From the NCBI GenBank assembly GCA_003169975.1, contig PNAA01000036.1, positions 62,001 to 126,000 of the forward strand: 64,000 bases of DNA, read 5' to 3'. The first letter of the stretch is position 1, and each line of letters begins with the position of its first letter. The notes below the pieces were generated by a model that saw only the letters and a program-made list of their open reading frames with translations, did not search any database and was not told where the DNA came from. A program made the translations under genes and the position numbers. Positions 1-64,000 of the stretch are shown piece after piece. The stretch comes from Spartobacteria bacterium (lineage in GTDB: Bacteria; Verrucomicrobiota; Verrucomicrobiia; Chthoniobacterales; UBA10450).

Positions 1-1
1 A

Positions 2-343
2 GAAGTGCCAGGATTAGATGAGTCCATTCGGAGGAATCCTGCGGCCCTAAACCTCGGCGATGCCAACGGCAACACGCCCCTAATGCTCGCGGTCTTCCAT
101 GGTCATCTCGGCGCTGTGCGCTTTCTCCTCGGGAAGGGGGCGCTCGTCGACAAGACCAATGATCAGCATCAAACAGCGTTAATACTCGCAGCGAAGGCCG
201 GGCACGGAGACGTCGTCATGCTACTGCTGCGCGCTAAGGCCAACGTAAGCATTCGCGACGCGCGCGGATGGAATGCTCAGATGTGGGCCGGAAAACAGGG
301 TTATCCTGACGTAGCGGCAGCGATCAAATCAGCGTCTCGTTGA
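2..343 (+). CDS. Ankyrin-repeat protein, 5' end outside the window
   Basis: The reading frame is open at the window edge and ends at a TGA at 341-343. It encodes about three ankyrin repeats: NGNTPLMLAVFHGHLGAVRF, then a copy with TALILAAKAGHGDVVMLLL, then a degenerate last copy with GWNAQMWAGKQGYPDV. The TPLxLA and GHxxVVxxLL signatures are those of the family. Ankyrin repeats are protein-binding scaffolds; the partner cannot be told. No signal peptide is visible because the N-terminus is missing. Confidence 0.75.
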   Translation, partial: EVPGLDESIRRNPAALNLGDANGNTPLMLAVFHGHLGAVRFLLGKGALVDKTNDQHQTALILAAKAGHGDVVMLLLRAKANVSIRDARGWNAQMWAGKQGYPDVAAAIKSASR

Positions 344-412
344 TCGGACGCGAAGAATTTGAGGTAACCTTACACCAAGCTCGCAGCGCCGATAGGCTCA
401 AACTCTGAAACC

Positions 413-532
413 ATGATCGACGAAGTCATCGCCGCCGACATCGTTGAAGACCTCCAAGCCGCTCTCGCCCAGTTTGCTGAAATTACGATGGACTTGAAAC
501 GCGGAGACTTCGATTCAAACATTCGATTATGA
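413..532 (+). CDS. Small 39-aa protein coupled to the GH13 gene
   Basis: A short frame starting MIDEVIAADIVEDLQAAL ends with TGA at 530-532, which overlaps the ATG of the following glycoside hydrolase (529-531) in an ATGA arrangement. The peptide is acidic and predicted helical. I recognise no family. The exact start/stop overlap is the main support; it could be a leader peptide coupling translation, the tail of a decayed gene, or chance. Confidence 0.3.
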   Translation: MIDEVIAADIVEDLQAALAQFAEITMDLKRGDFDSNIRL

Positions 533-2346
533 CTGCCATTAGCCCGCCTGCCCCGGCACCGGCAACGCCCTCCGCGCGTCCCGGGATGGGTACCATCCTT
601 TACGCAGGTGGCGTGGCGTTCCGGGTCTGGGCGCCCTTTGCCTCGAGTGTCTTTGCCGCTGGAACTTTCAACCAGTGGAGCACCACGGCCGTTCCGTTTG
701 CCAGAGAGGGAAACGGCTACTGGTCGGTGGAAGTGCCTGGAGCGACGATCGGTGATGAATACCAGTTTGTGATCCACAACGGCGATCAGGTGCTCTGGCA
801 CAAGGACCCATATGCGAGCGAAGTAGTGAACTCATCCGGCAACGCCATCATTCACGATCCTGATTTCGACTGGACCGGGGATGAATTCATCATGCCGCCC
901 TGGAACGAACTGGTGATTTACGAGATGCACGTCGGCAGTTTCTACGACTCAAGCAGAGCGGATCCGGGGACGTTTGACGAAATCATACCGAAGCTGAGCT
1001 ATCTGCGCGATCTGGGCATCAACGCGATCGAGATCATGCCCGTGCTGGAGTTTCCGATGAGCTTCTCATGGGGTTACAATCCTTCGGACCCTTTTGCAGT
1101 CGAGTCTTCGCTTGGCGGACCGCAGGGTCTGCAGCGGTTCGTGAAAGCGGCGCATGCGCTGGGCATCGTGGTGATCATGGACGTGGTTTACAATCATTTC
1201 GGCCCCGGCGATCTCGATCTCTGGCGCTTCGACGGGTGGAGCGACGAGACTCATAACGGCGGCATCTATTTCTATGACAATGACCGCTCGCATACTGATT
1301 GGGGAGATACCCGTCCGGATTACGGCCGGCCGGAAGTGCGGCAATACATCCGCGACAACGCCCTCTTCTGGCTGAACAAATACCGGATCGACGGCCTCCG
1401 TCTCGATTCGGTGAGCAACATCCGCGGCGTCAATGAACGCGATCTGCCCGACGGCTGGAGCCTTCTGCAATGGATCCACAACGAAATTCGCGCCGCGCAG
1501 CCGTGGAAGATCACGATCGCTGAGGATTTGCAAAATGATGAGTGGATTACCAGGGACACTGGTGCCGGTGGAGCAGGCTTTGGTTCGCAATGGGACGCCG
1601 AATTTGTCCATACCATCCGGGATGCAATCATCGCAGAAAGCGATCCGGATCGAAATCTCTATGCTGTCCGCGACGCGCTCTATCATCGCTACAACGACGA
1701 TGGCCAGCAGCGGGTGATTTATACCGAATCGCATGACGAGGTGGCGAATGGTCACGCCCGGGTGCCCGAGGAAATTTGGCCGGGCAATGCCGGAAGCTGG
1801 TTTTCACGGAAGCGTTCCACGCTCGGAGCCGCGCTTGTCTTTACCGCTCCCGGCATCCCGATGATCTTTCAAGGCCAGGAATTTCTTGAAGACCAATACT
1901 TCCGTGACTCGGCGCCCCTGGATTGGACGAAACTTGACACCTACGCGGGTATCAATGCTCTCTATCGCGACCTGATTCGCCTGCGCCGCAACTGGTACAA
2001 TCAGACGCGTGGACTTCGCGGCCAACAAATCAATGTCCATCACGTCAACAACAGCGACAAGGTGATTGCATTTCATCGTTGGGAAAACGGCGGGCCGGGC
2101 GACGATGTGGTGATCGTGGCAAACTTTGGCAACCGCAGCTACGACAGCTACACGCTGGGGTTCCCGCGAGCGGGCGATTGGCGGGTCCGTTTTAACAGTG
2201 ACTGGCAGGGCTACAGTGCAGATTTTGGAAATCAGGCGGGCTACGACACCTCAACGGGCGGTGGCTCGCGAGACGGAATGCCGTTTCAGGCCAATGTAGG
2301 CATCGGGCCTTACTCTGTTCTCATCCTGTCGCAGGACAATCAGTGA
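529..2346 (+). CDS. GH13 alpha-amylase-family enzyme with N-terminal CBM48 (branching-enzyme-like)
   Basis: 605 aa. Residues about 20-115 form an early-set/CBM48 domain (VAFRVWAPFASSV, FNQWS), followed by a GH13 barrel. The catalytic set is visible: nucleophile Asp in DGLRLDSV (about 292), acid/base Glu in AEDL (about 332) and transition-state Asp in ESHDE (about 403). The order resembles glycogen branching enzyme or maltooligosyltrehalose trehalohydrolase, acting on alpha-glucan in the cytosol. It is shorter than usual GlgB (about 730 aa) because the extra N-terminal module is missing. Partner glycogen or trehalose genes are not nearby, so the exact reaction stays open. Confidence 0.85.
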   Translation: MTAISPPAPAPATPSARPGMGTILYAGGVAFRVWAPFASSVFAAGTFNQWSTTAVPFAREGNGYWSVEVPGATIGDEYQFVIHNGDQVLWHKDPYASEVVNSSGNAIIHDPDFDWTGDEFIMPPWNELVIYEMHVGSFYDSSRADPGTFDEIIPKLSYLRDLGINAIEIMPVLEFPMSFSWGYNPSDPFAVESSLGGPQGLQRFVKAAHALGIVVIMDVVYNHFGPGDLDLWRFDGWSDETHNGGIYFYDNDRSHTDWGDTRPDYGRPEVRQYIRDNALFWLNKYRIDGLRLDSVSNIRGVNERDLPDGWSLLQWIHNEIRAAQPWKITIAEDLQNDEWITRDTGAGGAGFGSQWDAEFVHTIRDAIIAESDPDRNLYAVRDALYHRYNDDGQQRVIYTESHDEVANGHARVPEEIWPGNAGSWFSRKRSTLGAALVFTAPGIPMIFQGQEFLEDQYFRDSAPLDWTKLDTYAGINALYRDLIRLRRNWYNQTRGLRGQQINVHHVNNSDKVIAFHRWENGGPGDDVVIVANFGNRSYDSYTLGFPRAGDWRVRFNSDWQGYSADFGNQAGYDTSTGGGSRDGMPFQANVGIGPYSVLILSQDNQ

Positions 2347-2743
2347 ACCATTAGCACATCCTCCGGCCGGCATGCGCCAAGGCTGTCCGCGACGGTCTTT
2401 GTAATCGTATTCGGCAACGAGGTTTGATTTGCTCCGACAAGCCACGTGCTGGGGAATCATTTGTTTTTTGCTATTCTTAGCTACTCGACTGTGAAGCTGG
2501 GTCCCCCGTCGGAGGTTTTGCCGACAAACCGATTCGCGTTCAACAGAGCGCAGCGGGTTCGAGTCAGTTGTCCCGCGACCAACTAGTGGCTTGATCCGTA
2601 GGTACTCCTGCTGATTCCAAGAGCGCGCTCTTCGTCGAATCCACGTAAACTGTGGCTTCAGGGTCGGACGCCGAATATCGAGCAAAACCAATAAGTCCAA
2701 TCCGTATTTGATTTATTAAGAATTCACTTTTAAGATTGCATAC
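2347..2743. other. Intergenic stretch without a recognised gene
   Basis: About 400 bases between the GH13 gene and the SufR-like regulator. Long frames here on the minus strand have no protein-like composition. A GGTTCGAGTC string near 2548 resembles a tRNA T-arm, but no cloverleaf surrounds it. The 3' part must hold the promoter of the regulator, and is AT-rich just upstream of 2744. Nothing else is seen. Confidence 0.5.
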
Positions 2744-3373
2744 GTGAAAAATACGGGATGGCGCAAACGAATACTCGAAAGCACGCGCGGACGGATTCTC
2801 GATTTGCTCCGTGCAAAGGAGCAGACGGTGAACGATCTGGCCGCGGCTTTGAATTTAACCGACAACGCGGTGAGGGCGCACCTTTCGAGTCTGGAGCGGG
2901 ACGGGCTTGTTCGGCAGTCCGGCACGCAACCCGGATTTAGGAAGCCGCACGCCACCTATGCCCTTACGGCGGATTCGGAACAGATTTTTCCGAAGGCCTA
3001 TGGAACACTTCTCGATCTCCTGCTCGGTGTTCTCTCGAGGAAGTTGAACCCCAAAGAGCTGCGCGCGGCAATGCGAGAGGTAGGGAAAATGGTAGCTGCC
3101 AATCACCTTCTGGAGGTTGAAGACAAAACCCGCGAGCAGAGGATCGAAGCGGCGCTTCGGATTTTGAAGGACCTCGGAGGTTCCGCCGCTTTTCACGAGA
3201 GCGAAGGCAAACATTTCATTCGCGGCAACGGCTGCCCGCTCGCTGCGGCGACGGCTCATCATCCCGAAGCGTGCCTCATCGCGGAATCGCTCCTCTCGCT
3301 GATCATAGGCGCTCCGGTGAAAGCACACTGCATCCATGGTCCTTCCCCTGCGTGCCGTTTTGAAATCCGATGA
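2744..3373 (+). CDS. SufR/ArsR-like winged-helix regulator with C-terminal cysteines
   Basis: 209 aa, GTG start. Residues 10-60 form a winged helix (TRGRILDLLRAKEQTVNDLA, then NAVRAHLSSLERDGLV). The C-terminal half carries GNGCPL, EACLIAES, AHCIHG and PACRFEI, a cysteine spacing like that of SufR-type repressors, which bind an iron-sulfur cluster and sense iron or oxidative state. Its targets are not evident; the downstream DUF488/glycosylase genes are candidates because they follow closely on the same strand. Confidence 0.75.
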   Translation: MKNTGWRKRILESTRGRILDLLRAKEQTVNDLAAALNLTDNAVRAHLSSLERDGLVRQSGTQPGFRKPHATYALTADSEQIFPKAYGTLLDLLLGVLSRKLNPKELRAAMREVGKMVAANHLLEVEDKTREQRIEAALRILKDLGGSAAFHESEGKHFIRGNGCPLAAATAHHPEACLIAESLLSLIIGAPVKAHCIHGPSPACRFEIR

Positions 3374-3440
3374 TTTCGCAGCAACGCGGGACGAGGAAGG
3401 ATTTCACGTTGACGGCCACGGCGGCCGTTCTACAGCAGGC

Positions 3441-4082
3441 GTGACCGCGCTGACTCCGCCGGTAGGATCCGAGAAGAGAGGAAAGAGAAAGTCGAAGCGT
3501 CCGACCGTTATCCTAACGATCGGACATTCCACCCGCACGATCCAGGATTTCATCGGTTTGCTGCAAGCGAATGCGGTATCTCGGGTGGTCGATGTGCGAA
3601 CCGTGCCGGGTTCCCGACACAACCCGCAGTTTAACAAAAATTCGCTGGCAGAGTCGTTAGGCGAAGTTGGTCTCCGATACCTCCATATGCCAGGCCTCGG
3701 CGGTTTGCGTCATGCCGGGCGCGATTCAATCAACACAGGTTGGCGAAACGCCTCTTTCCGCGGTTATGCCGATTACATGCAGACGGCGGGATTTGAGGAG
3801 AACCTGAAAGAATTGATTCAGTTGGCGAGGAAGGAACGGATCGCAATCATGTGTGCTGAAGCGGTCCCGTGGCGCTGTCATCGTTCGCTTATTGGCGACG
3901 CGCTCACAGTTCGCGGAATTTGCACTGAGGACATCATGAGCATGACGCAATGCCGGCTTCATACGCTTACATCCTTCGCCAAGGTCCGAGGCACGACCGT
4001 CACTTATCCGGCGGAGAATTCGTTGCGACCGAAAAAGAGAATATCGACTGGAAAGAAAGAGCGGGCGCCCAAAGCAGGATGA
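3441..4082 (+). CDS. DUF488 family protein
   Basis: The conserved region begins LTIGHSTRTI and contains VVDVRTVPGSRHNPQFN, LPGLGG-like and MCAEAVPWRCHRSLIGDAL, the usual DUF488 landmarks with a conserved Cys/His pair. Function is unknown for the family. The frame is open back to an ATG at 3336, which would overlap the upstream regulator by 38 bases; GTG 3441 avoids the overlap and is closer to the usual family start. The stop overlaps the ATG of the next gene, suggesting translational coupling to the glycosylase. One copy of the TCGTTAGGC 9-mer lies inside at 3654 and encodes Ser-Leu-Gly with a rare TTA codon. Confidence 0.75.
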   Translation: MTALTPPVGSEKRGKRKSKRPTVILTIGHSTRTIQDFIGLLQANAVSRVVDVRTVPGSRHNPQFNKNSLAESLGEVGLRYLHMPGLGGLRHAGRDSINTGWRNASFRGYADYMQTAGFEENLKELIQLARKERIAIMCAEAVPWRCHRSLIGDALTVRGICTEDIMSMTQCRLHTLTSFAKVRGTTVTYPAENSLRPKKRISTGKKERAPKAG

Positions 4083-4591
4083 TCGCGTACAAGACCTCAA
4101 AGGCTGCGAAAATTTTGTTCGTGGGCATCAATCCACATCCCGGCTCGTACCGGCGTGGCGTGCCCTTCTCTAATAACAAGATGTTTTGGTATCTGCTCAA
4201 CCGCGCTGGGTTACTCCAGGAAGCGGAAGACGATCTGAAGAACGACCAATCGCTCAAGAAGATCTACGACAAGAAATTCCTGCCGGAATATGGACTGAAT
4301 TTCGTGAACCTCGTGGACCGCCCAACAGTGGATGTGACCATGTTGAAGAAAGGTGAGGAAGAGGCCGGGATCAGGCGGACTTCAAAAATCATTCAAAGCT
4401 ACAAACCGCGCGTCGTTTGCTTCATCGGAAAGATCGCCTTCAACAAGTTTAACGGGACGCGAAAATGCGATTGGGGCTGGCAGACGGAGATCGCCGGCCT
4501 GCCAGTTTACCTAATGCACTTTCCTATCCGCGGTCCCGCGGCGATTCGGGTGCAGGAATTGAAACAAATGAAACGAGCGAGCGGCGCGTAG
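4079..4591 (+). CDS. Uracil-DNA glycosylase superfamily protein, Mug/TDG-like
   Basis: About 170 aa from the ATG at 4079, which overlaps the DUF488 stop as ATGA. VGINPHPGS near the N-terminus matches the GINPG active-site motif of the Mug/TDG branch, which removes mispaired uracil or thymine from DNA. VVCFIGKIAFNKF forms the next core strand, and MHFPIRGPA replaces the usual Mug NPSG-type loop, so substrate range is uncertain. A longer frame from 3950 only overlaps DUF488 and looks non-coding there. Confidence 0.75.
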   Translation: MIAYKTSKAAKILFVGINPHPGSYRRGVPFSNNKMFWYLLNRAGLLQEAEDDLKNDQSLKKIYDKKFLPEYGLNFVNLVDRPTVDVTMLKKGEEEAGIRRTSKIIQSYKPRVVCFIGKIAFNKFNGTRKCDWGWQTEIAGLPVYLMHFPIRGPAAIRVQELKQMKRASGA

Positions 4592-4633
4592 TCGAGCTCG
4601 CGGTTTTCGCGCAAGCCAAGCGTGCTTGCATGA

Positions 4634-4879
4634 CTAAATAACGATTCCTCGTTTTTCCAAGGCTTGCGCCACATCTTCCACGCTGGCATCCGGAAAAATC
4701 TCGCCATCGAGGTCGAGCGTCGGACTTTTGCTTTGACCTGAAACCACCTCCACTTCCCTGGGGTAGGCAGGATTCGTCGTCACATTCTTTATCTCGTAAG
4801 GAATGTTCAGCTCATTCAGAAAGCCCATGACGGCGGCCGACCACGGGCAGCCAGATTTCCGGTAGAGAATTATCTTCAT
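4634..4879 (-). CDS. Glutaredoxin-like thiol protein
   Basis: 81 aa with the thioredoxin fold in short form: MKIILYRKSGCPWSAAVM carries a single-cysteine CPWS active site, SPTLDLDG holds the cis-proline region. The monothiol site suggests deglutathionylation or iron-sulfur transfer rather than dithiol reduction. It lies 6 bases downstream of folE on the same strand, so the two are probably co-transcribed. Confidence 0.8.
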   Translation of the reverse strand: MKIILYRKSGCPWSAAVMGFLNELNIPYEIKNVTTNPAYPREVEVVSGQSKSPTLDLDGEIFPDASVEDVAQALEKRGIVI

Positions 4880-4885
4880 GCTGAA

Positions 4886-5344
4886 TCAGGCTTTCACCAG
4901 CGCGAGAAACTCGGTGCGGCTGGCGAGGTTTTCCTTGAACGCGCCGAGCAGACAGGACGTCACCATTTTGCTTCCGCGTTTGCGGACGCCGCGGCTGCAC
5001 ATGCATTGGTGCGTCGCCTCGATCATCACAGCCACTCCCTTCGGTTTGAGGACGCGCTGCAATTCCGTCGCGATCTGATAGGTCAAACGCTCCTGCACCT
5101 GGAGCCGGCGCGCGTACATGTCCGTTAGGCGCGCCAGCTTCGACAAGCCAACGATCTTGTTATTCGGGAGATAAGCGATGTACGCCTTCCTATGGAACGG
5201 GAGCATGTGATGCTCGCAGGTGGAGAAGAATTCGATGTCGCGCAGCAGCACCATTTCGTCGTATTGCTCGGCCTGGAACTGCGTGACTAGCACATCCTCC
5301 GCGCGCTGCGCGTAGCCGCCGTAGATCTCTTTCCAGGAACGCAC
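4886..5344 (-). CDS. folE: GTP cyclohydrolase I, start uncertain
   Basis: Converts GTP to dihydroneopterin triphosphate, the first step of folate/pterin synthesis. [11 protein letters not shown] holds the zinc Cys and His, [12 protein letters not shown] the second zinc Cys and substrate residues. The GTG at 5344 gives 152 aa and cuts into the conserved start of the domain: the same frame continues upstream with [17 protein letters not shown], clearly FolE, but reaches a TGA near 5516 without any ATG, GTG or TTG. An ATG at 5519 or 5489 lies one frame off, separated by a GCC run (about 5433-5446), so a small indel there, or a rare start codon, is likely. True gene is about 180 aa. Confidence 0.85.
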
Positions 5345-5704
5345 AATCCGCGCAGGGGTCTGCTGTAATCCTTCGCGATCTGGATTTTCCCCGACGCGGC
5401 GTAAGATTTCGCGAATCAGTTCCTCGAAAGGTCGCCCGGCGGCGGCGGCGGTTCCGGAGGCGGGGGTGGAACGGACGGCGAAAGACCATTTCGGCCTGAA
5501 ATCTGGCGCGTTTCACCACTGAAGCGAGCGACGACGGTTCTTAACGGACGACGGAGGTCGGCGGCAAAAGACCGGAACACCTGCACTCGTAAGCGCGCCT
5601 CCGAACGCGCCCCGTTGCTGCACAGAGGAAAGCCAACTGCTCCGTTGATCGCGGGCCAATGATTCGAATTCGTATCGGACATGTTGGGATGAAAGAGTCA
5701 TCGC

Positions 5705-5737
5705 AATAATAAGTCCATCTATTTATTGACTATTATC
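5705..5737. promoter_or_regulatory. AT-rich imperfect dyad upstream of the DoxX-like gene
   Basis: AATAATAAGTC at 5705-5715 faces GACTATTATC at 5728-5737, an imperfect inverted repeat in an AT-rich island between folE and the DoxX-like/FAD-reductase genes. The sequence also holds TTGACT as a possible -35 box. Its place and symmetry suggest an operator for the genes starting at 5768; the regulator is unknown. Confidence 0.35.
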
Positions 5738-5767
5738 TGAGACGGATTCAATTTGGACCTCAGAACC

Positions 5768-6181
5768 ATGAATACGACCTTAACAAATACATCGTCGGAT
5801 CGGAGCGCCGCTGCGCCGGCTTATCAGGCATTCCGTATCCTGCAGGCTGGATTTATCGCAGCACCGATCCTCGCCGGGCTGGACAAGTTCTTCCATCTGC
5901 TCGTCAACTGGGATCAATATCTGCCGTCGTCCGTCGCCCAGCTGTCGCCGGTTGGCGGCCACAACTTGATGCTGATCGTCGGCGTGATTGAAATCGTCGC
6001 CGGTATTGGGGTTGCCTTGAAACCTCGCCTCTTCGCCTATGTAATCGCGGCCTGGCTCGCTGTGATCATCGCGAATCTGCTCCTCATTCCCGGCTACTTT
6101 GATGTCGCGTTGCGCGACTTCGGATTGTTCCTCGCCGCCTTGGCGCTAGCGCGGCTGAGCCAGCAATTTTCCCGCACCTGA
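5768..6181 (+). CDS. DoxX-like small membrane protein
   Basis: 137 aa with four hydrophobic segments (about 20-45, 65-85, 90-110, 115-130), an early KFFHLLVNWDQYLP and a GxxE pattern in GVIEIVAGIGV, as in DoxX-type membrane proteins. ATG 5768 is preferred over the TTG 15 bases upstream. The next gene, an FAD reductase, follows 36 bases downstream, so a redox or respiratory side role is plausible but not shown. Confidence 0.7.
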   Translation: MNTTLTNTSSDRSAAAPAYQAFRILQAGFIAAPILAGLDKFFHLLVNWDQYLPSSVAQLSPVGGHNLMLIVGVIEIVAGIGVALKPRLFAYVIAAWLAVIIANLLLIPGYFDVALRDFGLFLAALALARLSQQFSRT

Positions 6182-6217
6182 TATGGAGACCACGAGAATG
6201 AGAAGAGGGAACACACC

Positions 6218-7419
6218 ATGACGAACTATCAATACCTGATCATTGGGGGCGGAATGACCGCGGCCGCCGCTGCGGACGGTATCCGCGAAGCCGACGCCAC
6301 TGGCAGCATCGGGGTGATTAGCGCGGAGCCCGATGGTCCTTACGATCGTCCTCCTCTTTCGAAAGGGTTGTGGAAGGGCGATCCGCTAGATGGCATTTGG
6401 CGCAAGGCGAAGGGGTGCAAAGCGCCGGAATTGCATTTGGGTCGCGTGATCAAGGAGATCCTGCCGAAGGAAAAGCGCGTGATCGACAGCCAGGGAAACG
6501 CTTTCACCTATGAAAAGCTTTTGCTGGCCACGGGCGGCACGCCTCGCCGCCTCCGGTTCGATGACGATCAGATTATCTATTACCGCACGCTCGCCGACTA
6601 CCGGCGCCTTCGTGCGCAGACAGAAAAGGCCGACCGCTTCGCCGTCATTGGCGGCGGGTTCATCGGGAGCGAAATCGCCGCTGCCCTCACCATGAATGGG
6701 AAGAAAGTCACGCTGATTTTTCCCGGTCACGATGTTGGCGAACGCCTCTTCCCGCGTGATCTGGCGCGGTATGTCTCGGGCATTTACAAGGAAAAGGGGG
6801 TCGAGCTGGTGGCGGGAGAAAAGGTCGTTGCTTCCGAAGCACGCGGCAATCAGCGCGCGCTCAAAACGACCTCCGGGAAGACGATCGTCGTCGATGCCGT
6901 GATCGCCGGTATCGGCCTCGAACCGAACATCGAGCTTGCTGAATCGATTGGCCTAACGACTGAAAACGGAATTGTGGTTGACGAGTTCCTTCGCACCAGC
7001 AATCCCGACATCCATGCAGCCGGAGACGTGGCCGCTTTCCATAACCCGGCGCTCGGAAAACGGATGCGGGTCGAACACGAAGACAATGCGAACTCGATGG
7101 GTCGATTGGCCGGCCGGAACATGGCGGGAAGTCTGAGTCTTACGATCATTTGCCCTTCTTTTACTCCGATATGTTTCATTTGGGATATGAAGCGGTCGGC
7201 GAAGTCGATTCACGTCTTGAAACGTTCGCCGACTGGAAGCGGCCTAACGAGGAAGGCGTCGTCTATTATCTAAAGAAGGGACGCGTCCGCGGCGTGTTGC
7301 TTTGGAACGTGTGGGGGCAGGTGGAGGACGCGCGCCGGTTGATCGCAGCGCCGGGGCCGTTCACCCGCGAGAACCTAAAAGGGCGTTTGCCGGCCAAAAA
7401 TCCTGCGGAGGCTTCATGA
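6218..7419 (+). pseudogene. FAD/NAD(P)-dependent ferredoxin-type reductase, frameshifted near 7130
   Basis: The N-terminal part has two dinucleotide folds: LIIGGGMTAAAAADGI for FAD, VIGGGFIGSEIAAAL for NAD(P)H, and NPDIHAAGDVAAF closing the FAD site. After RLAGRNMAG the frame loses homology; one base out, ESYDHLPFFYSDMFHLGYE to NPAEAS restores the C-terminal domain of Rieske/ferredoxin reductases. Joined length is about 400 aa, normal for the family. One base is missing (or two are extra) at about 7128-7135. With one lesion only, sequencing error and recent inactivation are both possible. The stop overlaps the ATG of the next gene (ATGA). Two TCGTTAGGC-type 9-mers lie inside (6951, 7242). Confidence 0.85.
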
Positions 7420-8129
7420 ATAGTTCATTGAGTACCGCCTCTGCCGACATCGGCGAAATTCGCGACCAAGCCATCTCGCCCGGATTCTTCCCGCGCCGGA
7501 TTCAGAAGGTTCATCGCAATGGCCACTCCGCATCCGTGACGATGTTCAAGCCGATCTGCGCGCAATTGCGACACTGCCAGAAAGAGAATTTGGAGCCGGT
7601 CATCGAATTAGCCGTCGAGATCGCGCGCGAAGGGCGCGAGGGTCGGCGCATCGGAACACTCTTCACCTTTGGTGACGCCGATGCCGTCCTGGCGCGGTCG
7701 CGTCCACTCATCCTCGATCCGCTCGTCGGTCACTCCGACGAATCCAGAAGCATCACAGACTTGGATTTGCGCGGCACGATCAAGGAACTGGCGCAACTCG
7801 ACGGCGCTTTCGTTGTTTCCAGCAGCGGTTCTGTCGTCTCCGCCTGCCGGTATCTGGACGCGATGAGTTCGGATGTCGCTTTGCCGTTCGGTCTCGGGAG
7901 CCGTCACATTGCGGGTGCTTCCATCTCCGCGGTCACAGATGCGGTTGCGATCGTCGTTTCGGAAAGTGCGATGGTCCGCGTTTTCGACAATGGGAGATTG
8001 ATCGCTGAGATCATCCCGGAACTCTGGCTTTTGAGTCATCACGACGTGCAACTGCGCGGGCCGTATCGGGAAGAACGCCAAGGCGACATCGCGGTCCTTG
8101 TCACACACCAGGAAGATTATGAAACCTGA
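7416..8129 (+). CDS. DisA-N-like (diadenylate cyclase family) protein
   Basis: 237 aa from ATG 7416 (GGAG-type RBS upstream, ATGA overlap with the reductase). The C-terminal half matches the DAC fold: [19 protein letters not shown] holds the DGA motif, and [20 protein letters not shown] matches the GxRHxAA motif, then [14 protein letters not shown] enzymes join two ATP to c-di-AMP. The N-terminal half (residues 1-100) resembles DisA-N-associated modules rather than membrane CdaA, as no TM segments are seen. RHIAG in place of RHRAA is a small deviation, so activity is likely but not certain. Confidence 0.7.
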
Positions 8130-9093
8130 CACCAAACTGAACCAACTCGAACAGATCAAAAAGTTCACGACCGTCGTTGCCGATACGGCTGACTTCGAGA
8201 GCATTCGTGAATTCAAGCCGCAGGATGCCACGACCAATCCGAGTCTGGTTTACGCGGCGACGCAGAAAGAAAATTACAGTCACTTCCTCGACGAAGTGCT
8301 GGCCGAGTGCCACAGGTCGGGACTAAGCGGCCTGGCCCAGATGGAGGACATCATTGATCACCTGTTAGTGCGATTCGGGAGTGCGATGCTGGAGATTGTG
8401 CCAGGCCGCGTCTCCACTGAGACCGACGTCCGTTACTCGTTTGATGTGGATGGTTCGATCAAGAAAGCGCGACGTTTGATCGCGCTTTACAAAGAACAAG
8501 GAATCGAGCGTGAGCGCGTGCTGATCAAGATCGCTTCTACATGGGAAGGAATCATGGCCGCGGAACACCTGCAGACCGAAGGTATCAAGTGCAACATGAC
8601 GCTGCTCTTTTCGCTCCCCCAAGCGGTGCGCGCGGCGGAAGCTAAGGTGCAGCTGATTTCGCCCTTCGTGGGACGGATCTACGATTGGTTCAAGGCGGCT
8701 AACAAACGCGATTACTCCGGGGCGGAAGATCCGGGTGTGCAGTCGGTGCAGGAAATTTACACCTATTACAAACACTTCGGCTACGAGACGGAAGTGATGG
8801 GCGCGAGTTTTCGCAACGTCGGTCAGATCCTGGAGCTGGCCGGTTGCGACCTGCTTACGATCAGTCCCGATCTGATGAGGGAACTCTCCGCGTCCTACGG
8901 CACCGTGGATCGAAAACTCGCTCCGGAAAACGCGCAGCAGGCAGACGTGATACGCCTCGAGATTGACGAAAAGAAGTTCCGCTACCTGGTCAATGAAAAC
9001 GCGATGGCGACGGAAAAAACCGCCGAAGGGATTCGCAAGTTTGCGGCCGCCATCGCGAAGCTGGAAAAGTTCATTGCCAGCAAGATTGGATGA
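8119..9093 (+). CDS. tal: Transaldolase
   Basis: 324 aa, cytosolic enzyme of the non-oxidative pentose phosphate pathway, moving a dihydroxyacetone unit between sugar phosphates. Family marks: DATTNPSLV near the N-terminus, [12 protein letters not shown] with the Schiff-base Lys, [18 protein letters not shown], and [10 protein letters not shown]. Length matches the class I (TalB-type) family. ATG 8119 follows CAGGAAG; the start overlaps the upstream gene by 11 bases, so DAC and tal are probably one transcript. Confidence 0.95.
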
Positions 9094-9186
9094 CAAACAT
9101 TTACGATTTTCGATCCGCTAAAGTCTTTTTTTGATTTCTCCGGGGTGATTGTTTCGGGCACGAAACTCGAAGCCGCTCGCTCAAGA

Positions 9187-9272
9187 GCGGCAAATATTTC
9201 GCCGATGATGTGAAAAGCGCCCGGGAGATTTGGACCAGCATCAATGACGTAGAAGCGAACACACTGACGCGA
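9187..9272 (-). pseudogene. Fragment of a second nirK-like gene
   Basis: Read on the minus strand, this stretch encodes FYVIDAGPNL and FHIIG, the same segment as in the intact DoxX-NirK fusion at 16743-16828, and the DNA of the two stretches is clearly alignable (roughly three quarters identical by eye). No flanking nirK sequence continues on either side. It is the remnant of a lost copper-oxidase gene lying just beside the FTR1 gene. Confidence 0.7.
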
Positions 9273-9324
9273 CCTCAGATAGTTCCGATGAGTAATCGCG
9301 GAAACATCGGTTCGCCGGCGGCCT

Positions 9325-11334
9325 TCAAAGGTCTGTCTTTTTCACTCGTCTCTCACGGCTTTGGCTGGTCCGCAAGGGTTTTGCTTTTGGGATGAGGTTC
9401 GATTGGGCATTCCCGTTAAGTTTCTTATGCCTGTTAGTCTTGCGATTGTTATAGCCGAAACCGATCACCAGAAGGATGATCATGGCTATCGGTGCGATGA
9501 TTCCTTCGCGCGTCGGGAACAGCCCGAGGATCGCGATCCTGGGAAAGCCCGCGAGCGGGTGGATCGGCAGATAGCCGGCTTCCTGCAAGGCCGCCACGCC
9601 CTTGCCGATCAGAACGACAGCCAGCACCGCGATCAACACCGAGCTGTAGGCGAAGAATCTGCCGATTGGCAGCGTGCGGCTGTAGCGCATCATCATCCGG
9701 GCGATGACGAGCAGGGCAACAACTGCGGCAACTCCCCCCGCGAGCACGGCGCCCCGATTCCCCTGATTCCAGATCGCGGCGTAAAACAGAATCGTCTCGA
9801 ACACCTCGCGATAGACAACGAGGAACGACAGGCCGAACAGGAGCCAGGCCGAAGGGCCACTGAGCGCGTGAGTCAGCTTGTTGTCGATATAGGATTGCCA
9901 GGCCTTCGCGCTGCTCCTGCCGTGCATCCAGACTCCCACCCACAGAAGGACGATTGCGGCGAAGACCGAGCCGAAGCCTTCCGTCAGCTCCCGGCTTGCG
10001 CCGCTGATGGCGATGAAATAGGTGGCGACTATCCATGTGAGGCCACCCGCCACCAGTGCCGCGACCCATCCCCCATGCACATAGGGCAGCACGTCGCTTC
10101 GATCTGCTTTCCGCAGGAAGGCGAGCATCGCGACGACAATCAAGAGGGCTTCCAGCCCTTCCCGTAACAGGATGGTGAATGCGCCGATGAAGCTCGTCCC
10201 GGCAGACGTTTCGCCAGGAGCGAGCGCGAATTCTGCATCAGTCAACAGCGCGTCGAGCGTGCCGACCTGGCTCCGCACTTCGTCGAGCGGCAGCCCCTTG
10301 GCGATGCCGGCCCGCAGCGCGCCCATCGCGCTTTCGATCCGGACCATGAGAGCGTGGTGACGCGCCGACAGAATCGGTTCGACCGGTTCGAAACCATCGA
10401 GATAGGCCGAGAGCGCTAGGTCGACCGCGCCTTTGCGGTCGCCATTGGCGTAGGCGGTCAACGCCTCGCCCAAGTGGGTGCGGGCGAGCGTGAGCGAAAC
10501 CGCAGTTGGCCCGAGAACAGCGGCAGGATTTCGGCGCAGATAGGCGATGACAGCGCCGGCTTTCGCTTCACCGATTTCATTCGCCAGCGAAGCCGGAGTC
10601 ATGCCGACGAGATTCTCCATGTTGATCCTGGCGCGCAGCGCGGCATCGCCCTTCCAGATCCCCTCACCTTCGGCCGCGGCACTGGCGGGATAGGCGAAGG
10701 CGCTGGCATAGAGCGCCAAGTCCCAGCGATCCTGTGGTGGCAGCCCGGCGAAGCTGGCCATGCTGGTGCCCTCGATGCCTTGCGCAAGCACCTGGTAGAA
10801 TGCGAACACGCTGCGCTCGCGGGCGCGGTCTTTGTCGGTAAATGCGATTGGAGGCGGATGGAGGCCGACCGATGCCGGACCTTTGCCGTCCCCGTTCAGG
10901 CCGTGACAGCTCGCGCAATTTTGCGTGAACAAAGTCCGTCCGCGATCAAAACTTGGGGGCTTCGCGGGCGTGAGCGGCACCGGATAGGCTTTGATGAGAT
11001 CGGTCGCGAGCGAGCGCGCCGTCGCCGCGACAGTCGCGGCGGGAGCTTTGCCGGCGATGAGAGTTTGTAGCGCTGCCACCCGGCGTTGCAGGTCGGGCTG
11101 CGCGCTGGACGCCGGCAGTTCGCCGATCCGCTTGTAAGCAGTCGCCGCGAACTCGGTCATTTCCGCAAACTCGGCCTTGCTGATCACCTTGCCCTCTTGG
11201 ACAGCACCCTGATAGTCAACCGCGATATAGTCGAGCAGCCGCCAGGCGGTTTGAACCGATGCGGTATTGGCGCGGGCCGGAGAGGCCACGAGCGCGGTAG
11301 CGAACAAAAGCAGGCTGAAAATACGCTCAATCAC
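9325..11334 (-). CDS. FTR1-family iron permease with cytochrome c domain
   Basis: 669 aa. Order: signal peptide (1-22), helical region, a c-type cytochrome domain with CASCH (about 140) and a distal Met in TSMASFAG, then seven hydrophobic segments of FTR1 with the iron-binding motifs LREGLEAL (about 395) and YREVFETILF (about 505). The domain order is that of the cytochrome-linked bacterial FTR1 family, thought to oxidise ferrous iron and import it. GTG start. A basic tail ends it (KTNRHKKLNGNAQSN onward), longer than usual and perhaps readthrough into new sequence after an insertion. Flanked by a nirK fragment and a truncated nadA; no copy of the TCGTTAGGC 9-mer lies inside, in keeping with acquisition by transfer. 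Confidence 0.9.
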   Translation of the reverse strand: MIERIFSLLLFATALVASPARANTASVQTAWRLLDYIAVDYQGAVQEGKVISKAEFAEMTEFAATAYKRIGELPASSAQPDLQRRVAALQTLIAGKAPAATVAATARSLATDLIKAYPVPLTPAKPPSFDRGRTLFTQNCASCHGLNGDGKGPASVGLHPPPIAFTDKDRARERSVFAFYQVLAQGIEGTSMASFAGLPPQDRWDLALYASAFAYPASAAAEGEGIWKGDAALRARINMENLVGMTPASLANEIGEAKAGAVIAYLRRNPAAVLGPTAVSLTLARTHLGEALTAYANGDRKGAVDLALSAYLDGFEPVEPILSARHHALMVRIESAMGALRAGIAKGLPLDEVRSQVGTLDALLTDAEFALAPGETSAGTSFIGAFTILLREGLEALLIVVAMLAFLRKADRSDVLPYVHGGWVAALVAGGLTWIVATYFIAISGASRELTEGFGSVFAAIVLLWVGVWMHGRSSAKAWQSYIDNKLTHALSGPSAWLLFGLSFLVVYREVFETILFYAAIWNQGNRGAVLAGGVAAVVALLVIARMMMRYSRTLPIGRFFAYSSVLIAVLAVVLIGKGVAALQEAGYLPIHPLAGFPRIAILGLFPTREGIIAPIAMIILLVIGFGYNNRKTNRHKKLNGNAQSNLIPKAKPLRTSQSRERRVKKTDL

Positions 11335-11361
11335 GGACGGCCTTCGCTGCGCTCATGGGAC

Positions 11362-11814
11362 TCACTTGCGGCAACGCGACGCAGCCCGCTTGCAATTGAT
11401 GTAGGCAATCGTGAAGAAGTTTGGATTAGTCGCCTGCAGAGCGCGCAACTGATCCGCCGGACAGCTCGCTTCAAGAGAACATCCGGCGGCCTTGTCGGGC
11501 AGGATGACGAGCTTGTCCGGGTTCAAAATCTTGGCCGTCTCGGCCATGAAATGCATGCCGCAGAACACGATCACCTCGGCCCCGGTTGTGGCGGCCTGTT
11601 GGGCCAGTCCGAGCGAGTCGCCCACAAAATCCGCCACGTCCTGAATTTCGGGAACCTGATAATTGTGAGCGAGAATGACGGCGCGCAACGCCCGCTTGAG
11701 ATCAAGAATTTCACGGGCCAGCGCGCCGGCATCGAGTGAGGAAGCTGGCTGCCAGAACGGCAATGAATTGTCGGCGGCAGCAGGGTTTTGAGTTGGGTTA
11801 ATCACTTTCATCAA
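11362..11814 (-). pseudogene. nadA: Quinolinate synthase, truncated after the first third
   Basis: 150 aa remain of about 310-360. AVILAHNYQVPEIQDVADFV, GDSLGLAQQAA, VIVFCGMHFMAETAKIL (first cluster Cys) and ILPDKAAGCSLEASCPADQL are clear NadA. Homology stops at FTIAYINCK, after which the frame runs into KRAASRCRK and a stop. The second and third cluster cysteines are lost, so the product cannot make quinolinate. The break point coincides with the TTGCGGCAACG repeat, upstream of the start of the FTR1 gene. Confidence 0.9.
11366..11391. repeat. 26-bp dispersed repeat at the nadA break point (copy 1)
   Basis: TTGCGGCAACG followed by a G/C-rich stretch ending GCAGCCCGCTT. The copy at 16504-16529 matches at 23 of 26 bases. 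It sits exactly where NadA homology is lost, suggesting a recombination or insertion-end scar. No transposase is linked to it in the window. Confidence 0.45.
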
Positions 11815-11947
11815 GACAGCGCGCAGTTTAATGGGTGAACTCCGGGCGTTGGATCAAGCAGCCATCAAGCCGGCCGGAAGCAGGAAGGCCGGGAGATGGC
11901 GTTGTCCAGTCCCAGACGAAATCCTGACGTGTATTTGGAATGAAGGT

Positions 11948-12784
11948 TCATGGCTGGAAGAGCTGGTTCACCACGGCATGAGTGAATTCAGTTTGAGCCA
12001 TTGCATCGCAACTGCCGGAGGCGCGAAGTTCCTGCGCCATTTGGCGGATCAGCGGCAGGGTCGCGCGCATCAAACCGGTGCCGAAGGTCACGCGCCGGAC
12101 GCCGAGTTGTTCCAGTTCGGTAATCGTCGGCACGCCCGGCGCGGCCATGAGGTTCATCGGACCGTCGATTTCCGGAACGAGGCGCGCGATGGTTTCGCGA
12201 TCTTTCAAGCCGATGGGAAACACACAATCCGCCCCCGCGTCGCGATACGCATTCGCGCGCTGAACGGCCTGGGCAAAACGGCTCGGCTCGTCGCCCGCTC
12301 CACGCAAATAAACATCAATGCGCGCGTTCAAGACGAACGGCACTTCACAGGCCGCCGCCACCTGGCGAATGGCTTTGATGACTTCAACTTGATACGCGAG
12401 ATCGGCTAGCCGATGATCCGCGCCACTGCCGTCCTCGAGGTTCGCGCCAACGACGCCCACGCTGATGGCTTGCCGCATGAATTCCGCAACTTCCGCGACG
12501 GTTTCGCCGTAACCCGCCTCCAAATCAGCGGTGACCGGAACCGAAACCCTTTTCGTGATGCGGCCAACCATTTCCAGCATTTCGTGTGGACGGATATGCT
12601 GTCCATCCGGATAGCCCAATCCGGCGGCAATGCCTCCGCTCGTCGTGGCCAGGGCGGGAAAGCCCGCCTGCTCAAAGAGCCGGGCGCTCACGCAATCCCA
12701 CGCGTTGGGCAGGACGAGAATTTTCGGCCCGCGATGGAGATCACGAAAGGCGGCGGCTTTGGCGCGCTGCTCGATTGGGTTCAT
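11948..12784 (-). CDS. Isocitrate lyase/PEP mutase superfamily protein
   Basis: 278 aa. LPNAWDCVSARLFEQAGFPA, TTSGGIAAGLGYPDG, PVTADLEAGYG and GANLEDG are the typical strand-end motifs of the PEP mutase/isocitrate lyase barrel, with Asp and Glu metal ligands in TADLEAG and NLEDG. The subgroup acts on 2-oxo-acids as lyase, mutase or oxaloacetate decarboxylase; the lyase KKCGH loop is replaced, so true isocitrate lyase is excluded. The start adjoins the stop of the AhpD-like gene upstream with no spacing, indicating one operon. Confidence 0.85.
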   Translation of the reverse strand: MNPIEQRAKAAAFRDLHRGPKILVLPNAWDCVSARLFEQAGFPALATTSGGIAAGLGYPDGQHIRPHEMLEMVGRITKRVSVPVTADLEAGYGETVAEVAEFMRQAISVGVVGANLEDGSGADHRLADLAYQVEVIKAIRQVAAACEVPFVLNARIDVYLRGAGDEPSRFAQAVQRANAYRDAGADCVFPIGLKDRETIARLVPEIDGPMNLMAAPGVPTITELEQLGVRRVTFGTGLMRATLPLIRQMAQELRASGSCDAMAQTEFTHAVVNQLFQP

Positions 12785-13258
12785 TTAGAAAGTCGTGCCT
12801 GGTTCTGGCGGCGGTTGATAGGTCCCGGGCACCTTGCGAAAACTGATCGCGAACCGGTTCCAGCCGTTGATCGCAATGATCGCCGCGGTGACATTCACGA
12901 GTTCCTTTTCGTCGAAATATTTCCGCGCCAGCTCGTAAACTTCGTCCGGCACCTGCGATCCAGCCACCTGCGTGACCGCTTCGGTCCAGGCCAGGGCGGC
13001 ACGTTCCTTTTCGGTGAAGAACGGCGTTTCGCGCCAGGCGTTGAGCGCGTAAATACGCTGTTCGGTTTCACCCTGGGCGCGCGCGTCCTTCGTGTGCATG
13101 TCCAGGCAGTAGGCGCAACCGTTGATTTGCGAGGCGCGGACTTTGATGAGCTCCAACAGCGTCGGGTCGAGACCACAGCGGTGGACATATTCTTCAAACG
13201 CGCGCATGGCCTGGAAGGCGTCCGGCGCGGCTTCAGCGTATTCGATTCGTGCTTTCAT
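12785..13258 (-). CDS. Carboxymuconolactone decarboxylase/AhpD-family protein
   Basis: 157 aa. LIKVRASQINGCAYCLDMHT contains the CxxC pair and nearby His of AhpD-type alkylhydroperoxidases, followed by NAWRETPFFTEKERAALAWT, as in the single-domain CMD family. These act as small peroxidase or redox proteins. It precedes the PEP-mutase gene without a gap. Confidence 0.85.
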   Translation of the reverse strand: MKARIEYAEAAPDAFQAMRAFEEYVHRCGLDPTLLELIKVRASQINGCAYCLDMHTKDARAQGETEQRIYALNAWRETPFFTEKERAALAWTEAVTQVAGSQVPDEVYELARKYFDEKELVNVTAAIIAINGWNRFAISFRKVPGTYQPPPEPGTTF

Positions 13259-13345
13259 AATTCAAAGAGGCAAGCAACGACCGGGAAAGTTTTCATGCCG
13301 TCGTAACTGGCGTTAGTTGGTTTTCGCCATCGCGGTCCTGGTTTG

Positions 13346-15007
13346 TCAGATGTTGGGCAGCAGATCGAAGTATTCGTCGTCTTCATTCTTTCCGCCTTCG
13401 CCCTGGCCCACATTTTTTTCCGATACGACAAACTCGATCCGTTCGATCCACTTGACCATTTTGTAACCCAGTTGGTTTTCGACACGCAGCCGCAGGGGCG
13501 CTCCATAGACTTCCGAGAGCGACTCCCCGTTCATGTGCAATGCGAGCAGGCATTCCGGCTTGAGGACGTTTTCGATGCTTTGGGTATCGTAGTAGGCACC
13601 TCCGTAAAGGCCTTCGCCGAAGGAATAGAACACCACAGTCCGGGCCTCGGGCTTGGGGCGCACCAGACTAACGATGGCACTCATCGGAACGCCGCCCCAC
13701 TCCGCTATCCCGCTCCAGCCCTGAATGCAATGGTGCATCGTGATTTGGACCGTTTCTCCGAGTATGGCGATCTCGGCGAGCGAGAGTTCGACGGCATTCT
13801 CGACCAATCCGCCAATCTTCAACCGGTAATCCCGGAAGTCATGATCCGCCAACTGCCGCCACTCGCTGCTCGTCGGTAGTTTTCCATTGGGCCAGAAGCG
13901 GGGAGAGATGTCATCCCGCGTGTAGTCTTTCCTCGGAATCAACCGGTTCAGGGTGATTAACTCCATCGGATAGGTAACCAATTTTAACGCGTGCTGGACC
14001 TGGCGCGAGTGAAGCCAGGAGAGGTAATGCGCCACCACCCAGGAAAGGACGACCAACCCGATCGCCGCGAGTCCCAGAACCATTCCCCACGGGCTAAGAT
14101 CATCGGTGCCCAGCACGATATGATTCATGTTGCGCACAAATCCGGTAATGGCCACCAGTCCGACATGCACGACAATGAAACCGACAAAGCCAAGCATGGT
14201 CAGGAAGTGGAGCGAACGCGCGGTTTGGCGTCCTCCAAAAAGGCGCGCATACCACGGGAAGCGGTTCACCACCGCGGGCGACATGGCCAGGCCCGTGAGG
14301 ATGGCTAACGGCCCAAAAACAAATACCACAAGAAAATAGGCGATCTGTTGCAGCGCATTGTAAGCATAGAATCCATTGGGCTCGGGCGGGAGATGAAACG
14401 TGGCATAGTGCACCGCGACCTTCCAAGCCTGGCCGAACACCTCCGGGGAGGCCGGCGCCAGCCGCCGCCACTGCCCGGTGACGAAGAGCATGATGACAAA
14501 GAAGACGCCCGTAATGATGAATCCATGGACGTTGATGAAGTGCCAGACGCGCGCAAGGCCGACGCTGTGCCGATAGCCGGGCGTGCCCACCAGCGGCGTG
14601 AGGTAGCGGGCATCGTCTTTTGCGGTCCAGAGACGATCACGAGGCACTTTGAGCGGCGTGAGGCGGATCCATTCGCTCCCCGGCGTGCAGTGATCGTTGA
14701 AATACAGGCGCGGGTGGTCCATCAGAATTGAGAGGCCGCTGCGGATCAGCAGCATCACAAAGAAGAAGTTAAGAAAATGAGTGAGCCGCAGCCAGAGTGG
14801 GAATCCGTGGGAACTGGCGGGATTGGCGGCTGTCTGCAGGGCGGCAATGTGTGGCAGGCCGGCCACGGCAAATTCGATCCACGCCGCCGCGAGGAAACTC
14901 AGGATCGCGGCGCCCGCCACGATCAAAATGGGAGGACGCACCCAAATGCGAAATCGGCGATCCGGCGGATAGTGAACGGCCTTGTGTGCGGCATCAAAAG
15001 CGATCAT
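13346..15007 (-). CDS. Cytochrome b/molybdopterin sulfite-oxidase-type fusion protein
   Basis: About 553 aa. Residues 20-360 hold several TM segments with spaced histidines (RLTHFLNFFFVMLL, WHFINVHGFI, LHFLTMLGFVGFIVVHVGL), a di-heme cytochrome b561-like part. Residues about 370-540 are a sulfite-oxidase fold with MHHCIQGWSGIAEWGG, whose Cys should bind molybdenum. This joins in one chain what YedY and YedZ (MsrPQ) do as two, but with the membrane part first. ATG 15007 is chosen; an earlier ATG at 15070 would overlap the acetyltransferase further. Substrate unknown. No Tat signal is needed if the Mo domain stays cytosolic. Confidence 0.8.
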   Translation of the reverse strand: MIAFDAAHKAVHYPPDRRFRIWVRPPILIVAGAAILSFLAAAWIEFAVAGLPHIAALQTAANPASSHGFPLWLRLTHFLNFFFVMLLIRSGLSILMDHPRLYFNDHCTPGSEWIRLTPLKVPRDRLWTAKDDARYLTPLVGTPGYRHSVGLARVWHFINVHGFIITGVFFVIMLFVTGQWRRLAPASPEVFGQAWKVAVHYATFHLPPEPNGFYAYNALQQIAYFLVVFVFGPLAILTGLAMSPAVVNRFPWYARLFGGRQTARSLHFLTMLGFVGFIVVHVGLVAITGFVRNMNHIVLGTDDLSPWGMVLGLAAIGLVVLSWVVAHYLSWLHSRQVQHALKLVTYPMELITLNRLIPRKDYTRDDISPRFWPNGKLPTSSEWRQLADHDFRDYRLKIGGLVENAVELSLAEIAILGETVQITMHHCIQGWSGIAEWGGVPMSAIVSLVRPKPEARTVVFYSFGEGLYGGAYYDTQSIENVLKPECLLALHMNGESLSEVYGAPLRLRVENQLGYKMVKWIERIEFVVSEKNVGQGEGGKNEDDEYFDLLPNI

Positions 15008-15296
15008 GGCTGCGGTTCCGGCTCGAGCAATCGGCAAACTCGGGATGTCGCTTGATGAACCCGGCGACATATGAACAGTGGGGAATGACTTTCCAATGGC
15101 GCTGCCGCGCCTCGGTCAAGGCGGCACGGGCCAGGTTTGCGGCGACGCGGTTTCCCCGAAGTTTATCCGGGACGAAAGTGTGTTCCAAGGTGATACGGTC
15201 ACCCTCGATCGTATAATTCAGAAATGCCAAAGATCCGTCGGCAGCCCGAGTTTCAAAGCGCCGAGAATTTGCGTTGTGGGTTACGACAAACGGCAT
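14994..15296 (-). CDS. GNAT-like acetyltransferase, YjdJ type
   Basis: 100 aa starting MPFVVTHNANSRRFE. The core LAFLNYTIEGDRITLEHTFV, RGNRVAANLARAALTEARQR and VIPHCSYVAGFIKRHPE is the small YjdJ-like N-acetyltransferase family, whose conserved Cys (HCSYV) and acetyl-CoA loop (RGNRVA) are both present. The frame is open 213 bases further upstream, but that part lacks similarity. Its end overlaps the start of the molybdoenzyme. Confidence 0.8.
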   Translation of the reverse strand: MPFVVTHNANSRRFETRAADGSLAFLNYTIEGDRITLEHTFVPDKLRGNRVAANLARAALTEARQRHWKVIPHCSYVAGFIKRHPEFADCSSRNRSHDRF

Positions 15297-15444
15297 GGTT
15301 GGTTGCGGCGTAGCGGAAGAAAGGTCGGATGACGAGATTGGTCCGCGACGGCTCCAGTTGTCCTGCACCCGCGCGCCCGTATTTCCAGCTCGGAACTGGT
15401 TTGTTGGCTTGCGTTCGGCGGAAGCATTTCCCCCGCGTGGCGCT

Positions 15445-15886
15445 TCATTTTTGTTTGTCCATTGCGGCAAAAAGCTCCGTCCGTTCCTCCTCTCCGACGA
15501 TCCGGTCAATCATCGGATAGAGAATGTTCTCCTCCTTGTGATTGTGCGGCCCGAGCACGGCCAAGAGACCCGCCTCATCGTCGCCGGTGTCGTTCTGGCC
15601 CGCGGCAAACTTGCCGGCAATCGCTCCGAGAAAGCCGCGGATCTGCTCGTGTTCACAAGCGCATGACCTGGGTGGGGCCGCTGGTCTGGCCAGTCTTGTT
15701 CTCAAAAGCCGGAAAGAGGATTTCCTCCTCCCAGGCAATGTGCCGTTCCAGCCCGGCTTTGAACTCCTGAAATGCGCGCCCGGCGCTTTCGCGATCGGAG
15801 AGCTTGAGCGCCTGGAACTGTCGAAACAAATCATCCAACCGGTCGTGGTCCTGGCCGTAGTGATGGCTGATGCTTGGATGATTCAT
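15445..15886 (-). pseudogene. Hemerythrin (HHE) domain protein, frameshifted near 15660
   Basis: Reading from ATG 15886 gives NHPSISHHYGQDHDRLDDLF, FKAGLERHIAWEEEILFPAF and GPTQVM, then a stop. One frame over, HEQIRGFLGAIAGKF and LGPHNHKEENILYPMID continue the hemerythrin domain to 15445. The H..HD..HxxxE..H..HxxxE iron ligands are complete once both frames are joined, about 147 aa. A one-base change at about 15655-15662 breaks it. It is divergent from an Rrf2 regulator, so the intact form was probably NO- or oxygen-responsive. Confidence 0.85.
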
Positions 15887-15979
15887 GACGTTCTCCGTTT
15901 CTCTGTTCCGGGTCGGGGAAAATCCAACTGCCCTGAGGATAAACTTGCTAAATTGGATGTCAATGTCCACTTTAGCGTC

Positions 15980-16441
15980 ATGCAACTGATTTCCCGCACT
16001 TCGGAATACGCGCTGCGCGCCGTGATCTGGCTGGTGCAGGAACCGGCGCGCTCCCAGACCACGCGGCAGATCGCCACCGGCACGCGCACGCCGCCCGATT
16101 ACATCTCGAAGGTTCTCCAACTCCTCGCGAAGGCGGGTCTGGTGCGAAGTCAACGCGGCCTGGGTGGCGGCATTCAGCTCGCGAGCGATCCGATGCAAAT
16201 CACAGTGCTGGATGTGATCAATGCCGTGGACCCGCTGGAACGCATTCACACCTGCCCGCTGGGCCTGAAGGCGCACGGGACGAATCTTTGCCCGCTGCAT
16301 TGCGGCCTGAACGATGCAGTGGAGCAGATGGAAGCGACCTTTGCGAAAACAAACCTGGCCGACCTGCTCAACACCGACGCGCCCTCGATTCCGCTGGGCA
16401 TCAAATTGAAAGCCGCGCGCCGTTCGCCAGTTCCAGCCTGA
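15980..16441 (+). CDS. Rrf2-family transcriptional regulator
   Basis: 153 aa. MQLISRTSEYALRAVIWLVQ and the RGLGGGIQLA wing are the Rrf2 winged helix; a CPLGLKAHGTNLCPLHC segment (three Cys, spacing 11 and 3) can bind an iron-sulfur cluster. Rrf2 proteins sense NO, iron or redox state. It is divergent from the frameshifted hemerythrin with 93 bases between, where its operator should lie (a TGGA...TCCA dyad at about 15954-15969 is a candidate). A longer frame upstream has no Rrf2 similarity. Confidence 0.9.
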   Translation: MQLISRTSEYALRAVIWLVQEPARSQTTRQIATGTRTPPDYISKVLQLLAKAGLVRSQRGLGGGIQLASDPMQITVLDVINAVDPLERIHTCPLGLKAHGTNLCPLHCGLNDAVEQMEATFAKTNLADLLNTDAPSIPLGIKLKAARRSPVPA

Positions 16442-16503
16442 TCCCTTCACGATCGCCAAAGTTCATCTTGAAGCCCTTTTCTACCGGACTCCGGTCACGT
16501 TCA

Positions 16504-16529
16504 TTGCGGCAACGTGGCGCAGGCCGCTT
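16504..16529. repeat. 26-bp dispersed repeat (copy 2)
   Basis: TTGCGGCAACG...GCAGGCCGCTT, 23 of 26 bases as in the copy at 11366-11391. It lies between the Rrf2 gene and the 3' end of the nirK fusion gene in a 120-base gap. Copy 1 adjoins truncated nadA and the FTR1 gene, so both copies bracket a region with signs of rearrangement. Confidence 0.45.
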
Positions 16530-16561
16530 TGATCAGGCTTTACTTAAAACCTCTTGCCGTT

Positions 16562-18145
16562 TCATGGCGTGACCTGCAGCTCGGCGGCGGCACCGATCAT
16601 CATGTCGCGCATGCTGTGATCGACGATCGGATATTTGCCGGGGTGGGGTATAATCGCGTCGAAAACTACGCCTTCTCCGGGCGAGATAGGGTAGGTCGAG
16701 ACGCCAGTGAGCGCGTGGTTCGCGTCCCCATCGGGGTAAACCGCGGCAAATATTCCGCCGATGATGTGAAACGAAGTCGAGAGATTCGGGCCAGCGTCGA
16801 TAACATAAAGCCGAACGCGTTGGCCGACTTTCGCCGTAAGCGGATGATCGTTGTATTGAAATGCGACTCCGTTAAACACAACCTCGTCGGGAGTCCCGTT
16901 GAGCATCTTGTTGTAATCGCCGGTCATGAGTGTCCCTTCGGCTTGTGCCGTGTACCATTCGCTTTGCACGAGCACGTAGCTCACGTCGGCGGGTGGCAGC
17001 GGCTCTATTGGGTCGACAATGATGGCGCCATACATTCCATTGGCGATGTGCTGCAGCACCGGCGGCGTGCCGCAATGATAAATGAATGCGCCCGGCACTT
17101 GTGCCACAAACGAGAACTCAACTTTCTGGCCGGGATTGACGGAGCGGTAAGCGACGTTCGGCGCGACCTGGGCCGCATGAAGATCGATCGAGTGCTGCAT
17201 GGTGCCGTGGTTGACGAAGGTGATGTTTACTGTTTGCCCTTCCCGGACATGCAGAATCGGTCCGGGCACGGTGCCGTTGAAAGTCCAGGCCTGGTATTGC
17301 ACGCCACTCGCGATCTCAATCGTCACGTCGCTGGACTCGAGGCTGACGGAGACAGCGTTGCCGTTCCCGATGAGTGGCGGCAAAACCGGCGAGTAGGGAT
17401 GTGCGACCGGCGCGCCCGAGACGATGCTCAACGGCGAGACAGCGGCGGCGGCGTTTTGCGGAGTCGGTGGTAAGGAAGTCCTCGCGCTGCCTAGGGTCGC
17501 CAGGGCAAAGACAAGGATGACGATGATTCCGCCGATCACGCCCAGTTGCTGGTCCCAACCCAGGGCCGGAGGCGGTTGTGCAGAACGTTTCGGCGCCCAT
17601 TCGACGAGCGACGCCCACTTCGGAAAGCGACGGCCGAGGTAATAATCGAGACTGTAGGGATTGCGGCCGAGCAGATGCTCGAAAAGCGCGGCGGCGACGA
17701 AGACGAGCGCGTAGACCAGCGCCGGCCCGACATTGGTTGCCCCAGAGGTATAAGGCCCGCCGAATCCTTCCGCGGTGGACCAGATCAACAGACTGAACAA
17801 CGCGCCAGCGAAATAGGTAATGCGCCGCGCCAGACCAAGGAGCAGACCGATTGCGATCGCCGTTTCAATGAGTCGTGTCGTGGTAATGAAAAACCCAGCG
17901 TGCATCGTGACCAGACGCAGCCACATGTGAAACCACGCTTCCAGCCAGCGCGGCTGTGCGTTCGCGGCATTTTGCAGGTAGCCGACATAGTGCGCGGCAA
18001 ATCCGGGTTGCCATTTCAGCCAGGCATCGATCGCCATGAAAACGCCGAAGGCGGTGCGGAGGGCAGCCGCGGCGACGATCAGCCAGGCTGTCGATGCGGT
18101 CTCGGCGTTTGACTTTGGCTCTGTTTGATTTGGGACGGTTTCCAT
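16562..18145 (-). CDS. nirK: DoxX-like membrane domain fused to copper nitrite reductase (NirK-like)
   Basis: 527 aa. Residues 20-185 form a DoxX-type four-helix membrane module (FGVFMAIDAWLKWQPGFAAH); a fifth TM segment (about 205-222) leads to a two-cupredoxin multicopper oxidase. Copper ligands seen: HSIDLHA (type 1 and type 2 His), YHCGTPPVLQHIANGMYG (His, Cys, His, Met) and SFHIIGG (type 2 His of domain 2). This ligand order is NirK, which reduces nitrite to NO. It is the last gene of a six-gene operon starting with ric. The fusion would tether the enzyme to the membrane next to a possible quinol-linked module. A different multicopper oxidase activity cannot be excluded. Confidence 0.85.
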   Translation of the reverse strand: METVPNQTEPKSNAETASTAWLIVAAAALRTAFGVFMAIDAWLKWQPGFAAHYVGYLQNAANAQPRWLEAWFHMWLRLVTMHAGFFITTTRLIETAIAIGLLLGLARRITYFAGALFSLLIWSTAEGFGGPYTSGATNVGPALVYALVFVAAALFEHLLGRNPYSLDYYLGRRFPKWASLVEWAPKRSAQPPPALGWDQQLGVIGGIIVILVFALATLGSARTSLPPTPQNAAAAVSPLSIVSGAPVAHPYSPVLPPLIGNGNAVSVSLESSDVTIEIASGVQYQAWTFNGTVPGPILHVREGQTVNITFVNHGTMQHSIDLHAAQVAPNVAYRSVNPGQKVEFSFVAQVPGAFIYHCGTPPVLQHIANGMYGAIIVDPIEPLPPADVSYVLVQSEWYTAQAEGTLMTGDYNKMLNGTPDEVVFNGVAFQYNDHPLTAKVGQRVRLYVIDAGPNLSTSFHIIGGIFAAVYPDGDANHALTGVSTYPISPGEGVVFDAIIPHPGKYPIVDHSMRDMMIGAAAELQVTP

Positions 18146-18148
18146 GGT

Positions 18149-18496
18149 TTAGCTCCTGTCCAATAATTGTTTCAAGACGATCGCTTCGTTATGCTCCTGG
18201 TCGCGCGCTCCGTAAAGCAGAGTTACGGTTCCTTCCTTCGCCTTGCTCTTGATCATCTTCAGTTCGTCTGGATGACTCTTCAGCTCCGCCCGGTAACGCC
18301 GGCGAAACTCCGTCCACTTCTTCGGATCATGCCCGAACCACTTCCGCAGCTCGGTGCTCGGCGCGATTTCCTTCAACCAAAGATCAAGCGCCGCTTTTTC
18401 CTTCGTTAGGCCGCGCGGCCAGAGCCGGTCCACGAGAATGCGGGTCCCATCGGCCTTTTCCGGCGTGTCGTAAACCCTTTTAAGTTTAATCGTCAT
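18149..18496 (-). CDS. DUF488 family protein (YeaO-like)
   Basis: 115 aa from ATG 18496. [39 protein letters not shown] and [18 protein letters not shown] are the YeaO-type DUF488 landmarks. Function unknown. It overlaps the end of sdhB and is 3 bases from the nirK fusion, so it belongs to the ric operon. Contains a TCGTTAGGC 9-mer at 18403. Confidence 0.85.
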
Positions 18497-18506
18497 GGGC
18501 TCGTCC

Positions 18507-19262
18507 TTATTCGCCTGCGGCTTCGAGCCAGGATGCAATCGCGTATTCGCGGTACATCTTTACCATCACACTCCCGGGAATGCCAGCCGGGCAGACGGCG
18601 ACACATTCATAATGATTGCTACAGTTGCCGAAGCCTTGCGCGTCCATCGCGCGCACCATCCCGAGAACGCGGCGGCGGCGTTCGGGGGCGCCTTGGGGCA
18701 GGAAGGCGAGATGGGAAACCTTGGCGCCGGTAAATAACATCGCGGAAGCGTTCGGACACGCCGCCACACAAGCGCCGCAGCCAATGCAAGCAGCTGCTTC
18801 CATCGCCAGCTCGGCGTTTTTCTTGGGCACCAGAATCGAATTCGCCTCGGGCGCGGAGCCAGTCCGGGCTGAGATAAATCCTCCGGCTTGCACGACTCGA
18901 TCAAGAGCGCTCCGATCGATGACCAGGTCTTTGATGATCGGGAATGCTTTTGCCCGAAATGGCTCGATGCAAATGGTATCGCCATCTTTGAAGCGGCGCA
19001 TGTAAAGTTCGCAGACCGCGCCGGGATGATTGGGCCCGTGGGCCTGGCCATTGATCGTCAATGAGCAGGTGCCGCAGATGCCTTCGCGGCAGTCGGAATC
19101 GAACGCGATCGGCTCTTCGCCGCGATGCAAGAGTTGCTCGTTAAGGATGTCGAGCATCTCGAGGAACGAAGTGTTCGGCGAAATGTTTTCCGCCTCGTAG
19201 TCGAGCAGTCTTCCTTTCGTCCTCGCATTTGCCTGCCGCCAGACCTTGAGGAGAAAGTTCAT
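18507..19262 (-). CDS. sdhB: Succinate dehydrogenase/fumarate reductase iron-sulfur subunit
   Basis: 251 aa. CREGICGTC binds the 2Fe-2S cluster, [12 protein letters not shown] the 4Fe-4S, and [12 protein letters not shown] the 3Fe-4S cluster. All ligands are intact. The usual partners sdhC and sdhA are absent here: upstream is a methyltransferase and downstream DUF488 and nirK. It may be a second copy supplying electrons in a nitrosative-stress operon, or a stray member of a split sdh locus. Spacing of 2 bases to the upstream gene supports co-transcription. Confidence 0.92.
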
Positions 19263-19264
19263 GG

Positions 19265-20185
19265 TTAGGAAAACCTGGCCCGGCGCCAGCTCATCTCCAA
19301 CCGGTTCGCCGGCTCAAGCGGTGCGCCGTCGTTGCCGTTGGGTTCCTGTCTTGGGTGATCGTTGTTTCGCGCCCCCTGTGGATGTTTGATGCCGACGAGC
19401 ATGATCGCAGCGACATGCGCACGATACTTCCAAAAGACCCGGCGCATCGCGATGACGCGCTGGCGTGCCTCGGCGTCACGGCAAAGATTCCAGGCAAACC
19501 GCAACGCGCCCCACAATCCTTCGTCTTGAATGAGCCGGCCCGGTTTGAGCAATCGCATCGGGCGGAACATTTCCGTTCGAATGTTGAAACCTTCCGCTTC
19601 CAGGAGCGCGCGCCATTCCTTTGCGGTCAGCGGTCTCGCGCCGACATGAATTGTTTGTGATAGAACGTGCTGAATTTCCAGCTTGATCGCCTCATCCAAA
19701 TCGTCCGGCACGAGACAGAGCTCGTGAATGCCGTAGCGGCCGCCGGGTCTCAAGATCCGCGCTGCCTCCCGCACGATCCGCCTCTTTTGCGCTACTCCCT
19801 GCATGGTCAGCATCGCTTCTCCATAAACGACCGTGGCTGAATTCGACGGCAGCCCGGTGCCCTCCGCGCTACCGATAAGGCATCTTTGCTCAGAGCCCGC
19901 GAGCAATTCTCTAACCCGATGGGCTGCGGCTTCATCACCTTCGATTGCCGTATAAGAGGCGGGATGAAAATCCAACGCGAGACGCGTTGTTACCCCCAGC
20001 CCTGGAGCGAATTCCACCACCGCATCGGAGCGACGGATCGCCAACGATTCCAGCATGGATCGCGTGAGATCAAGACCGCCCGGACGCAAGACGCGTTTGC
20101 CTAGGCGCGCGAGCAGCCAATGCCCCGGCATTTTTTCAGCGGCCAGCGTGACTCCAGGGAGTGGAAGTTCCGTATCTGTTTTCAA
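19265..20185 (-). CDS. Class I SAM-dependent methyltransferase
   Basis: 306 aa. VVEFAPGLGVTTRLAL is motif I (SAM binding), SYTAIEGDEAA motif post I, and ILRPGGRYGIHELCLV the strand-4 region. The C-terminus (about 215-300) has MLVGIKHPQGARN, less conserved. Substrate unknown. It sits between the tandem hemerythrin-like gene (3 bases) and sdhB (2 bases). Confidence 0.8.
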   Translation of the reverse strand: MKTDTELPLPGVTLAAEKMPGHWLLARLGKRVLRPGGLDLTRSMLESLAIRRSDAVVEFAPGLGVTTRLALDFHPASYTAIEGDEAAAHRVRELLAGSEQRCLIGSAEGTGLPSNSATVVYGEAMLTMQGVAQKRRIVREAARILRPGGRYGIHELCLVPDDLDEAIKLEIQHVLSQTIHVGARPLTAKEWRALLEAEGFNIRTEMFRPMRLLKPGRLIQDEGLWGALRFAWNLCRDAEARQRVIAMRRVFWKYRAHVAAIMLVGIKHPQGARNNDHPRQEPNGNDGAPLEPANRLEMSWRRARFS

Positions 20186-20188
20186 AGG

Positions 20189-21163
20189 CTAACTCAGATC
20201 AGATGAGGTTCGTTCGAGAGATTCTTTGCGAGCACGCAGTCTTAGATAGTTCCGGATGAGTAATGCCGCCCGATAAAAAACCTCTTCATCGAGGCGGATG
20301 CGCAAAAGCAGACGCTCCGCAAAATCCAGCACTTCTGCGGTGCCTTCTGCGCGTGCGATGGCGAGGAGCTTTTCTCCGGCCCCAACGAGCTGGCGGTGCT
20401 CCAGATGAAGCGCCGATTCATTGGTCTCCAGCTCGTCCCATTCCGAAAGGTCTTGCAGCCAGTCGATCGTGAACTGGCCCGCCGCCAGCGGAGCGAGGAA
20501 GCCAAGGATGCGCAATACCTTCGCCTCTTCGTGCGCGACATGGGGCTCCAGGATTTGCGCGATGGTTTCAGCCACGGCCTTCGTTTGCCCGCCCGCGCGG
20601 GAGACTCTCGTAAGCGCGGCGCTCAACTGCGCACGACTCAGTTGCAGTGCTTCCGGTAACTGTAGCTTTATCGGAGCGCGAGACGCCACTGAAGCGGGCG
20701 AAGACGGACGGTTGCCGAGATCCAGTCGCAGTTCCAGGTATTTGCCCATCAAAATTGCCAAAGGAGTAAAGACTGACTCATCGAGCCATGCGCGGAAAAG
20801 AAGGCGCTCGGCCAAGCGAGCTTGTTGCGATTTTCCTTCTTCGCGAGCGGCCGCGACGAAGCGTTTTATCGCTGAGAGAATCGTCGCGTGCTCGATCTGC
20901 AGCGCGTGTAAGTCATTCTTCAAATGGTCGATTTGCGGAAGAACTTCCGCCATGTCGGAAGTCACTTCTCCTCGCGCGAGCCGTGGCAGGAGGCCAAGCG
21001 GTTCCAAAATGTCCACACTTTCCTTTGCGAGGTGGGGCAAGAGGATCGCTTCCAGCACCTCGGCGGCCGCGCCCGTCTCACCGCCTCTCTCGACGGCTTG
21101 TCGGAGCGCCCTGCAGATGGCTTCTTCGTCGAGGTGCAGCGCTCTTGGAATCTTCAGCTTCAT
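20189..21163 (-). CDS. Tandem hemerythrin-like domain protein
   Basis: 324 aa made of two homologous halves: ILLPHLAKESVDILEPLGLL (about 41-60) and ILEPHVAHEEAKVLRILGFL (about 206-225) occupy the same place, as do LHALQIEHATIL and LHLEHRQL. The helix pattern HxxxE and LxxEH resembles hemerythrin, but the usual HD and HxxxxD ligands are incomplete, so a di-iron site is uncertain. Its ATG overlaps the stop of ric (ATGA). Placed after ric, it likely serves NO or oxygen handling, but it could be a pure scaffold. Confidence 0.65.
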   Translation of the reverse strand: MKLKIPRALHLDEEAICRALRQAVERGGETGAAAEVLEAILLPHLAKESVDILEPLGLLPRLARGEVTSDMAEVLPQIDHLKNDLHALQIEHATILSAIKRFVAAAREEGKSQQARLAERLLFRAWLDESVFTPLAILMGKYLELRLDLGNRPSSPASVASRAPIKLQLPEALQLSRAQLSAALTRVSRAGGQTKAVAETIAQILEPHVAHEEAKVLRILGFLAPLAAGQFTIDWLQDLSEWDELETNESALHLEHRQLVGAGEKLLAIARAEGTAEVLDFAERLLLRIRLDEEVFYRAALLIRNYLRLRARKESLERTSSDLS

Positions 21164-21927
21164 TTCATGCCGCCCATCTCAGCATTCTGACTCAGACAAG
21201 TCGCGGCGGCGGAAGCCACCGCTGCCGGTCGTGCCATGGCAAGGGCTTTCGGGAAGAGCACGTTGTTCTCTTCCTGCACATGCTGGTGCATGTCCTTCTC
21301 CAGACGCGCGAGCCCATCGTAGAGAGCGCGCAAGGTGTTGCAGGCCCATTCCGGAGGCGTGTAACTGTCGGTCAATTCTTTGAACTGGCCGAGCGCGGCG
21401 CCGGCTTTCTCGTGCTCGGCTTCGAGCTTCCCGAATTCCCCGGCAAGCCTGGACGCGACACTTTTATCGCCGCCTGCCGTTTCCAGCTTACGAATCGCCG
21501 GAAAGACACTCTCGTCCTCTTCCTTAGTGTGAGCAGCAACCTTCTCGTTAAAGGTCTCGAAGACGCGCCGGAGCTCGACCAGCCGGGGTTCGCTATCGCC
21601 ATGCACGGCGGCGACCTTCTGGGTCATGAAATCCAGCCGGGGCAGTTCCTCCCGGAGGTAGCCATGGTGGACTCGTTCGATGTGATCGCACAGCTCGCTC
21701 AAGCTCAAGGTGTCGGGATCGTCTTGAGTGATCCCCGAAGTGCCATCGAGCGCCGTGAGCATCGCGACCACGGTCGCGGGATCGAGTCCTTTTTTCTGGC
21801 AAACTTCGGCGAGCGGTTTCTTGCCGCCGCAGCAATAGTCGATTCCGAGGTTTTCAAAGACGCGCGAGCGAGCCGGAAACGCGCGGACGATTTCTCCAAC
21901 GGTGGTGTCAGCGGTGATCTTTTTCAT
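21160..21927 (-). CDS. ric: Iron-sulfur cluster repair di-iron protein (RIC/YtfE/ScdA)
   Basis: 255 aa from ATG 21927. The N-terminal ScdA/DUF542 domain has TVGEIVRAFPARSRVFENLG and IDYCCGGKKPL (conserved CCGG). The hemerythrin domain has CDHIERVHHGYLREELPRL, AAHTKEEDESVFPAI, AEHEKAGAAL and HQHVQEENNVLFPKAL, a full di-iron ligand set. RIC repairs clusters damaged by NO and oxidants. It heads the six-gene operon running to the nirK fusion, and an NsrR-type palindrome lies 41 bases upstream of its start. Confidence 0.95.
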   Translation of the reverse strand: MKKITADTTVGEIVRAFPARSRVFENLGIDYCCGGKKPLAEVCQKKGLDPATVVAMLTALDGTSGITQDDPDTLSLSELCDHIERVHHGYLREELPRLDFMTQKVAAVHGDSEPRLVELRRVFETFNEKVAAHTKEEDESVFPAIRKLETAGGDKSVASRLAGEFGKLEAEHEKAGAALGQFKELTDSYTPPEWACNTLRALYDGLARLEKDMHQHVQEENNVLFPKALAMARPAAVASAAATCLSQNAEMGGMK

Positions 21928-21963
21928 GGTTTGGATTTGTCTAAGAAAGGCGTAACCCACCCA

Positions 21964-21986
21964 AAGCTGTATTTCAAATACATTTT
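21964..21986. promoter_or_regulatory. NsrR-type operator between ric and the divergent hemerythrin gene
   Basis: TGTATTTCAAATACA at 21968-21982 is a perfect 7-1-7 palindrome, and with its flanks it differs from the 11-1-11 NsrR consensus built around ATGYATTTNAAATRCAT at only a few outer positions. The site is 37 bases from the ric start and 38 bases from the hemerythrin start, so one bound repressor could shut both promoters. An NsrR-like gene lies 0.7 kb away at 22699. Confidence 0.75.
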
Positions 21987-22024
21987 TGTTGAAGCCTCTC
22001 TCCTTTCGAAGTATTGATCGCCCC

Positions 22025-22570
22025 ATGACGGAATCCACCTTGCTAGCGCACGATCACTCTGAACTCGACGCGGCGCTGGCCGCGCTCGTAGCCGCCCTGG
22101 CCGAGGGTGATGCCGCGCGAAGTCTGGAACACCTCGACCTCTTCTGGGCGCGCCTTGCAGTGCACATCCGCGCGGAGAATATCCATCTCTTTCCAGTCCT
22201 CCTGCGCGCCGCCGAAGCCAGTCGCGGATCGGCGCCGGCTGCTGGCGCGCCCGAACCGAAAGAGATCCGGAATCTGGTCGCGCAACTCCGCGACGATCAC
22301 GATTTCTTCATGAGCGAGTTGACGGCGGCAGTGAAACAATTGCGGGCATTATCCCGGAGCGGTCAGCCGGACGGTCTCCGCGAGGTGCGCGAAAAGATCG
22401 ACGCCGTCAGCCGCCGGCTCGACACGCATAACGCTCTCGAAGAATCGCGCGTGTATCACTGGGCCGCGGTTCTGCTCGATCCGCCCGAGCAGATCGCTCT
22501 GAACGAAAGCATCCGGCAGGAACTGGAAAACCTTCCGTCACGCTTCCGGAAACCGGGCGAGGACGGCTGA
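22025..22570 (+). CDS. Hemerythrin domain-containing protein
   Basis: 181 aa. LLAHDHSELDAALAALVAAL, HIRAENIHLFPVLL, LRDDHDFFMSELTA and DTHNALEESRVYHWA supply the HD, HxxxH/E and HxxxE iron-ligand pattern of bacterial hemerythrins, here with one ligand position as His. Likely binds a di-iron centre, oxygen or NO. It is divergent from ric across the NsrR palindrome and 128 bases upstream of the NsrR-like gene, so all three probably answer to NO. Confidence 0.85.
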   Translation: MTESTLLAHDHSELDAALAALVAALAEGDAARSLEHLDLFWARLAVHIRAENIHLFPVLLRAAEASRGSAPAAGAPEPKEIRNLVAQLRDDHDFFMSELTAAVKQLRALSRSGQPDGLREVREKIDAVSRRLDTHNALEESRVYHWAAVLLDPPEQIALNESIRQELENLPSRFRKPGEDG

Positions 22571-22698
22571 GTCACCGCAAAGTCACGTTTTCACCAAGCC
22601 ATGATCATTGAAATCACGCGTGCGGTTCAACGAATTCCGGACCCGCCTTTCGCATCTTTTAACGAGCTTTCCGCGTCCTTGCTCCACCTTCACCTGCC

Positions 22699-23139
22699 AT
22701 GCGAGTAAGCGCCTATTCCGATTACGCCCTGCGCGCGCTCATGCAGGCCGCTTTGCGCAGTCCGGAGCGGATCACCGTGGATGAAGTGGCGGGTGCGTTC
22801 GGCATCTCGCGCCATCACCTCGTCAAAATCGTGCATGATCTCGGGCGGCACGGCTATCTCGCGACGCGGCGCGGGATCGGCGGCGGATTCACCCTCGCCC
22901 TCCCGCCGCAAGAAATCCGCGTCGGCGACATCGTTAGGCTGGGCGAGGAATCCCACACCGTGATCGACTGCAAGGACCGGCAGAATCGCTTTTGCCGGAT
23001 TTTTCCCGCCTGTCGTCTGAAAGGTGTGCTGGATGAAGCGGCGGCTGCGTTCTTCGCGGTGCTCGACAGTTACACTCTGGACGACCTGCTAGGGCAACCG
23101 TCGGCCCTGAAAGAGCTCCTGCAAATCCAAGGCTCATGA
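22699..23139 (+). CDS. nsrR: NsrR-like Rrf2 repressor, NO-sensing
   Basis: 146 aa. MRVSAYSDYALRALMQAAL, HHLVKIVHDLGRHGYLATRR, the GIGGGFTLA wing, and DCKDRQNRFC followed by RIFPACRLKGVL give the NsrR pattern with three cysteines and the ACRLK end. NsrR binds a 4Fe-4S cluster and is released from DNA by NO. The palindrome at 21968 matches its known target type. Symbol given by similarity and context; RirA-like iron sensing is the main alternative. Contains a TCGTTAGGC 9-mer at 22931. Confidence 0.85.
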   Translation: MRVSAYSDYALRALMQAALRSPERITVDEVAGAFGISRHHLVKIVHDLGRHGYLATRRGIGGGFTLALPPQEIRVGDIVRLGEESHTVIDCKDRQNRFCRIFPACRLKGVLDEAAAAFFAVLDSYTLDDLLGQPSALKELLQIQGS

Positions 23140-23288
23140 ACGCACGACACGCAGAAGAGGCCAGGAAACAACACCTCTTCGCGCCGAATGAGTCGCTCGG
23201 CGGTGCTGCCGAGGAACGCGCGCTCCCAGCCGGTCCGGCCGTGGGTTGAGAGAACGATCAGGTCAGCCTGGATTTTCGCGCGCCACCT
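23140..23288 (-). pseudogene. C-terminal fragment of a universal stress protein
   Basis: On the minus strand ADLIVLSTHGRTGWERAF then LGSTAERLIRREEV is the ATP-binding G-2x-G-9x-GS region of Usp domains. Nothing N-terminal of AKIQADL resembles Usp, and the end runs into unrelated sequence at the nsrR stop. A 5'-truncated relic. Confidence 0.75.
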
Positions 23289-23351
23289 GACAAATCTGAT
23301 TAAAAGGACGGCCGGCGCGGATCGGTGGGTCGCTCCAGGAAGTCGCACATT

Positions 23352-24849
23352 ATGAGAAGTAGGTCATACCTTCACAACGAGGATCTGGCAGAGCGGAACG
23401 TTACGCCTATGATGGATGTCATGCCCAAAAGAAGCGCTGATGCTGATCTACGTCTTACACTGTCGCGCGAGCAAATGCGGAGTTTCGGCTACGAGGTGAT
23501 CGATCTCCTCATCGATCATTTCGAGAAAATCGGCGATCAACCGGTCGGCGCGAAGCTGGAAGCGAAGGATGCCGCCCGCTTTGTTCTGGAAGAGGGGCCT
23601 CCGGAGCAAGGTTGCGATCCCAGCGAACTCCTGACTTATCTGAAACGCGACGTGTTTCCGAATAATCTGCACCTCGATCATCCACGCTTTTTCGCTTTCG
23701 TTCCGAGCCCTGGAAATTTCGTGAGCACCATGGCCGACGTGCTTGCTTCCGGCTTCAATGTCTTTGTCGGGACCTGGCTGAGCGGCTCCGCTGCTGCCTC
23801 AATGGAGTTACTGGTGATCGAGTGGCTGCGGCGCTTTTGCGGAATGCCCTAGACCGCCGGCGGCCTGCTCACGAGCGGTGGATCGGCAGCCAATCTGATC
23901 GGGTTGGTGGCTGCCCGCCGGAGTATTTCGCAGGCAGAGATTTCCCGAGCCACGGTTTATTATTCCGATCAGACTCATTCGTCGGTTGAGCGCGCGCTGC
24001 TCGTCATCGGCTTTTCGCCGGAGCAATGCCGGAAGATTGAATCCGATGCGGAATCTTGTTTACCCATTAGCGTGCTGCGAAGCGCGGTGGATGCGGATCG
24101 AGCAGCCGGAATGCAGCCACTCTGCGTGATTGCGAATGCCGGAACAACGAGCACGGGAGCAATCGATCCGCTCGCTGAGCTCGCGGAATTTTGTCAGGCC
24201 GAAAAGCTCTGGCTTCATGCGGATGGCGCTTATGGCGCCGCAGCGGTCATTTGCCAACGCGGCCGCGAAAAGTTGCGCGGCCTTGATCGCGTTGACTCCC
24301 TCTCGCTCGATCCGCACAAGTGGCTCTTTCAGCCGTTTGAATGCGGCTGCGTTCTGGTGCGCGATTCGCGCGCTTCTTCACTCCGCTTTTCGAGTAACGG
24401 CCGATTATCTGCACGAGGTGCATCGTGACACAGCCGAAGTGAATTTTGGCGATCAGGGCATTCAGCTGACACGCAGTTTTCGCGCGCTCAAGCTTTGGCT
24501 CTCGATCAAGACGTTCGGGATGGCCGCCTTCCGCGAGGCTGTTACACGCGGTTTCGAACTTGCCGAACTCGCGGAGCGCGAACTGCGCACCAAAAACGGC
24601 TGGGAAATTCTTTCGCCCGCGCAAATGGGCATTGTCTGTTTTCGCTTTGGCGCGGAGGACGCTCTCCAGGCGCGCATCGTCGATGCGATGCTGCGTGAGG
24701 GCTACGCGTTCCTGACCTCGACGAAAGTCAAAGGAGCGATCTGCCTGCGACTCTGCACGATCAATCCAAGAACGACGGACGCGGAGATGATCGAGACGGT
24801 GAAACGTTTAGACGACTGTGCACGGAGATGTTTTTCGCCAATCGCCTGA
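23352..24849 (+). pseudogene. PLP-dependent aromatic amino acid decarboxylase family, two lesions
   Basis: The start region (MRSFGYEVIDLLIDHFEKIG, LHLDHPRFFAFVPSPGNFVS) leads to CGMP, then TAG at 23850-23852 where GAG would fit, then TAGGLLTSGGSAANLIGLV in the same frame. Further on come ADGAYGAAAV and SLDPHKWLFQPFECGCVLV with the PLP lysine. After the cofactor region the frame shifts near 24385; VTADYLHEVHRDTAEVNF resumes one frame over and runs to the C-terminus at 24849. Joined length about 495 aa. One stop plus one frameshift argue for a true pseudogene. Confidence 0.85.
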
Positions 24850-24934
24850 CGGCCTGTGGATCATCCGCCACAGCTGATGAACTACCTGGCAATCGCGGAA
24901 ATAGTCTCGCGCGTTCACTTTGATTGACGCGGTG

Positions 24935-26731
24935 CTAGACTTTTTGCGCGAGCGATTTTTCGGGAGAACGGAAGCCGCGGGCGCGCACATCTTCCTCCCG
25001 GTGATAACGCTCGCGCGCGGCCAGAATGCTGGAGCGCCCGAGATAGCCAACGACCTTTTTTTCGTTCGCCCGCTCCACCACCGGCAAACGGCCGATGTCG
25101 TGCCTTAACATTCGCGCCACGGCGTCGTGCAAGGTCTCGTCGGGATAAGCGACGCGCAGGTTGGTCGATCCGGCAGCAAGGACGGTCAGCGTTTCATCGT
25201 GCGAACGGTCAAAGGCACGCACGACGTCGCCGCGGGTAACGATCCCGGTCAGCTCACCCTTCTCATTCGCCAGCAGTGTGCCCTGGTGCGAGCAGATGAG
25301 CGGGTCCCCACTCGCAATCCGCGCCGCAAAACGCGGCAGCGGCGTCGTCTCGGGAATGAGCGGCGGATCCGCTTCCATGACATCGCGCACGCGCATCAGC
25401 TCCAAAATGTCCACGCTGTATTCCCGCGCGATGTGCTGTCCGCGGCGCGCCAGCTTTTCGGTGAGAATGGATCGCTTCATAAGCAGCACCGTCACAGCGA
25501 GCCCGGCCACAGACCCGCAGAGCAACGCCGGCAGTGCGTTGATATCGCGGGTCAACTCCAGAAGGAAAAACATGCCTGTGAGCGGTGATCGCATCGTGCC
25601 GCCCATCATCGCCGCCATGCCGACCATGGCCCACAAACCAACGTCACCAACCGGGGCAAACTTCCCCAACCCAGCGCCGAGCGCGCCTCCGATAATGAGC
25701 AGCGGCGCGAGCACGCCGCCGGAAGTGCCGGAGCCCAGGGCGATCGACCAGACGACGGCCTTGCCGATCATCAAACCAATCAAAGCAGCGCCGAGGATTT
25801 CGCCCCGCAACATGCCGTGAATCAATTCATAACCGACCCCGAGGACGCGCGGATCGATCCAACCGCCGAAGCCGACAAAGACCGCGCCGATGGCCGGCCA
25901 CCACATCCAGTGAATAGGCAACTTTAGAAAAACGTCTTCACAGAAATAAACGATCACAGTGAGAAGGCCGGAGCCGAAGCCGGCCGCGATCCCAATCGCG
26001 CAGGCGATACCGATCTCGCTTGCGCCTAACGACGCATGTGGCGTGACAGGAAAAATGGGTCCGGCGCCGATGAGCGGAATGCGCAAAAGCCAGGCGACGA
26101 CCGACGCCACCGTCACGGGGATAAAGCTGCGCGGACGCCATTCGAAAAGAAGCAGCTCGACCGCGAGCAACGTCGCCGCGATGGGCGAAGCGAAAACCGC
26201 CGACATGCCGCCCGCCGCGCCAGCGACGAGCAGCGTCTTACGTTCCGCGGAACTGAGGTGAAACAATTGCGCGAAAATGGAGCCGAACGCTCCACCCGTC
26301 ATGATAATCGGGCCCTCCGCTCCAAACGGCCCGCCGGTTCCGATCGAGATGGCGGATGAAATCGGTTTGAGCAGCGCCACTTTCGGCTGAATCAAACTGC
26401 CGCCTAGCAGAATCGCTTCGAGTGCTTCGGGGATTCCGTGGCCACGGATCTTCTCCGAGCCGTAACGCGCCATCAGCCCGATGATGAGCGCGCCCGCGAC
26501 CGGCGCCAGAATCACCCACGCACCAAGATGATTATGCTCCAGCGAACCGAGAACCGGTGAAAAGCGCTGGAAGAAGACGAGATTCGTGATTTCAGCGATG
26601 AGCCAGAGCAACGCCTTGGCGACCAGGGCGCTGATCACGCCGACCGGCAACGCGAGCGCGACAAGCACGAGCATGCGCCTATCGGTGCGAAAATCACCGA
26701 GCAAAGTCTGCGAAGTTTTGCGGCCGGACAT
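24935..26731 (-). CDS. ClC-type chloride channel/antiporter with CBS pair
   Basis: 598 aa. Residues 20-430 are the ClC membrane core: GTGGPFGAEGPIIMTGG holds the G(K/R)EGP-like motif with the gating Glu (Ala replaces Arg), and LGSGTSGGVLAPLLIIGGA the second selectivity motif. Two CBS domains follow (MRVRDVMEADPPLIPETTPL and STNLRVAYPDETLHDAVARM), which sense adenine nucleotides. Motif wording GSGTSGG is typical of the prokaryotic CBS-bearing branch. The intracellular gating Glu cannot be placed by eye, so channel or H+/Cl- exchange remains open. TCGTTAGGC 9-mer at 26024. Confidence 0.92.
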   Translation of the reverse strand: MSGRKTSQTLLGDFRTDRRMLVLVALALPVGVISALVAKALLWLIAEITNLVFFQRFSPVLGSLEHNHLGAWVILAPVAGALIIGLMARYGSEKIRGHGIPEALEAILLGGSLIQPKVALLKPISSAISIGTGGPFGAEGPIIMTGGAFGSIFAQLFHLSSAERKTLLVAGAAGGMSAVFASPIAATLLAVELLLFEWRPRSFIPVTVASVVAWLLRIPLIGAGPIFPVTPHASLGASEIGIACAIGIAAGFGSGLLTVIVYFCEDVFLKLPIHWMWWPAIGAVFVGFGGWIDPRVLGVGYELIHGMLRGEILGAALIGLMIGKAVVWSIALGSGTSGGVLAPLLIIGGALGAGLGKFAPVGDVGLWAMVGMAAMMGGTMRSPLTGMFFLLELTRDINALPALLCGSVAGLAVTVLLMKRSILTEKLARRGQHIAREYSVDILELMRVRDVMEADPPLIPETTPLPRFAARIASGDPLICSHQGTLLANEKGELTGIVTRGDVVRAFDRSHDETLTVLAAGSTNLRVAYPDETLHDAVARMLRHDIGRLPVVERANEKKVVGYLGRSSILAARERYHREEDVRARGFRSPEKSLAQKV

Positions 26732-27454
<723 letters not shown>

Positions 27455-28045
27455 ATGATCAAAGGAAGTGAAATCCGGAAGGCAGACTTTCCCATCGAGC
27501 CGCTGCTGCTCGACCGCTGGTCGCCGCGGGCCATGTCTGGCGAGGAAATCTCACGAGAGGAATTGATGCGACTCTTTGAAGCGGCTCGATGGGCTCCGTC
27601 TTCATTCAACGCTCAACAGTGGCGCGCTCTTTACGCGCGCCGCGGCACCGAGCACTGGGCAACATTCTTCGAGCTGCTGGTCGAAGCGAACAAATCCTGG
27701 GCAAAGAATGCAGCCGTCCTCGTCGTCTTCATTTCGCGAAAGGCGTTTGCCTACAACGACGAACCATCGATCACGCATTCCTATGACACTGGAGCAGCCT
27801 GGGAGAATTTTGCGCTCCAGGGCTTTCAGCAGAATCTCGTGGTGCACGGAATGGAAGGGTTCGATTACGAACAGGCGCGTAAGGAGCTGCGGATTCCCGA
27901 GGGATTTCAAGTCGAGGCCATGGCTGCGGTCGGCAAGCCGGGACCGAAGGAATTACTCCCTGAAAAATTGCAACAGCGCGAAAGTCCGAATGATCGCCGC
28001 AAACTCTCGGAGAGCGTTTTCGAAGGGCCGTTTAAGCATAACTGA
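27455..28045 (+). CDS. Nitroreductase-family protein
   Basis: 196 aa from ATG 27455. LDRWSPRAMSGEEISREELM, LFEAARWAPSSFNAQQWRAL (FMN-binding start with the RWAPS motif) and the late AMAAVGKPGPKELLPEKL match the small NfsB/YdfN-like FMN nitroreductases. Cytosolic NAD(P)H-dependent flavoenzyme; physiological substrate unknown. Confidence 0.85.
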   Translation: MIKGSEIRKADFPIEPLLLDRWSPRAMSGEEISREELMRLFEAARWAPSSFNAQQWRALYARRGTEHWATFFELLVEANKSWAKNAAVLVVFISRKAFAYNDEPSITHSYDTGAAWENFALQGFQQNLVVHGMEGFDYEQARKELRIPEGFQVEAMAAVGKPGPKELLPEKLQQRESPNDRRKLSESVFEGPFKHN

Positions 28046-28133
28046 ATAAAGGAATCCGCCCTGCCAAGCTGCGCATCGATCAAATCTTTTTGAGATTAAT
28101 GCGGGCCAGAAGAACCGTACAATCCATCGCCGA

Positions 28134-28454
28134 TTGGAAACCCATCAGTCCTCGCGAGACGTAGCTGGTGGCAGACCAAGCTCGTCATCTTCATCGGCAA
28201 GCACCCCGAAGTGCCGTCAGATGGTGCGCATTCTGTCGGATTCCATGGACCGACCCCTTCCGCTCACGATGCGGATCAGGAAGCGTCTGCATTACCTGAT
28301 CTGCTGCTGGTGCCAACGTTACGAAGAGCACCTCCGTTACCTCCGCAAAACAGCGTCAAAGTTTCCCGAGCACGCGGACCAAAGCTCCGACGTGTCATTA
28401 CCATCGAGCGCCAAGGAAAGAATCTTGCGCGAACTTGGCGGCCGCGGAAAGTAG
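28134..28454 (+). CDS. Small zinc-finger-like (anti-sigma type) protein, start uncertain
   Basis: The recognisable part is PKCRQMVRILSDSMDRPLPL, then MRIRKRLHYLICCWCQRYEE, resembling the short zf-HC2-like proteins in which Cys and CxxC with a His bind zinc. In the current frame the first 25 residues are a serine run without sense; in the next frame TKLVIFIGKHPEV reads better, so a two-base loss near 28203 is possible. Zinc-finger proteins of this kind often pair with ECF sigma factors; none is adjacent here. Confidence 0.5.
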   Translation: METHQSSRDVAGGRPSSSSSSASTPKCRQMVRILSDSMDRPLPLTMRIRKRLHYLICCWCQRYEEHLRYLRKTASKFPEHADQSSDVSLPSSAKERILRELGGRGK

Positions 28455-28467
28455 GCTCCAACAAATC

Positions 28468-29849
28468 GTGAGCGCCAACCAGAGTCTCTGCAACGTATCG
28501 GCGACCACGCTGGCGCGGCTCATCCGCACGAAAAAGGCCTCGGCGGAAGACGTCGTTACCGCGCATGTCGAAAGGATTACCGAGTTGAACCCGCGGCTGA
28601 ACGCCGTCGTCCAACTGTGCCTCGAACGCGCGCTCGAGGAAGCGCGCGCCGCGGATACGCAACTGGCCAACAGCGCGTCGACCGGGCCTCTGCACGGGGT
28701 CCCGTTCACGATCAAGGATAGCTTCGACACCGCGGGCGTCATCAGCACTGGCGGCACCAAAGGCCGCGCTGCGTTTGTGCCCGGCGAGGATGCCACGGTG
28801 GTCAGCCGTTTGCGCACGGCGGGCGGCATCCTTCTCGGAAAAACGAACACGGCCGAACTCACCATGGCTTTCGAGACCGACAATCTCGTCTACGGTCGAA
28901 CGAATAACCCACACGATCCTGCGCGCACCTCCGGCGGCAGCAGTGGTGGCGCAGCGGCCATCGTCGCCGCCGAAGCATCGCCATTCGATATCGGGAGTGA
29001 TACCGGCGGAAGTATTCGCATCCCGTCACACTTTTGTGGCACAGCCGGTTTCAAGCCCACCGCCGGCCTGGTGCCGAAGACCGGCCACATCCTTCCCTTC
29101 GGCGGCATCGTTGACGCGATGACCCAGATCGGCCCCATGGCCCGGCGGGTCGAAGATCTGGCCTTGATCTTGCCGATCATCGCCGGGGTCGACCAGCGGG
29201 ATCCCGCTACCGTCCCGGTCGTGCTGCCACCATGGGAACCAACCGGCCTGAAAGCCCTGCGCCTCGCTTTCATGACCGACAACGGCCTGGTGGAGCCGGT
29301 CGCGGTGGTCAAAGAAGCTGTCCGCTCGGCCGCCAATATCTTCGCCGAGAGCGGTGCGCAGGTGAAGCAAATCCGCCCGCCCGAATCGAGGAGTCCTTTG
29401 ACCTGGCCATCGCCCTCTGGACAGCCGATGGCGGCGCCGTGTTTGTCGACACGCTGAAGCAATGCGGCACAACCGAAATCCATTCGTTGATGCAGGGCGT
29501 GCTTGATCTTTGTCGGGCGAATGAAAAATCCGGCCAGGAATTTGGTCGCTTGCTCCTTCGCTGGGCCGCATTCCAGAGGAAGATGCTTGCCTTCATGGAG
29601 GGATACGATCTGCTCCTCAGCCCGGTCTTCCCCACGCCAGCGATCGAGCATGGAGCCACTTCCGACTACGAGATTTTCCGCGGATTTAGCTATACGATGT
29701 TGCACAATCTCACCGGCTGGCCGGCCGGCGTCATCCGCTATGGCAGTTCCCCGGAAGGATTGCCGGTCGGCATTCAGTTGGCCGCCAGACCATTTCACGA
29801 CCACGTCCTCCTGGCCGTGATGCAGTACCTCGAAGGATCGTTAGACTAG
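28468..29849 (+). pseudogene. Amidase (GatA-like signature family), frameshifted near 29390
   Basis: The first part has the amidase signature set: Lys in FTIKDSFDTAG, the Ser-rich ARTSGGSSGGAAA, and the nucleophile Ser in DTGGSIRIPSHFCG, so the catalytic Ser-Ser-Lys triad is intact. After KQIRPP the frame becomes nonsense and stops at 29457; one frame over, EESFDLAIALWTADGGAVF continues to FPTPAIEHGA, GWPAGVIRYGSSPEGLPVGI and the end at 29849. Joined length about 460 aa, normal. GTG 28468 is chosen; a TTG at 28435 would overlap the upstream gene. Single lesion, so a sequencing error is possible. Confidence 0.85.
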
Positions 29850-30083
29850 ATCCGATCCTGACTCCCAATCACGGAAGCGGTCTAATACTTACTCGTCGCT
29901 CCGCAACCGACGGGACTGGCCTGGAGTTGCCGCCTTGTTTCGCCCGGCTCATCATCGAAGCGGGATTCGTCGAGGGCCTTTTATTTTCGGCGGCCCGTTC
30001 TGAAGTCTCTCGGATCGCGTCGCGGGTCCGTAGCCGCGGTCGGTAATCCCGTGCATCAACGCCCCCGGCGACATGAATCCGTT

Positions 30084-30278
30084 GGCTCCGCATATGTCGG
30101 GCATCTTTGGACGGCGCTCTGGGTCTACTTCACAGCGCCGGTGATCGCGATCCAGTCGGCGGCGATGGTTTACCTGTGGAGTAAGCGGGAGGTTTATTGC
30201 GCAAAATATCATCACCACAACAATGCCCGCTGCATTTTCAACCGTCGCTTCCCCGAGCCGGCGAAGCGCGAACTGTAG
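30084..30278 (+). pseudogene. C-terminal relic of a membrane channel-like (MIP/aquaporin-type) gene
   Basis: HLWTALWVYFTAPVIAIQSA followed by MVYLWSKREVYCAKYHHHNN and ARCIF resembles the last helix and His/Cys-rich tail of a group of bacterial aquaporin-like proteins, by recall only. No upstream NPA-type sequence remains. The frame ends with CTG TAG where the TAG belongs to the GTAG-headed palindrome at 30275. Confidence 0.4.
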
Positions 30279-30349
30279 CCGGGGTCGCTGACCCCGGCCC
30301 GTGGCTCTCAAACATGTTGCACGCTGCCGGGATCACCGATCCCGGCTAC
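30275..30349. repeat. Head-to-head pair of GTAG palindromes (REPIN-like, family A)
   Basis: The plus-strand unit is GTAG then GCCGGGGTC/GACCCCGGC with a 3-base loop (30275-30298). The minus-strand unit, GTAG then a GCCGGGATC/GATCCCGGC stem, ends at 30349. Two inverted units about 27 bases apart, each headed by GTAG, is the layout of REPINs made by RAYT transposases. One end supplies the stop codon of the relic at 30278; the other lies in the 3' end of the adenylate cyclase gene. Confidence 0.75.
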
Positions 30350-31780
30350 AACCGTGAAGCGATACGTTGGCACCATCTGAGACACGTGCTTGAATTCCAT
30401 CGGCTCAGTCCGTTCGAACTCGACCTGCCTTTCCCCCGGGAGCATTTCGTAGAATGGCTCGCTTACCAGGATCTGCCATTTCCCGGCACGATCGCAGAGG
30501 CGCGAGGCCAGGTTCACGGTGTGGCCGATGGCGGTAAAGTCACGCCGCGTATCGGAACCGATCGACCCGACCACTGCGCGGCCCCGATGGATGCCGACGC
30601 CGAGGGCCAGCGGCCAGCCTTCCGCCTCGATCTCCTCCCGGATGGCCGCGACCAATTCCTGCGCGCAGGCGAACACTTTCTCGGCGGAACCTTCGCCGCC
30701 CAGAAAAACCGCCATCACCGCGTCCCCAATGAATTTGTCCACGTCGCCGCCGGCCGAGACGACCGCGTCCGCCTGGACTGCGAGGAGCCGGTTGAGCTCG
30801 CGCACCAGGAAGGAGGCTTCGCGCGTCTCGCACCAGCTGGTGAAGCCGCGCAGATCGGCAAAGAGCACGATCACCTCCTGTTCCATGCCGGCGAGCCATT
30901 GCGGATCCTTCCTGCTCCGGCGCACCGCCTCCGCGGTGAAGCGCGAGACATAGGGCAGCAGTGCGAGCTTTTCGCCTAACGAGATTATCATTTCGTTGAA
31001 TACGTCGCCCAGGTGTTGCAGTTCGTCGCCGGTCGTCACGCTCACCTGCACGTCATTTTCCCCGGCTTGGAATCGCCGGATGCCCGAAGAAAGTTTGTTC
31101 AGTCCACGCGTGATGTTGCGGGCGAGGAGCAGGCCCGGAATCATGGCGACAAAAAACGCGCCGCAGCCGATCGCCAGCGCGAGCAAAAGCTCCTCCCGCT
31201 GGCGCGCGACGAACCGGCTGATTTGCGCGTCCGCTTCGACGATCGCAACTGGCTCTCCGGCCTGATTAAGGATCGGCCCGTAGCCGCTGATCCAGGTGCC
31301 ATTCTCGTCCTCATAAACGTCGCTGCTCGTTGGCGTGCGCATTTTCCAAGCCTTGAGGAAATGCTCGCGATTGGCCTCCAACAGAATGTAGCGAGTGCCA
31401 ATGAATGTCTTCTTCTGCAACATCACGACGAATTCCGTTTCCAACGAGGAAGCCGCACCCACCGGGCGCAGGATGTACATTTCATTTTCCGCGAGGCCGT
31501 TGATCCGGCGGGATTGATCGAGAATTGTCCTCGCCTTTTGGAAGGCCGGCGAACTGGAGTCGTTAGGCGCGCGGATCAAGTTGATCTCGTCGCCATTCAG
31601 GGCCAGCGCGGTCGTCCCGGCCGCGCTCCGGACAAAGGCCTGGAATTCCTGCAGGAGTTGCGCGCGCCGGAGATGGTAGTTGGTGCCGAGAATTGCCGCC
31701 ACGACCAGCGCCGCCACAATCGCCATGGCGAAGGCGACTTTGGTGCGAAGCGAAAAACGATGAAATGGAACGACGGGCAT
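30308..31780 (-). CDS. Membrane-bound adenylate/guanylate cyclase (class III) with HAMP
   Basis: 490 aa. TM1 about 15-35, an outer sensor region (40-195) with GYGPILNQAGEPVAIVEADA typical of single-cache-like sensors, TM2 about 200-222, HAMP, then a class III cyclase domain: VLFADLRGFTSWCET and GGDVDKFIGDAVMAVF give the two metal Asp, FTAIGHTVNLASRL the transition-state Asn/Arg. It makes cAMP (or cGMP) from nucleoside triphosphate. The last 15 residues, VVAGIGDPGS onward, are encoded by the GTAG palindrome at 30326-30349, so the C-terminus was rewritten by that element. TCGTTAGGC 9-mers at 30974 and 31560. Confidence 0.9.
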   Translation of the reverse strand: MPVVPFHRFSLRTKVAFAMAIVAALVVAAILGTNYHLRRAQLLQEFQAFVRSAAGTTALALNGDEINLIRAPNDSSSPAFQKARTILDQSRRINGLAENEMYILRPVGAASSLETEFVVMLQKKTFIGTRYILLEANREHFLKAWKMRTPTSSDVYEDENGTWISGYGPILNQAGEPVAIVEADAQISRFVARQREELLLALAIGCGAFFVAMIPGLLLARNITRGLNKLSSGIRRFQAGENDVQVSVTTGDELQHLGDVFNEMIISLGEKLALLPYVSRFTAEAVRRSRKDPQWLAGMEQEVIVLFADLRGFTSWCETREASFLVRELNRLLAVQADAVVSAGGDVDKFIGDAVMAVFLGGEGSAEKVFACAQELVAAIREEIEAEGWPLALGVGIHRGRAVVGSIGSDTRRDFTAIGHTVNLASRLCDRAGKWQILVSEPFYEMLPGERQVEFERTEPMEFKHVSQMVPTYRFTVVAGIGDPGSVQHV

Positions 31781-31867
31781 GTCCGAAGTGCGGCGGGCGC
31801 GTCAACGATCACACGTCTCCGGATTCTGAGTCGAGCAGGAACGTCGAATCCTGACAAGCGCGCCGTT

Positions 31868-31890
31868 ATAGCCGGGGGCGCTGACCCCGG
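31868..31890. repeat. Single family A palindrome (decayed GTAG head)
   Basis: ATAG followed by GCCGGGGGC GCT GACCCCGG, the same stem as at 30278 with one mismatch and ATAG instead of GTAG. It separates the cyclase promoter from the VOC relic. Confidence 0.65.
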
Positions 31891-31892
31891 TG

Positions 31893-32212
31893 ACGCAGCG
31901 CTTCACCTCTCGTGCTCTTCAGATCACCGCGCTGCGCGCGAACACCGGACCTGGGATTGAGTTCCTCGAATACCTGACGCCGCGGGACGGGCGGCCGATT
32001 CCGGAGGGGACGAAATCGAACGACATCGCGCATTGGCAGACCGCTGATCGCGACGAACGATCTCGCTGCCGTGACGCAGAAGCTAAAAGACAATCATGTC
32101 GGGTTCGTTTCCTCCGCCGTGATCGTGGTGCCGAAGGAGAAACTTGGATTTACCAAGGACGTGCTGGTGAGCGATCCCGGATGGGCACGACGTGTTGCTC
32201 GTCGAGAAATAG
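31893..32212 (+). pseudogene. VOC/glyoxalase-family relic, at least two frameshifts
   Basis: TGPGIEFLEYLTPRDGRPIP then SNDIAHWQ in the first frame, LIATNDLAAVTQKLKDNHVG then FVSSAVIVVP in the second, and DPDGHDVLLVEK with a TAG stop at 32210-32212 in the third together make the last domain of a vicinal-oxygen-chelate protein. Frame breaks near 32040 and 32176. The 5' part is missing, cut at the palindrome at 31868. A clear relic. Confidence 0.75.
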
Positions 32213-32214
32213 CT

Positions 32215-32297
32215 GTAGCCGGTCGCGCTGAGGCCGGCTCGGAGCAAACGCGCGCGCTGGCGATGGCGAAGCGGCCGGAGTCAACGCCCCCGGCTAC
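32215..32297. repeat. Head-to-head pair of GTAG palindromes (REPIN-like, family A)
   Basis: Left unit GTAGCCGG at 32215 on the plus strand, right unit GTAGCCGGGGGCG on the minus strand ending at 32297, about 83 bases in all; the left stem is more decayed than the right. The right TAG is the stop codon of the FMN reductase gene (32294-32296). Confidence 0.7.
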
Positions 32298-32869
32298 AAC
32301 GCCGGAATATTTTCCCGGGCGAAACGCAGCGCGCACGCCATCCAGACGAGCTCGTCGACGAATTTCTTGAGTCGCCCGACGTAGGCTGGATCGGTGATAT
32401 TTCCCGTCGCCGAATCGAACAACTTGCCGGCCGTCCCGAAGTAGACATCCCAGAAGATCGTGACCAGGCCCAACTCGCGCAGAACCGGCAACAAACTTTG
32501 AATCATGCGCGCGCCGCCGAAGGGCCCGGCCGAGACGCCGCAGACGCCGGCGGCTTTGTGAAGGTATTCCTTCAGGTTGCTGTCGAGCACATGCTTGAGC
32601 AGGCCGGGAAAGCTGTGGTTGTACTCGGGCACGACGAGGATGAGTCCATCCGCGCGACTGACCGCCGCGGAAAATTGCGCATCTTTGAGCGCCTCGCCCG
32701 CGTCATCGAGCGAGAGCCGGAGGTTGCGGATGTCGATCAATTCGGTCGTCATGTCGGGCCGCTTGGAAACCTCTTCGAAGACAAAACGGGCGGCGTGTTC
32801 GCTCATGCGACCCTGGCGCGCGGTGCCGAGAATAACGGGAAGAAAGACAGGTTGAGTGATCGATTCCAT
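32294..32869 (-). CDS. NADPH-dependent FMN reductase family protein
   Basis: 191 aa. PVILGTARQGRMSEHAARFV is the phosphate-binding loop, LILVVPEYNHSFPGLLKHVL the PEYN motif contacting FMN, and GVSAGPFGGARMIQSLLPVL the third FMN segment. Small flavodoxin-like oxidoreductase, cytosolic. Its stop TAG is part of the palindrome element at 32215-32297. Confidence 0.88.
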   Translation of the reverse strand: MESITQPVFLPVILGTARQGRMSEHAARFVFEEVSKRPDMTTELIDIRNLRLSLDDAGEALKDAQFSAAVSRADGLILVVPEYNHSFPGLLKHVLDSNLKEYLHKAAGVCGVSAGPFGGARMIQSLLPVLRELGLVTIFWDVYFGTAGKLFDSATGNITDPAYVGRLKKFVDELVWMACALRFARENIPAL

Positions 32870-32899
32870 AAGCGGTGGGTCGTTTGACGAAACAGAACC

Positions 32900-33043
32900 T
32901 TACAGCGCAGATCGCAGGGCGAGCCATTTGACCGTTGCCCGCTCCCCGCAGCACGGCGGTCCGGGGGAATACCGCAGCGTCACGCGCCGGCCGGAAAGAT
33001 TGACCTCGGCGTAACTAACAGTGGCCGCGTCGGAGCGATGCAT
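32900..33043 (-). pseudogene. C-terminal relic resembling an NRDE-family protein
   Basis: On the minus strand PFSICMHRSDAATVSYAEVN, then VTLRYSPGPPCCGERATVKW, and a TAA stop at 32900. SxCMHRxDAxTVS followed by a short strand and GPPC resembles the end of NRDE/TANGO2-like proteins, by recall. The frame upstream stops within about 30 codons. The rest of the 32870-33284 gap shows no gene apart from a TCGTTAGGC 9-mer at 33111; the left edge of the defence island lies here. Confidence 0.5.
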
Positions 33044-33284
33044 GCAGATCGAGAATGGCCGCGCGCCGCGGGAGATGGGAAGCGTGGAGTTTTTTCAGCG
33101 CCGCCGTTCCGCCTAACGAAGAGCGCCAAGCCGCGCAAATTCGACCGCGGGCACGCTCCGCGCCGGGCTCATCGTAGCCGGACGAGAACCAATGTGAAAT
33201 TTCATTGCCACGGCGGCGCCCGACCCGTTATTTTCCCGCCGTGCCCGCCAAACCATCCCCCTCCATCGACACTGGTCGCGAGGG

Positions 33285-36131
33285 ATGAACCTCACAGATT
33301 ACCACGCCAAGTACTTCGCCTACGAGCTGACTAAGCGCAGCCCTTCGGACAGCTTGGAGAAACTTGCAGGTGCCGTCGCCAGCGCTCAGGTCGATCTGAA
33401 TCCGCACCAAGTTGACGCAGCTCTTTTCGCGTTCCGCTCGCCACTTTCAAAAGGCGCGCTCCTTGCCGATGAAGTCGGGCTGGGCAAAACGATCGAAGCT
33501 GGCTTGGTGCTCTCGCAAAAATGGGCCGAGCGGAAGCGACGCATCCTGATCATTGTCCCGTCTAACTTACGCAAACAATGGCATCAGGAGCTCAGCGAGA
33601 AGTTCTTCCTGCCTTGCAGCATCCTGGAGACGAAGTCGTACAATTCCGCCGTCAAAGTCGGCAACTTCCGGCCCTTCCAAGCCGATAGCATCGTGATCTG
33701 CTCCTATCAGTTCGCACGCAATAAAGCCGCCGACGTTAGCAACACGTCGTGGGATCTGGTCGTGATCGACGAGGCGCACCGTCTTCGCAATGTTTATAAG
33801 CCCTCGAATGTCATCGCGAATGCACTCAAGTTGGCGCTCGCCGGCAAAGACAAGCTCCTGCTCACAGCGACTCCTCTCCAAAATTCCCTCCTCGAACTGT
33901 TCGGACTAATCAGCTTCGTCGATGAACACGTCTTCGGCGATTTGAAGAGCTTCCGGGAACAATTTGCCAACCTAAACCAAGAGCAGGTGTTCGACACGCT
34001 CAAGGCGCGTCTGAAGCCGCTCTGCCATCGCACGCTCCGCCGGCAGGTCACTTCTTACATCCCGTTCACCAAGCGCCTGCCTATGCTTGAGGAGTTCACG
34101 CCGGAGGAGGGTGAGGACCGGCTCTACAATCTCGTGTCCGATTATCTCCGGCGCGACAATCTCCAGGCGTTGCCAGCCAGCCAGCGCTCGCTCATGACGC
34201 TCGTGCTGCGCAAGCTCCTCGCGTCCTCCACGTTCGCCATCGCTGGCGCGCTCGAATCCATCTCCAATCGCCTTAAGAAGAAGCTCCAAAAGAAGGAGCC
34301 TACGGAATCGCTCGAAGAGGAACTTGATCAGGACTACGAAGGCCTCGACGAGACCGCCGAGGAATGGGAGGACGAAACGCCCGACGAACCTCTCTCCCAA
34401 ACCGACCGCGCCGCAATTGAAGCCGAAGTTGCCGATCTCGATCAATTCGCCACGCTCGCGACATCCATCACTCACAACTCCAAGGGCAAGTCGCTTCTGA
34501 AAGCACTGGCCGTCGCCTTCGCCAAGGCCCACGAACTCGGAGCCGCCGAAAAGGCCATTATTTTTACCGAATCCCGCAAGACCCAGAGCTACCTCCTGCG
34601 GCTGTTGGCTGACAGCAAGTTTGCCGAGGGGATCGTCCTTTTCAACGGCTCCAATACCGACGACCGCTCCAAGCTCATCTACTCCGCATGGCTTGAGAAA
34701 CACCAAGGCACAGACCGTGTCTCCGGTTCAAAAACGGCCGACATGCGCTCGGCGCTAGTTGATTACTTCCGCGAAGAAGGTCGCATCATGATCGCGACCG
34801 AGGCTGGAGCAGAGGGCATCAACCTTCAGTTTTGTTCGCTTGTTGTGAACTACGACCTGCCATGGAACCCACAGCGCATCGAACAACGGATTGGCCGTTG
34901 CCATCGTTATGGACAGAAGCACGACGTCGTTGTCGTGAACTTCCTCAATCGGAAAAACGCGGCGGATCAGCGCGTCTACCAACTTCTCTCTGAAAAGTTC
35001 AAGTTATTCGAAGGTGTCTTTGGCGCGAGTGACGAAGTGCTCGGTGCCATCGAAAGCGGCGTGGATTTCGAGAAGCGCATCAACGACATCTACCAGCGCT
35101 GCCGCAAGCACGAGGAAATCAAGGTCGCCTTCGACCAGCTCCAGCTCGAACTAAGTTTGGAAATCAACGAGTCAATGACCGCCACGCGGCGGAAGCTGCT
35201 GGAGAACTTCGATGATGAGGTGCGCGAGAAACTGAAGGTCAGCGACGAAGCGTCAAAGTCATACCTCAACCGCTACGAGCGCCTGCTCATCCAGCTTTCC
35301 CGCCATGAGCTTGATGATCACGCGGAGTTTTTTGATGAGTCCTCCTTTCGACTGAACACCTGTCCGTTCGCCGGCGACATTCCCCTCGGTCTCTACGAGC
35401 TCCCACGCCGAACGGGAGAAGCGCACCTTTACCGACTGAACCATCCCCTAGCGGAGGCCGTAATCGCACAGGCAAAGGCACACGATCTTCCGGTGCAGGA
35501 AGTTCGCTTCAACTATGGTACGCACGATGGACAAATCAGCAGCCTCGAACCTCTCGTCGGCAAGTCGGGTTGGCTGACGCTCTCAAGCTTCGCAGTCGAG
35601 TCCCTCGATCAAGCCGAGGACCATTTAATCTTCTCTGCGGTTACCGATGAAGGTACTCCGCTCGACGACGAAGCAGCTCCGCGACTTTTGACGCTTTCAG
35701 GGGACGCAATCGGTCCATGTTCTGACACCATTCCGGACCCGCTGGCAACCGCAACACAGCAACGCCAGGCTGCCATTCAACGCAGCATCTCGGAGCGCAA
35801 TGCTCGGTTTTTCGAGGCCGAGGCTGAAAAACTCGAAGGTTGGGCCGACGACCTCAAGCTAGGTCTTGAGCGCGAGATCAAGGAGATCGACCGCCAGATC
35901 AAGGAAGCCCGCCGCGCCGCTACGACTGCGCTCACCCTTGAAGAAAAGCTCGCCGGCCAGAAACAGATCAAAGCTCTCGAATCCCAGCGCAGTCAAAAAC
36001 GGCGGTCTCTGTTCGATGCACAAGACGATGTAGATCGGCAACGGGAGCAGTTGATCGTCCAAGTCGAAGGCAAGCTTGTTCAGAAGATCTCGCTTGAGCT
36101 ACTATTCACCGTTCGGTGGAAAGTTCATTAA
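33285..36131 (+). CDS. SNF2-family helicase, first gene of the defence island
   Basis: 948 aa. ADEVGLGKTIEAGL (Walker A, about 60), VIDEAHRLRN (about 163), LLTATPLQNS, then the helicase-C half ATEAGAEGINLQFCSLVVNY and RIEQRIGRCHRYGQ (about 540). The C-terminal third is alpha-helical with a coiled coil (about 845-930, EREIKEIDRQIKEARR). SNF2 ATPases of this type move along double-stranded DNA without unwinding it. It is similar in layout to the SNF2 proteins placed before type III-like mod/res pairs and to DISARM DrmD, but other DISARM genes are missing. A 58-aa gene follows after 8 bases. Confidence 0.9.
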   Translation: MNLTDYHAKYFAYELTKRSPSDSLEKLAGAVASAQVDLNPHQVDAALFAFRSPLSKGALLADEVGLGKTIEAGLVLSQKWAERKRRILIIVPSNLRKQWHQELSEKFFLPCSILETKSYNSAVKVGNFRPFQADSIVICSYQFARNKAADVSNTSWDLVVIDEAHRLRNVYKPSNVIANALKLALAGKDKLLLTATPLQNSLLELFGLISFVDEHVFGDLKSFREQFANLNQEQVFDTLKARLKPLCHRTLRRQVTSYIPFTKRLPMLEEFTPEEGEDRLYNLVSDYLRRDNLQALPASQRSLMTLVLRKLLASSTFAIAGALESISNRLKKKLQKKEPTESLEEELDQDYEGLDETAEEWEDETPDEPLSQTDRAAIEAEVADLDQFATLATSITHNSKGKSLLKALAVAFAKAHELGAAEKAIIFTESRKTQSYLLRLLADSKFAEGIVLFNGSNTDDRSKLIYSAWLEKHQGTDRVSGSKTADMRSALVDYFREEGRIMIATEAGAEGINLQFCSLVVNYDLPWNPQRIEQRIGRCHRYGQKHDVVVVNFLNRKNAADQRVYQLLSEKFKLFEGVFGASDEVLGAIESGVDFEKRINDIYQRCRKHEEIKVAFDQLQLELSLEINESMTATRRKLLENFDDEVREKLKVSDEASKSYLNRYERLLIQLSRHELDDHAEFFDESSFRLNTCPFAGDIPLGLYELPRRTGEAHLYRLNHPLAEAVIAQAKAHDLPVQEVRFNYGTHDGQISSLEPLVGKSGWLTLSSFAVESLDQAEDHLIFSAVTDEGTPLDDEAAPRLLTLSGDAIGPCSDTIPDPLATATQQRQAAIQRSISERNARFFEAEAEKLEGWADDLKLGLEREIKEIDRQIKEARRAATTALTLEEKLAGQKQIKALESQRSQKRRSLFDAQDDVDRQREQLIVQVEGKLVQKISLELLFTVRWKVH

Positions 36132-36139
36132 AGTCACCT

Positions 36140-36316
36140 ATGGAAACCCCGGCACAGAAACTTACATCCCGCATATTAAAACGCCTCACCGCGGCAAAAC
36201 TTCTACGAGAAGACGACGCTAAAGCTTTTGAACCAAAAGTTGCCGCCGGCACTGTCCGGCAAGAAGACTGGCGCTTGGCTTTGGAAAAGGCGTTGGACGT
36301 AAAAGGACCAGAATGA
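36140..36316 (+). CDS. 58-aa protein between SNF2 and the zinc-hook ATPase
   Basis: METPAQKLTSRILKRLTAAK and EDDAKAFEPKVAAGTVRQED, then a short helix. Its stop overlaps the ATG of the ATPase (ATGA), and its start is 8 bases after the SNF2 stop, so it is a genuine operon member. Compact, helical, charged; it could be an adaptor or a regulatory subunit of either neighbour. No family recognised. Confidence 0.65.
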   Translation: METPAQKLTSRILKRLTAAKLLREDDAKAFEPKVAAGTVRQEDWRLALEKALDVKGPE

Positions 36317-38622
36317 GCAGCGCACCTTTGCGAAAACTTACGGTTGCTTGTCTACGTGGTTGCACCGGGAGCTTTAGTTTGCCATTCGACAAGGGGAAGA
36401 AACTCACAGTCATTTATGGGGAAAATGGCAGCGGTAAATCGACCATTTGCGACGCTTTCGAGTTCATCGGAAAGGGAAAGATCGGGTCGCTAGAGAATCG
36501 AGGGCTTGGACGAACTGAGTCCTACTGGGCCTCGTTCGGAAAGAACCCGGGCGAGATTCTCGTCACGTTGGAAACAACTGTCGGCTCATGTAAGGGCAAG
36601 CTTGGAAAATCGGAGGTTTTGTGCGATCCACCGAATCAGCGGCCAAAGGTCGAAGTCCTGCGACGGGCGCGCATTCTCGATTTGGTCGCGGCTCAGGGAG
36701 CAGACAAATACAAGGCTCTAGAACGGTTTATAGATGTCGCGGGCCCCGAGACGGCTGAGGGCGCACTGCGTGAGTTGATCAAGAGCTTGAAGCAGAGTCA
36801 GAAAATTGCGCTGGCGCGTATCGCGGAGAATCAATCAGCAATCGAGCAATCATGGATGATCGATGGAGAGCCCCAGCCTGATGCTTTCTCCTGGGCTGAC
36901 GCCCAGTCGAAAGTAGATACAAATGTTTTCGATTCTGAGGCGAAGCAGATCGAATCACTTGCATCGGCTTTTGCGCGCGTAAAGGATGCTCTAGCTGGAG
37001 TTCCTCCGGCGACTACTGCTGTCGCGCAAGCCAAAGAAGGTGTTAAGAAGGCAAAGGAGGATTTGCAGCAAGCCGTCCAAGTAGCGACAGCAGACGCAAG
37101 CGATGTCGTGGCGATTCTTGAATCGGCGCAGTCTTATCTTCATACGCACGTAGAGTTGGTTGTTTGTCCCCTCTGTGAGAGTACCGAAAAGATCGATGAC
37201 TTGAGCGCGCGAGTAGAAGTTCGGCTGAATTCGTTCAAGTCGTTGCGTAAAGCGCAATCTGATTTGAAACCAAAGGAGGGGGTGCTCGCCGGATCCGAAG
37301 CGCGCCTCCAAGCTGCGAGTGACGCAGCGCTCGAACGCGCTGCAGATTTCGAAAAGGCTCGCTCAAGCGGCGCATGGCCAGTTGACATACCACTCCCGAC
37401 TCCGACACCCGGAAACACGGTTGGCGACCTCGCTGCTTGGTCAGCGGACGCGGAGCCTCTTGCAGCGCAGTGGAAAACAGCCCGGGATCGGCGGGCAGAC
37501 CGGAAGAGCTTCGTGGCGACCGTGAAATCGGCCCTAGCGACCTACCGCCAGAATTTCGACGAGCAGAAAGCACTCGACACGTTACTTCCGAAGCTCACAG
37601 AGGCATTGGAGATTGCCGAAACCGAACGACGCGCGTTCACGGACGAAATCCTGTCGGCAATTTCTGTGAACGTCGGTCGGCTTTATGAGGCGGTGCATCC
37701 TGGCGAAGGGCTTGAAAAAATCAGTTTGGGACTCGACCCGAAACGTCGGGCTTCGCTTGACATCGCGTCCAGTTTCGAAGGCAACCCGGGCGTGCCGCCG
37801 CAGGCTTATCTGAGCGAGTCACATCTCGACACACTCGGCCTTTGTATCTTTCTAGCTCTCGCAGAACTCGACGATCCAGGGGAGACACTATTAGTGCTCG
37901 ACGATGTTCTCGCCAGTGTAGATGAGCCTCATGTGGAACGTCTCATCGAAATGCTTTACGAAGAGGCGGCGAAATTCCGTCACTGCGTCATCACTACGCA
38001 TTATCGGCCATGGAAACAAAAGCTCCGCTGGGGGTGGCTGAAGAACGGCCAGTGTCAATTTATCGAGTTGTCGAAGTGGACAAACCAAGGTGGGATCACG
38101 CTCATCCGTAGCATTCCGGATGTCGAACGCCTTCAGACGCTGCTGGCCGAGACACCACCCGATCTCCAGCTCGTGTGTGCCAAAGCGGGGGTGATTCTCG
38201 AAGCCGCCTTGGATTTCCTGACGCAGCTTTACGAGTGCTCCGTTCCCCGGCGTCCCGGTGGATTGTATACCCTCGGCGACCTGCTCCCCTCCATTAACAG
38301 CAAGCTACGCAATGCCCTGCAGGTTGAAGTGCTGGTGAAAGATTCGGCGGGCGCGTCCAGCTACCAAGCCATAAGCTTGACACCCATAATCGAGGAACTG
38401 ATCCGCATCGCCCAGGCTCGGAACGTGTTTGGCTGCCATTTCACCGCGCTGTCCTTCGAGCTGCTGGACAGTGATGCGCTCGGCTTCGGAAAGAAGGTGT
38501 TGGACTTGATCGAGACGCTCGCCGATCCCGATGCCGGATGGCCACGGAACTGCAGATCTGGCAAATATTGGGCAAACTCTGGAGAAACACGGCGACTTCA
38601 TCCTCTACAGCCACCAAAATAA
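36313..38622 (+). CDS. SMC/Rad50-like ATPase with zinc hook and C-terminal extension
   Basis: 769 aa. Walker A YGENGSGKST (about 35), long helical arms, a Rad50-type hook VVCPLCESTEK (about 285), a signature-like YLSESHLDTLG (about 500), and Walker B LLVLDDVLASVDEPHV (about 527) with an H-loop in VITTHYRPW. Beyond the ATPase, about 160 residues (from VERLQTLLAETPPDLQLVCA) form a helical domain ending SGKYWANSGETRRLHPLQ. The tail is not part of Rad50 and may be an effector domain (HEPN-like toxins or nucleases occupy this place in RloC-like proteins), but catalytic residues are not clear. Acts probably as a DNA-end or phage sensor. Confidence 0.85.
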   Translation: MSSAPLRKLTVACLRGCTGSFSLPFDKGKKLTVIYGENGSGKSTICDAFEFIGKGKIGSLENRGLGRTESYWASFGKNPGEILVTLETTVGSCKGKLGKSEVLCDPPNQRPKVEVLRRARILDLVAAQGADKYKALERFIDVAGPETAEGALRELIKSLKQSQKIALARIAENQSAIEQSWMIDGEPQPDAFSWADAQSKVDTNVFDSEAKQIESLASAFARVKDALAGVPPATTAVAQAKEGVKKAKEDLQQAVQVATADASDVVAILESAQSYLHTHVELVVCPLCESTEKIDDLSARVEVRLNSFKSLRKAQSDLKPKEGVLAGSEARLQAASDAALERAADFEKARSSGAWPVDIPLPTPTPGNTVGDLAAWSADAEPLAAQWKTARDRRADRKSFVATVKSALATYRQNFDEQKALDTLLPKLTEALEIAETERRAFTDEILSAISVNVGRLYEAVHPGEGLEKISLGLDPKRRASLDIASSFEGNPGVPPQAYLSESHLDTLGLCIFLALAELDDPGETLLVLDDVLASVDEPHVERLIEMLYEEAAKFRHCVITTHYRPWKQKLRWGWLKNGQCQFIELSKWTNQGGITLIRSIPDVERLQTLLAETPPDLQLVCAKAGVILEAALDFLTQLYECSVPRRPGGLYTLGDLLPSINSKLRNALQVEVLVKDSAGASSYQAISLTPIIEELIRIAQARNVFGCHFTALSFELLDSDALGFGKKVLDLIETLADPDAGWPRNCRSGKYWANSGETRRLHPLQPPK

Positions 38623-38669
38623 AAGCCGGTTAGCTGCACCTAGCGACAAGAAATAGAACCTAACCGTCA

Positions 38670-39749
38670 ATGTCAGCACTGCCTGCTAACTTCGATTGGC
38701 GCCGCTCGCCGGGACATCTCTCCTATCTCGCATGTTTTCGGAATCCCAAGGAGGGCAAATTTGCTTGGGAACTTTTGACCAATGAATCCGGCGGTTCAGC
38801 CATCGAGCGGTTTCTGAGAGATGGCGCACTCGAGATTTGCGAGTTGCCAGAGCGCGTCGCTCATAAATTTAAAGTTTCCGAATTGAAGGACGTGCTGAGG
38901 CAGCACGATGAAAAGCCATCGGGTGACAAGACTAACTTGATTCAGGCCGTTCTGGCTGTTGCTGCCGAAGAAATGAAAGCCGCAACTCGTGGATTGCTAC
39001 TGTATAAGTGCACTAAGCTCGGCTGGAACGCCATTACTGAATTCGAACGGGCCAAAGGCGACGCACAGGCTCGTGCGCAAACCGAATCTCATGAGCAACT
39101 GTTAGCCGGGAACGCTAGAGCAGCATTCGCAATATTTGTTGCCTTCCAACGGAGCTTCGTTTGGTCTGAATACGGCGGGAGGTCCGACAAGGTGGAGGTT
39201 CTTGATTTCATCTTGGGCAGTGGCCCCGCAGCGGTCGGGCATCTTGAACTGCAGGATTTGCGAACCCTTCGTGCGGCTGCCGCAATGAAGGAACTATGGG
39301 GACAAACGGCTGACACAGTTTGGCTGCCGGAAAACTTCGTTACGCCAATAAATGACAACGCGCGAGCCGTGCGTCTTCTATTATCCCACGCAAAATCGCG
39401 TCAAACTCTTGCTTGGTTTGCAACTGACTGGAAAAATGTCAAGCTCACTTTCGATAAGAACGATATTGATTTATGTGAGCAGTGCGGGGCGCTCGACGGA
39501 AGCGTTCACCAAATCGACGAAGTTCCTGAAATACCGACCGAACACTGCACAAGCAGAAATGGGTGTGTTTGTCAGATCGATAACGCCGATCGTCGCGATT
39601 TTTCAGATGATTTGGTCTCGGACGACGAGGTTTTCACTGAGGATATCCCGATTCAACGACTGCGACAGCTAAAGTTGATGTTAGATGAGCACCTGATCGA
39701 GCAGGCTGAATACGATGTGAAGAAAAAGGAGATTCTCGAGCGCATGTAA
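38670..39749 (+). CDS. SAP-domain and SHOCT-like protein of the defence island
   Basis: 359 aa. Residues about 65-105 read FKVSELKDVLRQHDEKPSGD then KTNLIQAVLAV, a SAP DNA-binding helix-extended-helix. The middle (110-280) is unrecognised and includes WSEYGGRSDKVEVLDFILG. Residues about 320-358 (PIQRLRQLKLMLDEHLIEQA then EYDVKKKEILERM) match SHOCT oligomerisation motifs. CEQCGALDG and HCTSRNGCVCQ add a cysteine cluster (about 270-305). Codon use is more AT-rich than the neighbours. A DNA-binding accessory protein is the best guess. Confidence 0.65.
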   Translation: MSALPANFDWRRSPGHLSYLACFRNPKEGKFAWELLTNESGGSAIERFLRDGALEICELPERVAHKFKVSELKDVLRQHDEKPSGDKTNLIQAVLAVAAEEMKAATRGLLLYKCTKLGWNAITEFERAKGDAQARAQTESHEQLLAGNARAAFAIFVAFQRSFVWSEYGGRSDKVEVLDFILGSGPAAVGHLELQDLRTLRAAAAMKELWGQTADTVWLPENFVTPINDNARAVRLLLSHAKSRQTLAWFATDWKNVKLTFDKNDIDLCEQCGALDGSVHQIDEVPEIPTEHCTSRNGCVCQIDNADRRDFSDDLVSDDEVFTEDIPIQRLRQLKLMLDEHLIEQAEYDVKKKEILERM

Positions 39750-39766
39750 GCCTCTTTGCTGTCCTG

Positions 39767-41407
39767 ATGTCGAAAAAACAAAAACTCGAACTGACGTGGA
39801 TTGGGAAGGAGAACCGGCCCCGGCTGGAGCCGCGGATTTTGCTGGAAGACCCGGAGAAGTCGTATCACGCGGCGCACCGGGTGACGGATCACGACCTATT
39901 CGATAACCGCCTCATCTTTGGCGACAATTTGCTCGCCCTCAAAGCGCTCGAACAGGAGTTCACCGGCAAGATTAGGTGCATTTACATTGATCCGCCTTAC
40001 AACACCGGCAGCGCGTTCGAGCATTACGATGACGGAATCGAACACTCGCTTTGGCTTTCGCTGATGCGCGACCGGCTTGAAATCTTGAGGCATCTGATAG
40101 CTGATAACGGTTCAATTTGGGTGAGTGTGGACGACAATGAATCTCATTACCTGAAGGTGCTCATGGACGAGGTGTTTGGGCGCGCGAATTTCGTCGCCAA
40201 TGTCATCTGGCAAAAAAAATACGCCCCCGCAAATGACGCTATTTGGCTCAGTGACAGTCATGACCACATTCTGGTGTTCGCTAAGAATAAAACAACGTGG
40301 CGACCAAACCCGTTGGAACGTTCAAAGGATTCCGATAGCGCCTACAAGAATCCGGACAATGATCCGCGAGGTCCTTGGAAAGCGGGTGATTACGCATGTA
40401 ACAAGTCGGTGGACGCCCGACCGAATCTTTATTATGCGATTATCCATCCGCTGACCGGAAAGGAAGTATGGCCAAAACGGACAGCCGTTTGGCGATACGC
40501 TGAAGACACTCACAAAGTCCATGTGACCGAGAAAAGGATTTGGTGGGGCAAAGAGGGCAAGAATGGCGTTCCAGCATTCAAACGTTTCCGCACCGACATC
40601 GATAGTGGTGTTGTTCCGCAGACAATATGGGAATGGAATGAGGTTGGTCACACCCAAGACGGAAAGAAGGAGCAGATTGCCCTTAATCCAAATGACCCGT
40701 TTGGCACGCCAAAACCCGAACGCCTTTTGAACAGAATTGTCGAGATAGCTACCAACCCCGGCGACTGGGTGTTCGATTCGTTCGGCGGTTCGGGCACTAC
40801 GGGCGCGGTCGCGCACAAGATGGGCCGACGCTGGATCATGGTGGAGTTGGGCGAGCATTGTCACACGCACATCATTCCCCGGCTCAAGAAGGTGGTTGAT
40901 GGCGCGGACTCCGGTGGCATCACGGAAGCCGTGGGCTGGAAGGGCGGCGGAGGTTTCCGCTATTATCGGCTCGCGCCATCACTGCTGACTCAGGACAAGT
41001 CGGGCAATTGGGTCATTTCCAAGGAATACAACGCGCCCATGCTGGCGGAGGCAGTGTGCAAACTGGAAGGCTTCACCTATGCGCCGAGCGACACTGTCTA
41101 TTGGCAGCACGGTCATTCCACGGAGCGGGATTTTCTCTACGTCACCACGGCCAACCTGAACCACGACCAACTCCAGCAATTGAGCGACGAGATAGGATCG
41201 GAGCGCTCGCTGCTGGTGGTTTGTTCTGCCTTTCGCGGACGCAAGGAAGGCTACCCGAACCTCACGGTGAAGAAGATTCCCAAGGCCGTCCTGGCCCGTT
41301 GCGAGTGGGGGCACGATGATTACAGCCTCAAGGTGGAGAACCTGCCGAAAGCGCCGCCGAAGCCGGGACAACAGGAGCTGGGTTTATCCGCAGATTCACG
41401 CAGATGA
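39767..41407 (+). CDS. Type III-like site-specific DNA methyltransferase (Mod)
   Basis: 546 aa. IDPPYNTGSAFEHYDDG (catalytic DPPY, about 75) precedes VFDSFGGSGTTGAVAHKMG (SAM motif I, about 338): the beta-class order of N6-adenine Mod subunits. Between them (about 140-320) lies the target-recognition region with NVIWQKKYAP. The C-terminal 150 residues are unusually long. The last residues, LSADSRR, and the TGA stop are encoded by the left inverted repeat of the GxxExxY cassette, so the original C-terminus was probably different. Methylates the host sites cut by the Res partner. Confidence 0.9.
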   Translation: MSKKQKLELTWIGKENRPRLEPRILLEDPEKSYHAAHRVTDHDLFDNRLIFGDNLLALKALEQEFTGKIRCIYIDPPYNTGSAFEHYDDGIEHSLWLSLMRDRLEILRHLIADNGSIWVSVDDNESHYLKVLMDEVFGRANFVANVIWQKKYAPANDAIWLSDSHDHILVFAKNKTTWRPNPLERSKDSDSAYKNPDNDPRGPWKAGDYACNKSVDARPNLYYAIIHPLTGKEVWPKRTAVWRYAEDTHKVHVTEKRIWWGKEGKNGVPAFKRFRTDIDSGVVPQTIWEWNEVGHTQDGKKEQIALNPNDPFGTPKPERLLNRIVEIATNPGDWVFDSFGGSGTTGAVAHKMGRRWIMVELGEHCHTHIIPRLKKVVDGADSGGITEAVGWKGGGGFRYYRLAPSLLTQDKSGNWVISKEYNAPMLAEAVCKLEGFTYAPSDTVYWQHGHSTERDFLYVTTANLNHDQLQQLSDEIGSERSLLVVCSAFRGRKEGYPNLTVKKIPKAVLARCEWGHDDYSLKVENLPKAPPKPGQQELGLSADSRR

Positions 41408-41417
41408 ACGCAGATTC
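41388..41417 (+). repeat. Left 30-bp inverted repeat of the GxxExxY cassette
   Basis: CCGCAGATTCACGCAGATGA then ACGCAGATTC, made of near 10-bp iterations of CGCAGATTCA. It matches the complement of 41792-41821 at 28 of 30 bases. It contains the mod stop (41405-41407) and the GxxExxY start (41404). Confidence 0.85.
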
Positions 41418-41838
41418 AAGAAGTAGTGACCCGGAAACTTTTGCCATCATTGGCGCGGCCATGGAGGTGCATCGAGAGCTGCGGAACGGCTTTTTGGAAG
41501 CGGTGTATCAGGATGCGCTTGCTGTAGAATTCGCGTTGCGCGGCGTTTCTTTCGAGCGCGAGAAGGTGCTTCAAGTTCACTACAAAGGAGGCGTGCTTCC
41601 GAGTTTCTACAAGGCAGATTTCGTGTGCTTCGGAAGCGTACTGGTCGAGTGCAAGGCGCTTCATGCGATGGGCGGAGTGGAAGAAGCGCAGGTCCTGAAT
41701 TATCTCCGCATCACCGGATTACCGCGAGCGGTCCTGCTCAACTTCGGAACCCGTTCGCTCGAATACAAGCGCCTCATCTTCAGCCCAGATAGAATCTGCG
41801 TAAATCTGCGTGAATCTGCGGAGGACATCCGGTTATGA
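41404..41838 (+). CDS. GxxExxY protein inside an inverted-repeat cassette
   Basis: 144 aa. AAMEVHRELRNGFLEAVYQD holds the GxxExxY signature; YKADFVCFGSVLVECKALHA and EEAQVLNYLRITG give a PD-(D/E)xK-like D...ExK core. The family is widespread, of unknown function, and often bounded by iterated CTGCG repeats. Both ends lie in such repeats: ATG in the left one, and RICVNLRESAEDI in the right one. It overlaps mod and the DUF1016 gene by ATGA at each side, so insertion kept the coupling. Could be a small homing-type or solitary nuclease. Confidence 0.9.
   Translation: MNADSRSSDPETFAIIGAAMEVHRELRNGFLEAVYQDALAVEFALRGVSFEREKVLQVHYKGGVLPSFYKADFVCFGSVLVECKALHAMGGVEEAQVLNYLRITGLPRAVLLNFGTRSLEYKRLIFSPDRICVNLRESAEDIRL
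41792..41821 (-). repeat. Right 30-bp inverted repeat of the GxxExxY cassette
   Basis: GAATCTGCGTAAATCTGCGT then GAATCTGCGG, three CTGCG iterations. The complement equals the left repeat except for two bases. It encodes the last residues of GxxExxY and precedes the DUF1016 start by 14 bases. Confidence 0.85.
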
Positions 41839-43043
41839 ACCGCCACGTCAATGTGCCGAAAGAAAAGCCAGGCCAGCTTTACAATCGCATCCGGGAGATT
41901 CTCGAATCGGCGCGCACGGGAGTAGCCCGCACCGTCAATACCACCCAAGTAGTCGCGAATTGGCTAATCGGTCGGGAAATTGTCGAGGAAGAACAGCGCG
42001 GAAAAAGCCGTGCAGGTTATGGTGATGCCCTCATCCGTGACCTCGCCGAAAAACTGACGCAAGATTTCGGACGGGGTTATTCGAAAGATAACCTATTCTG
42101 GTTTCGGCGATTCTATGGCAATTACCCGCGCCTCCTCGCCAAAACAAAATTTGACGCAGCGGGTCAAATTTCCACCCTCACCGGTATTGTTGACGCAGCG
42201 GGTCAAATTTCCGAGACACCGGCTCGGATTTCCGCCCACGGCGGAATTCTCCACGCACCGCGTGGAGAATCTGATGAAGACGGTGAAAGGTCTGTGCGTG
42301 CAGCTTGGGAACCGGGGCAATTGAACCCGAATCTGTCCTGGACTCACTACCGCACCCTCCTCCGTTCGGACGACCCCTCTGCCCGCGCCTTCTACGAAAT
42401 CGAAGCCATCAGGAACAACTGGTCGGCCAGGGAATTAGAACGCCAGATCAACAGCCTGCTCTATGAGCGTCTGGCTAAAAGCCGGGACAAAAGCGGGTTG
42501 ATGCGGCTGGCTACCAAAGGCCACGAAATTCAGAGGCCGGAGGATGTGTTCAAGGACCCGGTGGTGATCGAGTTCCTCGGCCTGCCAGAATCACATCGCC
42601 TGGTCGAGTCGAATCTGGAAGAGGCGCTGATCACGAATCTCCAGCTCTTCCTCCTGGAGCTGGGCAAAGGTTTCGCCTTCGTCTCGCGGCAGGAGCGAAT
42701 CACTCTCGAAGGCGATCACTTCTATATCGACCTGGTGTTCTACCACACGGTCCTGAAATGCCATGTGTTGATTGACTTGAAGGTGGGCAAGCTCACGCAC
42801 GGAGACCTCGGGCAGCTCCAACTTTACGTGAATTACTTTGATCAGGAACGGCGGACGGCAGGAGATAACCCCACACTCGGCCTGATCCTCTGTACGGACA
42901 AAAACGACACGGTTGTGAAATATACGCTCGGGCCCGACCAGGGGCGGAAGATTTTCGCCAGTCGTTACAAGTTACATTTGCCCACGGAAGCCGAGTTAAA
43001 GGCGGAACTCCGGCGGGAACTCAAGGAACTGAAAACTCCGTGA
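41835..43043 (+). CDS. DUF1016/YhcG-type PD-(D/E)xK nuclease with palindromic insert
   Basis: 402 aa. The N-terminal domain has NTTQVVANWLIGREIVEEEQ and LTQDFGRGYSKDNLFWFRRF; the C-terminal nuclease has VRLS-type core seen as GDHFYIDLVFYHTVLKCHVL then IDLKVGKL (D...DxK). Between them residues about 105-150 are an insert with the repeated DAAGQIS and hairpin-forming DNA (42147-42270). Usual DUF1016 proteins are about 350 aa, so the insert explains the extra length. ATGA overlaps tie it to GxxExxY and to res. Role in the island unclear; possibly a second effector. Confidence 0.88.
   Translation: MNRHVNVPKEKPGQLYNRIREILESARTGVARTVNTTQVVANWLIGREIVEEEQRGKSRAGYGDALIRDLAEKLTQDFGRGYSKDNLFWFRRFYGNYPRLLAKTKFDAAGQISTLTGIVDAAGQISETPARISAHGGILHAPRGESDEDGERSVRAAWEPGQLNPNLSWTHYRTLLRSDDPSARAFYEIEAIRNNWSARELERQINSLLYERLAKSRDKSGLMRLATKGHEIQRPEDVFKDPVVIEFLGLPESHRLVESNLEEALITNLQLFLLELGKGFAFVSRQERITLEGDHFYIDLVFYHTVLKCHVLIDLKVGKLTHGDLGQLQLYVNYFDQERRTAGDNPTLGLILCTDKNDTVVKYTLGPDQGRKIFASRYKLHLPTEAELKAELRRELKELKTP
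42147..42270. repeat. In-frame palindromic insert in the DUF1016 gene
   Basis: Three hairpins in 124 bases: AAATTTGAC/GTCAAATTT with a 7-base loop (42147-42171), TTGAC/GTCAA with the identical loop GCAGCGG (42190-42206), and ATTCTCCACGC/GCGTGGAGAAT with a 3-base loop (42246-42270). All stay in the reading frame, giving the duplicated peptide DAAGQIS. The layout is like that of protein-coding palindromic elements in Rickettsia; here the source is unknown. Confidence 0.75.
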
Positions 43044-45724
43044 ATCGACACGTCAACGCCATTGCCGGCCGCTTGAGCTTGCGCCCGCCGCAGCGTCATT
43101 CATTGGAGATTCTCGACCGCATTACGGAGATCGTTCCCCCGCGCAAGGCAGCGGATTTAGCTACGGCGCTGGAGATCATCCGTAGCGAGTACCCAACGGT
43201 AACAGATTTCGAGCGCGAATTTCCATCCCTTTGCTTCGCGCTGGCAACCGGCGTGGGCAAGACGCGGCTGATGGGAGCGTTTATCAGCTACCTGCACCTG
43301 GCGCACGGCATCAACAACTTCTTCGTCATGGCTCCGAACCTGACGATTTACAACAAGCTGATCACCGACTTCACCCCAAACACCCCCAAGTATGTATTCA
43401 AGGGCATCGCGGAATTTGCCACGGACGCGCCAGAAATCATCACGGGCGACAACTACGAAGCGAAGGCAGGCACCCTTTTCGACCAATTCCTGCGATGCAA
43501 GGTGAACATCTTCAACATCTCGAAGATCAACTCGGAGGTGCGCGGCGGAAAATCGCCACGGATCAAGCGGCTCTCCGAGTACATCGGCGAAAGCTATTTC
43601 GAGTATTTGGCGGCGCTGCCCGACCTCGTGTTGATCATGGACGAATCGCACCGTTACCGCGCGAGCGCGGGCGTTCGGGCGATCAATGAATTGAAGCCAG
43701 TGGTGGGCCTGGAACTGACGGCGACGCCATTTGTGGAAGGGCCAAAGGGAGCAATAGCGTTCAAGAACGTTATCTACGATTACCCGCTAGCCAAAGCCAT
43801 GCAGGATGGCTTCGTGAAAGAGCCGGCGGTGGCAACGCAGAAGAACTTCGATCCGAGCCGTTTTTCCGCCGCAGAGATCGAGAAGATCAAGCTGGAGGAC
43901 GGTGTTCGCCTACACGAAGACGTGAAGGTGCGGCTCGAAACCTATGCGCGGGAAACTGAGCAAAAGATCGTGAAGCCCTTTGTCCTCGTGATCGCGCGGG
44001 ATACAACGCACGCGGGGGATTTGCTAAAGCTCATCCAGTCCGATGAGTTCTTCGAGGGGCGTTACAAGGAGAAGGTCATCCAGGTGGATTCCAGCAAAAC
44101 TGGCGCGGAGGAAGAGGAGATGATCAATCGCCTGCTCAAAGTGGAGCAGACCGAAGAGCCGACCGAAATCGTGATCCACGTCAACATGCTGAAGGAGGGC
44201 TGGGACGTAACGAACCTCTACACGATCATTCCCCTCCGCGCGGCCAATGCGCGAACTCTTATCGAGCAGTCGATCGGGCGGGGATTGCGCCTGCCCTACG
44301 GTAAGCGCACCGGCGTCAGCGCGGTGGATCGGCTGACTATTGTCGCCCATGACAAGTTTCAGGAGATTATCGACGAGGCCAATCGGCCGGACTCTCAAAT
44401 CCGGCTGGAGAAGATCATTCTCGAACCCGCAGGACAGCATCAGAAGCTCGCCACAGTCATCTCACAATCAGGAGTGTTAGCTCAGATCGGCGGACAATCA
44501 TTGGAATCCAGTTCGACCACGATCACGCAATCCGGCGCTTCGGCGGTTAAGCCTGTTTTCGCGACAGAAGCAGAACAGAAAGTCGCAAAGGTGGCTTACG
44601 ACGTCATTAACCGCTACGAGCTGCTTCCGAGTTCGAGTCAGTTACTGAAGAAAGGGATTCAGGAAGAGATCACCGCGAGGGTAAAGGAAGAGATAGCTCC
44701 TCTACAGGGCGAATTGGCCGGTGTGATGGCGCAGGTCAACGTGGCCGCCGTCGTAGCCAAAACGACGGAATTGGTCGTTCAGCAGACCATCGACATCCCG
44801 CGAATCCTGGTTGTACCGAAGGGCGAGGTGACAAGCGGGTTCCATTCGTTCACGTTGGATGCAAGTTCTATCCACTACCAGCCAGTCGAGCGCGACATCC
44901 TGATTCAACATTTGCGCACGCATCAGCAAGAGACGCTGACCGCCTTGGGGAGCGCACAGACGGAGTTGCGCATCGAGGACTACCTTGTCCGGGCGCTGAT
45001 TGATTTCGACGACATCTCCTATGATAACCACGCCGATCTGCTCTACGAGCTGTCCGGGCAACTGGTGAAACACCTGCGCGGCTATCTGAAGGACGAGGGC
45101 GACGTGCAGAACGTCCTCCAGTATTACCAGCGGCAGCTCGCGGAGTTCATTCACTCACAGATGCAGGCGCATCACTGGGAAAAGGCGTCGGGCTACGATG
45201 TCGTGGTGAGTAAAGGCCTCACCGCGCTCAAGTCGCTGGCCTTTACCGCGCCGGCAGACGAGGCGATTCACAATTTTCGGCATCCCGTGGCGGACAAGAC
45301 GAAGATCGCCCAGATGATCTTTGGCGGATTCAGCCGCTGCCTCTATCCGGTGCAGAAATTCCAATCGGACACCGAACGTGTTATGTCAGTAATTCTGGAT
45401 CGCGAGGCAGCGAAGTGGTTCAAGCCTGGCCGCAGCCAGTTCCAGATTTTCTACAAGTGGGGCGCTGATCAACGCGAGTATCAGCCCGATTTTGTCGCGG
45501 AGACGGCCGATGCCATTTACATGCTCGAACCGAAAGCTCGGAAAGATATGGAAGACGGTGAAGTGATCGCCAAAAAAGACTCTGCGGCCCGCTGGTGCCA
45601 GCGCGCCACGGACCACGCCGCCCAGAATGGAGGCAAGCCGTGGAAGTATCTGCTCATCCCGCACGACGCGATCGCCGAGAACATGAGCATCAAGGGATTG
45701 GCGGCACAGTTCAGTGTGAAGTGA
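43040..45724 (+). CDS. Type III-like restriction endonuclease subunit (Res)
   Basis: 894 aa. ATGVGKTRLMGAFI (Walker A, about 72), LVLIMDESHRYRA (DEAD-type box, about 200), LELTATP, then ILIHVNMLKEGWDVTNLYTI-like motif and QSIGRGLRLPYG (motif VI, about 412). The C-terminal nuclease has QPDFVAETADAIYMLEPKAR (PD...ExK, about 815-832), so cleavage residues are intact. Partner of mod at 39767, though separated from it by two other genes rather than adjacent. ATGA overlap with DUF1016. Confidence 0.9.
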   Translation: MNRHVNAIAGRLSLRPPQRHSLEILDRITEIVPPRKAADLATALEIIRSEYPTVTDFEREFPSLCFALATGVGKTRLMGAFISYLHLAHGINNFFVMAPNLTIYNKLITDFTPNTPKYVFKGIAEFATDAPEIITGDNYEAKAGTLFDQFLRCKVNIFNISKINSEVRGGKSPRIKRLSEYIGESYFEYLAALPDLVLIMDESHRYRASAGVRAINELKPVVGLELTATPFVEGPKGAIAFKNVIYDYPLAKAMQDGFVKEPAVATQKNFDPSRFSAAEIEKIKLEDGVRLHEDVKVRLETYARETEQKIVKPFVLVIARDTTHAGDLLKLIQSDEFFEGRYKEKVIQVDSSKTGAEEEEMINRLLKVEQTEEPTEIVIHVNMLKEGWDVTNLYTIIPLRAANARTLIEQSIGRGLRLPYGKRTGVSAVDRLTIVAHDKFQEIIDEANRPDSQIRLEKIILEPAGQHQKLATVISQSGVLAQIGGQSLESSSTTITQSGASAVKPVFATEAEQKVAKVAYDVINRYELLPSSSQLLKKGIQEEITARVKEEIAPLQGELAGVMAQVNVAAVVAKTTELVVQQTIDIPRILVVPKGEVTSGFHSFTLDASSIHYQPVERDILIQHLRTHQQETLTALGSAQTELRIEDYLVRALIDFDDISYDNHADLLYELSGQLVKHLRGYLKDEGDVQNVLQYYQRQLAEFIHSQMQAHHWEKASGYDVVVSKGLTALKSLAFTAPADEAIHNFRHPVADKTKIAQMIFGGFSRCLYPVQKFQSDTERVMSVILDREAAKWFKPGRSQFQIFYKWGADQREYQPDFVAETADAIYMLEPKARKDMEDGEVIAKKDSAARWCQRATDHAAQNGGKPWKYLLIPHDAIAENMSIKGLAAQFSVK

Positions 45725-46036
45725 ACCGAAACGACAGGGCCACATTCCGAGGTGAGGGCGTCGCGATTCCAAGGAGGCTGAGTCGCTCTTTTCCTGTTTT
45801 CCTGCGTTCCGGGAATCCATCGGCGCAGTCGGCGAGATCTCGGAGAGGTTGAGGCGGCGAGCCACCCTCCGAACGTTCGCGCTTTGACCTCAAACGTTCG
45901 TGCTTCACTGGCAATCCTCCGTGGTTAGACCCTCAATCCTCCGTCGTTCTGCAGCTCCACGACGAAGTGCGCTCCCTGCTGGCGCGCTGACGCATTCGCG
46001 GGCGGCTGTTTTCTCAGCATCTTCTGAGAGCACCAC
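45725..46036. other. Right border of the defence island
   Basis: 312 bases between res and the FtsX-type gene. I see no gene or hairpin that stands out. The ABC ATPase that usually accompanies an FtsX-type permease of this kind is not here, which fits an insertion next to the permease. Confidence 0.45.
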
Positions 46037-48595
46037 TTGATCGCGCAATACTCCCGCCTCTTCCGCTGGCACGTTCTCCGCTACCTGGCGCAACATCCGT
46101 TGCTCGCGGCGCTCAACGTCGCGACCGTCGCGCTCGGCGTCGCGCTCTACCTCGCGATCCAGATCGCCAACCAGAGCGCCAATCACGCTTTCGCGGCGAG
46201 CATCGACGTGGTGGCGGGAAAAGCGCAGCTCGAAGTGAACGCGCCGGCTGGGAATTTGCCCGACGCGCTGCTGCCGAAGATCGCACGGCAGCCGGGGGTC
46301 GCGGCGGCGACGCCGATTGTGAGGGGATTTGTCACCCTGCCGAAGTTTCCCGGTGAATACCTCGACCTGCTCGGAATCGACGTCTTCACGAACGAACCGT
46401 TTCGAACTTTTCAGCTGACGGATTTTCAAGCGCAAACCTTCGACCTGCAGCAATGGCTGCGCGGCCCGCGAAAGATCGCCCTGAGCGAAGAGTTCGCGCG
46501 GCGGCACCACTTGCGCGCCGGCGATGAGATCACAGTGCAGAGTAATGGGGCGACGAAGCACCTGAAGATCGGATTTCTTCTCCGCAGCAACGATTCCGAT
46601 GCAGGCCTCGATTCGCATTTTGCGGCGATGGACATCGGCTGGGCCCAGGAATTTCTGGGCCGAAGCGGAACGCTCGACTCAATTTCGCTTCGCCTAACGA
46701 ACAACGCGGATTCGAAAGCTGTCGCCGACGAGCTGCGCAAAATCGTTCCAGCAGATGCCACCGTGGCAGCTCCGGCGCAGCGCGGCGAGCAGGTGGACAA
46801 AATGCTCTCCGGATTCCAGCTCAACCTACAGGCGATGAGCCTCGTCTCGCTCCTCGTCGGGATGTTCCTGGTCTACAACACGATCGAAGCCTCGGTCGTG
46901 CGCCGACGAAACGAGATCGGGATTTTACGCTCGTTAGGCGCGACCCGCTCCGAGGTTCGCTGGCTCTTCCTGGGCGAAGCGGCCGTCCTTGGACTTGTCG
47001 GGATCGGGTTTGGATTGGTTGGCGGGTATTTCCTCGCTCGTGCGTTGGTCGGCACGGTCGCGGAGACGATTTCATCACTCTATGTCCTGATCAGCGTGCA
47101 AAACATCTCGATTGCACCCTGGATTTGGATGAGCGACGTCCTGCTTGGATTGGCCTCGGTCTTCATCGCCGCGTGGTTGCCGGCACAAGCCGCGGCCACC
47201 ACCGATCCGGTGCAGGCGCTGCATGGGGGCGCCCGAATCGAACGTTCGGTGCACCTGTCCCGGCGCTGGATATTTGGCGGGCTATTCTCGTTGCTCCTGT
47301 CGGTTTTGCTGTCCGCGCTCGCCCTCCAGACTGGTCCGCCCTGGCTTGGTTTCGGGGCGGCGTTTTTTGTCCTCGCCGGGTTCTCGCTGATGGCTCCGGA
47401 ATTGATCGCGCGCTTCAGCCTGGCCGTGCGATCCAACCTGCACCGGCGGATCGAACCGCTCCTCGCCGCCCAAAATCTCGGTCGCGCGCTGCTCCGCAAT
47501 TCCATCACCATTGCGTCGCTCGCGGCGGCCGTGGCGATGACGGTCGGCGTGGCAGTGATGGTTTTTTCATTCCGCCAGACCGTCACCACCTGGATCGATC
47601 AAACGCTGATCGCTGACCTCTTCATTGGTCCGGCGGCCAACGAGATCGCCGGGCCAACATCGTTCATGCCGCCGGAAGCGATTCGTTTTCTCAAGGCAAA
47701 TCCAGCGGTGGAAGCGGTCGATACTTTCCGCGAAGTGGATCTGCCGTTTCGCGATCAGACGATTTCGGTCGGGGTGGTGCGGGGGAGCAACCGGCGCAAT
47801 CTTCGTTTCCTGCACGGACAGAACGACCAAATCATGCCGCGTTTTTACAGCGAGCAGTGCGTGCTCGTCTCGGAAAGCTTCGTGCGCCGTTATCAGGTGA
47901 CGGAAGGCGGGACGCTGAAGTTGCCGACGCCGTCCGGCATGGCGGCGTTCCCCATCGCCGGAATCTTTTACGATTACGCCAGCGATCAGGGCACCGTCTT
48001 CCTGAGCGAAAACAATTTCCAAAAACTCTGGCACGACGATCGGGTCAACAGCGTGGCGGTCTACCTGAAAAAGAACGCTTCGCCCGCGGCGGTCGCGGAC
48101 GCATTTCGCCAGCGTTTCAGCCATCGCGGCGAGTTTTCGATCTACTCCAATCGGTCGCTGCGCACGCGAATTTTTGAAATTTTCGATCAAACTTTTGCGG
48201 TCACCTACGTCCTGCGGACGATCGCGGTCGTCGTCGCGGTGGTCGGGATTTTTCTCGGCCTAACGACACTGGTGGCGGAGCGTTCGCGCGAACTGGCCGT
48301 CTTGCGCTCGATCGGCGCTTCGGCGGCGCAGCTCCGGCGACTCCTGCTTTGGGAAAGCGGCATGATCGGTCTGCTGGCGAGTCTGCTCGGCATGACCTCG
48401 GGACTTTGTCTCGCGGTCGTGCTCACGGGAGTGATCAATCGCGCGTTCTTTGGCTGGACGATTCAGCTCGCCTTCCCCTGGGTCTCGCTCGCGTGGACGC
48501 CGCTCTGGATCGTCGCGGCGGCGGTGGCAGCCGGCTGGATTCCGGCCTGGCGGGCGGGCCGGCTGAATGTGGCGGAGGCCATCCGGAGCGAATGA
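46037..48595 (+). CDS. FtsX-like ABC transporter permease
   Basis: 852 aa, TTG start. Ten TM segments in two FtsX halves: the first helix ([20 protein letters not shown]), MacB-type periplasmic domains (60-250, 560-690), and repeated coupling-helix segments [15 protein letters not shown] and [15 protein letters not shown]. Layout is that of LolCE/YbbP-like permeases that move lipids or lipoproteins from the inner membrane. No ATP-binding subunit is adjacent. The next gene overlaps by ATGA. Three TCGTTAGGC-type 9-mers (46692, 46931, 48258). Confidence 0.9.
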
Positions 48596-49674
48596 GGGGA
48601 CGCCTGGTGGTCTGCGCTCTGGCACTGGCGTGCGCGGCAGCGGATTGGAGGATCGCGGAGCCGGGATGGCGCTACGAATTTCCGCGTGATCATCATTTGC
48701 ACGAAAATTTCAAGACCGAATGGTGGTATTTCACCGGGAACCTCTCGAACGAGAGCGGACGCCGGTTCGGCTATGAGCTGACGTTTTTTCGCCAGGGAAT
48801 TCGTCCGCCAGCTGAGCGCACAGCAACGACGTCGCACTTCATCGTCGACGATTTGAGGTTCGCGCATTTCACCGTCACGGACGTGGCGGGGAAGACGTTC
48901 CTGTTTCAGCAGAAAGCGAGTCGCGGCAGCTTTGGGGACGCCGGGTTCGATGACAACGATCGCCTCGCCTGGATTGATTCATGGAGCTTGAAGATAAACG
49001 CCGACGGCTCCTTCGATCTCGCCTCGGACACGAGTGACGCGGAGGTGCAGTTGCACCTCATCCCGTCAAAACCTCCCGTCGTTCACGGCACCGGCGGAAT
49101 CAGCCGGAAAGCTGCCGGCGCGGGACACGCGTCGCATTATTACTCGATCACGCGCCTAAAGACTTCCGGCAGCCTGCGAGTGCGGAAGGATCATTTCGTC
49201 GTCACGGGCGAGAGCTGGTTCGACCATGAATGGGCGACGAATCAGCTCGCTCCGGGTCAGGCCGGCTGGAACTGGGTTTCGGCGCAATTCGACGACCACA
49301 GCGAGCTGATGCTTTACCAAATGCGCCTAACGAACGGTGCGTTCGACCCGATTTCGAGCGGCACCTTCGTGCGGGCCGATGGCAGCTCCACCGCTCTCAC
49401 GAGTGCCGATTTCCAGATGACGCCGGAGAGTTTTTGGAAGAGCAAAGCGACGCAGGCAAGCTACCCGATCGGCTGGCGGATCACCGTGCCGCAGGAGAAA
49501 CTCGAATTCACCAGCCAGCCCGTTTTGCCGAACCAGGAACTCGTCCTCGACCCCCTCGTCTACTGGGAAGGCGCGTTCGATCTGGTGGGGAAGCGCGCTG
49601 GAAAACCGGTTCGCGGTCGAGGCTATCTCGAGCTGACCGGTTACGCGGCTCCCTTACAGGAGCTGAATCGTTAG
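48592..49674 (+). CDS. AttH/CrtC-like secreted lipocalin-fold protein
   Basis: 360 aa. N-terminal signal peptide ([19 protein letters not shown]). EWWYFTGNLSNESGRRFGYE, ESWFDHEWATNQLAPGQAGW and WNWVSAQFDDHSELMLYQMR are the AttH/CrtC (carotenoid 1,2-hydratase-like) landmarks, a pair of lipocalin-like barrels. In bacteria such genes commonly follow an FtsX-like permease, as here, so a lipid-handling role outside the inner membrane is likely; true carotenoid hydratase is doubtful. The stop TAG is inside a TCGTTAGGC 9-mer (49668-49676). Confidence 0.88.
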   Translation: MRGRLVVCALALACAAADWRIAEPGWRYEFPRDHHLHENFKTEWWYFTGNLSNESGRRFGYELTFFRQGIRPPAERTATTSHFIVDDLRFAHFTVTDVAGKTFLFQQKASRGSFGDAGFDDNDRLAWIDSWSLKINADGSFDLASDTSDAEVQLHLIPSKPPVVHGTGGISRKAAGAGHASHYYSITRLKTSGSLRVRKDHFVVTGESWFDHEWATNQLAPGQAGWNWVSAQFDDHSELMLYQMRLTNGAFDPISSGTFVRADGSSTALTSADFQMTPESFWKSKATQASYPIGWRITVPQEKLEFTSQPVLPNQELVLDPLVYWEGAFDLVGKRAGKPVRGRGYLELTGYAAPLQELNR

Positions 49675-49682
49675 GCGAAAGT

Positions 49683-49856
49683 CTAGGCCTGCGTGTGGCG
49701 GGCGAAATGCACCTCCACGCCCTTGGGCAGGAGGCGTTTGCGACCGCGCTGACGACGCCGGGCGAGCGTGGCGCGTCCGCCTTTGGTGCTCATGCGCGCG
49801 CGGAAACCGTGCTGCTGTTTCCGGGTTCGTTTGGATCGCTGTAAGGTGCGCTTCAT
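49683..49856 (-). CDS. rpmH: 50S ribosomal protein bL34
   Basis: 57 aa, read from ATG 49856: [20 protein letters not shown], then [20 protein letters not shown]. HGFRxRMxTxxGRxxLxRRRxxGRxxL is the bL34 signature. A promoter fits just upstream. Unlike in most genomes rnpA does not follow; the downstream neighbour is the convergent AttH-like gene, 8 bases away. An RNase P protein gene must be elsewhere. Confidence 0.95.
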
Positions 49857-49894
49857 AGAGAAAATCCCGCTGCCGGGGCGTTGAAAGAGTGGCT

Positions 49895-49922
49895 ACTCTA
49901 GGAGCCCGAGTCGGTTTGTCAA
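49895..49922 (-). promoter_or_regulatory. Sigma-70-type promoter of rpmH
   Basis: On the minus strand TTGACA (complement at 49917-49922), 16 bases, then TAGAGT (complement at 49895-49900), about 39 bases upstream of the rpmH ATG. A perfect -35 box at usable spacing; the -10 box matches TATAAT at four of six positions. Confidence 0.6.
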
Positions 49923-49940
49923 CGTTGAGGGGCCGGTACT

Positions 49941-49963
49941 GCGGGCGACACGCCCGCCACTAC
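49941..49963 (-). repeat. GTAG palindrome, family C (single)
   Basis: On the minus strand GTAGTG then GCGGGCG TGT CGCCCGC, a seven-base-pair stem with a 3-base loop headed by GTAG. It lies between the rpmH promoter and the divergent GNAT gene. A third stem sequence with the same GTAG head as families A and B. Confidence 0.65.
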
Positions 49964-50018
49964 ACCCGGACGATAACCGCATTGCCACCGGTCGCCGATT
50001 GTGGAATAACCATCTGCG

Positions 50019-50504
50019 ATGAGCGATGTGGCCATCGAACCCGCGATCTCGGAGGATCTGGACGAGTTGTCGAGCCTGCTCGGTGAGTTGTTCAGTGAAG
50101 AGAGCGATTTCCGCCCGGACAAGGAGAAACAACTCCGGGGACTGCGTCTCATTTTCGAGCAACCGAATCGCGGCCGGGTCTTCGTCCTCCGCCGGGACCG
50201 CTCGATCGTGGGGATGATGAACCTGCTTTTCACGATCAGTACGGCGGAAGGCGGCTTCGTCATCCTGCTCGAGGACCTAGTGGTGCACAAAGAGTATCGC
50301 GGCCACGGCTACGGCTCCATGCTGCTGGATTACGCGATCGAGTTCGCCCGGCAGAAGAATTTCCGGCGCATCACCTTGCTGACCGATCGACCGGAGCTGC
50401 GTTCGCAGAGTTTCTTCCGCAAACACGGCTTCTACGAATCGCCGATGTTGCCGATGCGCTTATTGCTGCCCGCGCAGTCCGAGCAGCGCGACGCGGCACT
50501 TTGA
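50019..50504 (+). CDS. GNAT-family N-acetyltransferase
   Basis: 161 aa. ILLEDLVVHKEYRGHGYGSM holds the Q/RxxGxG/A acetyl-CoA loop (RGHGYG), and ITLLTDRPELRSQSFFRKHG, then FYE, the final strand-helix. N-terminal EPAISEDLDELSSLLGELF is the usual first helix. Substrate unknown. Confidence 0.9.
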   Translation: MSDVAIEPAISEDLDELSSLLGELFSEESDFRPDKEKQLRGLRLIFEQPNRGRVFVLRRDRSIVGMMNLLFTISTAEGGFVILLEDLVVHKEYRGHGYGSMLLDYAIEFARQKNFRRITLLTDRPELRSQSFFRKHGFYESPMLPMRLLLPAQSEQRDAAL

Positions 50505-50706
50505 GCGGGCCGCGCGTTTCATTTTGCGTCCTCGCACAACGGCCACGGAGGACACGAAGGAGAAATGGCAGGGTGAGTGTACGGCATTAGAAGAATCGAA
50601 ACCGCCGCGGCGAGTCCCCCGGAGGGACGCGCTTCCGCGCGTCCAGTCTCCCGCGGACGGATACCGGTCTCGCATTAGCCGATTCGGCGCGTTAACAATC
50701 GACGCC

Positions 50707-51341
50707 ATGTCGGACGATGCCGCTTTCATCGACCTTGGGTTCGCGCGCGTGGATGTTGACCGCCGCCGCCGGACCGGTTTTCCGGAAGTGATTTTCGGTC
50801 CGGGCAAAACGCCCGCCGAAGTGGCGCAGATCGCGCGCGTGATTTTGGAACGTGAACCGGTCCTGCTCGCCACGCGCATCTCGCGCGCGCAATTCGACGC
50901 CGTGCAGGCGGAATTTCCGGCGGCGATTTTCCACGAGCGGGCGCTGCCTAACGATCGAGCGCGAGCCGCTCCCAAAGCTGAAATTGCCGATTGGCGTCGT
51001 GGCCGCGGACACGGCTGATCTCCCGGTGGCCGAGGAAGCAGCGGTGACGCTGGAGATCTTCGGGAACAACGTGGAGCACGTCTACGACGCCGGCGTGGCG
51101 GGATTGCACCCTGATCGTGGTTGCGGGCAGGGAGGGCGCGCTGCCCAGTGTTGTCGCTGGCCTCGTGGATAAGCCGGCCATTGCCGTTCCCACCAGCACA
51201 GGATACGGGGCGAGCTTCGGCGGTCTCGCTGCGCTCCTCGGGATGCTGAACAGTTGCGGCAGCGGGGTCACGGTAGTGACCATCGACAACGGCTTCGGCG
51301 CCGCCTACGCCGCCGCCACAATCAATCGCCTGCTCGGTTGA
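50707..51341 (+). pseudogene. larB: LarB-like (AIRC-domain) gene with two frameshifts
   Basis: Frame 1: DAAFIDLGFARVDVDRRRRT, then TGFPEVIFGPGKTPAEVAQI (conserved R-RxG.PEVI..GK). Frame 2: [20 protein letters not shown] and [11 protein letters not shown]. Frame 3: [20 protein letters not shown], then [12 protein letters not shown] and the C-terminus. LarB carboxylates and hydrolyses nicotinate adenine dinucleotide for the nickel-pincer cofactor. Breaks near 50950 and 51110; the first coincides with the GCCTAACGA 9-mer at 50946-50954. larA, larC and larE are not in the window. Confidence 0.8.
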
Positions 51342-51374
51342 TGCGGCGGCCGCCGGCCCGCGCTATCTTCATCG

Positions 51375-52127
51375 ATGCCGACGCAAGGAGGTTCGATTCG
51401 ATTGTTTCGCTTCGCGGGAATCGAAGTCTTTCTGCACTGGTCCTGGTTTCTCGTGGCCGTCTACGAAGTGCAGGTTTGGCGCTCCACATTCTCGTCGCCG
51501 GCTTGGGCGGCGATCCTTTATGTGGGTTTGTTTGTGTTGGTCACCATGCACGAATTCGGCCACGCTCTCGCTTGCCGTCAGGTCGGCGGACAGGCGAACC
51601 GAATTGTTCTTTGGCCCTTGGGCGGGATCGCCTTCGTGAATCCGCCGCCGCGGGCGGGCGCGATGCTCTGGAGCATCGCCGCGGGTCCGCTCGTGAACGT
51701 TGCGCTCGTGCCGATTCTGACCTTTGTGCTGCATACCGCCAAGCGCGCCGGCTGGGCGACCACGAATGGCGACGCCTACCTCGTGCTGCTTTGGCTTTGG
51801 CGGATCAACCTCGGGCTGCTTCTTTTCAACCTGCTGCCGATTTATCCCCTCGATGGCGGCCAGATTTTGCGCGCTCTGCTTTGGTTTCCTTTGGGTCAAA
51901 TCCGGAGCTTGTTCGTCGCGACCGCGGTCGGTTTCGTCGGCGGCGGCGTGCTCGTGCTCGGGGCGATTTGGGAGCAATCGATCTGGATTGGGATCATGGC
52001 CTTCTTCCTCCTGAGCCAGGCTGCAGCCGGCTGGCGGCAGGCGCAGTATTTGAAAATGGAAGCCGCTGAAGAGTTGCGCGTAGCGCGGGACGACTCGCGT
52101 TTGCCCGAGAAAAAGGCGGCGCTATAG
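51375..52127 (+). CDS. Site-2-protease-family (M50) membrane metalloprotease
   Basis: 250 aa. HEFGH (zinc and catalytic Glu) in VLVTMHEFGHALACRQVGG, and NLLPIYPLDGGQILRALLW (third zinc ligand Asp) with about five TM segments; no PDZ or CBS domain. This is the short FtsH-independent S2P group. Intramembrane cleavage of a membrane-bound regulator is the usual role; the anti-sigma factor at 55460 is a possible substrate, by proximity only. Its stop TAG is in the repeat at 52124. Confidence 0.9.
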   Translation: MPTQGGSIRLFRFAGIEVFLHWSWFLVAVYEVQVWRSTFSSPAWAAILYVGLFVLVTMHEFGHALACRQVGGQANRIVLWPLGGIAFVNPPPRAGAMLWSIAAGPLVNVALVPILTFVLHTAKRAGWATTNGDAYLVLLWLWRINLGLLLFNLLPIYPLDGGQILRALLWFPLGQIRSLFVATAVGFVGGGVLVLGAIWEQSIWIGIMAFFLLSQAAAGWRQAQYLKMEAAEELRVARDDSRLPEKKAAL

Positions 52128-52214
52128 ACGCTTCGCTCCGCGAAGCGCGGGGAAAGGCTCGCTCGTTCCAAAAATCATCGCGCAGGCCCGCGCCGCCCTG
52201 AGGGCGACGTCTAC
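52124..52214. repeat. REPIN-like pair (family B) that ends both flanking genes
   Basis: Left unit: ATAGACGC TTCGCT/CGAAGCG stem (52124-52147). Right unit, minus strand: GTAGACG then CGCCCT/AGGGCG stem, ending at 52214. The left TAG (52125-52127) is the stop codon of the M50 protease; the right TAG (52211-52213) is the stop codon of the convergent aminopeptidase. The element therefore forms the whole 3' intergenic region of both genes. Confidence 0.8.
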
Positions 52215-54889
52215 GGGGCTTCCATCCACGCGCGCAACTGCGGCAGAAGCCGTTGCTTGAATTCCGCGCGGAAGCCGATCTCGTCGACCGTTTTCTCCAC
52301 TGCCCTGGCAGCGGATGACGGGAGATGCGCCTTCGCGTAGCTCTGGAGCGTCGCGGCATCCTTCACATCGGAGGAGAAGCTAAACAGACCGGCAGCGAAG
52401 CTGTTGATGCCCAGCGCATCCTGTTTCGCGAGGAGCTCCTTCATGTGCTCCCGGGCAAACACCCAGACCAGGTCCGGACGCTCGCTCTGCCGCGCGGCGA
52501 AGGGGAGCAACAGAGCCGCGCGGCTGGTCGATAGTTCATCAGTGAGAGCGAGCGGGATCGTCCGCTTTACGAGCTTGGGATCAATCGCGCCGGCGAGCGC
52601 CTCGTAATAATTTTGTTTCTCTTCCGTGCTCGTCGTTTTCAAACCGAGCCGGTGCAGTTTTTCCCACGTACGGAAGTCGGCGTAACGACCGACGACTGCG
52701 AAGATGGTCGGGCGCAAATCAGGTCCCACCGCCGCGGGATCGGAAAGGAACCGATCAAAACGCGAGCGGCAACCCGCGATGATATCGGAATCGTTCAGCA
52801 CGCCGAGACCGCGAATCAACGAGGCGCGCAGAAACGTCCGCGACGACGGCTCGCCCGGTTTCGCCTCCCAGCCGACGCGATCGAACGCGGGTCGCAAAAC
52901 AGTGCGGGCGTATTGCTGGAAGCGTGGTCGCGCCGGGTCTCCGGCAAGCAGCCGGTTGATCAAAGTGAAGGTGTCGATGACCTGATCGTAGACCGCCAAC
53001 TGATCGTCCTTCGTGAGCTGATTGACGAGACCGAGGTAATGCGAGAGCGGCTTGCGGTTTGCCTCGACCAATGCCCAGGCATCGATCAGCAAGTTCACGC
53101 GGTCGGCTTCCGAAAGATTTCCCAACTGCGCGACGAGCAATTCCCAGGAAGCGTCGTCGTACTCGACGCGATAGTAACCAGCATCCTCGACGTTCAACTT
53201 GATTGCGCGATTGTCCGGCAGTTCGTTAGGCAAATCCGCCGCCGGTTCGCGCAGGAGGAAACCGGCCGTCGCAGGTTGATCTTCGGTTACGTAGGTGAGC
53301 GGAATCTGCCATTCAAGTGCCGGCGGGTTCGGGAAATGCACCGTGAAGCGCTCTTGCGTGAGCTTGATGGTGTTTCCGTCCCGCGCCACTTTCACGAGCG
53401 GAAATCCAGGCTGCTGCGTCCAGCCGGGCGCGATTTCCCCCACCGGCTTGCCCGAGACTTCCGTCAGCGCCTGCCAGAGGTCCGCGGTCGTGGTGTTCGA
53501 GTATTGGTGCGCCGCGATATATTTGCGGATGCCGCTGCGAAAGACATCTTCCCCGAGAAAGCTCTCGATCATCCGGATGATCGACTGGCCTTTTTTATAG
53601 GTGATTTCGTCGAAGGCGCTGCCCGCTTCCGCCTCGGTCGCGATCGGCTGCTGCACGGGATGCGTCGTCGAGCGCGCATCGGATTGCATCGCGGTGTCCT
53701 TGGGGAAACCGATCCGCCGGCTCGGATCGCGCGACACATTGCGGCGCAGCCATTCATTCCACTCCGGGTTAAAATGGTCGGTGCATTTCGAGCCCATCCA
53801 GGAGGCAAAGCCTTCGTTCAACCAGAGATTGTCCCACCACGCCATCGTGACGAGATCGCCAAACCATTGGTGCGCCATCTCGTGCGCGATGACCGCGAAA
53901 ATATCCTGCTTCGTTCCGGCCGAGGAATTCTTCGGATCGAAAAGCAGGACCGACTCGTAATAGGTGATGCCGCCCCAGTTTTCCATCGCGCCACCGAAGC
54001 CGCCCGGGATGGCGATCAGGTCGAGCTTGGGCAACGGATAAGGCACACCGAAATATTCGTTGTAGTAGTGGAGAATCTTGGCCTCGCTCTCGAGCGCGTA
54101 CCGGCCCATCTCCGCTTTGCCCTTGGTCGCGACGACGCGCAGTTTCACGCCGTCCTCTTCGGCGTCGATCGACTCGAGCTCGCCGGCCACGAGCACGACG
54201 AGATAACTCGACATCGACGGCGAGAAGGCGAAGCGCACTTCCTTGCTACCTGCGGGCCCTTGGGGACCGGGGTCAGCGACCCCGGCTACAACGGCCTCGC
54301 TCTCCACGGGCATGTTTGAGACCGCCGTGAAGTTTTTTGGGACCACCGCGGTGAGCTGAAACCGCGCGCGGAAACTGGGCTCATCCCAGCAGGGGAACAT
54401 CCGTCGCGCATCGGTCGCCTCGAACTGGGTCCCGAGCATGAGTTTCTTGTCGTTGGTCCCCTGCTCCTGATAGCGGGCGTAGAAAAGCCCCTGCCCTTGC
54501 GCGTTGATTTTTCCGCTGAACTTGAGCGCCAATTGATGCTCGCCCGCCGCCAACTCGTTAGGCAAGGTGAGCGTCAGCGTTTGCTCCGCCTCGTTCAGCG
54601 CGATCGCTTTTTTGGGCAGCGGTTGGTCGTCGACGGACGCGGCCGAGATCTCCATCTCGAGCGCGTTGAGCACGATCTTGGTGACTGCTTCTTGCACCTT
54701 TAGTTTGACCGTTTCCGAACCGGTGAAAGTGAGCTTCTCAACATCCGGGACGATCCGAATCGCGTACTCGGCTGGCAGCACATCCTTCGGCAGTTTCCCC
54801 GGCGTGGTCGCGAAATTGAATTTGGTTTCGGCAGTCACGCGAGACGAGAGAACGAAGAAAAGGAGAAAAGCGGAAGCGAGATAACGCAT
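52211..54889 (-). CDS. M1-family zinc aminopeptidase, exported
   Basis: 892 aa from ATG 54889 with a signal peptide (MRYLASAFLLFFVLSSRVTA). GGAMENWGGITYYES (exopeptidase motif, about 300) and HEMAHQWFGDLVTMAWWDNL, then WLNEGFASW (zinc His, His, Glu and catalytic Glu, about 336-360) are intact, and the C-terminal ERAP1-like helical domain is present. Hydrolyses N-terminal residues of peptides, here outside the cytosol. Residues about 199-207, VVAGVADPG, are an insertion encoded by the GTAG palindrome at 54269-54291, in a loop after VESEA; the core is not disturbed. Confidence 0.93.
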   Translation of the reverse strand: MRYLASAFLLFFVLSSRVTAETKFNFATTPGKLPKDVLPAEYAIRIVPDVEKLTFTGSETVKLKVQEAVTKIVLNALEMEISAASVDDQPLPKKAIALNEAEQTLTLTLPNELAAGEHQLALKFSGKINAQGQGLFYARYQEQGTNDKKLMLGTQFEATDARRMFPCWDEPSFRARFQLTAVVPKNFTAVSNMPVESEAVVAGVADPGPQGPAGSKEVRFAFSPSMSSYLVVLVAGELESIDAEEDGVKLRVVATKGKAEMGRYALESEAKILHYYNEYFGVPYPLPKLDLIAIPGGFGGAMENWGGITYYESVLLFDPKNSSAGTKQDIFAVIAHEMAHQWFGDLVTMAWWDNLWLNEGFASWMGSKCTDHFNPEWNEWLRRNVSRDPSRRIGFPKDTAMQSDARSTTHPVQQPIATEAEAGSAFDEITYKKGQSIIRMIESFLGEDVFRSGIRKYIAAHQYSNTTTADLWQALTEVSGKPVGEIAPGWTQQPGFPLVKVARDGNTIKLTQERFTVHFPNPPALEWQIPLTYVTEDQPATAGFLLREPAADLPNELPDNRAIKLNVEDAGYYRVEYDDASWELLVAQLGNLSEADRVNLLIDAWALVEANRKPLSHYLGLVNQLTKDDQLAVYDQVIDTFTLINRLLAGDPARPRFQQYARTVLRPAFDRVGWEAKPGEPSSRTFLRASLIRGLGVLNDSDIIAGCRSRFDRFLSDPAAVGPDLRPTIFAVVGRYADFRTWEKLHRLGLKTTSTEEKQNYYEALAGAIDPKLVKRTIPLALTDELSTSRAALLLPFAARQSERPDLVWVFAREHMKELLAKQDALGINSFAAGLFSFSSDVKDAATLQSYAKAHLPSSAARAVEKTVDEIGFRAEFKQRLLPQLRAWMEAP
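54269..54291 (-). repeat. Family A GTAG palindrome, in frame inside the aminopeptidase gene
   Basis: On the minus strand GTAG then CCGGGGTC GCT GACCCCGG, the same stem as at 30278. It lies within the coding sequence and adds VAGVADPG, the same peptide reading as at the cyclase C-terminus (VAGIGDPG). The frame stays open because 24-base insertions preserve it. Confidence 0.8.
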
Positions 54890-54936
54890 GGGGCATTTAA
54901 CGCTGCGCTCGGCGCTCCGCAATCGACTCGCCTTCA

Positions 54937-54982
54937 CTCCTGCTCGTGCTCATGATCGATCCCCTTCGATTACGAGCAGGAG
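54937..54982. terminator. Stem-loop between the sigma operon and the aminopeptidase gene
   Basis: CTCCTGCTCGT (54937-54947) and ACGAGCAGGAG (54972-54982) form an 11-bp perfect stem with a 24-base loop that holds an ATCGA/TCGAT inner pairing. It lies just 3' of the sigma/anti-sigma operon on the minus strand and 48 bases upstream of the aminopeptidase start. There is no T-run, so a factor-independent terminator is not proven; it may act as an attenuator or end-protecting stem. Confidence 0.5.
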
Positions 54983-54994
54983 CACGAGAGGGCG

Positions 54995-55456
54995 CTACTG
55001 GACGACAAGCAGGAGAAGCAATTGCCCCGCGCCGATTTGCGGACCGCGGATCACGAGTGGACTGCTTTTGCTCAGGGTCGCATTGGTTTCCAGCAGCACC
55101 TGCCGATCCTGGAATAACTGAAGATTGACCCGATAGCCATCGCTCGAGACCCCCCGCGGATCCACCCGGAGCGAGAAATGCTTGCTCGAGGCCAGCCAGT
55201 TTACCTCGCCGTTTTGGAGTGCTTTGCGCGACACGCCAATAAGTTCGAATTGATTGTAGCCAAACGTGCGGCGCAATGTCGGATCAAGCCGGCGCATCTC
55301 CGCCGGCGCAGGTCGGGGCCGCGCGGCGTTGGTGGCCACGAGCAGGCCGCTCCAGACTTGCTTACCCCGCCGCTCAGGCTTGCCAGCTCTCGCAGGCTGA
55401 GCGATCGCCATGAGCGCGGCGACCCCGACGAGAACGTAGAAAAACGCGCGGCGCAT
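54995..55456 (-). CDS. Secreted hypothetical protein, last gene of the sigma operon
   Basis: 153 aa. Signal peptide MRRAFFYVLVGVAALMAIAQ then PARAG. A middle beta-rich part (EVNWLASSKHFSLRVDP, GYRVNLQLFQDRQVLLETNA) ends PLVIRGPQIGAGQLLLLLVV, hydrophobic. No family recognised. It starts 3 bases after the anti-sigma stop, so it probably belongs to the envelope-stress regulon of the sigma factor. Confidence 0.7.
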   Translation of the reverse strand: MRRAFFYVLVGVAALMAIAQPARAGKPERRGKQVWSGLLVATNAARPRPAPAEMRRLDPTLRRTFGYNQFELIGVSRKALQNGEVNWLASSKHFSLRVDPRGVSSDGYRVNLQLFQDRQVLLETNATLSKSSPLVIRGPQIGAGQLLLLLVVQ

Positions 55457-55459
55457 CGG

Positions 55460-55981
55460 CTATTTCGAGGCGTATTCACTTGGCAGCGCCTTCAGGCCGT
55501 CCACCCAGAGCACCGTGACGCGATCCTGCTTCGTCTGGAAAATCGAAACGGTCGCGTACGGGCTGACGCCCGGGTCGACCCGTGCGTTTAGGATTTGAGT
55601 GAGATACTGCGACTGGTCGGGAGCCTGTTCGTGGCGCATGGCGAAAAATGTGCAAACGGCAAAGAGGGCGAGCGACGACGTACCGGCCCAAAGCAACCGG
55701 CGAATCGTCCACCAACTCTCGCGCAATTGCGGCGCAGAGCGCGTGGCGGGTTGCCCGGTTTCCGCGGCGATGCGATTGCGCAGTTGAAGATGAAAAAATT
55801 CCTCGTTCCCCATGGCTCGCGGCTGCAACTCTTCCTTGAGCAGCGCACCGAGTTTGTGCGCCCGGTGCTTCTCCGCCGCGGCCGCGGCGCGATCGTCGAG
55901 CGAGGCCTCGAATTCCGCGCGCTCCGCGTCGCTCAGTTCGTCATCGACCCAGGCGGTCCACTTTTCCTCAAACGTTTTCAT
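55460..55981 (-). CDS. Membrane-bound anti-sigma-like protein
   Basis: 173 aa from ATG 55981. N-terminal MKTFEEKWTAWVDDELSDAE and RAEFEASLDD resemble the helical anti-sigma domain (ASD), without HxxxCxxC. One TM helix (about 98-117, LLWAGTSSLALFAVCTFFAM) follows, then a short outer part ending PSEYASK. It overlaps the sigma gene by 14 bases. Proteolysis could release it, and an M50 protease lies 3.5 kb away. Confidence 0.75.
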   Translation of the reverse strand: MKTFEEKWTAWVDDELSDAERAEFEASLDDRAAAAAEKHRAHKLGALLKEELQPRAMGNEEFFHLQLRNRIAAETGQPATRSAPQLRESWWTIRRLLWAGTSSLALFAVCTFFAMRHEQAPDQSQYLTQILNARVDPGVSPYATVSIFQTKQDRVTVLWVDGLKALPSEYASK

Positions 55982-56606
55982 AAACATCGCGCAATAAATT
56001 CTGCAGCTTTTTCCGCGCATAGAACAAGCGCGACATGACTGTGCCAATCGAGCAGCCTAACGACTCTGCAATTTCATGGTATTGCATATCCTCGATTTCC
56101 TTCATCAAAATCACGGCGCGATGCTCGGGTGAGAGCTGCGCGATGGCGGCGTCGATCCGAACGCGGATTTCCTTCTGCTCCATCCGCTCGTGCGGGAGCG
56201 CGCCGGCGTGGGGCACGGTGCGGGAAGCGGGGTCGATTTCCGTTAACTGAATCGCGTCATCGAATTCCGCGCCGGCGCCTTGCACCTGCTTCTTGCGCAG
56301 CCAGTCGATCGTCACGTTCATGACGATGCGGTAAATCCAGGTATAGAACGACGATTGCCCCCGGAATCGCGCGATCGATTTCCACGCTTTCAGGAAGCTG
56401 TCCTGGGCAAGATCCCAGGCATCCTGCTCGTTATGCACCATGTTGTAGATCATTCCGAAAACTCGGTTGCGAAAGCGGCTGACGAGCTGGTCGAAGGCCT
56501 CGGTATCGCCGGCCTGCGCTTGCTTCACGAGGTCGAGCTCCGGGACATCGGCCTGCGCCGCAGTCGTTTCCGTGTCCACTTTTAGACGGGTGCTCGCCCG
56601 ATTCAT
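55968..56606 (-). CDS. ECF-type RNA polymerase sigma factor
   Basis: 212 aa. Region 2: FDQLVSRFRNRVFGMIYNMV, DAWDLAQDSFLKAWKSIARF, FYTWIYRIVMNVTIDWLRKK; region 4: AIAQLSPEHRAVILMKEIED, YHEIAESLGCSIGTVMSRLF. Typical SigE/SigW-group ECF factor. Directs envelope-stress promoters; starts the three-gene operon with anti-sigma and secreted protein. A TCGTTAGGC 9-mer at 56055 falls in region 4 (Glu-Ser-Leu-Gly-Cys). Confidence 0.93.
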   Translation of the reverse strand: MNRASTRLKVDTETTAAQADVPELDLVKQAQAGDTEAFDQLVSRFRNRVFGMIYNMVHNEQDAWDLAQDSFLKAWKSIARFRGQSSFYTWIYRIVMNVTIDWLRKKQVQGAGAEFDDAIQLTEIDPASRTVPHAGALPHERMEQKEIRVRIDAAIAQLSPEHRAVILMKEIEDMQYHEIAESLGCSIGTVMSRLFYARKKLQNLLRDVYENV

Positions 56607-56613
56607 TCAACGG

Positions 56614-57273
56614 CTAGAGACTGCCGTAGCGGCGCAGCCATTCGCCGCGGAATTCGCCCATCAGCAGGATGATGCCGTCGCGGACCTGGAAGAGCCGCTG
56701 TTGCAGGGCGGAATGCTGCTTGCGCGTGACGGATTTCTCGCCGACGAGCTGCGCCCCGGCGTCCATCGCGACCGTGATCGCTTTGAGCGAACGCTTCAGG
56801 TAGGCGATCGTCATGCCGAGTTCCTCGGCTTCTTCGTCGCTCAAGGCGGCGGCAAGTTTCGCGCTCGCCAGCGCGGTGTGGGTCGCCAGCTTGACGGCGG
56901 CTGGATCGTTTTGCAGCGCCGAGTTGGCCTCGAAGAGACGATCGATCCAAATCGTCAGGGAAAAGGCGGCGCGGTAGAGGACGTGCTGTTCGAAACTTTC
57001 GGCGCACTCGTTGATCAGATTGATGGCGGAATCTTCATCGCCCTCCTCCTCGTTCTCCGCGAGGAGAGGATCCGCGTCGTCATTCCATTCCTCGCCGTTG
57101 CCTTCGTTGAGATGACACCAACCCATCTCGCGCGCGACAATTTCATCACGCTGCGGATCGTCGATGTATTTCTCGAGCAGCTCCATGTATTTCTCCGTCT
57201 TCTGATCCTGCTGCTGGAGAAACCGTTCCCACTCGTATTCATCCCAAGCCCGGTCTGAGTCGTGCTCGGCCAT
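56614..57273 (-). CDS. Acidic helical hypothetical protein
   Basis: 219 aa. MAEHDSDRAWDEYEWERFLQ, then an acidic region (EEWNDDADPLLAENEEEGDE) and helices up to VRDGIILLMGEFRGEWLRRY. No catalytic motif, no signal peptide. Placed directly upstream (7 bases) of the sigma gene on the same strand; possibly part of the operon. Family not recognised. Confidence 0.75.
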   Translation of the reverse strand: MAEHDSDRAWDEYEWERFLQQQDQKTEKYMELLEKYIDDPQRDEIVAREMGWCHLNEGNGEEWNDDADPLLAENEEEGDEDSAINLINECAESFEQHVLYRAAFSLTIWIDRLFEANSALQNDPAAVKLATHTALASAKLAAALSDEEAEELGMTIAYLKRSLKAITVAMDAGAQLVGEKSVTRKQHSALQQRLFQVRDGIILLMGEFRGEWLRRYGSL

Positions 57274-57384
57274 GTGTTTTATCTAGGCCAGCTTGACAGG
57301 CCGCGCAAAAATTTTCCGCGTGACTCAAGCGGCAGACCGACGCACGAATTTGCCCGCCGAACCAGTTCGCCAGTAAGCTGCTCC

Positions 57385-59091
57385 ATGCGCACGATCGCTG
57401 AAGATCAGGACGAACAATTTTACCGCGACACTGAAACCGTCGCGTTTCCAAAGATCGACGATCGCCAGCTCGCGCTCCTTGAGCCGCTCGGAAAACGACG
57501 AACGCTGCAACGCGGCGAGATGGTGTTCAAAGCCGGCCAGCGCGACCTTCCGCTAACCGTGATCCTGCGCGGCGAGATCGAGGTTTTCGAGAAACGCGAA
57601 GAGACCGAACAGATTCTCGGGACGCCCGGGGTCCGTGATTTTGTCGGGGACGTCGCGATGCTCCAGGGGACCTCGGCTTTGGCCAGCGCCCGGGTGAAAT
57701 CGGACGAGGCCGAGATCTTGCAGGTCCCGGCGGCGGAATTGCGGCGGGCGCTGGTGGAGTTGCCCGGCGTGGGCGAACCGCTCGTCAATGCCTTCATCAT
57801 GCGCCGGCAGCGGCTGATGCGTGACCGGGAATTTGCCGGCCTGCGCGTGATCGCTCTGCGCGATACGCGGGAGGGACATCAGCTGCACGATTTCCTCGCC
57901 AAGAACCACGTTCCGCATCGATTGATCGAGTTTGAAGACGAAGCGGGCCAGGCACTCGCCCGCCGTTTTAACCTAACGAGTCGTGACCTGCCAGCGCTCA
58001 TCGCCGCCACCGGCGCGCCTTTGCGCCGGCCATCGTTGCGCGAAGTCGCGCAAGTTGCCGGTTTGCTTCGTCCGCTCACCCAGGGGGATGAAAGCGAGAT
58101 CCACTGCGACCTCGCGATCGTCGGGGCGGGACCGGCCGGTCTGGCTGCAGCGGTTTATGCGGCGTCGGAAGGTCTCAAAACGGTAGTGCTGGACGGTTAT
58201 GCACCTGGCGGACAAGCCGGCTCCTCTTCCTTGATCGAGAACTTCTTCGGCTTCCCGACCGGGATCAGTGGCGGCGATCTCACTTATCGCGCGCAACTCC
58301 AGGCCTATCGATTTGGCGCCAAGTTCTCGACCCCTTCGCAGGCGCTCGCGCTCGGTTTTCACGACGAAGGCGAATACCGCGCCAGCCTGCAAATCGAGGG
58401 CTGTTTCGCCACCCTGCGCTCGAAATGCGTCCTCATCTCTACCGGTGCCGATTATCGCCGGCTCGACGCCGAGGGCCGCGAAGAGTTCGAAAACTCCGGA
58501 GTTTACTATGCGGCGACCGCGCTCGAGGGCCAGCTCTGCCGCGGCGCGACCGTCATTGTCGCCGGCGCCGGCAACTCGGCAGGGCAGGCCGCGATGTACC
58601 TCTCCGAAGGCGCGGCCAAAGTGCTCCTCGTCGTGAGGGGCGACGATCTCCGTAAGAGCATGTCGGATTATCTCTCGCGCCGCGTCGAGGCCTGTCAAAA
58701 CATCGAGATCCTTCACCGCACCGAGATTCGCAAGATGACCGGCGGCAAGATGCTCGAGAAAGTCGAGTTGGAACAGATCGAAACCGGCGCGCGTCGAACC
58801 GTCGAGACCCCGGCAGTGTTTTCCATGATCGGCGCGAAGCCATGCACCAACTGGCTGCCACCAGAGATCGAACGCGACGAGAAAGGGTTTATCAAGACCG
58901 GGACGGCTGTTGCCGCGACCCCAACCTGGCAAAAAAGCGAGCGTCCTCCCGGCCCGTTGGAAACCAGCGTGCCCGGAATATTCGCCGCGGGCGATGTCCG
59001 CTCCGGCTCAGTGAAACGCTGCGCCGCTGCCGTCGGCGAAGGCGGGATGGCCATCGCCGGCGTGCAAGCCGTTCTCGCGTCTCCTGCCTAA
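57385..59091 (+). CDS. Cyclic-nucleotide-binding, thioredoxin-reductase-like flavoprotein
   Basis: 568 aa. A cNMP-binding domain (about 30-145; LLEPLGKRRTLQRGEMVFKA, LRGEIEVFEKREE), a thioredoxin-like domain without cysteines (150-225), then a TrxR-type FAD/NADPH fold: VGAGPAGLAAAVYAASEGLK, GGQAGSSSLIENFFGFPTGI, IVAGAGNSAGQAAMYLSEGA, PGIFAAGDVRSGSVKRCAAA. The redox CxxC of thioredoxin reductase is replaced (SGVYYAATALEGQ), so it resembles flavodoxin/ferredoxin-NADP reductases. An adenylate cyclase at 30.3 kb gives a possible cAMP source. Starts at ATG 57385. The stop codon TAA is in a GCCTAACGA 9-mer (59086). Confidence 0.88.
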   Translation: MRTIAEDQDEQFYRDTETVAFPKIDDRQLALLEPLGKRRTLQRGEMVFKAGQRDLPLTVILRGEIEVFEKREETEQILGTPGVRDFVGDVAMLQGTSALASARVKSDEAEILQVPAAELRRALVELPGVGEPLVNAFIMRRQRLMRDREFAGLRVIALRDTREGHQLHDFLAKNHVPHRLIEFEDEAGQALARRFNLTSRDLPALIAATGAPLRRPSLREVAQVAGLLRPLTQGDESEIHCDLAIVGAGPAGLAAAVYAASEGLKTVVLDGYAPGGQAGSSSLIENFFGFPTGISGGDLTYRAQLQAYRFGAKFSTPSQALALGFHDEGEYRASLQIEGCFATLRSKCVLISTGADYRRLDAEGREEFENSGVYYAATALEGQLCRGATVIVAGAGNSAGQAAMYLSEGAAKVLLVVRGDDLRKSMSDYLSRRVEACQNIEILHRTEIRKMTGGKMLEKVELEQIETGARRTVETPAVFSMIGAKPCTNWLPPEIERDEKGFIKTGTAVAATPTWQKSERPPGPLETSVPGIFAAGDVRSGSVKRCAAAVGEGGMAIAGVQAVLASPA

Positions 59092-59097
59092 CGAACG

Positions 59098-60204
59098 CTA
59101 GAGAATCACGGGTTGACGTTCCCTGAGTTTCGTTTGGAGGCGAAGCTGCCCGCAGGCGGCGTCGATGTCGTGGCCCTTCTCGCGGCGCAAAGTGGCGACC
59201 GCGCCGTGCTCGCGCAGGATGCGGAGGAAGCTCTCCTGGCGATTGCGCGAGGGGCGCGACCAGGCGAGGCCTTCGACCATGTTGTAAGGGATGAGGTTGA
59301 TTTTCGCCGAGAGGCGCGCGGCATGTCTGGCCAGTGCGTGCGCCTGCTCATCGGTGTCGTTCACGCCGGCAATCAGGATGTATTCAAACATGAGCCGCTT
59401 CTTTTGCGCGACATAGTCGGCGCAAGCCGCGAGCAACGTCGCGAGATTGTATTTGCGGTTCACCGGCATGATCTGGCTGCGCACTTCGTCGGTCGCGCCA
59501 TGCAGCGAGATGGCGAGGCGGAATTGCGTCGGCTCGGTGGCCAACTGGCGAATCTGCGGGGCAAGACCGCTGGTCGAAATCGTGATATGACGAGCGCCGA
59601 TCTCCAGGCCCCACGGTGCATTGATGATTCGGATCGCGCGAAGCAGGTTCGTTAGGTTGGCGAGCGGTTCGCCCATGCCCATGAAGACGATGTTGTCGAT
59701 CGTCTCGCCGCTCGCCGCTTCGATCGCGAGGAGCTGATCGACAATCTCGCCCGGCTCGAGATTGCGGGTAAATCCATCCAGGCCGCTCGCGCAAAATTTG
59801 CAGCCGTAAGCGCAACCGACCTGTGTCGAGACACAGGCGGTGCGGCGATCGGAAGCTGCGCCATAGAGAGCGGGCGACGCCGGGATGAACACCGACTCAA
59901 TCAGGTTGCCGTCCGCGAGGCGGAAGAGATATTTTCGTGTCGTATCCTTCGAACCGAGCACACGCACCACTTCCGGCCTAACGAAACTGAACTCCTCCGC
60001 CAGTCGCGCGCGGATCGCCGCCGACAGATCGGTCATCGCGTCGAAGGAATCGACCCGCTTCCGGTAGAGCCAGACCGCGACCTGCTTCGCCCGGTAGGCA
60101 GGCTCGCCTTGATCCGCGAAATGACGGGCGAGCTCATCGAGCGTGAGCGATTTGATTGCAGGCTTCGGCACGAGCGAATCTAACGGCGCGGCCACGGTTG
60201 TCAT
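59098..60204 (-). CDS. rlmN: 23S rRNA/tRNA adenine-C2 methyltransferase RlmN
   Basis: 368 aa. CAYGCKFCASG carries the radical-SAM CxxxCxxC; ACVSTQVGCA, VFMGMGEPLANL, ISTSGLAPQIRQLA, RLAISLHGATDEVRSQIMPV, LIPYNMVEGLAW and the methyl-carrying Cys in DAACGQLR complete the family set. It methylates A2503 of 23S rRNA and A37 of some tRNAs. The start overlaps the FkbM gene stop (ATGA). TCGTTAGGC-type copies at 59976 and, with one change, 59649. Confidence 0.96.
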   Translation of the reverse strand: MTTVAAPLDSLVPKPAIKSLTLDELARHFADQGEPAYRAKQVAVWLYRKRVDSFDAMTDLSAAIRARLAEEFSFVRPEVVRVLGSKDTTRKYLFRLADGNLIESVFIPASPALYGAASDRRTACVSTQVGCAYGCKFCASGLDGFTRNLEPGEIVDQLLAIEAASGETIDNIVFMGMGEPLANLTNLLRAIRIINAPWGLEIGARHITISTSGLAPQIRQLATEPTQFRLAISLHGATDEVRSQIMPVNRKYNLATLLAACADYVAQKKRLMFEYILIAGVNDTDEQAHALARHAARLSAKINLIPYNMVEGLAWSRPSRNRQESFLRILREHGAVATLRREKGHDIDAACGQLRLQTKLRERQPVIL

Positions 60205-60971
60205 TTGACCGCCACCAGGATGCCGTCCGGCTGTTCCTTCGTGTCGGGCAGGTCAACTTCGATCCTGTAACCGCTCGCGCGGAGCAGTTCGCGACAATCG
60301 GCATGCAGCGCCAAGCCATGCGCGCGGCCATGAGTGCCGATCAGGAATGTTTTCACCGCGCCCTTTTTCATGGCTTCCGCCGCGCCGTTCAACACCTCGA
60401 CTTCGAGGCCTTGCACGTCCATCTGCAGGAGATCGATCGGCCGGCCAATTCGGCGCACGAAGGCGTCGAGGGTGATCGTCGCAACGGTCACCATTTCATT
60501 CCGCGACCGGCGCAGCCCGATTTTCTCCAGGAAGCGCTTCCAGCGCGCACTTGGCGAAAGAGTCCTTTTCTCGGCCACCGGCGCGAGCCGGCTGCTGTAT
60601 CCGCGATCCATCAAAGTCTCGCTCCCGGCAGAAGAGGTGAGGCCTTCCACGTGAATGGTAAAGTCGTTATTCGTTAGGCCATTCAACATCATGTTTTCCC
60701 GGAGAAACCGGCGATGGCGCTCCAGCGGTTCGACGCCGTGAATCGTTAGGCTCGAGGAAAGGGTGCGGGCCAGGATGAGGTAGTAACCGATCGCCGCGCC
60801 GACATCGACAAAACAGCCGTCAGGAGGAAGGCGCCGGATCAGGTCGATGAAGATTTCTTCTTCTTCCGCTTCGTGGACGTTGCGTTTCTCGTAGCGTGCG
60901 CGCTGCTCATCGAGGAGGTGATCCTCATAAACGCGGACGCCGTTGTCGAAGGTGTGGACGGCGCGCGCCAT
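60201..60971 (-). CDS. FkbM-family methyltransferase
   Basis: 256 aa from ATG 60971. FVDVGAAIGYYLILARTL is SAM motif I, VEPLERHRRFLRENMMLNGL the acidic loop, and IDLLQMDVQGLEVEVLNGAA then LIGTHGRAHG complete the FkbM core. It methylates an oxygen of a sugar or natural product; the target is unknown. The frame is open upstream but that part lacks similarity. Two TCGTTAGGC 9-mers lie close together (60671, 60743). Confidence 0.9.
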   Translation of the reverse strand: MARAVHTFDNGVRVYEDHLLDEQRARYEKRNVHEAEEEEIFIDLIRRLPPDGCFVDVGAAIGYYLILARTLSSSLTIHGVEPLERHRRFLRENMMLNGLTNNDFTIHVEGLTSSAGSETLMDRGYSSRLAPVAEKRTLSPSARWKRFLEKIGLRRSRNEMVTVATITLDAFVRRIGRPIDLLQMDVQGLEVEVLNGAAEAMKKGAVKTFLIGTHGRAHGLALHADCRELLRASGYRIEVDLPDTKEQPDGILVAVK

Positions 60972-61065
60972 GGCCGAAGAATCTATCACAAGCGAGGCAG
61001 CCGACGCAGCCGTTCGCCCGGAGCAGACGTCGGCCCAAGAGGCGGGCCGTGGAAGGAAGGCTTGC

Positions 61066-61929
61066 CTAACGAACGATCGTCGCGTTCTTTTCCTTCGCCC
61101 TGGCGAGCTGCTGTTGCGCCTTGCGCTGGTTGATAACGAAGGTGTTGTTGTCGCCGAGCTTCGCCCAGGGGCCGGGCGGCACCTCGCTGAAGTCGACAAA
61201 TTTCCAGTCGGTCACATCGGTGTTCTGGAGGCCGAGATAATCGCGCACCGCCGGAGAAACATCGAGTCCCGCGCCGCGGTTGAGATTCGGCTTCGGCCGC
61301 TCGTTGCCGAAGACATATTCCCAGTGATCGGTGCGAAACGGGCCCGCATCTTCCCACTGCGCATAGACCGTGCGGTTGCCTTTGTGGATCGCAACCCAGC
61401 GTCCTTTGCAGACGGAAACGGCCGGTCCCTGATAGGCTTCCTTGAACCAGGGAATGACTTTCGGTGCCTCCGGCCGATGGCCTTCGCGTGACTTGTCGTT
61501 GTAAGGCAGCGCGCAATAAAACGGATTTTGCCGCGGAGTGAATTTCACCGGAATGTAGTTCTGCCGGCGCGCCGGATTCGGGTCGTCATAGCCGCCGTAG
61601 TCTTTCGCCCAATCCGCGTCCCAACTGCTGGCGTGATTCGGCACCGGGTTGTTCGCGGTTGGATTTTCGCCAATCCAAAAAACGGTCGTGACAATGTCCT
61701 TCTTCCAGGGGAAACGCTCGGCGCCTTTTCTGGTCGAAATACCTGCGACGTTAGGCGGCGTGTAGCCGATCGGGTCCACTTTCAAGAGGACGTCCTCATT
61801 CAAGCGGTTCTGCTTTTTGCTTATCTTAAGTTTCGCTGTGGCGGGCTGGGCCGGTGCCGAGGGCGCGAAAACGGCCGAGAGCGACCCCAATAAAACGGCA
61901 ATGGTATGAGTGAGTGTTCCTGGTTTCAT
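61066..61929 (-). CDS. Exported hypothetical protein with barrel-like C-terminus
   Basis: 287 aa. Signal peptide MKPGTLTHTIAVLLGSLSAV then FAPSAPAQPA. NPFYCALPYNDKSREGHRPE, KGRWVAIHKGNRTVYAQWED and RGAGLDVSPAVRDYLGLQ recall double-psi beta-barrel (RlpA/expansin-like) proteins, where the GxG.DxSPAAxxxLG line is typical. Possibly a periplasmic cell-wall protein. Its stop TAG is in a TCGTTAGGC 9-mer (61064-61072). Confidence 0.75.
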   Translation of the reverse strand: MKPGTLTHTIAVLLGSLSAVFAPSAPAQPATAKLKISKKQNRLNEDVLLKVDPIGYTPPNVAGISTRKGAERFPWKKDIVTTVFWIGENPTANNPVPNHASSWDADWAKDYGGYDDPNPARRQNYIPVKFTPRQNPFYCALPYNDKSREGHRPEAPKVIPWFKEAYQGPAVSVCKGRWVAIHKGNRTVYAQWEDAGPFRTDHWEYVFGNERPKPNLNRGAGLDVSPAVRDYLGLQNTDVTDWKFVDFSEVPPGPWAKLGDNNTFVINQRKAQQQLARAKEKNATIVR

Positions 61930-62073
61930 CAAAGCAAAACTCCAGCAACGCCGGAGATGAAGCGCACCAATTAAGACTCGGTCTGAAGACCGGAAATGCG
62001 CGTGAATCGAAGTCGCGGAAGATAGCACGACATCCGCCGGGATCAACCGTGCCAGCCAATAAATTTTCCGGTT

Positions 62074-62182
62074 GTAGACGCTTCGCTCTGCGAAGCTCGG
62101 GGGTCGGTGTGGCTGCGACGCGCAGGCTCGCGCCTCCCAGAGGGAGGCGTCTACAGGGGGCGCCCCCCAAGGGAGCGTCTAC
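62074..62182. repeat. REPIN-like pair plus third unit (family B) at the FAD-oxidase 3' end
   Basis: Left unit GTAGACGC TTCG/CGAAGC stem from 62074; second unit on the minus strand, GTAGACGC then CTCCC/GGGAG stem, ends at 62154; a third minus unit, GTAGACGCTCCC with a CCTTGGGGGG tail, ends at 62182. The third TAG (62179-62181) is the stop codon of the FAD-linked oxidase. Confidence 0.75.
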
Positions 62183-63546
62183 AGGAATTTTCCGGGATTC
62201 AGAATATCGAGCGGGTCGAGCGCCTGCTTGAGGCGTGCATGCAGCGCACGGGAAGTGTCGCTCGTCGCTTCGGGCCACCAGCGTTTCTTGGCGAGACCGA
62301 TGCCGTGCTCACCGGTAATCACCCCGCCCCAGGCAAGGACTTGCGCAAACAGCTCATCGAGAGCCAGTTCGACCCGGTCACGCACCGCCGCGTCTTCGTA
62401 GTCGGCGGCCATGATATTGACGTGAATGTTGCCGTCGCCGGCATGGCCGAAGGTGGCGACGGGAAAGCCGTGCCGCGACTGCAGGCGGCCCGCAAACTCG
62501 ACCAGATCGACGAGCCGGCTGCGCGGCACGACGATGTCCTGGTTGAGTTTCGTCAGGCCAGTGGCGCGGAGGGAATTGCTGAATTCGCGCCGCAGCGCCC
62601 ACAATTTCTCCGATTCTTCCTCGGTGGTAGCGACGGCGAGCGCTTCTGGCTTTTTGCTTTCGAGCAAGGTACGCAACGCCGCCGCTTCACTCCGGACGCT
62701 CTCCGGTTGGCCATCCAAATCGACGAGCAGGTGAGCGTTGCCCTCCGGCACGATCGTCGTGCCGCGATCGCGTCGCGCAGCTTCGAGGGTGAAGTGATCG
62801 GCAATTTCGAGCGACGCAGGCAAAAATCCCGCGGCGAAGATTTCCTGCACCGCCGCGGCGGCTTGCGGCATGGTGCCAAAGGAGGCCGAGAGAGTGGCGC
62901 GCGCGGGCGGCAATGGCAGAAGGCGAACGGTGATCTCGGTCACCACACCTAACAAACCCTCGGAGCCGACGAAGAGTCCGATCAAATCGAAACCAGTTTT
63001 GTTTTTGTGCACGCGTCCCCCGGTGCGGAGCACTTCACCGGTCGCGAGCACCACCTCGAGGCCGATGACGTAATGCCGGGTGACGCCGTATTTCAGGCAG
63101 CGCGGACCGCCGGCATTGGTGGCGACGTTTCCGCCGATGGTGCAATCTTTCAAGCTGGCCGGGTCGGGCGGATAAAACAGTTTCCGGGCACGAATGGCGG
63201 CTTTCAGTTCGCCCGTGATGACCCCCGGCTCGACGATCGCGATCGCATCCTCGAAACTGATTTCCTTGATCCGATTCATCCGCGCGAGCGAGAGCGCGAT
63301 CCCACCCTGCACCGGCACGCAACCGCCCACATAGCCGTAGCCGGCGCCGCGGGCCGTGACCGGGATCTTGTTTTCCGAGGCGAAACGCAACAGCCGGCTC
63401 ACCTGCTCCGTCGTCTGCGCGAACACCACGACATCCGGTTCATGATGGGCAAACCATTTGTCGCCGCCATGGGCGATCCGGGTCGGCTCGTCGGCCGCGA
63501 CAACCTCTTCCCCCAGGAGCGCGCGGAGTTCGGCGGCGAGCTTCAT
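62179..63546 (-). CDS. FAD-linked oxidase, GlcD/D-lactate dehydrogenase type
   Basis: 455 aa. PMH-type FAD-binding part: VTARGAGYGYVGGCVPVQGG, FYPPDPASLKDCTIGGNVAT then NAGGPRCLKYGVT, and the C-terminal FATFGHAGDGNIHVNIMAAD and ITGEHGIGLAKKRW with metal His. Oxidises glycolate or another 2-hydroxy acid. Stop is in the repeat at 62182. The start overlaps the L,D-transpeptidase stop (ATGA). Confidence 0.92.
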   Translation of the reverse strand: MKLAAELRALLGEEVVAADEPTRIAHGGDKWFAHHEPDVVVFAQTTEQVSRLLRFASENKIPVTARGAGYGYVGGCVPVQGGIALSLARMNRIKEISFEDAIAIVEPGVITGELKAAIRARKLFYPPDPASLKDCTIGGNVATNAGGPRCLKYGVTRHYVIGLEVVLATGEVLRTGGRVHKNKTGFDLIGLFVGSEGLLGVVTEITVRLLPLPPARATLSASFGTMPQAAAAVQEIFAAGFLPASLEIADHFTLEAARRDRGTTIVPEGNAHLLVDLDGQPESVRSEAAALRTLLESKKPEALAVATTEEESEKLWALRREFSNSLRATGLTKLNQDIVVPRSRLVDLVEFAGRLQSRHGFPVATFGHAGDGNIHVNIMAADYEDAAVRDRVELALDELFAQVLAWGGVITGEHGIGLAKKRWWPEATSDTSRALHARLKQALDPLDILNPGKFL

Positions 63547-64000
63547 CGCTGCACGCCAGTCGATGGCTCGATCACTTCCACGCGCGTGCCGATTTCGGCC
63601 GCGTCGAAGAAATGCTTCGCCATCATCGCCGGCATGCGAATACAGCCGTGCGAGGCACGGTAACGCGGAACGAAGCCGGCATGCATCCCGTAGCCGCCAG
63701 TGAAGCGCATGAAATAAGGCATCGACGCGCCGACAAATCGCGCGCCTGTCGGCCGCGGAGTTTTCTTGGTGTCGGCGTCGTGCACCAGCACCGCGCCGGA
63801 GCGCGCCACGTAGATACCGTATTGGCTGGAAATGTGGTGCTCGTCTTTCTGGATGACGCGGTACTTGCCAGGCGGGGTCTCGAAATCCAGGCGACCGGAG
63901 GAGATGCTGCTCGTGCCGACCAAAACCTTTCCGCGATAAAAAAATGCCTGCTGGGTGGTGAGATTAATGACGATTTTCCATTCCCCTCTGATCGTCGGAT
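63543..64000 (-). CDS. L,D-transpeptidase (YkuD), 5' end outside the window
   Basis: About 152 codons visible, open to the window edge: INLTTQQAFFYRGKVLVGTS, FETPPGKYRVIQKDEHHIS, MRFTGGYGMHAGFVPRYRAS and HGCIRMPAMMAKHFF. HGCIRM with its upstream HAG is the YkuD catalytic Cys/His motif. Cross-links peptidoglycan or anchors proteins to it, in the periplasm. The N-terminus, with export signal, is missing. Confidence 0.93.
   Translation of the reverse strand, partial: PTIRGEWKIVINLTTQQAFFYRGKVLVGTSSISSGRLDFETPPGKYRVIQKDEHHISSQYGIYVARSGAVLVHDADTKKTPRPTGARFVGASMPYFMRFTGGYGMHAGFVPRYRASHGCIRMPAMMAKHFFDAAEIGTRVEVIEPSTGVQR

What the first reader, a model, noticed from the sequence alone, without database searches (positions are those of the whole stretch)
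33285..45724. Composite defence island: SNF2 helicase, zinc-hook ATPase, SAP-SHOCT protein, Mod, DUF1016 nuclease, Res
Eight genes in one direction, with ATGA overlaps at four junctions (58-aa protein/ATPase, mod/GxxExxY, GxxExxY/DUF1016, DUF1016/res). SNF2 plus type III-like mod/res is a known neighbourhood in which a DUF4391 protein often sits in between. Here that place is taken by a 58-aa protein, an SMC-like ATPase with Rad50-type zinc hook and extra C-terminal domain, and a SAP/SHOCT protein. I know no named system with this exact set. The absence of the TCGTTAGGC motif over the whole block supports transfer as a unit.
Basis: partly seen in the sequence, partly recalled or inferred. Interest (0 to 1): 0.85.

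Follow-up and report, generated by a model that had tools for sequence, protein, structure and literature searches.

The report
Restriction island with swappable effector slot
This stretch is a bacterial DNA-restriction system of five co-conserved genes, found in at least seven bacterial phyla, that carries an undescribed two-gene "small protein plus zinc-hook ATPase" cassette in a slot where other bacteria carry other suspected kill-switch genes; it matters because it suggests a general layout in which a restriction enzyme is paired with an exchangeable backup weapon.

Summary
The eight genes are real and co-directional (33285-45724). They are not a chance composite, but not one eight-gene system either. 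Five (SNF2, 58-aa protein, zinc-hook ATPase, Mod, Res) recur in that order in many phyla: 26 of 31 ATPase relatives have SNF2 upstream, and 17 show the full SNF2-ATPase-Mod-Res order. SAP-SHOCT, GxxExxY and DUF1016 are optional cargo; SAP-SHOCT occurs in none of the 31.

SNF2-Mod-Res is a type III-like restriction core with a variable slot between SNF2 and Mod. A same-family relative keeps SNF2 at 90% DNA identity but has different slot genes and a swapped Mod recognition domain. A second SNF2-type III island in the same genome holds an RloC-family ATPase (a known kind of tRNA-cutting nuclease) there.

The 58-aa protein and ATPase form an undescribed pair: Rad50-like body, CPxC hook, and a C-terminal domain of unrecognised fold with invariant RNxxG(A/C)H, suggestive of a HEPN RNase. 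Best reading: a backup effector guarding a restriction system.

GxxExxY lies inside a 31-bp inverted repeat, and DUF1016 starts with a fossil copy of the Res start, so both look inserted.

The parts
33285..36131 (+). SNF2-family helicase (DrmD/BrxHII-like); core gene
   Evidence: SNF2-rel_dom 2.6e-36; DrmD_b 696 bits, below its 950-bit cut-off; DEVGLGKT and DEAH invariant in 19 loci
36077..39772 (+). variable slot: segment with no DNA homology to same-family relative L081, which has DUF2130 plus AAA_15 ATPase here
   Evidence: homology stops at 36076 (89.8% identity) and resumes at 39773 (86.5%)
36140..36316 (+). 58-aa partner protein of the ATPase (signature ..EDW..)
   Evidence: profile finds it at the ATPase 5' end in 29 of 35 loci; no Pfam, PADLOC or NCBIfam hit
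36313..38622 (+). zinc-hook Rad50/SMC-like ATPase, 769 aa
   Evidence: AlphaFold pLDDT 82.6; Foldseek to Smc, Rad50 and Lamassu LmuB structures, E about 1e-10 to 1e-12
37165..37176 (+). zinc hook CPLC (residues 285-288)
   Evidence: C285, P286, C288 invariant in A4
38104..38619 (+). C-terminal domain of the ATPase, putative RNase (HEPN-like by motif only)
   Evidence: R, N, G, H invariant in 24 sequences; AlphaFold pLDDT 87; no PDB or BFVD fold match
38419..38439 (+). RNVFGCH motif (residues 703-709)
38670..39749 (+). SAP-domain protein (SHOCT weak); optional cargo
   Evidence: 0 of 31 ATPase loci; 57% identical relative after DUF2130 plus OLD-like ATPase
39767..41407 (+). Mod, type III-like N6-adenine methyltransferase
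   Evidence: MTase_III 732 bits; DPPY at residue 75, FGGSG at 339
40159..40772 (+). Mod target-recognition region, exchanged between relatives
   Evidence: no DNA match to L081 here; conservation 0.21-0.41 at residues 151-330
41387..41417 (+). left arm of 31-bp inverted repeat of the GxxExxY element; supplies the Mod stop and GxxExxY start
   Evidence: (94% complementary)
41404..41838 (+). GxxExxY protein (PDDEXK_3)
   Evidence: TIGR04256 131.6 bits
41792..41822 (+). right arm of the inverted repeat
   Evidence: only these two arms match the pattern in the whole genome
41835..41853 (+). fossil copy of a Res start (ATGAACCGCCACGTCAATG) used as the DUF1016 start
   Evidence: matches the Res start of L017; repeated at 43041-43056
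41835..43043 (+). DUF1016/YhcG nuclease (PDC-S02); optional cargo
43040..45724 (+). Res: SF2 helicase plus PD..ExK nuclease
   Evidence: REase_III 735 bits; YQPDF...EPK conserved

Best explanation
A type III-like restriction-modification core (SNF2, Mod, Res) marks self DNA by N6-adenine methylation and cuts unmarked DNA. In a fixed slot between SNF2 and Mod it carries an exchangeable backup effector cassette; here the 58-aa protein, the zinc-hook ATPase and probably SAP-SHOCT. The ATPase is held inactive by the 58-aa protein and/or the intact restriction complex. When DNA ends accumulate or an anti-restriction protein disables the complex, it engages DNA through its Rad50-like head and its C-terminal RNxxGxH domain cuts RNA, stopping growth of the infected cell. 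Shown: gene order and conservation, slot exchange, catalytic and zinc-hook motifs, a second island with an RloC-family ATPase in the same slot. Inferred: methylation and cutting (from family), silencing, trigger, RNase activity, abortive outcome.
For: 26 of 31 loci carrying an ATPase relative have SNF2 upstream on the same strand, 19 Mod and 17 Res downstream, in several phyla. The small gene accompanies the ATPase. Slot content differs between loci: DUF2130 plus AAA_15, AAA_13 or TrlF ATPases, AAA plus DUF4276, AIPR, Abi, DUF6119, or nothing. Same-family DNA comparison shows a cassette swap and a Mod recognition-domain swap. Second island in the same genome: SNF2, full-length AAA_13 (6e-143) with CEFC hook, Mod, RmuC, Res. 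RloC is a zinc-hook ABC-ATPase tRNase, sometimes type I/III-linked (PMC2610378); PrrC is a restriction-silenced backup (PMC3710099). R, N, G, H invariant in 24 C-terminal domains. Core genes co-vary (SNF2-Res rho 0.76-0.80), the ATPase less so (0.16-0.43).
Against: The C-terminal domain matches no HEPN fold in PDB or BFVD and no Pfam family. The RloC Arg-x3-Glu...His triad is absent. Two divergent alphaproteobacterial relatives keep the His but lose the Arg. The pair also exists without restriction genes (Hymenobacter, Fibrella, Bradyrhizobium plasmids), so restriction coupling is not obligatory. No functional data.
Confidence: 0.5

Rival explanations
1. The ATPase and 58-aa protein are working parts of the restriction complex: an SMC/Lamassu-like DNA sensor that loads on foreign DNA and brings in Res, with no separate toxin. 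The C-terminal domain is a DNA- or partner-binding module.
For: Foldseek places the body with Smc, Rad50, Lamassu LmuB and JetC; all 21 members hit LmuB profiles; a minimal five-gene operon with nothing else recurs (L014, L020, L029, L032, L040).
Against: SNF2-Mod-Res exists without it (L078, L080) and with unrelated cargo in its place; the pair also exists alone on plasmids; an invariant RNxxGxH suggests catalysis.
Confidence: 0.27
2. Ordinary defence island: independent genes accumulated next to a type III-like system with no functional link.
For: SAP-SHOCT, GxxExxY and DUF1016 are scattered; GxxExxY is bounded by inverted repeats; slot content is diverse.
Against: Fixed order and strand of SNF2-small-ATPase-Mod-Res across phyla, with cassettes replaced at conserved boundaries. 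True for the three optional genes, not for the core.
Confidence: 0.15
3. The pair is a toxin-antitoxin addiction module stabilising the island: the 58-aa protein is an antitoxin, the ATPase-RNase its toxin, unrelated to phage sensing.
For: Small overlapping upstream gene; occurrence on plasmids next to recombinases; VapC occupies the same slot in Deinococcus L076.
Against: A Rad50-like DNA-sensing body with zinc hook is unusual for a simple toxin; other slot occupants belong to families implicated in phage defence.
Confidence: 0.08

Closest known systems
RloC (AAA_13, zinc-hook anticodon nuclease)
   Same: Rad50-like ABC ATPase with CxxC hook and C-terminal domain with a conserved Arg/His motif; about 770 aa; can sit next to R-M genes; an RloC-family protein holds the same slot in the second island of this genome
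   Different: Only a P-loop match to AAA_13 (1.3e-6 vs 6e-143); RloC triad Arg-x3-Glu-x36-52-His replaced by RNxxGxH; a dedicated 58-aa partner; sequence similarity limited to the ATPase core
Type III R-M (EcoP15I-like Mod/Res)
   Same: Mod with DPPY, central recognition domain, FxGxG; Res with SF2 helicase and PD..ExK; PADLOC MTase_III 732 and REase_III 735 bits
   Different: Regular SNF2 neighbour; Pfam RE_endonuc and EcoP15I_C domains not found in the window proteins though found in the Mod/Res of L100 and the Res of L148
Lamassu (LmuABC)
   Same: LmuB-like SMC ATPase body (PADLOC LmuB 4.7e-18; Foldseek 9hqu 3e-11) beside a small protein
   Different: No LmuA effector or LmuC match; extra C-terminal domain fused to the ATPase; tied to SNF2-Mod-Res
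DISARM class 1 / BREX type 3 / BR (Hma) systems
   Same: SNF2 helicase plus adenine methyltransferase; BREX/BR use auxiliary backup effectors (PMC12839542)
   Different: SNF2 below the DrmD cut-off (696 vs 950 bits); no DrmA, DrmB, PglZ, BrxC or DUF499 ATPase here
SNF2-DUF4391-Mod-Res type III neighbourhood
   Same: Same order with another gene between SNF2 and Mod (L152-L154)
   Different: Distant SNF2 (60-76 bits), different Mod/Res lineage

Membership tests
Type III R-M | Mod with beta-class motif order (DPPY, TRD, FxGxG) | tested here: met
   and MTase_III 732 bits
Type III R-M | Res with SF2 helicase and C-terminal PD-(D/E)xK nuclease | tested here: met
   ResIII 5e-21, REase_III 735 bits, PDF...ExK conserved; Pfam RE_endonuc itself not detected
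Type III R-M | Cleavage needing two head-to-head unmethylated asymmetric sites | not testable with these tools
   needs methylome and biochemistry
RloC | Full-length AAA_13/RloC family match | tested here: not met
   AAA_13 1.3e-6, P-loop only, below cut-off
RloC | Zinc-hook CxxC inside the ATPase | tested here: met
   C285-C288 invariant
RloC | Arg-x3-Glu-x36-52-His triad (definition from PMC2610378) | tested here: not met
   invariant residues of A3 are L, G, E, R, N, G, H, P without that spacing
HEPN RNase | Rx4-6H motif | tested here: met
   RNxxG(A/C)H in 24 of 24
HEPN RNase | HEPN fold by structure or profile comparison | tested here: inconclusive
   model pLDDT 87 but no Foldseek hit below 0.001; no Pfam hit
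Lamassu | LmuA effector and LmuC beside LmuB | tested here: not met
   no LmuA/LmuC hit in the rows shown for P0001-P0008
DISARM | DrmD above cut-off, with DrmA and DrmB | tested here: not met
   696 vs 950 bits; no DrmA or DrmB gene in the block

The most novel reading that the evidence does not exclude
The small (EDW) protein plus zinc-hook ATPase is a new class of DNA-sensing backup effector whose C-terminal domain is an RNase of a fold not yet in the PDB, and SNF2-Mod-Res is a general restriction core with a plug-in effector slot in which ATPase-linked effectors (this pair, RloC, OLD-like, TrlF, AAA-DUF4276) replace each other.
Probability: 0.35. Interest if true: 0.8.

Novelty: new variant of a known kind. 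Interest (0 to 1): 0.62.

Why it matters
It turns a vague "defence island" into a testable layout: one conserved restriction core, one fixed slot, many interchangeable effectors. If the slot genes are silenced by the core and released when restriction fails, this would generalise the PrrC case to a large set of unstudied genes, and the slot becomes a place to look for new abortive effectors. The same-family pair (window against L081) and the two islands in one genome offer natural cassette swaps for experiments.

Tried and rejected
Eight-gene system: rejected, SAP-SHOCT, GxxExxY and DUF1016 are not conserved with the rest. RloC membership: rejected on motif and profile. HEPN fold confirmation by Foldseek against PDB and BFVD and by profile against PDB: no match. 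Relatives of SAP-SHOCT in viral contigs: none; in plasmids: two weak, in unrelated contexts. Relatives of the ATPase within the window's family and order: only the window itself among 98 genomes, so the cassette is not vertically inherited there. TCGTTAGGC gap as evidence of transfer: weak. One Pfam call failed on coordinates, one repeat call on strand. Literature: no paper in the open-licence library combines zinc hook, type III restriction and SNF2; DUF4391 and GxxExxY are barely mentioned. Subscription literature and preprints were largely not searchable, so absence of a name is not proof of novelty.

Full report
WHAT IS THERE. Eight + strand genes fill 33285-45724. Pfam, PADLOC and NCBIfam give SNF2, no family for the 58-aa protein, an SMC/AAA_21-type ATPase, a SAP protein, a type III-like Mod, GxxExxY (PDDEXK_3), DUF1016/YhcG and a type III-like Res. 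Junctions: three ATGA and one GTGA overlap. The block is 55.3% G+C against 58.9% and 61.5% on the two sides; neighbours are ordinary chromosomal genes (chloride channel, cyclase, FMN reductase, FtsX permease, M1 peptidase). There is no tRNA in the window.

WHICH GENES BELONG TOGETHER. An alignment of the ATPase with five Bacteroidota plasmid homologues (A1) was used to scan 84,980 species genomes. In the 31 loci L010-L040, SNF2 lies upstream on the same strand in 26, Mod downstream in 19 and Res in 17 (several of the shortfalls are contig ends). The record titles cover Pseudomonadota, Verrucomicrobiota, Nitrospirota, Acidobacteriota, Armatimonadota, Elusimicrobiota and Chloroflexota. L014, L020, L029, L032 and L040 carry nothing but SNF2, small, ATPase, Mod, Res (in L020 the small gene is found only by single-sequence search). 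The set was seeded by the ATPase, so these numbers speak for the ATPase's company, not for how often SNF2-Mod-Res carries it. In a Res-seeded sample of 388 genomes of the phylum, 20 have Res, and among those with enough flank no other carries this ATPase: it is a minority occupant.

THE SMALL PROTEIN. A profile grown from the window protein finds a 50-70 residue homologue ending at or overlapping the ATPase start in 29 of 35 loci; two divergent alphaproteobacterial loci have an unaligned small ORF in the same place. Signature..LA..I...L...GLL....KLA.G....EDWRL..E.A. The pair also occurs without restriction genes on Hymenobacter, Fibrella and Bradyrhizobium plasmids, often beside recombinases, so it is a portable two-gene module.

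THE SLOT. Res-seeded plasmid and genome loci show SNF2 and Mod with nothing between them (L078, L080), or AIPR plus VapC (L076), Abi (L074), AAA plus DUF4276 (L077, L087), DUF2130 plus AAA_15 (L081), DUF2130 plus AAA_13 (L089), Schlafen plus DUF2130 plus a TrlF-family ATPase (L096), DUF6119 (L094), a peptidase/HTH protein (L093) or unknown proteins (L079, L098). SNF2 is frequent but not universal beside this Res (absent in L083, L092, L095). The cleanest case is L081 from the same family: DNA identity with the window is 90% through SNF2 up to 36076 (55 bases before its stop), nil over 36077-39772, 87% in the first part of Mod, nil in 40159-40772 (the recognition domain between DPPY and FGGSG), 80% in the rest of Mod, nil over GxxExxY and DUF1016, and 74% in Res. 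So the slot and the recognition domain have both been exchanged against a constant core. Pairwise distances agree: SNF2-Res rho 0.76-0.80, Mod-Res 0.59-0.70, ATPase with the others 0.16-0.43.

A SECOND ISLAND IN THE SAME GENOME. G000 contig 58, bases 1-16000 (L148), about 83 kb away, has an integrase, SNF2 (56% identical), a full-length AAA_13 protein (6e-143, 765 aa, CEFC hook), Mod, RmuC and a Res with RE_endonuc. AAA_13 is the family I associate with RloC/PrrC (own knowledge); RloC is a zinc-hook ABC ATPase with tRNA anticodon nuclease activity that is occasionally linked to type I or III R-M loci (PMC2610378), and PrrC is silenced by its linked R-M enzyme and released by a phage anti-restriction peptide (PMC3710099). 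A viral contig, L100, has SNF2-small-ATPase joined to a Mod and Res with canonical type III domains. The same position therefore holds an RloC-family ATPase in one island and the new ATPase in the other.

THE ATPASE. Walker A, hook CPxC, signature S(E/D/Q)SHLDT, Walker B and H-loop are conserved. AlphaFold gives a Rad50/SMC body with long coiled coils (pLDDT 82.6); Foldseek matches are Smc, Rad50, Lamassu LmuB and JetC at E about 1e-9 to 1e-12. The C-terminal 172 residues fold confidently alone (pLDDT 87), with R, N, G, H of RNxxG(A/C)H invariant in 24 sequences, but match nothing by fold or profile. HEPN is therefore a motif-level inference; the RloC triad is absent; two distant alphaproteobacterial relatives keep only the His.

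HOW THE OPTIONAL GENES CAME IN. Res proteins begin MNRHVNAIAGRLSLR in many loci; DUF1016 of the window begins ATGAACCGCCACGTCAATG, matching the Res start of L017, while the real Res start follows at 43040. L083 and L085 show similar duplicated Res starts before their inserts. In L081, L011, L032 and L018 Mod runs straight into Res. GxxExxY sits inside a 31-bp inverted repeat (94% complementary) whose left arm supplies the Mod stop codon and the GxxExxY start codon, so that ATGA overlap is a by-product of insertion rather than evolved coupling. In 30 GxxExxY genes of the class, 23 have flanking inverted repeats scoring 16 or more (20 when the ends are taken from the family hit instead), against 1 of 250 control ORFs; each arm is about three copies of an 8-11 nt unit that differs between elements but matches between arms.

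MECHANISM. Shown: conserved five-gene order, slot exchange, recognition-domain exchange, conserved catalytic and hook motifs, RloC-family occupant of the same slot. From family knowledge: Mod methylates adenine, Res cuts unmodified DNA. Inferred: the ATPase is a guarded second line that senses DNA ends or failure of restriction and kills or stalls the cell, probably through RNA cleavage by its C-terminal domain; the 58-aa protein is its regulator; SAP-SHOCT is a DNA-binding helper that travels with ATPase cargo. I give 0.5 to the backup-effector reading as a whole and less (about 0.4) to RNA as its target.

VERDICT.

Noticed in passing
window 41387-41822; L092 3898-4404; L085 3720-4295; L114-L143: GxxExxY (TIGR04256) genes are bounded by inverted repeats, each arm about three head-to-tail copies of an 8-11 nt unit; the unit differs between elements but the two arms match each other. 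23 of 30 loci score 16 or more against 1 of 250 control ORFs. Looks like an undescribed mobile mini-element.
   Followed up: partly
L155-L184: Four-helix-bundle genes (TIGR02436) show the same arrangement with mostly 7-nt units (15 of 30 score 16 or more), suggesting two related kinds of repeat-bounded single-gene elements.
   Followed up: partly
G000 contig 58, 1-16000 (L148): Second SNF2-type III island in the same genome, beside an integrase, with an RloC-family ATPase in the slot and RmuC between Mod and Res.
   Followed up: yes
window 42147-42212: DUF1016 carries an insert between its two domains with a 23-nt direct repeat (TTGACGCAGCGGGTCAAATTTCC twice, 39 nt apart), encoding DAAGQIS twice.
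   Followed up: no
L010 13973-15184: At the same point of the Mod 3' end as the window's GxxExxY, L010 has an insert that reads like a RhuM-type protein (by eye), starting with AACGCAAGGA-type repeats.
   Followed up: partly
L100 (viral contig) 6440-16676: SNF2-small-ATPase joined to canonical type III Mod/Res (RE_endonuc) on a contig called viral.
   Followed up: partly
L113 6018-10391: Closest SAP-SHOCT relative (57%) follows DUF2130 and an OLD-like ATPase with TOPRIM, without SNF2/Mod/Res.
   Followed up: partly

Follow-up and report, generated by a model that had tools for sequence, protein, structure and literature searches.

REPs carrying a GTAG or a CGTC tag were defined by Di Nocera, De Gregorio and Rocco in 2013, who also listed intragenic REPs in several species (PMC3733652). 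Intragenic GTAG REPs were most numerous in Opitutus terrae (Verrucomicrobia); the intragenic hosts named in that study include tRNA synthetases, helicases, pseudouridine synthases and repair genes, and REP inserts in loops were regarded as possibly neutral (PMC3733652). The REP of Stenotrophomonas maltophilia is 23 nt long, with a GTAG tag, an 8-bp perfect palindrome and a GCT loop, and RAYTs recognize the GTAG tag and hairpin in single-stranded DNA and cut at an adjacent CT (PMC8266576). The REPINs of Pseudomonas fluorescens SBW25 are head-to-head REP pairs that form a long hairpin, have an associated RAYT and are nearly all extragenic (PMC3116915). Among the Rickettsia palindromic elements (RPEs), RPE-4 and RPE-6 are related to the CGTC superfamily, whose REPs lack a dedicated transposase (PMC3733652), and RPE-1 is a longer element.

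We analysed a 64,000-nucleotide stretch (the window) of a draft assembly of 59 contigs, called G000, from a bacterium whose nearest relatives belong to the Chthoniobacterales (Verrucomicrobiota). A palindrome within an M1 aminopeptidase gene of the window is a further case of the intragenic GTAG REPs described in 2013 (PMC3733652). As in O. terrae, short tagged palindromes, single or head-to-head, occur in frame in unrelated genes of a member of the same phylum, and the host types again include tRNA synthetases, helicases and tRNA-modification genes. The species and the genes differ, and the likeness is one of description rather than of compared consensus sequences. The REP architecture resembles that of the S. 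maltophilia REPtron Sm (group 3 TnpA_REP) in its length, GTAG tag, stem length and loop, and both systems have a tyrosine HUH transposase with its own REPs as flanks, the verrucomicrobial one being a candidate identified from sequence.

Head-to-head pairs with a long hairpin and an associated RAYT also recall the SBW25 REPINs. Whereas those are nearly all extragenic, 29 copies of the present family lie in called ORFs of the surveyed stretches, and the copy in the M1 gene is a singlet. The earlier note had likened the palindrome to RPEs, with which it shares the occurrence of palindromic repeats in frame in many unrelated proteins. This likeness is apt as an analogy only, and does not extend to kinship, because the verrucomicrobial REP belongs to the GTAG superfamily, has a GTAG rather than a CGTC tag and has an identifiable RAYT in a congener.

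A GTAG-type REP within an M1 aminopeptidase gene

The host gene, the REP and the segments derived from it have the following coordinates in the window.

52211 to 54889, minus strand: M1-family aminopeptidase gene that hosts the REP, with a signal-peptide-like N-terminus and an HEMAH...E zinc site
54267 to 54289, minus strand: GTAG-type REP of 23 nt, made up of GTAG, a stem (CCGGGGTC/GACCCCGG) and a GCT loop
54266 to 54289, minus strand: codons 201–208 of the aminopeptidase, from the REP, encoding VAGVADPG
about 54260 to 54292, minus strand: net insertion relative to congeners, 33 bp, encoding VVAGVADPGPQ, as estimated from the alignment

The gene encodes a protein of 892 amino acids with all three M1 domains, namely Peptidase_M1 (1.5e-76), M1_N and ERAP1_C, and the REP lies mid-gene, roughly 600 nt after the start. 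On the minus strand, GTAG occupies positions 54289–54286 and is followed by CCGGGGTC-GCT-GACCCCGG at positions 54285–54267, with a perfect stem of 8 bp, a loop of 3 nt and an exact match to the family consensus. Codons 201–208 (GTA GCC GGG GTC GCT GAC CCC GGT) read VAGVADPG, and the in-frame palindrome of the earlier note is therefore confirmed, with its coordinates (54269–54291) corrected by 2 nt. The palindrome is not a multiple of three in length, as had been supposed, given that it spans 23 nt; compared with congeners, the gene has a net gain of 33 bp. The element has no partner within approximately 90 bp, and is thus a singlet rather than one of the two inverted REPs that make up a REPIN.

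The repeat family in the window and the genome

The window contains five sites with at most three mismatches to the pattern, compared with 0.63 expected, and none of 100 shuffles reaches five. The entire 4.47-Mb genome carries 129 copies at two or fewer mismatches, compared with 4 for a reversed-pattern control. The palindrome in the M1 gene is a repeat, not a product of chance. When up to three mismatches are allowed, the GTAG-tagged pattern has 96 and 90 copies on the two strands of the genome, and 18 genome copies have no mismatch. Among 90 aligned copies, which were selected for GTAG, conservation covers (C/T)T, GTAG, the stem, loop and stem, and one or two bases beyond, and nothing further. 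Congeners carry 43 (G002), 20 (G003), 3 (G004) and 0 (G001) copies at up to one mismatch.

These repeats have the features of the GTAG REP superfamily: an unpaired GTAG at one end of a 20–40 bp stem-loop, many dispersed copies, a mostly intergenic location (outside called ORFs for 81 of the 112 sites in stretches fetched around REPs) and, in congener G002, association with a RAYT. Close pairs in the fetched stretches are mostly head-to-head. About 12 copies are clustered within roughly 27 kb of one contig of G000 (C5:262000-289000).

Other members of the family in the window, together with one gene that they enter, are as follows.

30275 to 30349, no strand assigned: head-to-head REP pair (REPIN-like) of 75 bp that straddles the 3′ end of the adenylate cyclase gene
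30308 to 31780, minus strand: adenylate/guanylate cyclase with HAMP and Guanylate_cyc domains, whose C-terminus enters the REP pair
31868 to 31890, plus strand: decayed REP ATAGCCGGGGGCGCTGACCCCGG, outside called genes
32275 to 32297, minus strand: decayed REP GTAGCCGGGGGCGTTGACTCCGG, overlapping the 3′ end of ORF 32294-32869

The right arm of the pair encodes VAGIGDPG near the cyclase C-terminus, where that peptide had previously been noticed. The TAG stop of ORF 32294-32869 lies within the GTAG of the decayed REP that overlaps it.

Empty and occupied sites in M1 orthologues

Among about a hundred M1 homologue loci, a set in which some contigs are present twice, only those of the window and of G002 carry the REP peptide. 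The orthologues of G004, G003 and G001, which are 72–78% identical, lack 11 residues (33 bp) at this site, such that the window protein reads ESEAVVAGVADPGPQGPAGSKEVRF where they read, for example, EEEKKIDG-GKEVRF. The G002 orthologue is occupied at the corresponding codon by a diverged REP that has a stem mismatch and encodes VAGGGDPG (protein ETTVAGGGDPGGEKSSGRKEVRF, DNA GTAGCCGGGGGCGGTGACCCCGG), and the spacer that follows the peptide is unrelated between the two proteins. Because the REP occupies the same codon in both, the insertion probably predates the split of G000 and G002. The simplest reading of the sequences is probably a single insertion before this split followed by divergence, and two separate insertions at one codon may be an alternative. 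Divergence of the loop codons on either side has blurred both the insertion ends and the target site. This alignment, which the earlier note had called for, brought up no REP-free homologue with the peptide.

The REP site is a non-conserved, length-variable position of the alignment. Five homologues from other genera (L061, L082, L031, L075 and L076) have long unrelated inserts at the same loop, which indicates that the loop tolerates changes in length. Within the L061 insert, GTAGCGATCCCGCGGTTGCGGGA may be a weak palindrome, and its exact sequence occurs once in that genome. For L061, the only insert so considered, identity as a REP is not supported, as there are few genome copies even at three mismatches.

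An AlphaFold model of the aminopeptidase (mean pLDDT 87.9, pTM 0.87) matches the fold of puromycin-sensitive aminopeptidase (PSA) and ERAP1. The REP peptide lies in a turn that connects strands 195–201 and 215–220 of the N-terminal beta domain, with a pLDDT below 50 at residues 205–212. Low model confidence and the alignment suggest that the peptide is surface-exposed. Thus, of the surface loop that had been proposed to precede KEVRFAFSPS, the model provides the flexible loop, and exposure is inferred. The zinc site (H336, E337, H340 and E359) is invariant in the alignment and more than 120 residues away from the peptide in sequence.

A candidate transposase and the proposed origin of the insert

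Congener G002 encodes a RAYT that scores 99.2 bits to NCBIfam NF047646 (cut-off 80; L294:1111-1623), with an HVH motif and a SYAQKWNYVREN tyrosine motif visible in its sequence. A head-to-head pair of CCGGGGTC-type REPs lies upstream of this gene and another copy lies downstream, the GTAG of which supplies the stop codon of the RAYT. Judged by its sequence, the locus (L294:1030-1646) resembles a textbook REPtron, and its RAYT is a candidate for the cognate transposase of the family. In the verrucomicrobial REP, a conserved (C/T)T immediately precedes GTAG and suggests cleavage at CT here as well.

None of the RAYT candidates found in the window's own draft genome is flanked by CCGGGGTC-type REPs, and the nearest of them are 45–47% identical to the G002 protein. 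One, on contig C18 (103 bits to NF047646, cut-off 80; locus L133, C18:55547-58867, positions 1175–2001), is flanked by head-to-head pairs of two other GTAG REP families. These GTAGCC families (CCGCTTCG... and CCGTCGCC...) correspond to TGTAGCCGTCGCCCTGTGGGCGACGC and TTGTAGCCGCTTCGCTGTGCGAAGCG, the latter with about 72 genome matches per strand at up to three mismatches, many of them as GTAGACGCTTCGC. A search for REP flanks around another RAYT, on contig C36, found none. The family may be orphaned in this genome, may be moved by a related RAYT, or may have a RAYT that is missing from the draft. Present mobility in this genome is unproven, because no close RAYT with these REP flanks was found there.

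We assign a probability of roughly 0.9 to the reading that the palindrome in the M1 gene is a GTAG-tagged REP, a miniature non-autonomous mobile element moved by a RAYT/TnpA_REP, that is carried as a tolerated passenger. In this mechanism, a RAYT would nick single-stranded REP DNA at a site specified by GTAG, and would have joined the REP into the M1 gene of an ancestor shared by G000 and G002. The insert would have survived because, in the sense orientation, the TAG in GTAG and a frequent TGA leave frame 0 as the main open one. Its survival would also have been favoured by a Gly/Pro/Asp-rich peptide, VAGVADPG, that suits a turn, and by a loop that tolerates length change. The M1 protein most likely derives no function from the peptide.

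It is unlikely that the REP instead works within the gene as a nucleic acid, for example as an mRNA hairpin, as a binding site for gyrase or another protein, or in attenuation, with coding being incidental. The fold of the single-stranded DNA is strong (a 32-nt stretch at −9.6 kcal/mol, z −3.6), and in other bacteria REPs have roles at the mRNA or DNA level (PMC3733652). However, a terminator-like effect in the middle of the gene would be harmful, and the G002 copy has a mismatched stem.

REPs in other genes

The survey of genes covered stretches of sequence fetched around REP copies. Of the 112 sites in them, 31 fall within called ORFs, or 29 once two false matches of low quality (L167:260 and window position 25226) are removed. 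By Pfam and NCBIfam assignment, genes with in-frame REPs include leuS, proS, mnmA, miaB, ygfZ, ispG (IspG/GcpE), two ABC-F genes, a proteasome ATPase (mpa), a Hel308/Ski2-like helicase, tamB and others, and the earlier suggestion that the palindrome can spread into proteins is borne out well beyond the aminopeptidase. The intragenic REPs are either single or, as in leuS, ispG, ABC-F and the helicase, head-to-head pairs that read VAGxxDPG-spacer-AGVxxPGY. Where an orthologue was found, the REP segment is absent from congener LeuS, MiaB, MnmA, TamB, proteasome ATPase, helicase and YgfZ. Searches of the genome with LeuS, ProS, MnmA and IspG gave one full-strength match each, and the REP-tagged enzymes are therefore apparently the sole copies. 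The M1 gene, which had been singled out as essential-looking, is accordingly not the notable host.

All ten sense-oriented REPs located more than 20 codons inside ORFs are in frame 0. This is the sole open frame in six of them, because GTAG gives TAG and the loop junction often gives TGA. Antisense copies are in frame 1 in 9 of 12 cases; selection for AGVxxPGY was considered for these and dropped, since five come from pairs in which the frame is linked to the sense copy and the remaining singles divide 4 to 3.

Sites in ring-hydroxylase, ABC-F1, epimerase, SDF and molybdopterin-oxidoreductase genes were left uncounted as insertions, owing to a variable linker, a variable N-terminus or the absence of a length change. 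In the ring-hydroxylase gene (REP at L173:2380-2402), congener proteins are equally long at this place, so the REP either took the place of existing sequence or entered together with a deletion that offset its length. At the site of the miaB REP, the G004 gene (L241) instead contains an unrelated insert of greater length, in what is another tolerant loop.

Seven of about 20 REP-bearing ORFs examined are tied to tRNA or translation: LeuS (L182), ProS (L186), MnmA (L210), MiaB (L183), YgfZ (L168) and two ABC-F proteins (L176 and L189). This recalls the intragenic hosts named in the 2013 study (PMC3733652), but it may reflect how long or how strongly expressed such genes are, or which stretches were fetched. 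We consider it quite improbable that REP insertion in this lineage favours translation and tRNA-modification genes and that some inserts, older than the divergence of two species, were retained for a tuning effect on the enzymes.

G002 shares its REP insert with G000 in four genes (M1, proS, ispG and one ABC-F), a pattern that could be taken to mean that the peptide has been co-opted, either because it matters for the aminopeptidase or because it confers a shared property on REP-tagged proteins, such as a binding epitope. The preserved codon position and the intact VAG..DPG frame in the M1 genes of both genomes agree with this proposal, but retention of the frame is needed in any case to keep the gene. 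The peptide itself varies (VAGVADPG versus VAGGGDPG) next to an unrelated spacer, other congeners manage without it, and it occupies a non-conserved loop of low model confidence, all of which make co-option very unlikely. Finally, neither coincidence nor an error of assembly or ORF calling, to which a draft genome might be prone, is a credible source of the palindrome, given the exact family consensus, the 129 copies against 4 in the control, the conserved M1 domains on both sides of the REP and the copy at the same codon of a separately assembled congener.

Implications for REP-bearing proteins

The REP in the M1 gene is a clean example of a mobile palindrome becoming protein sequence. The filled site can be set beside orthologues whose site is empty and a sister species that has both a diverged REP at this codon and a candidate transposase. 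Apparently single-copy leuS, proS, mnmA and ispG are tagged as well, and REP-coded peptides are therefore compatible with working essential enzymes. In these proteins, VAG(V/G/I)xDPG is the signature of a repeat, not a conserved functional motif.
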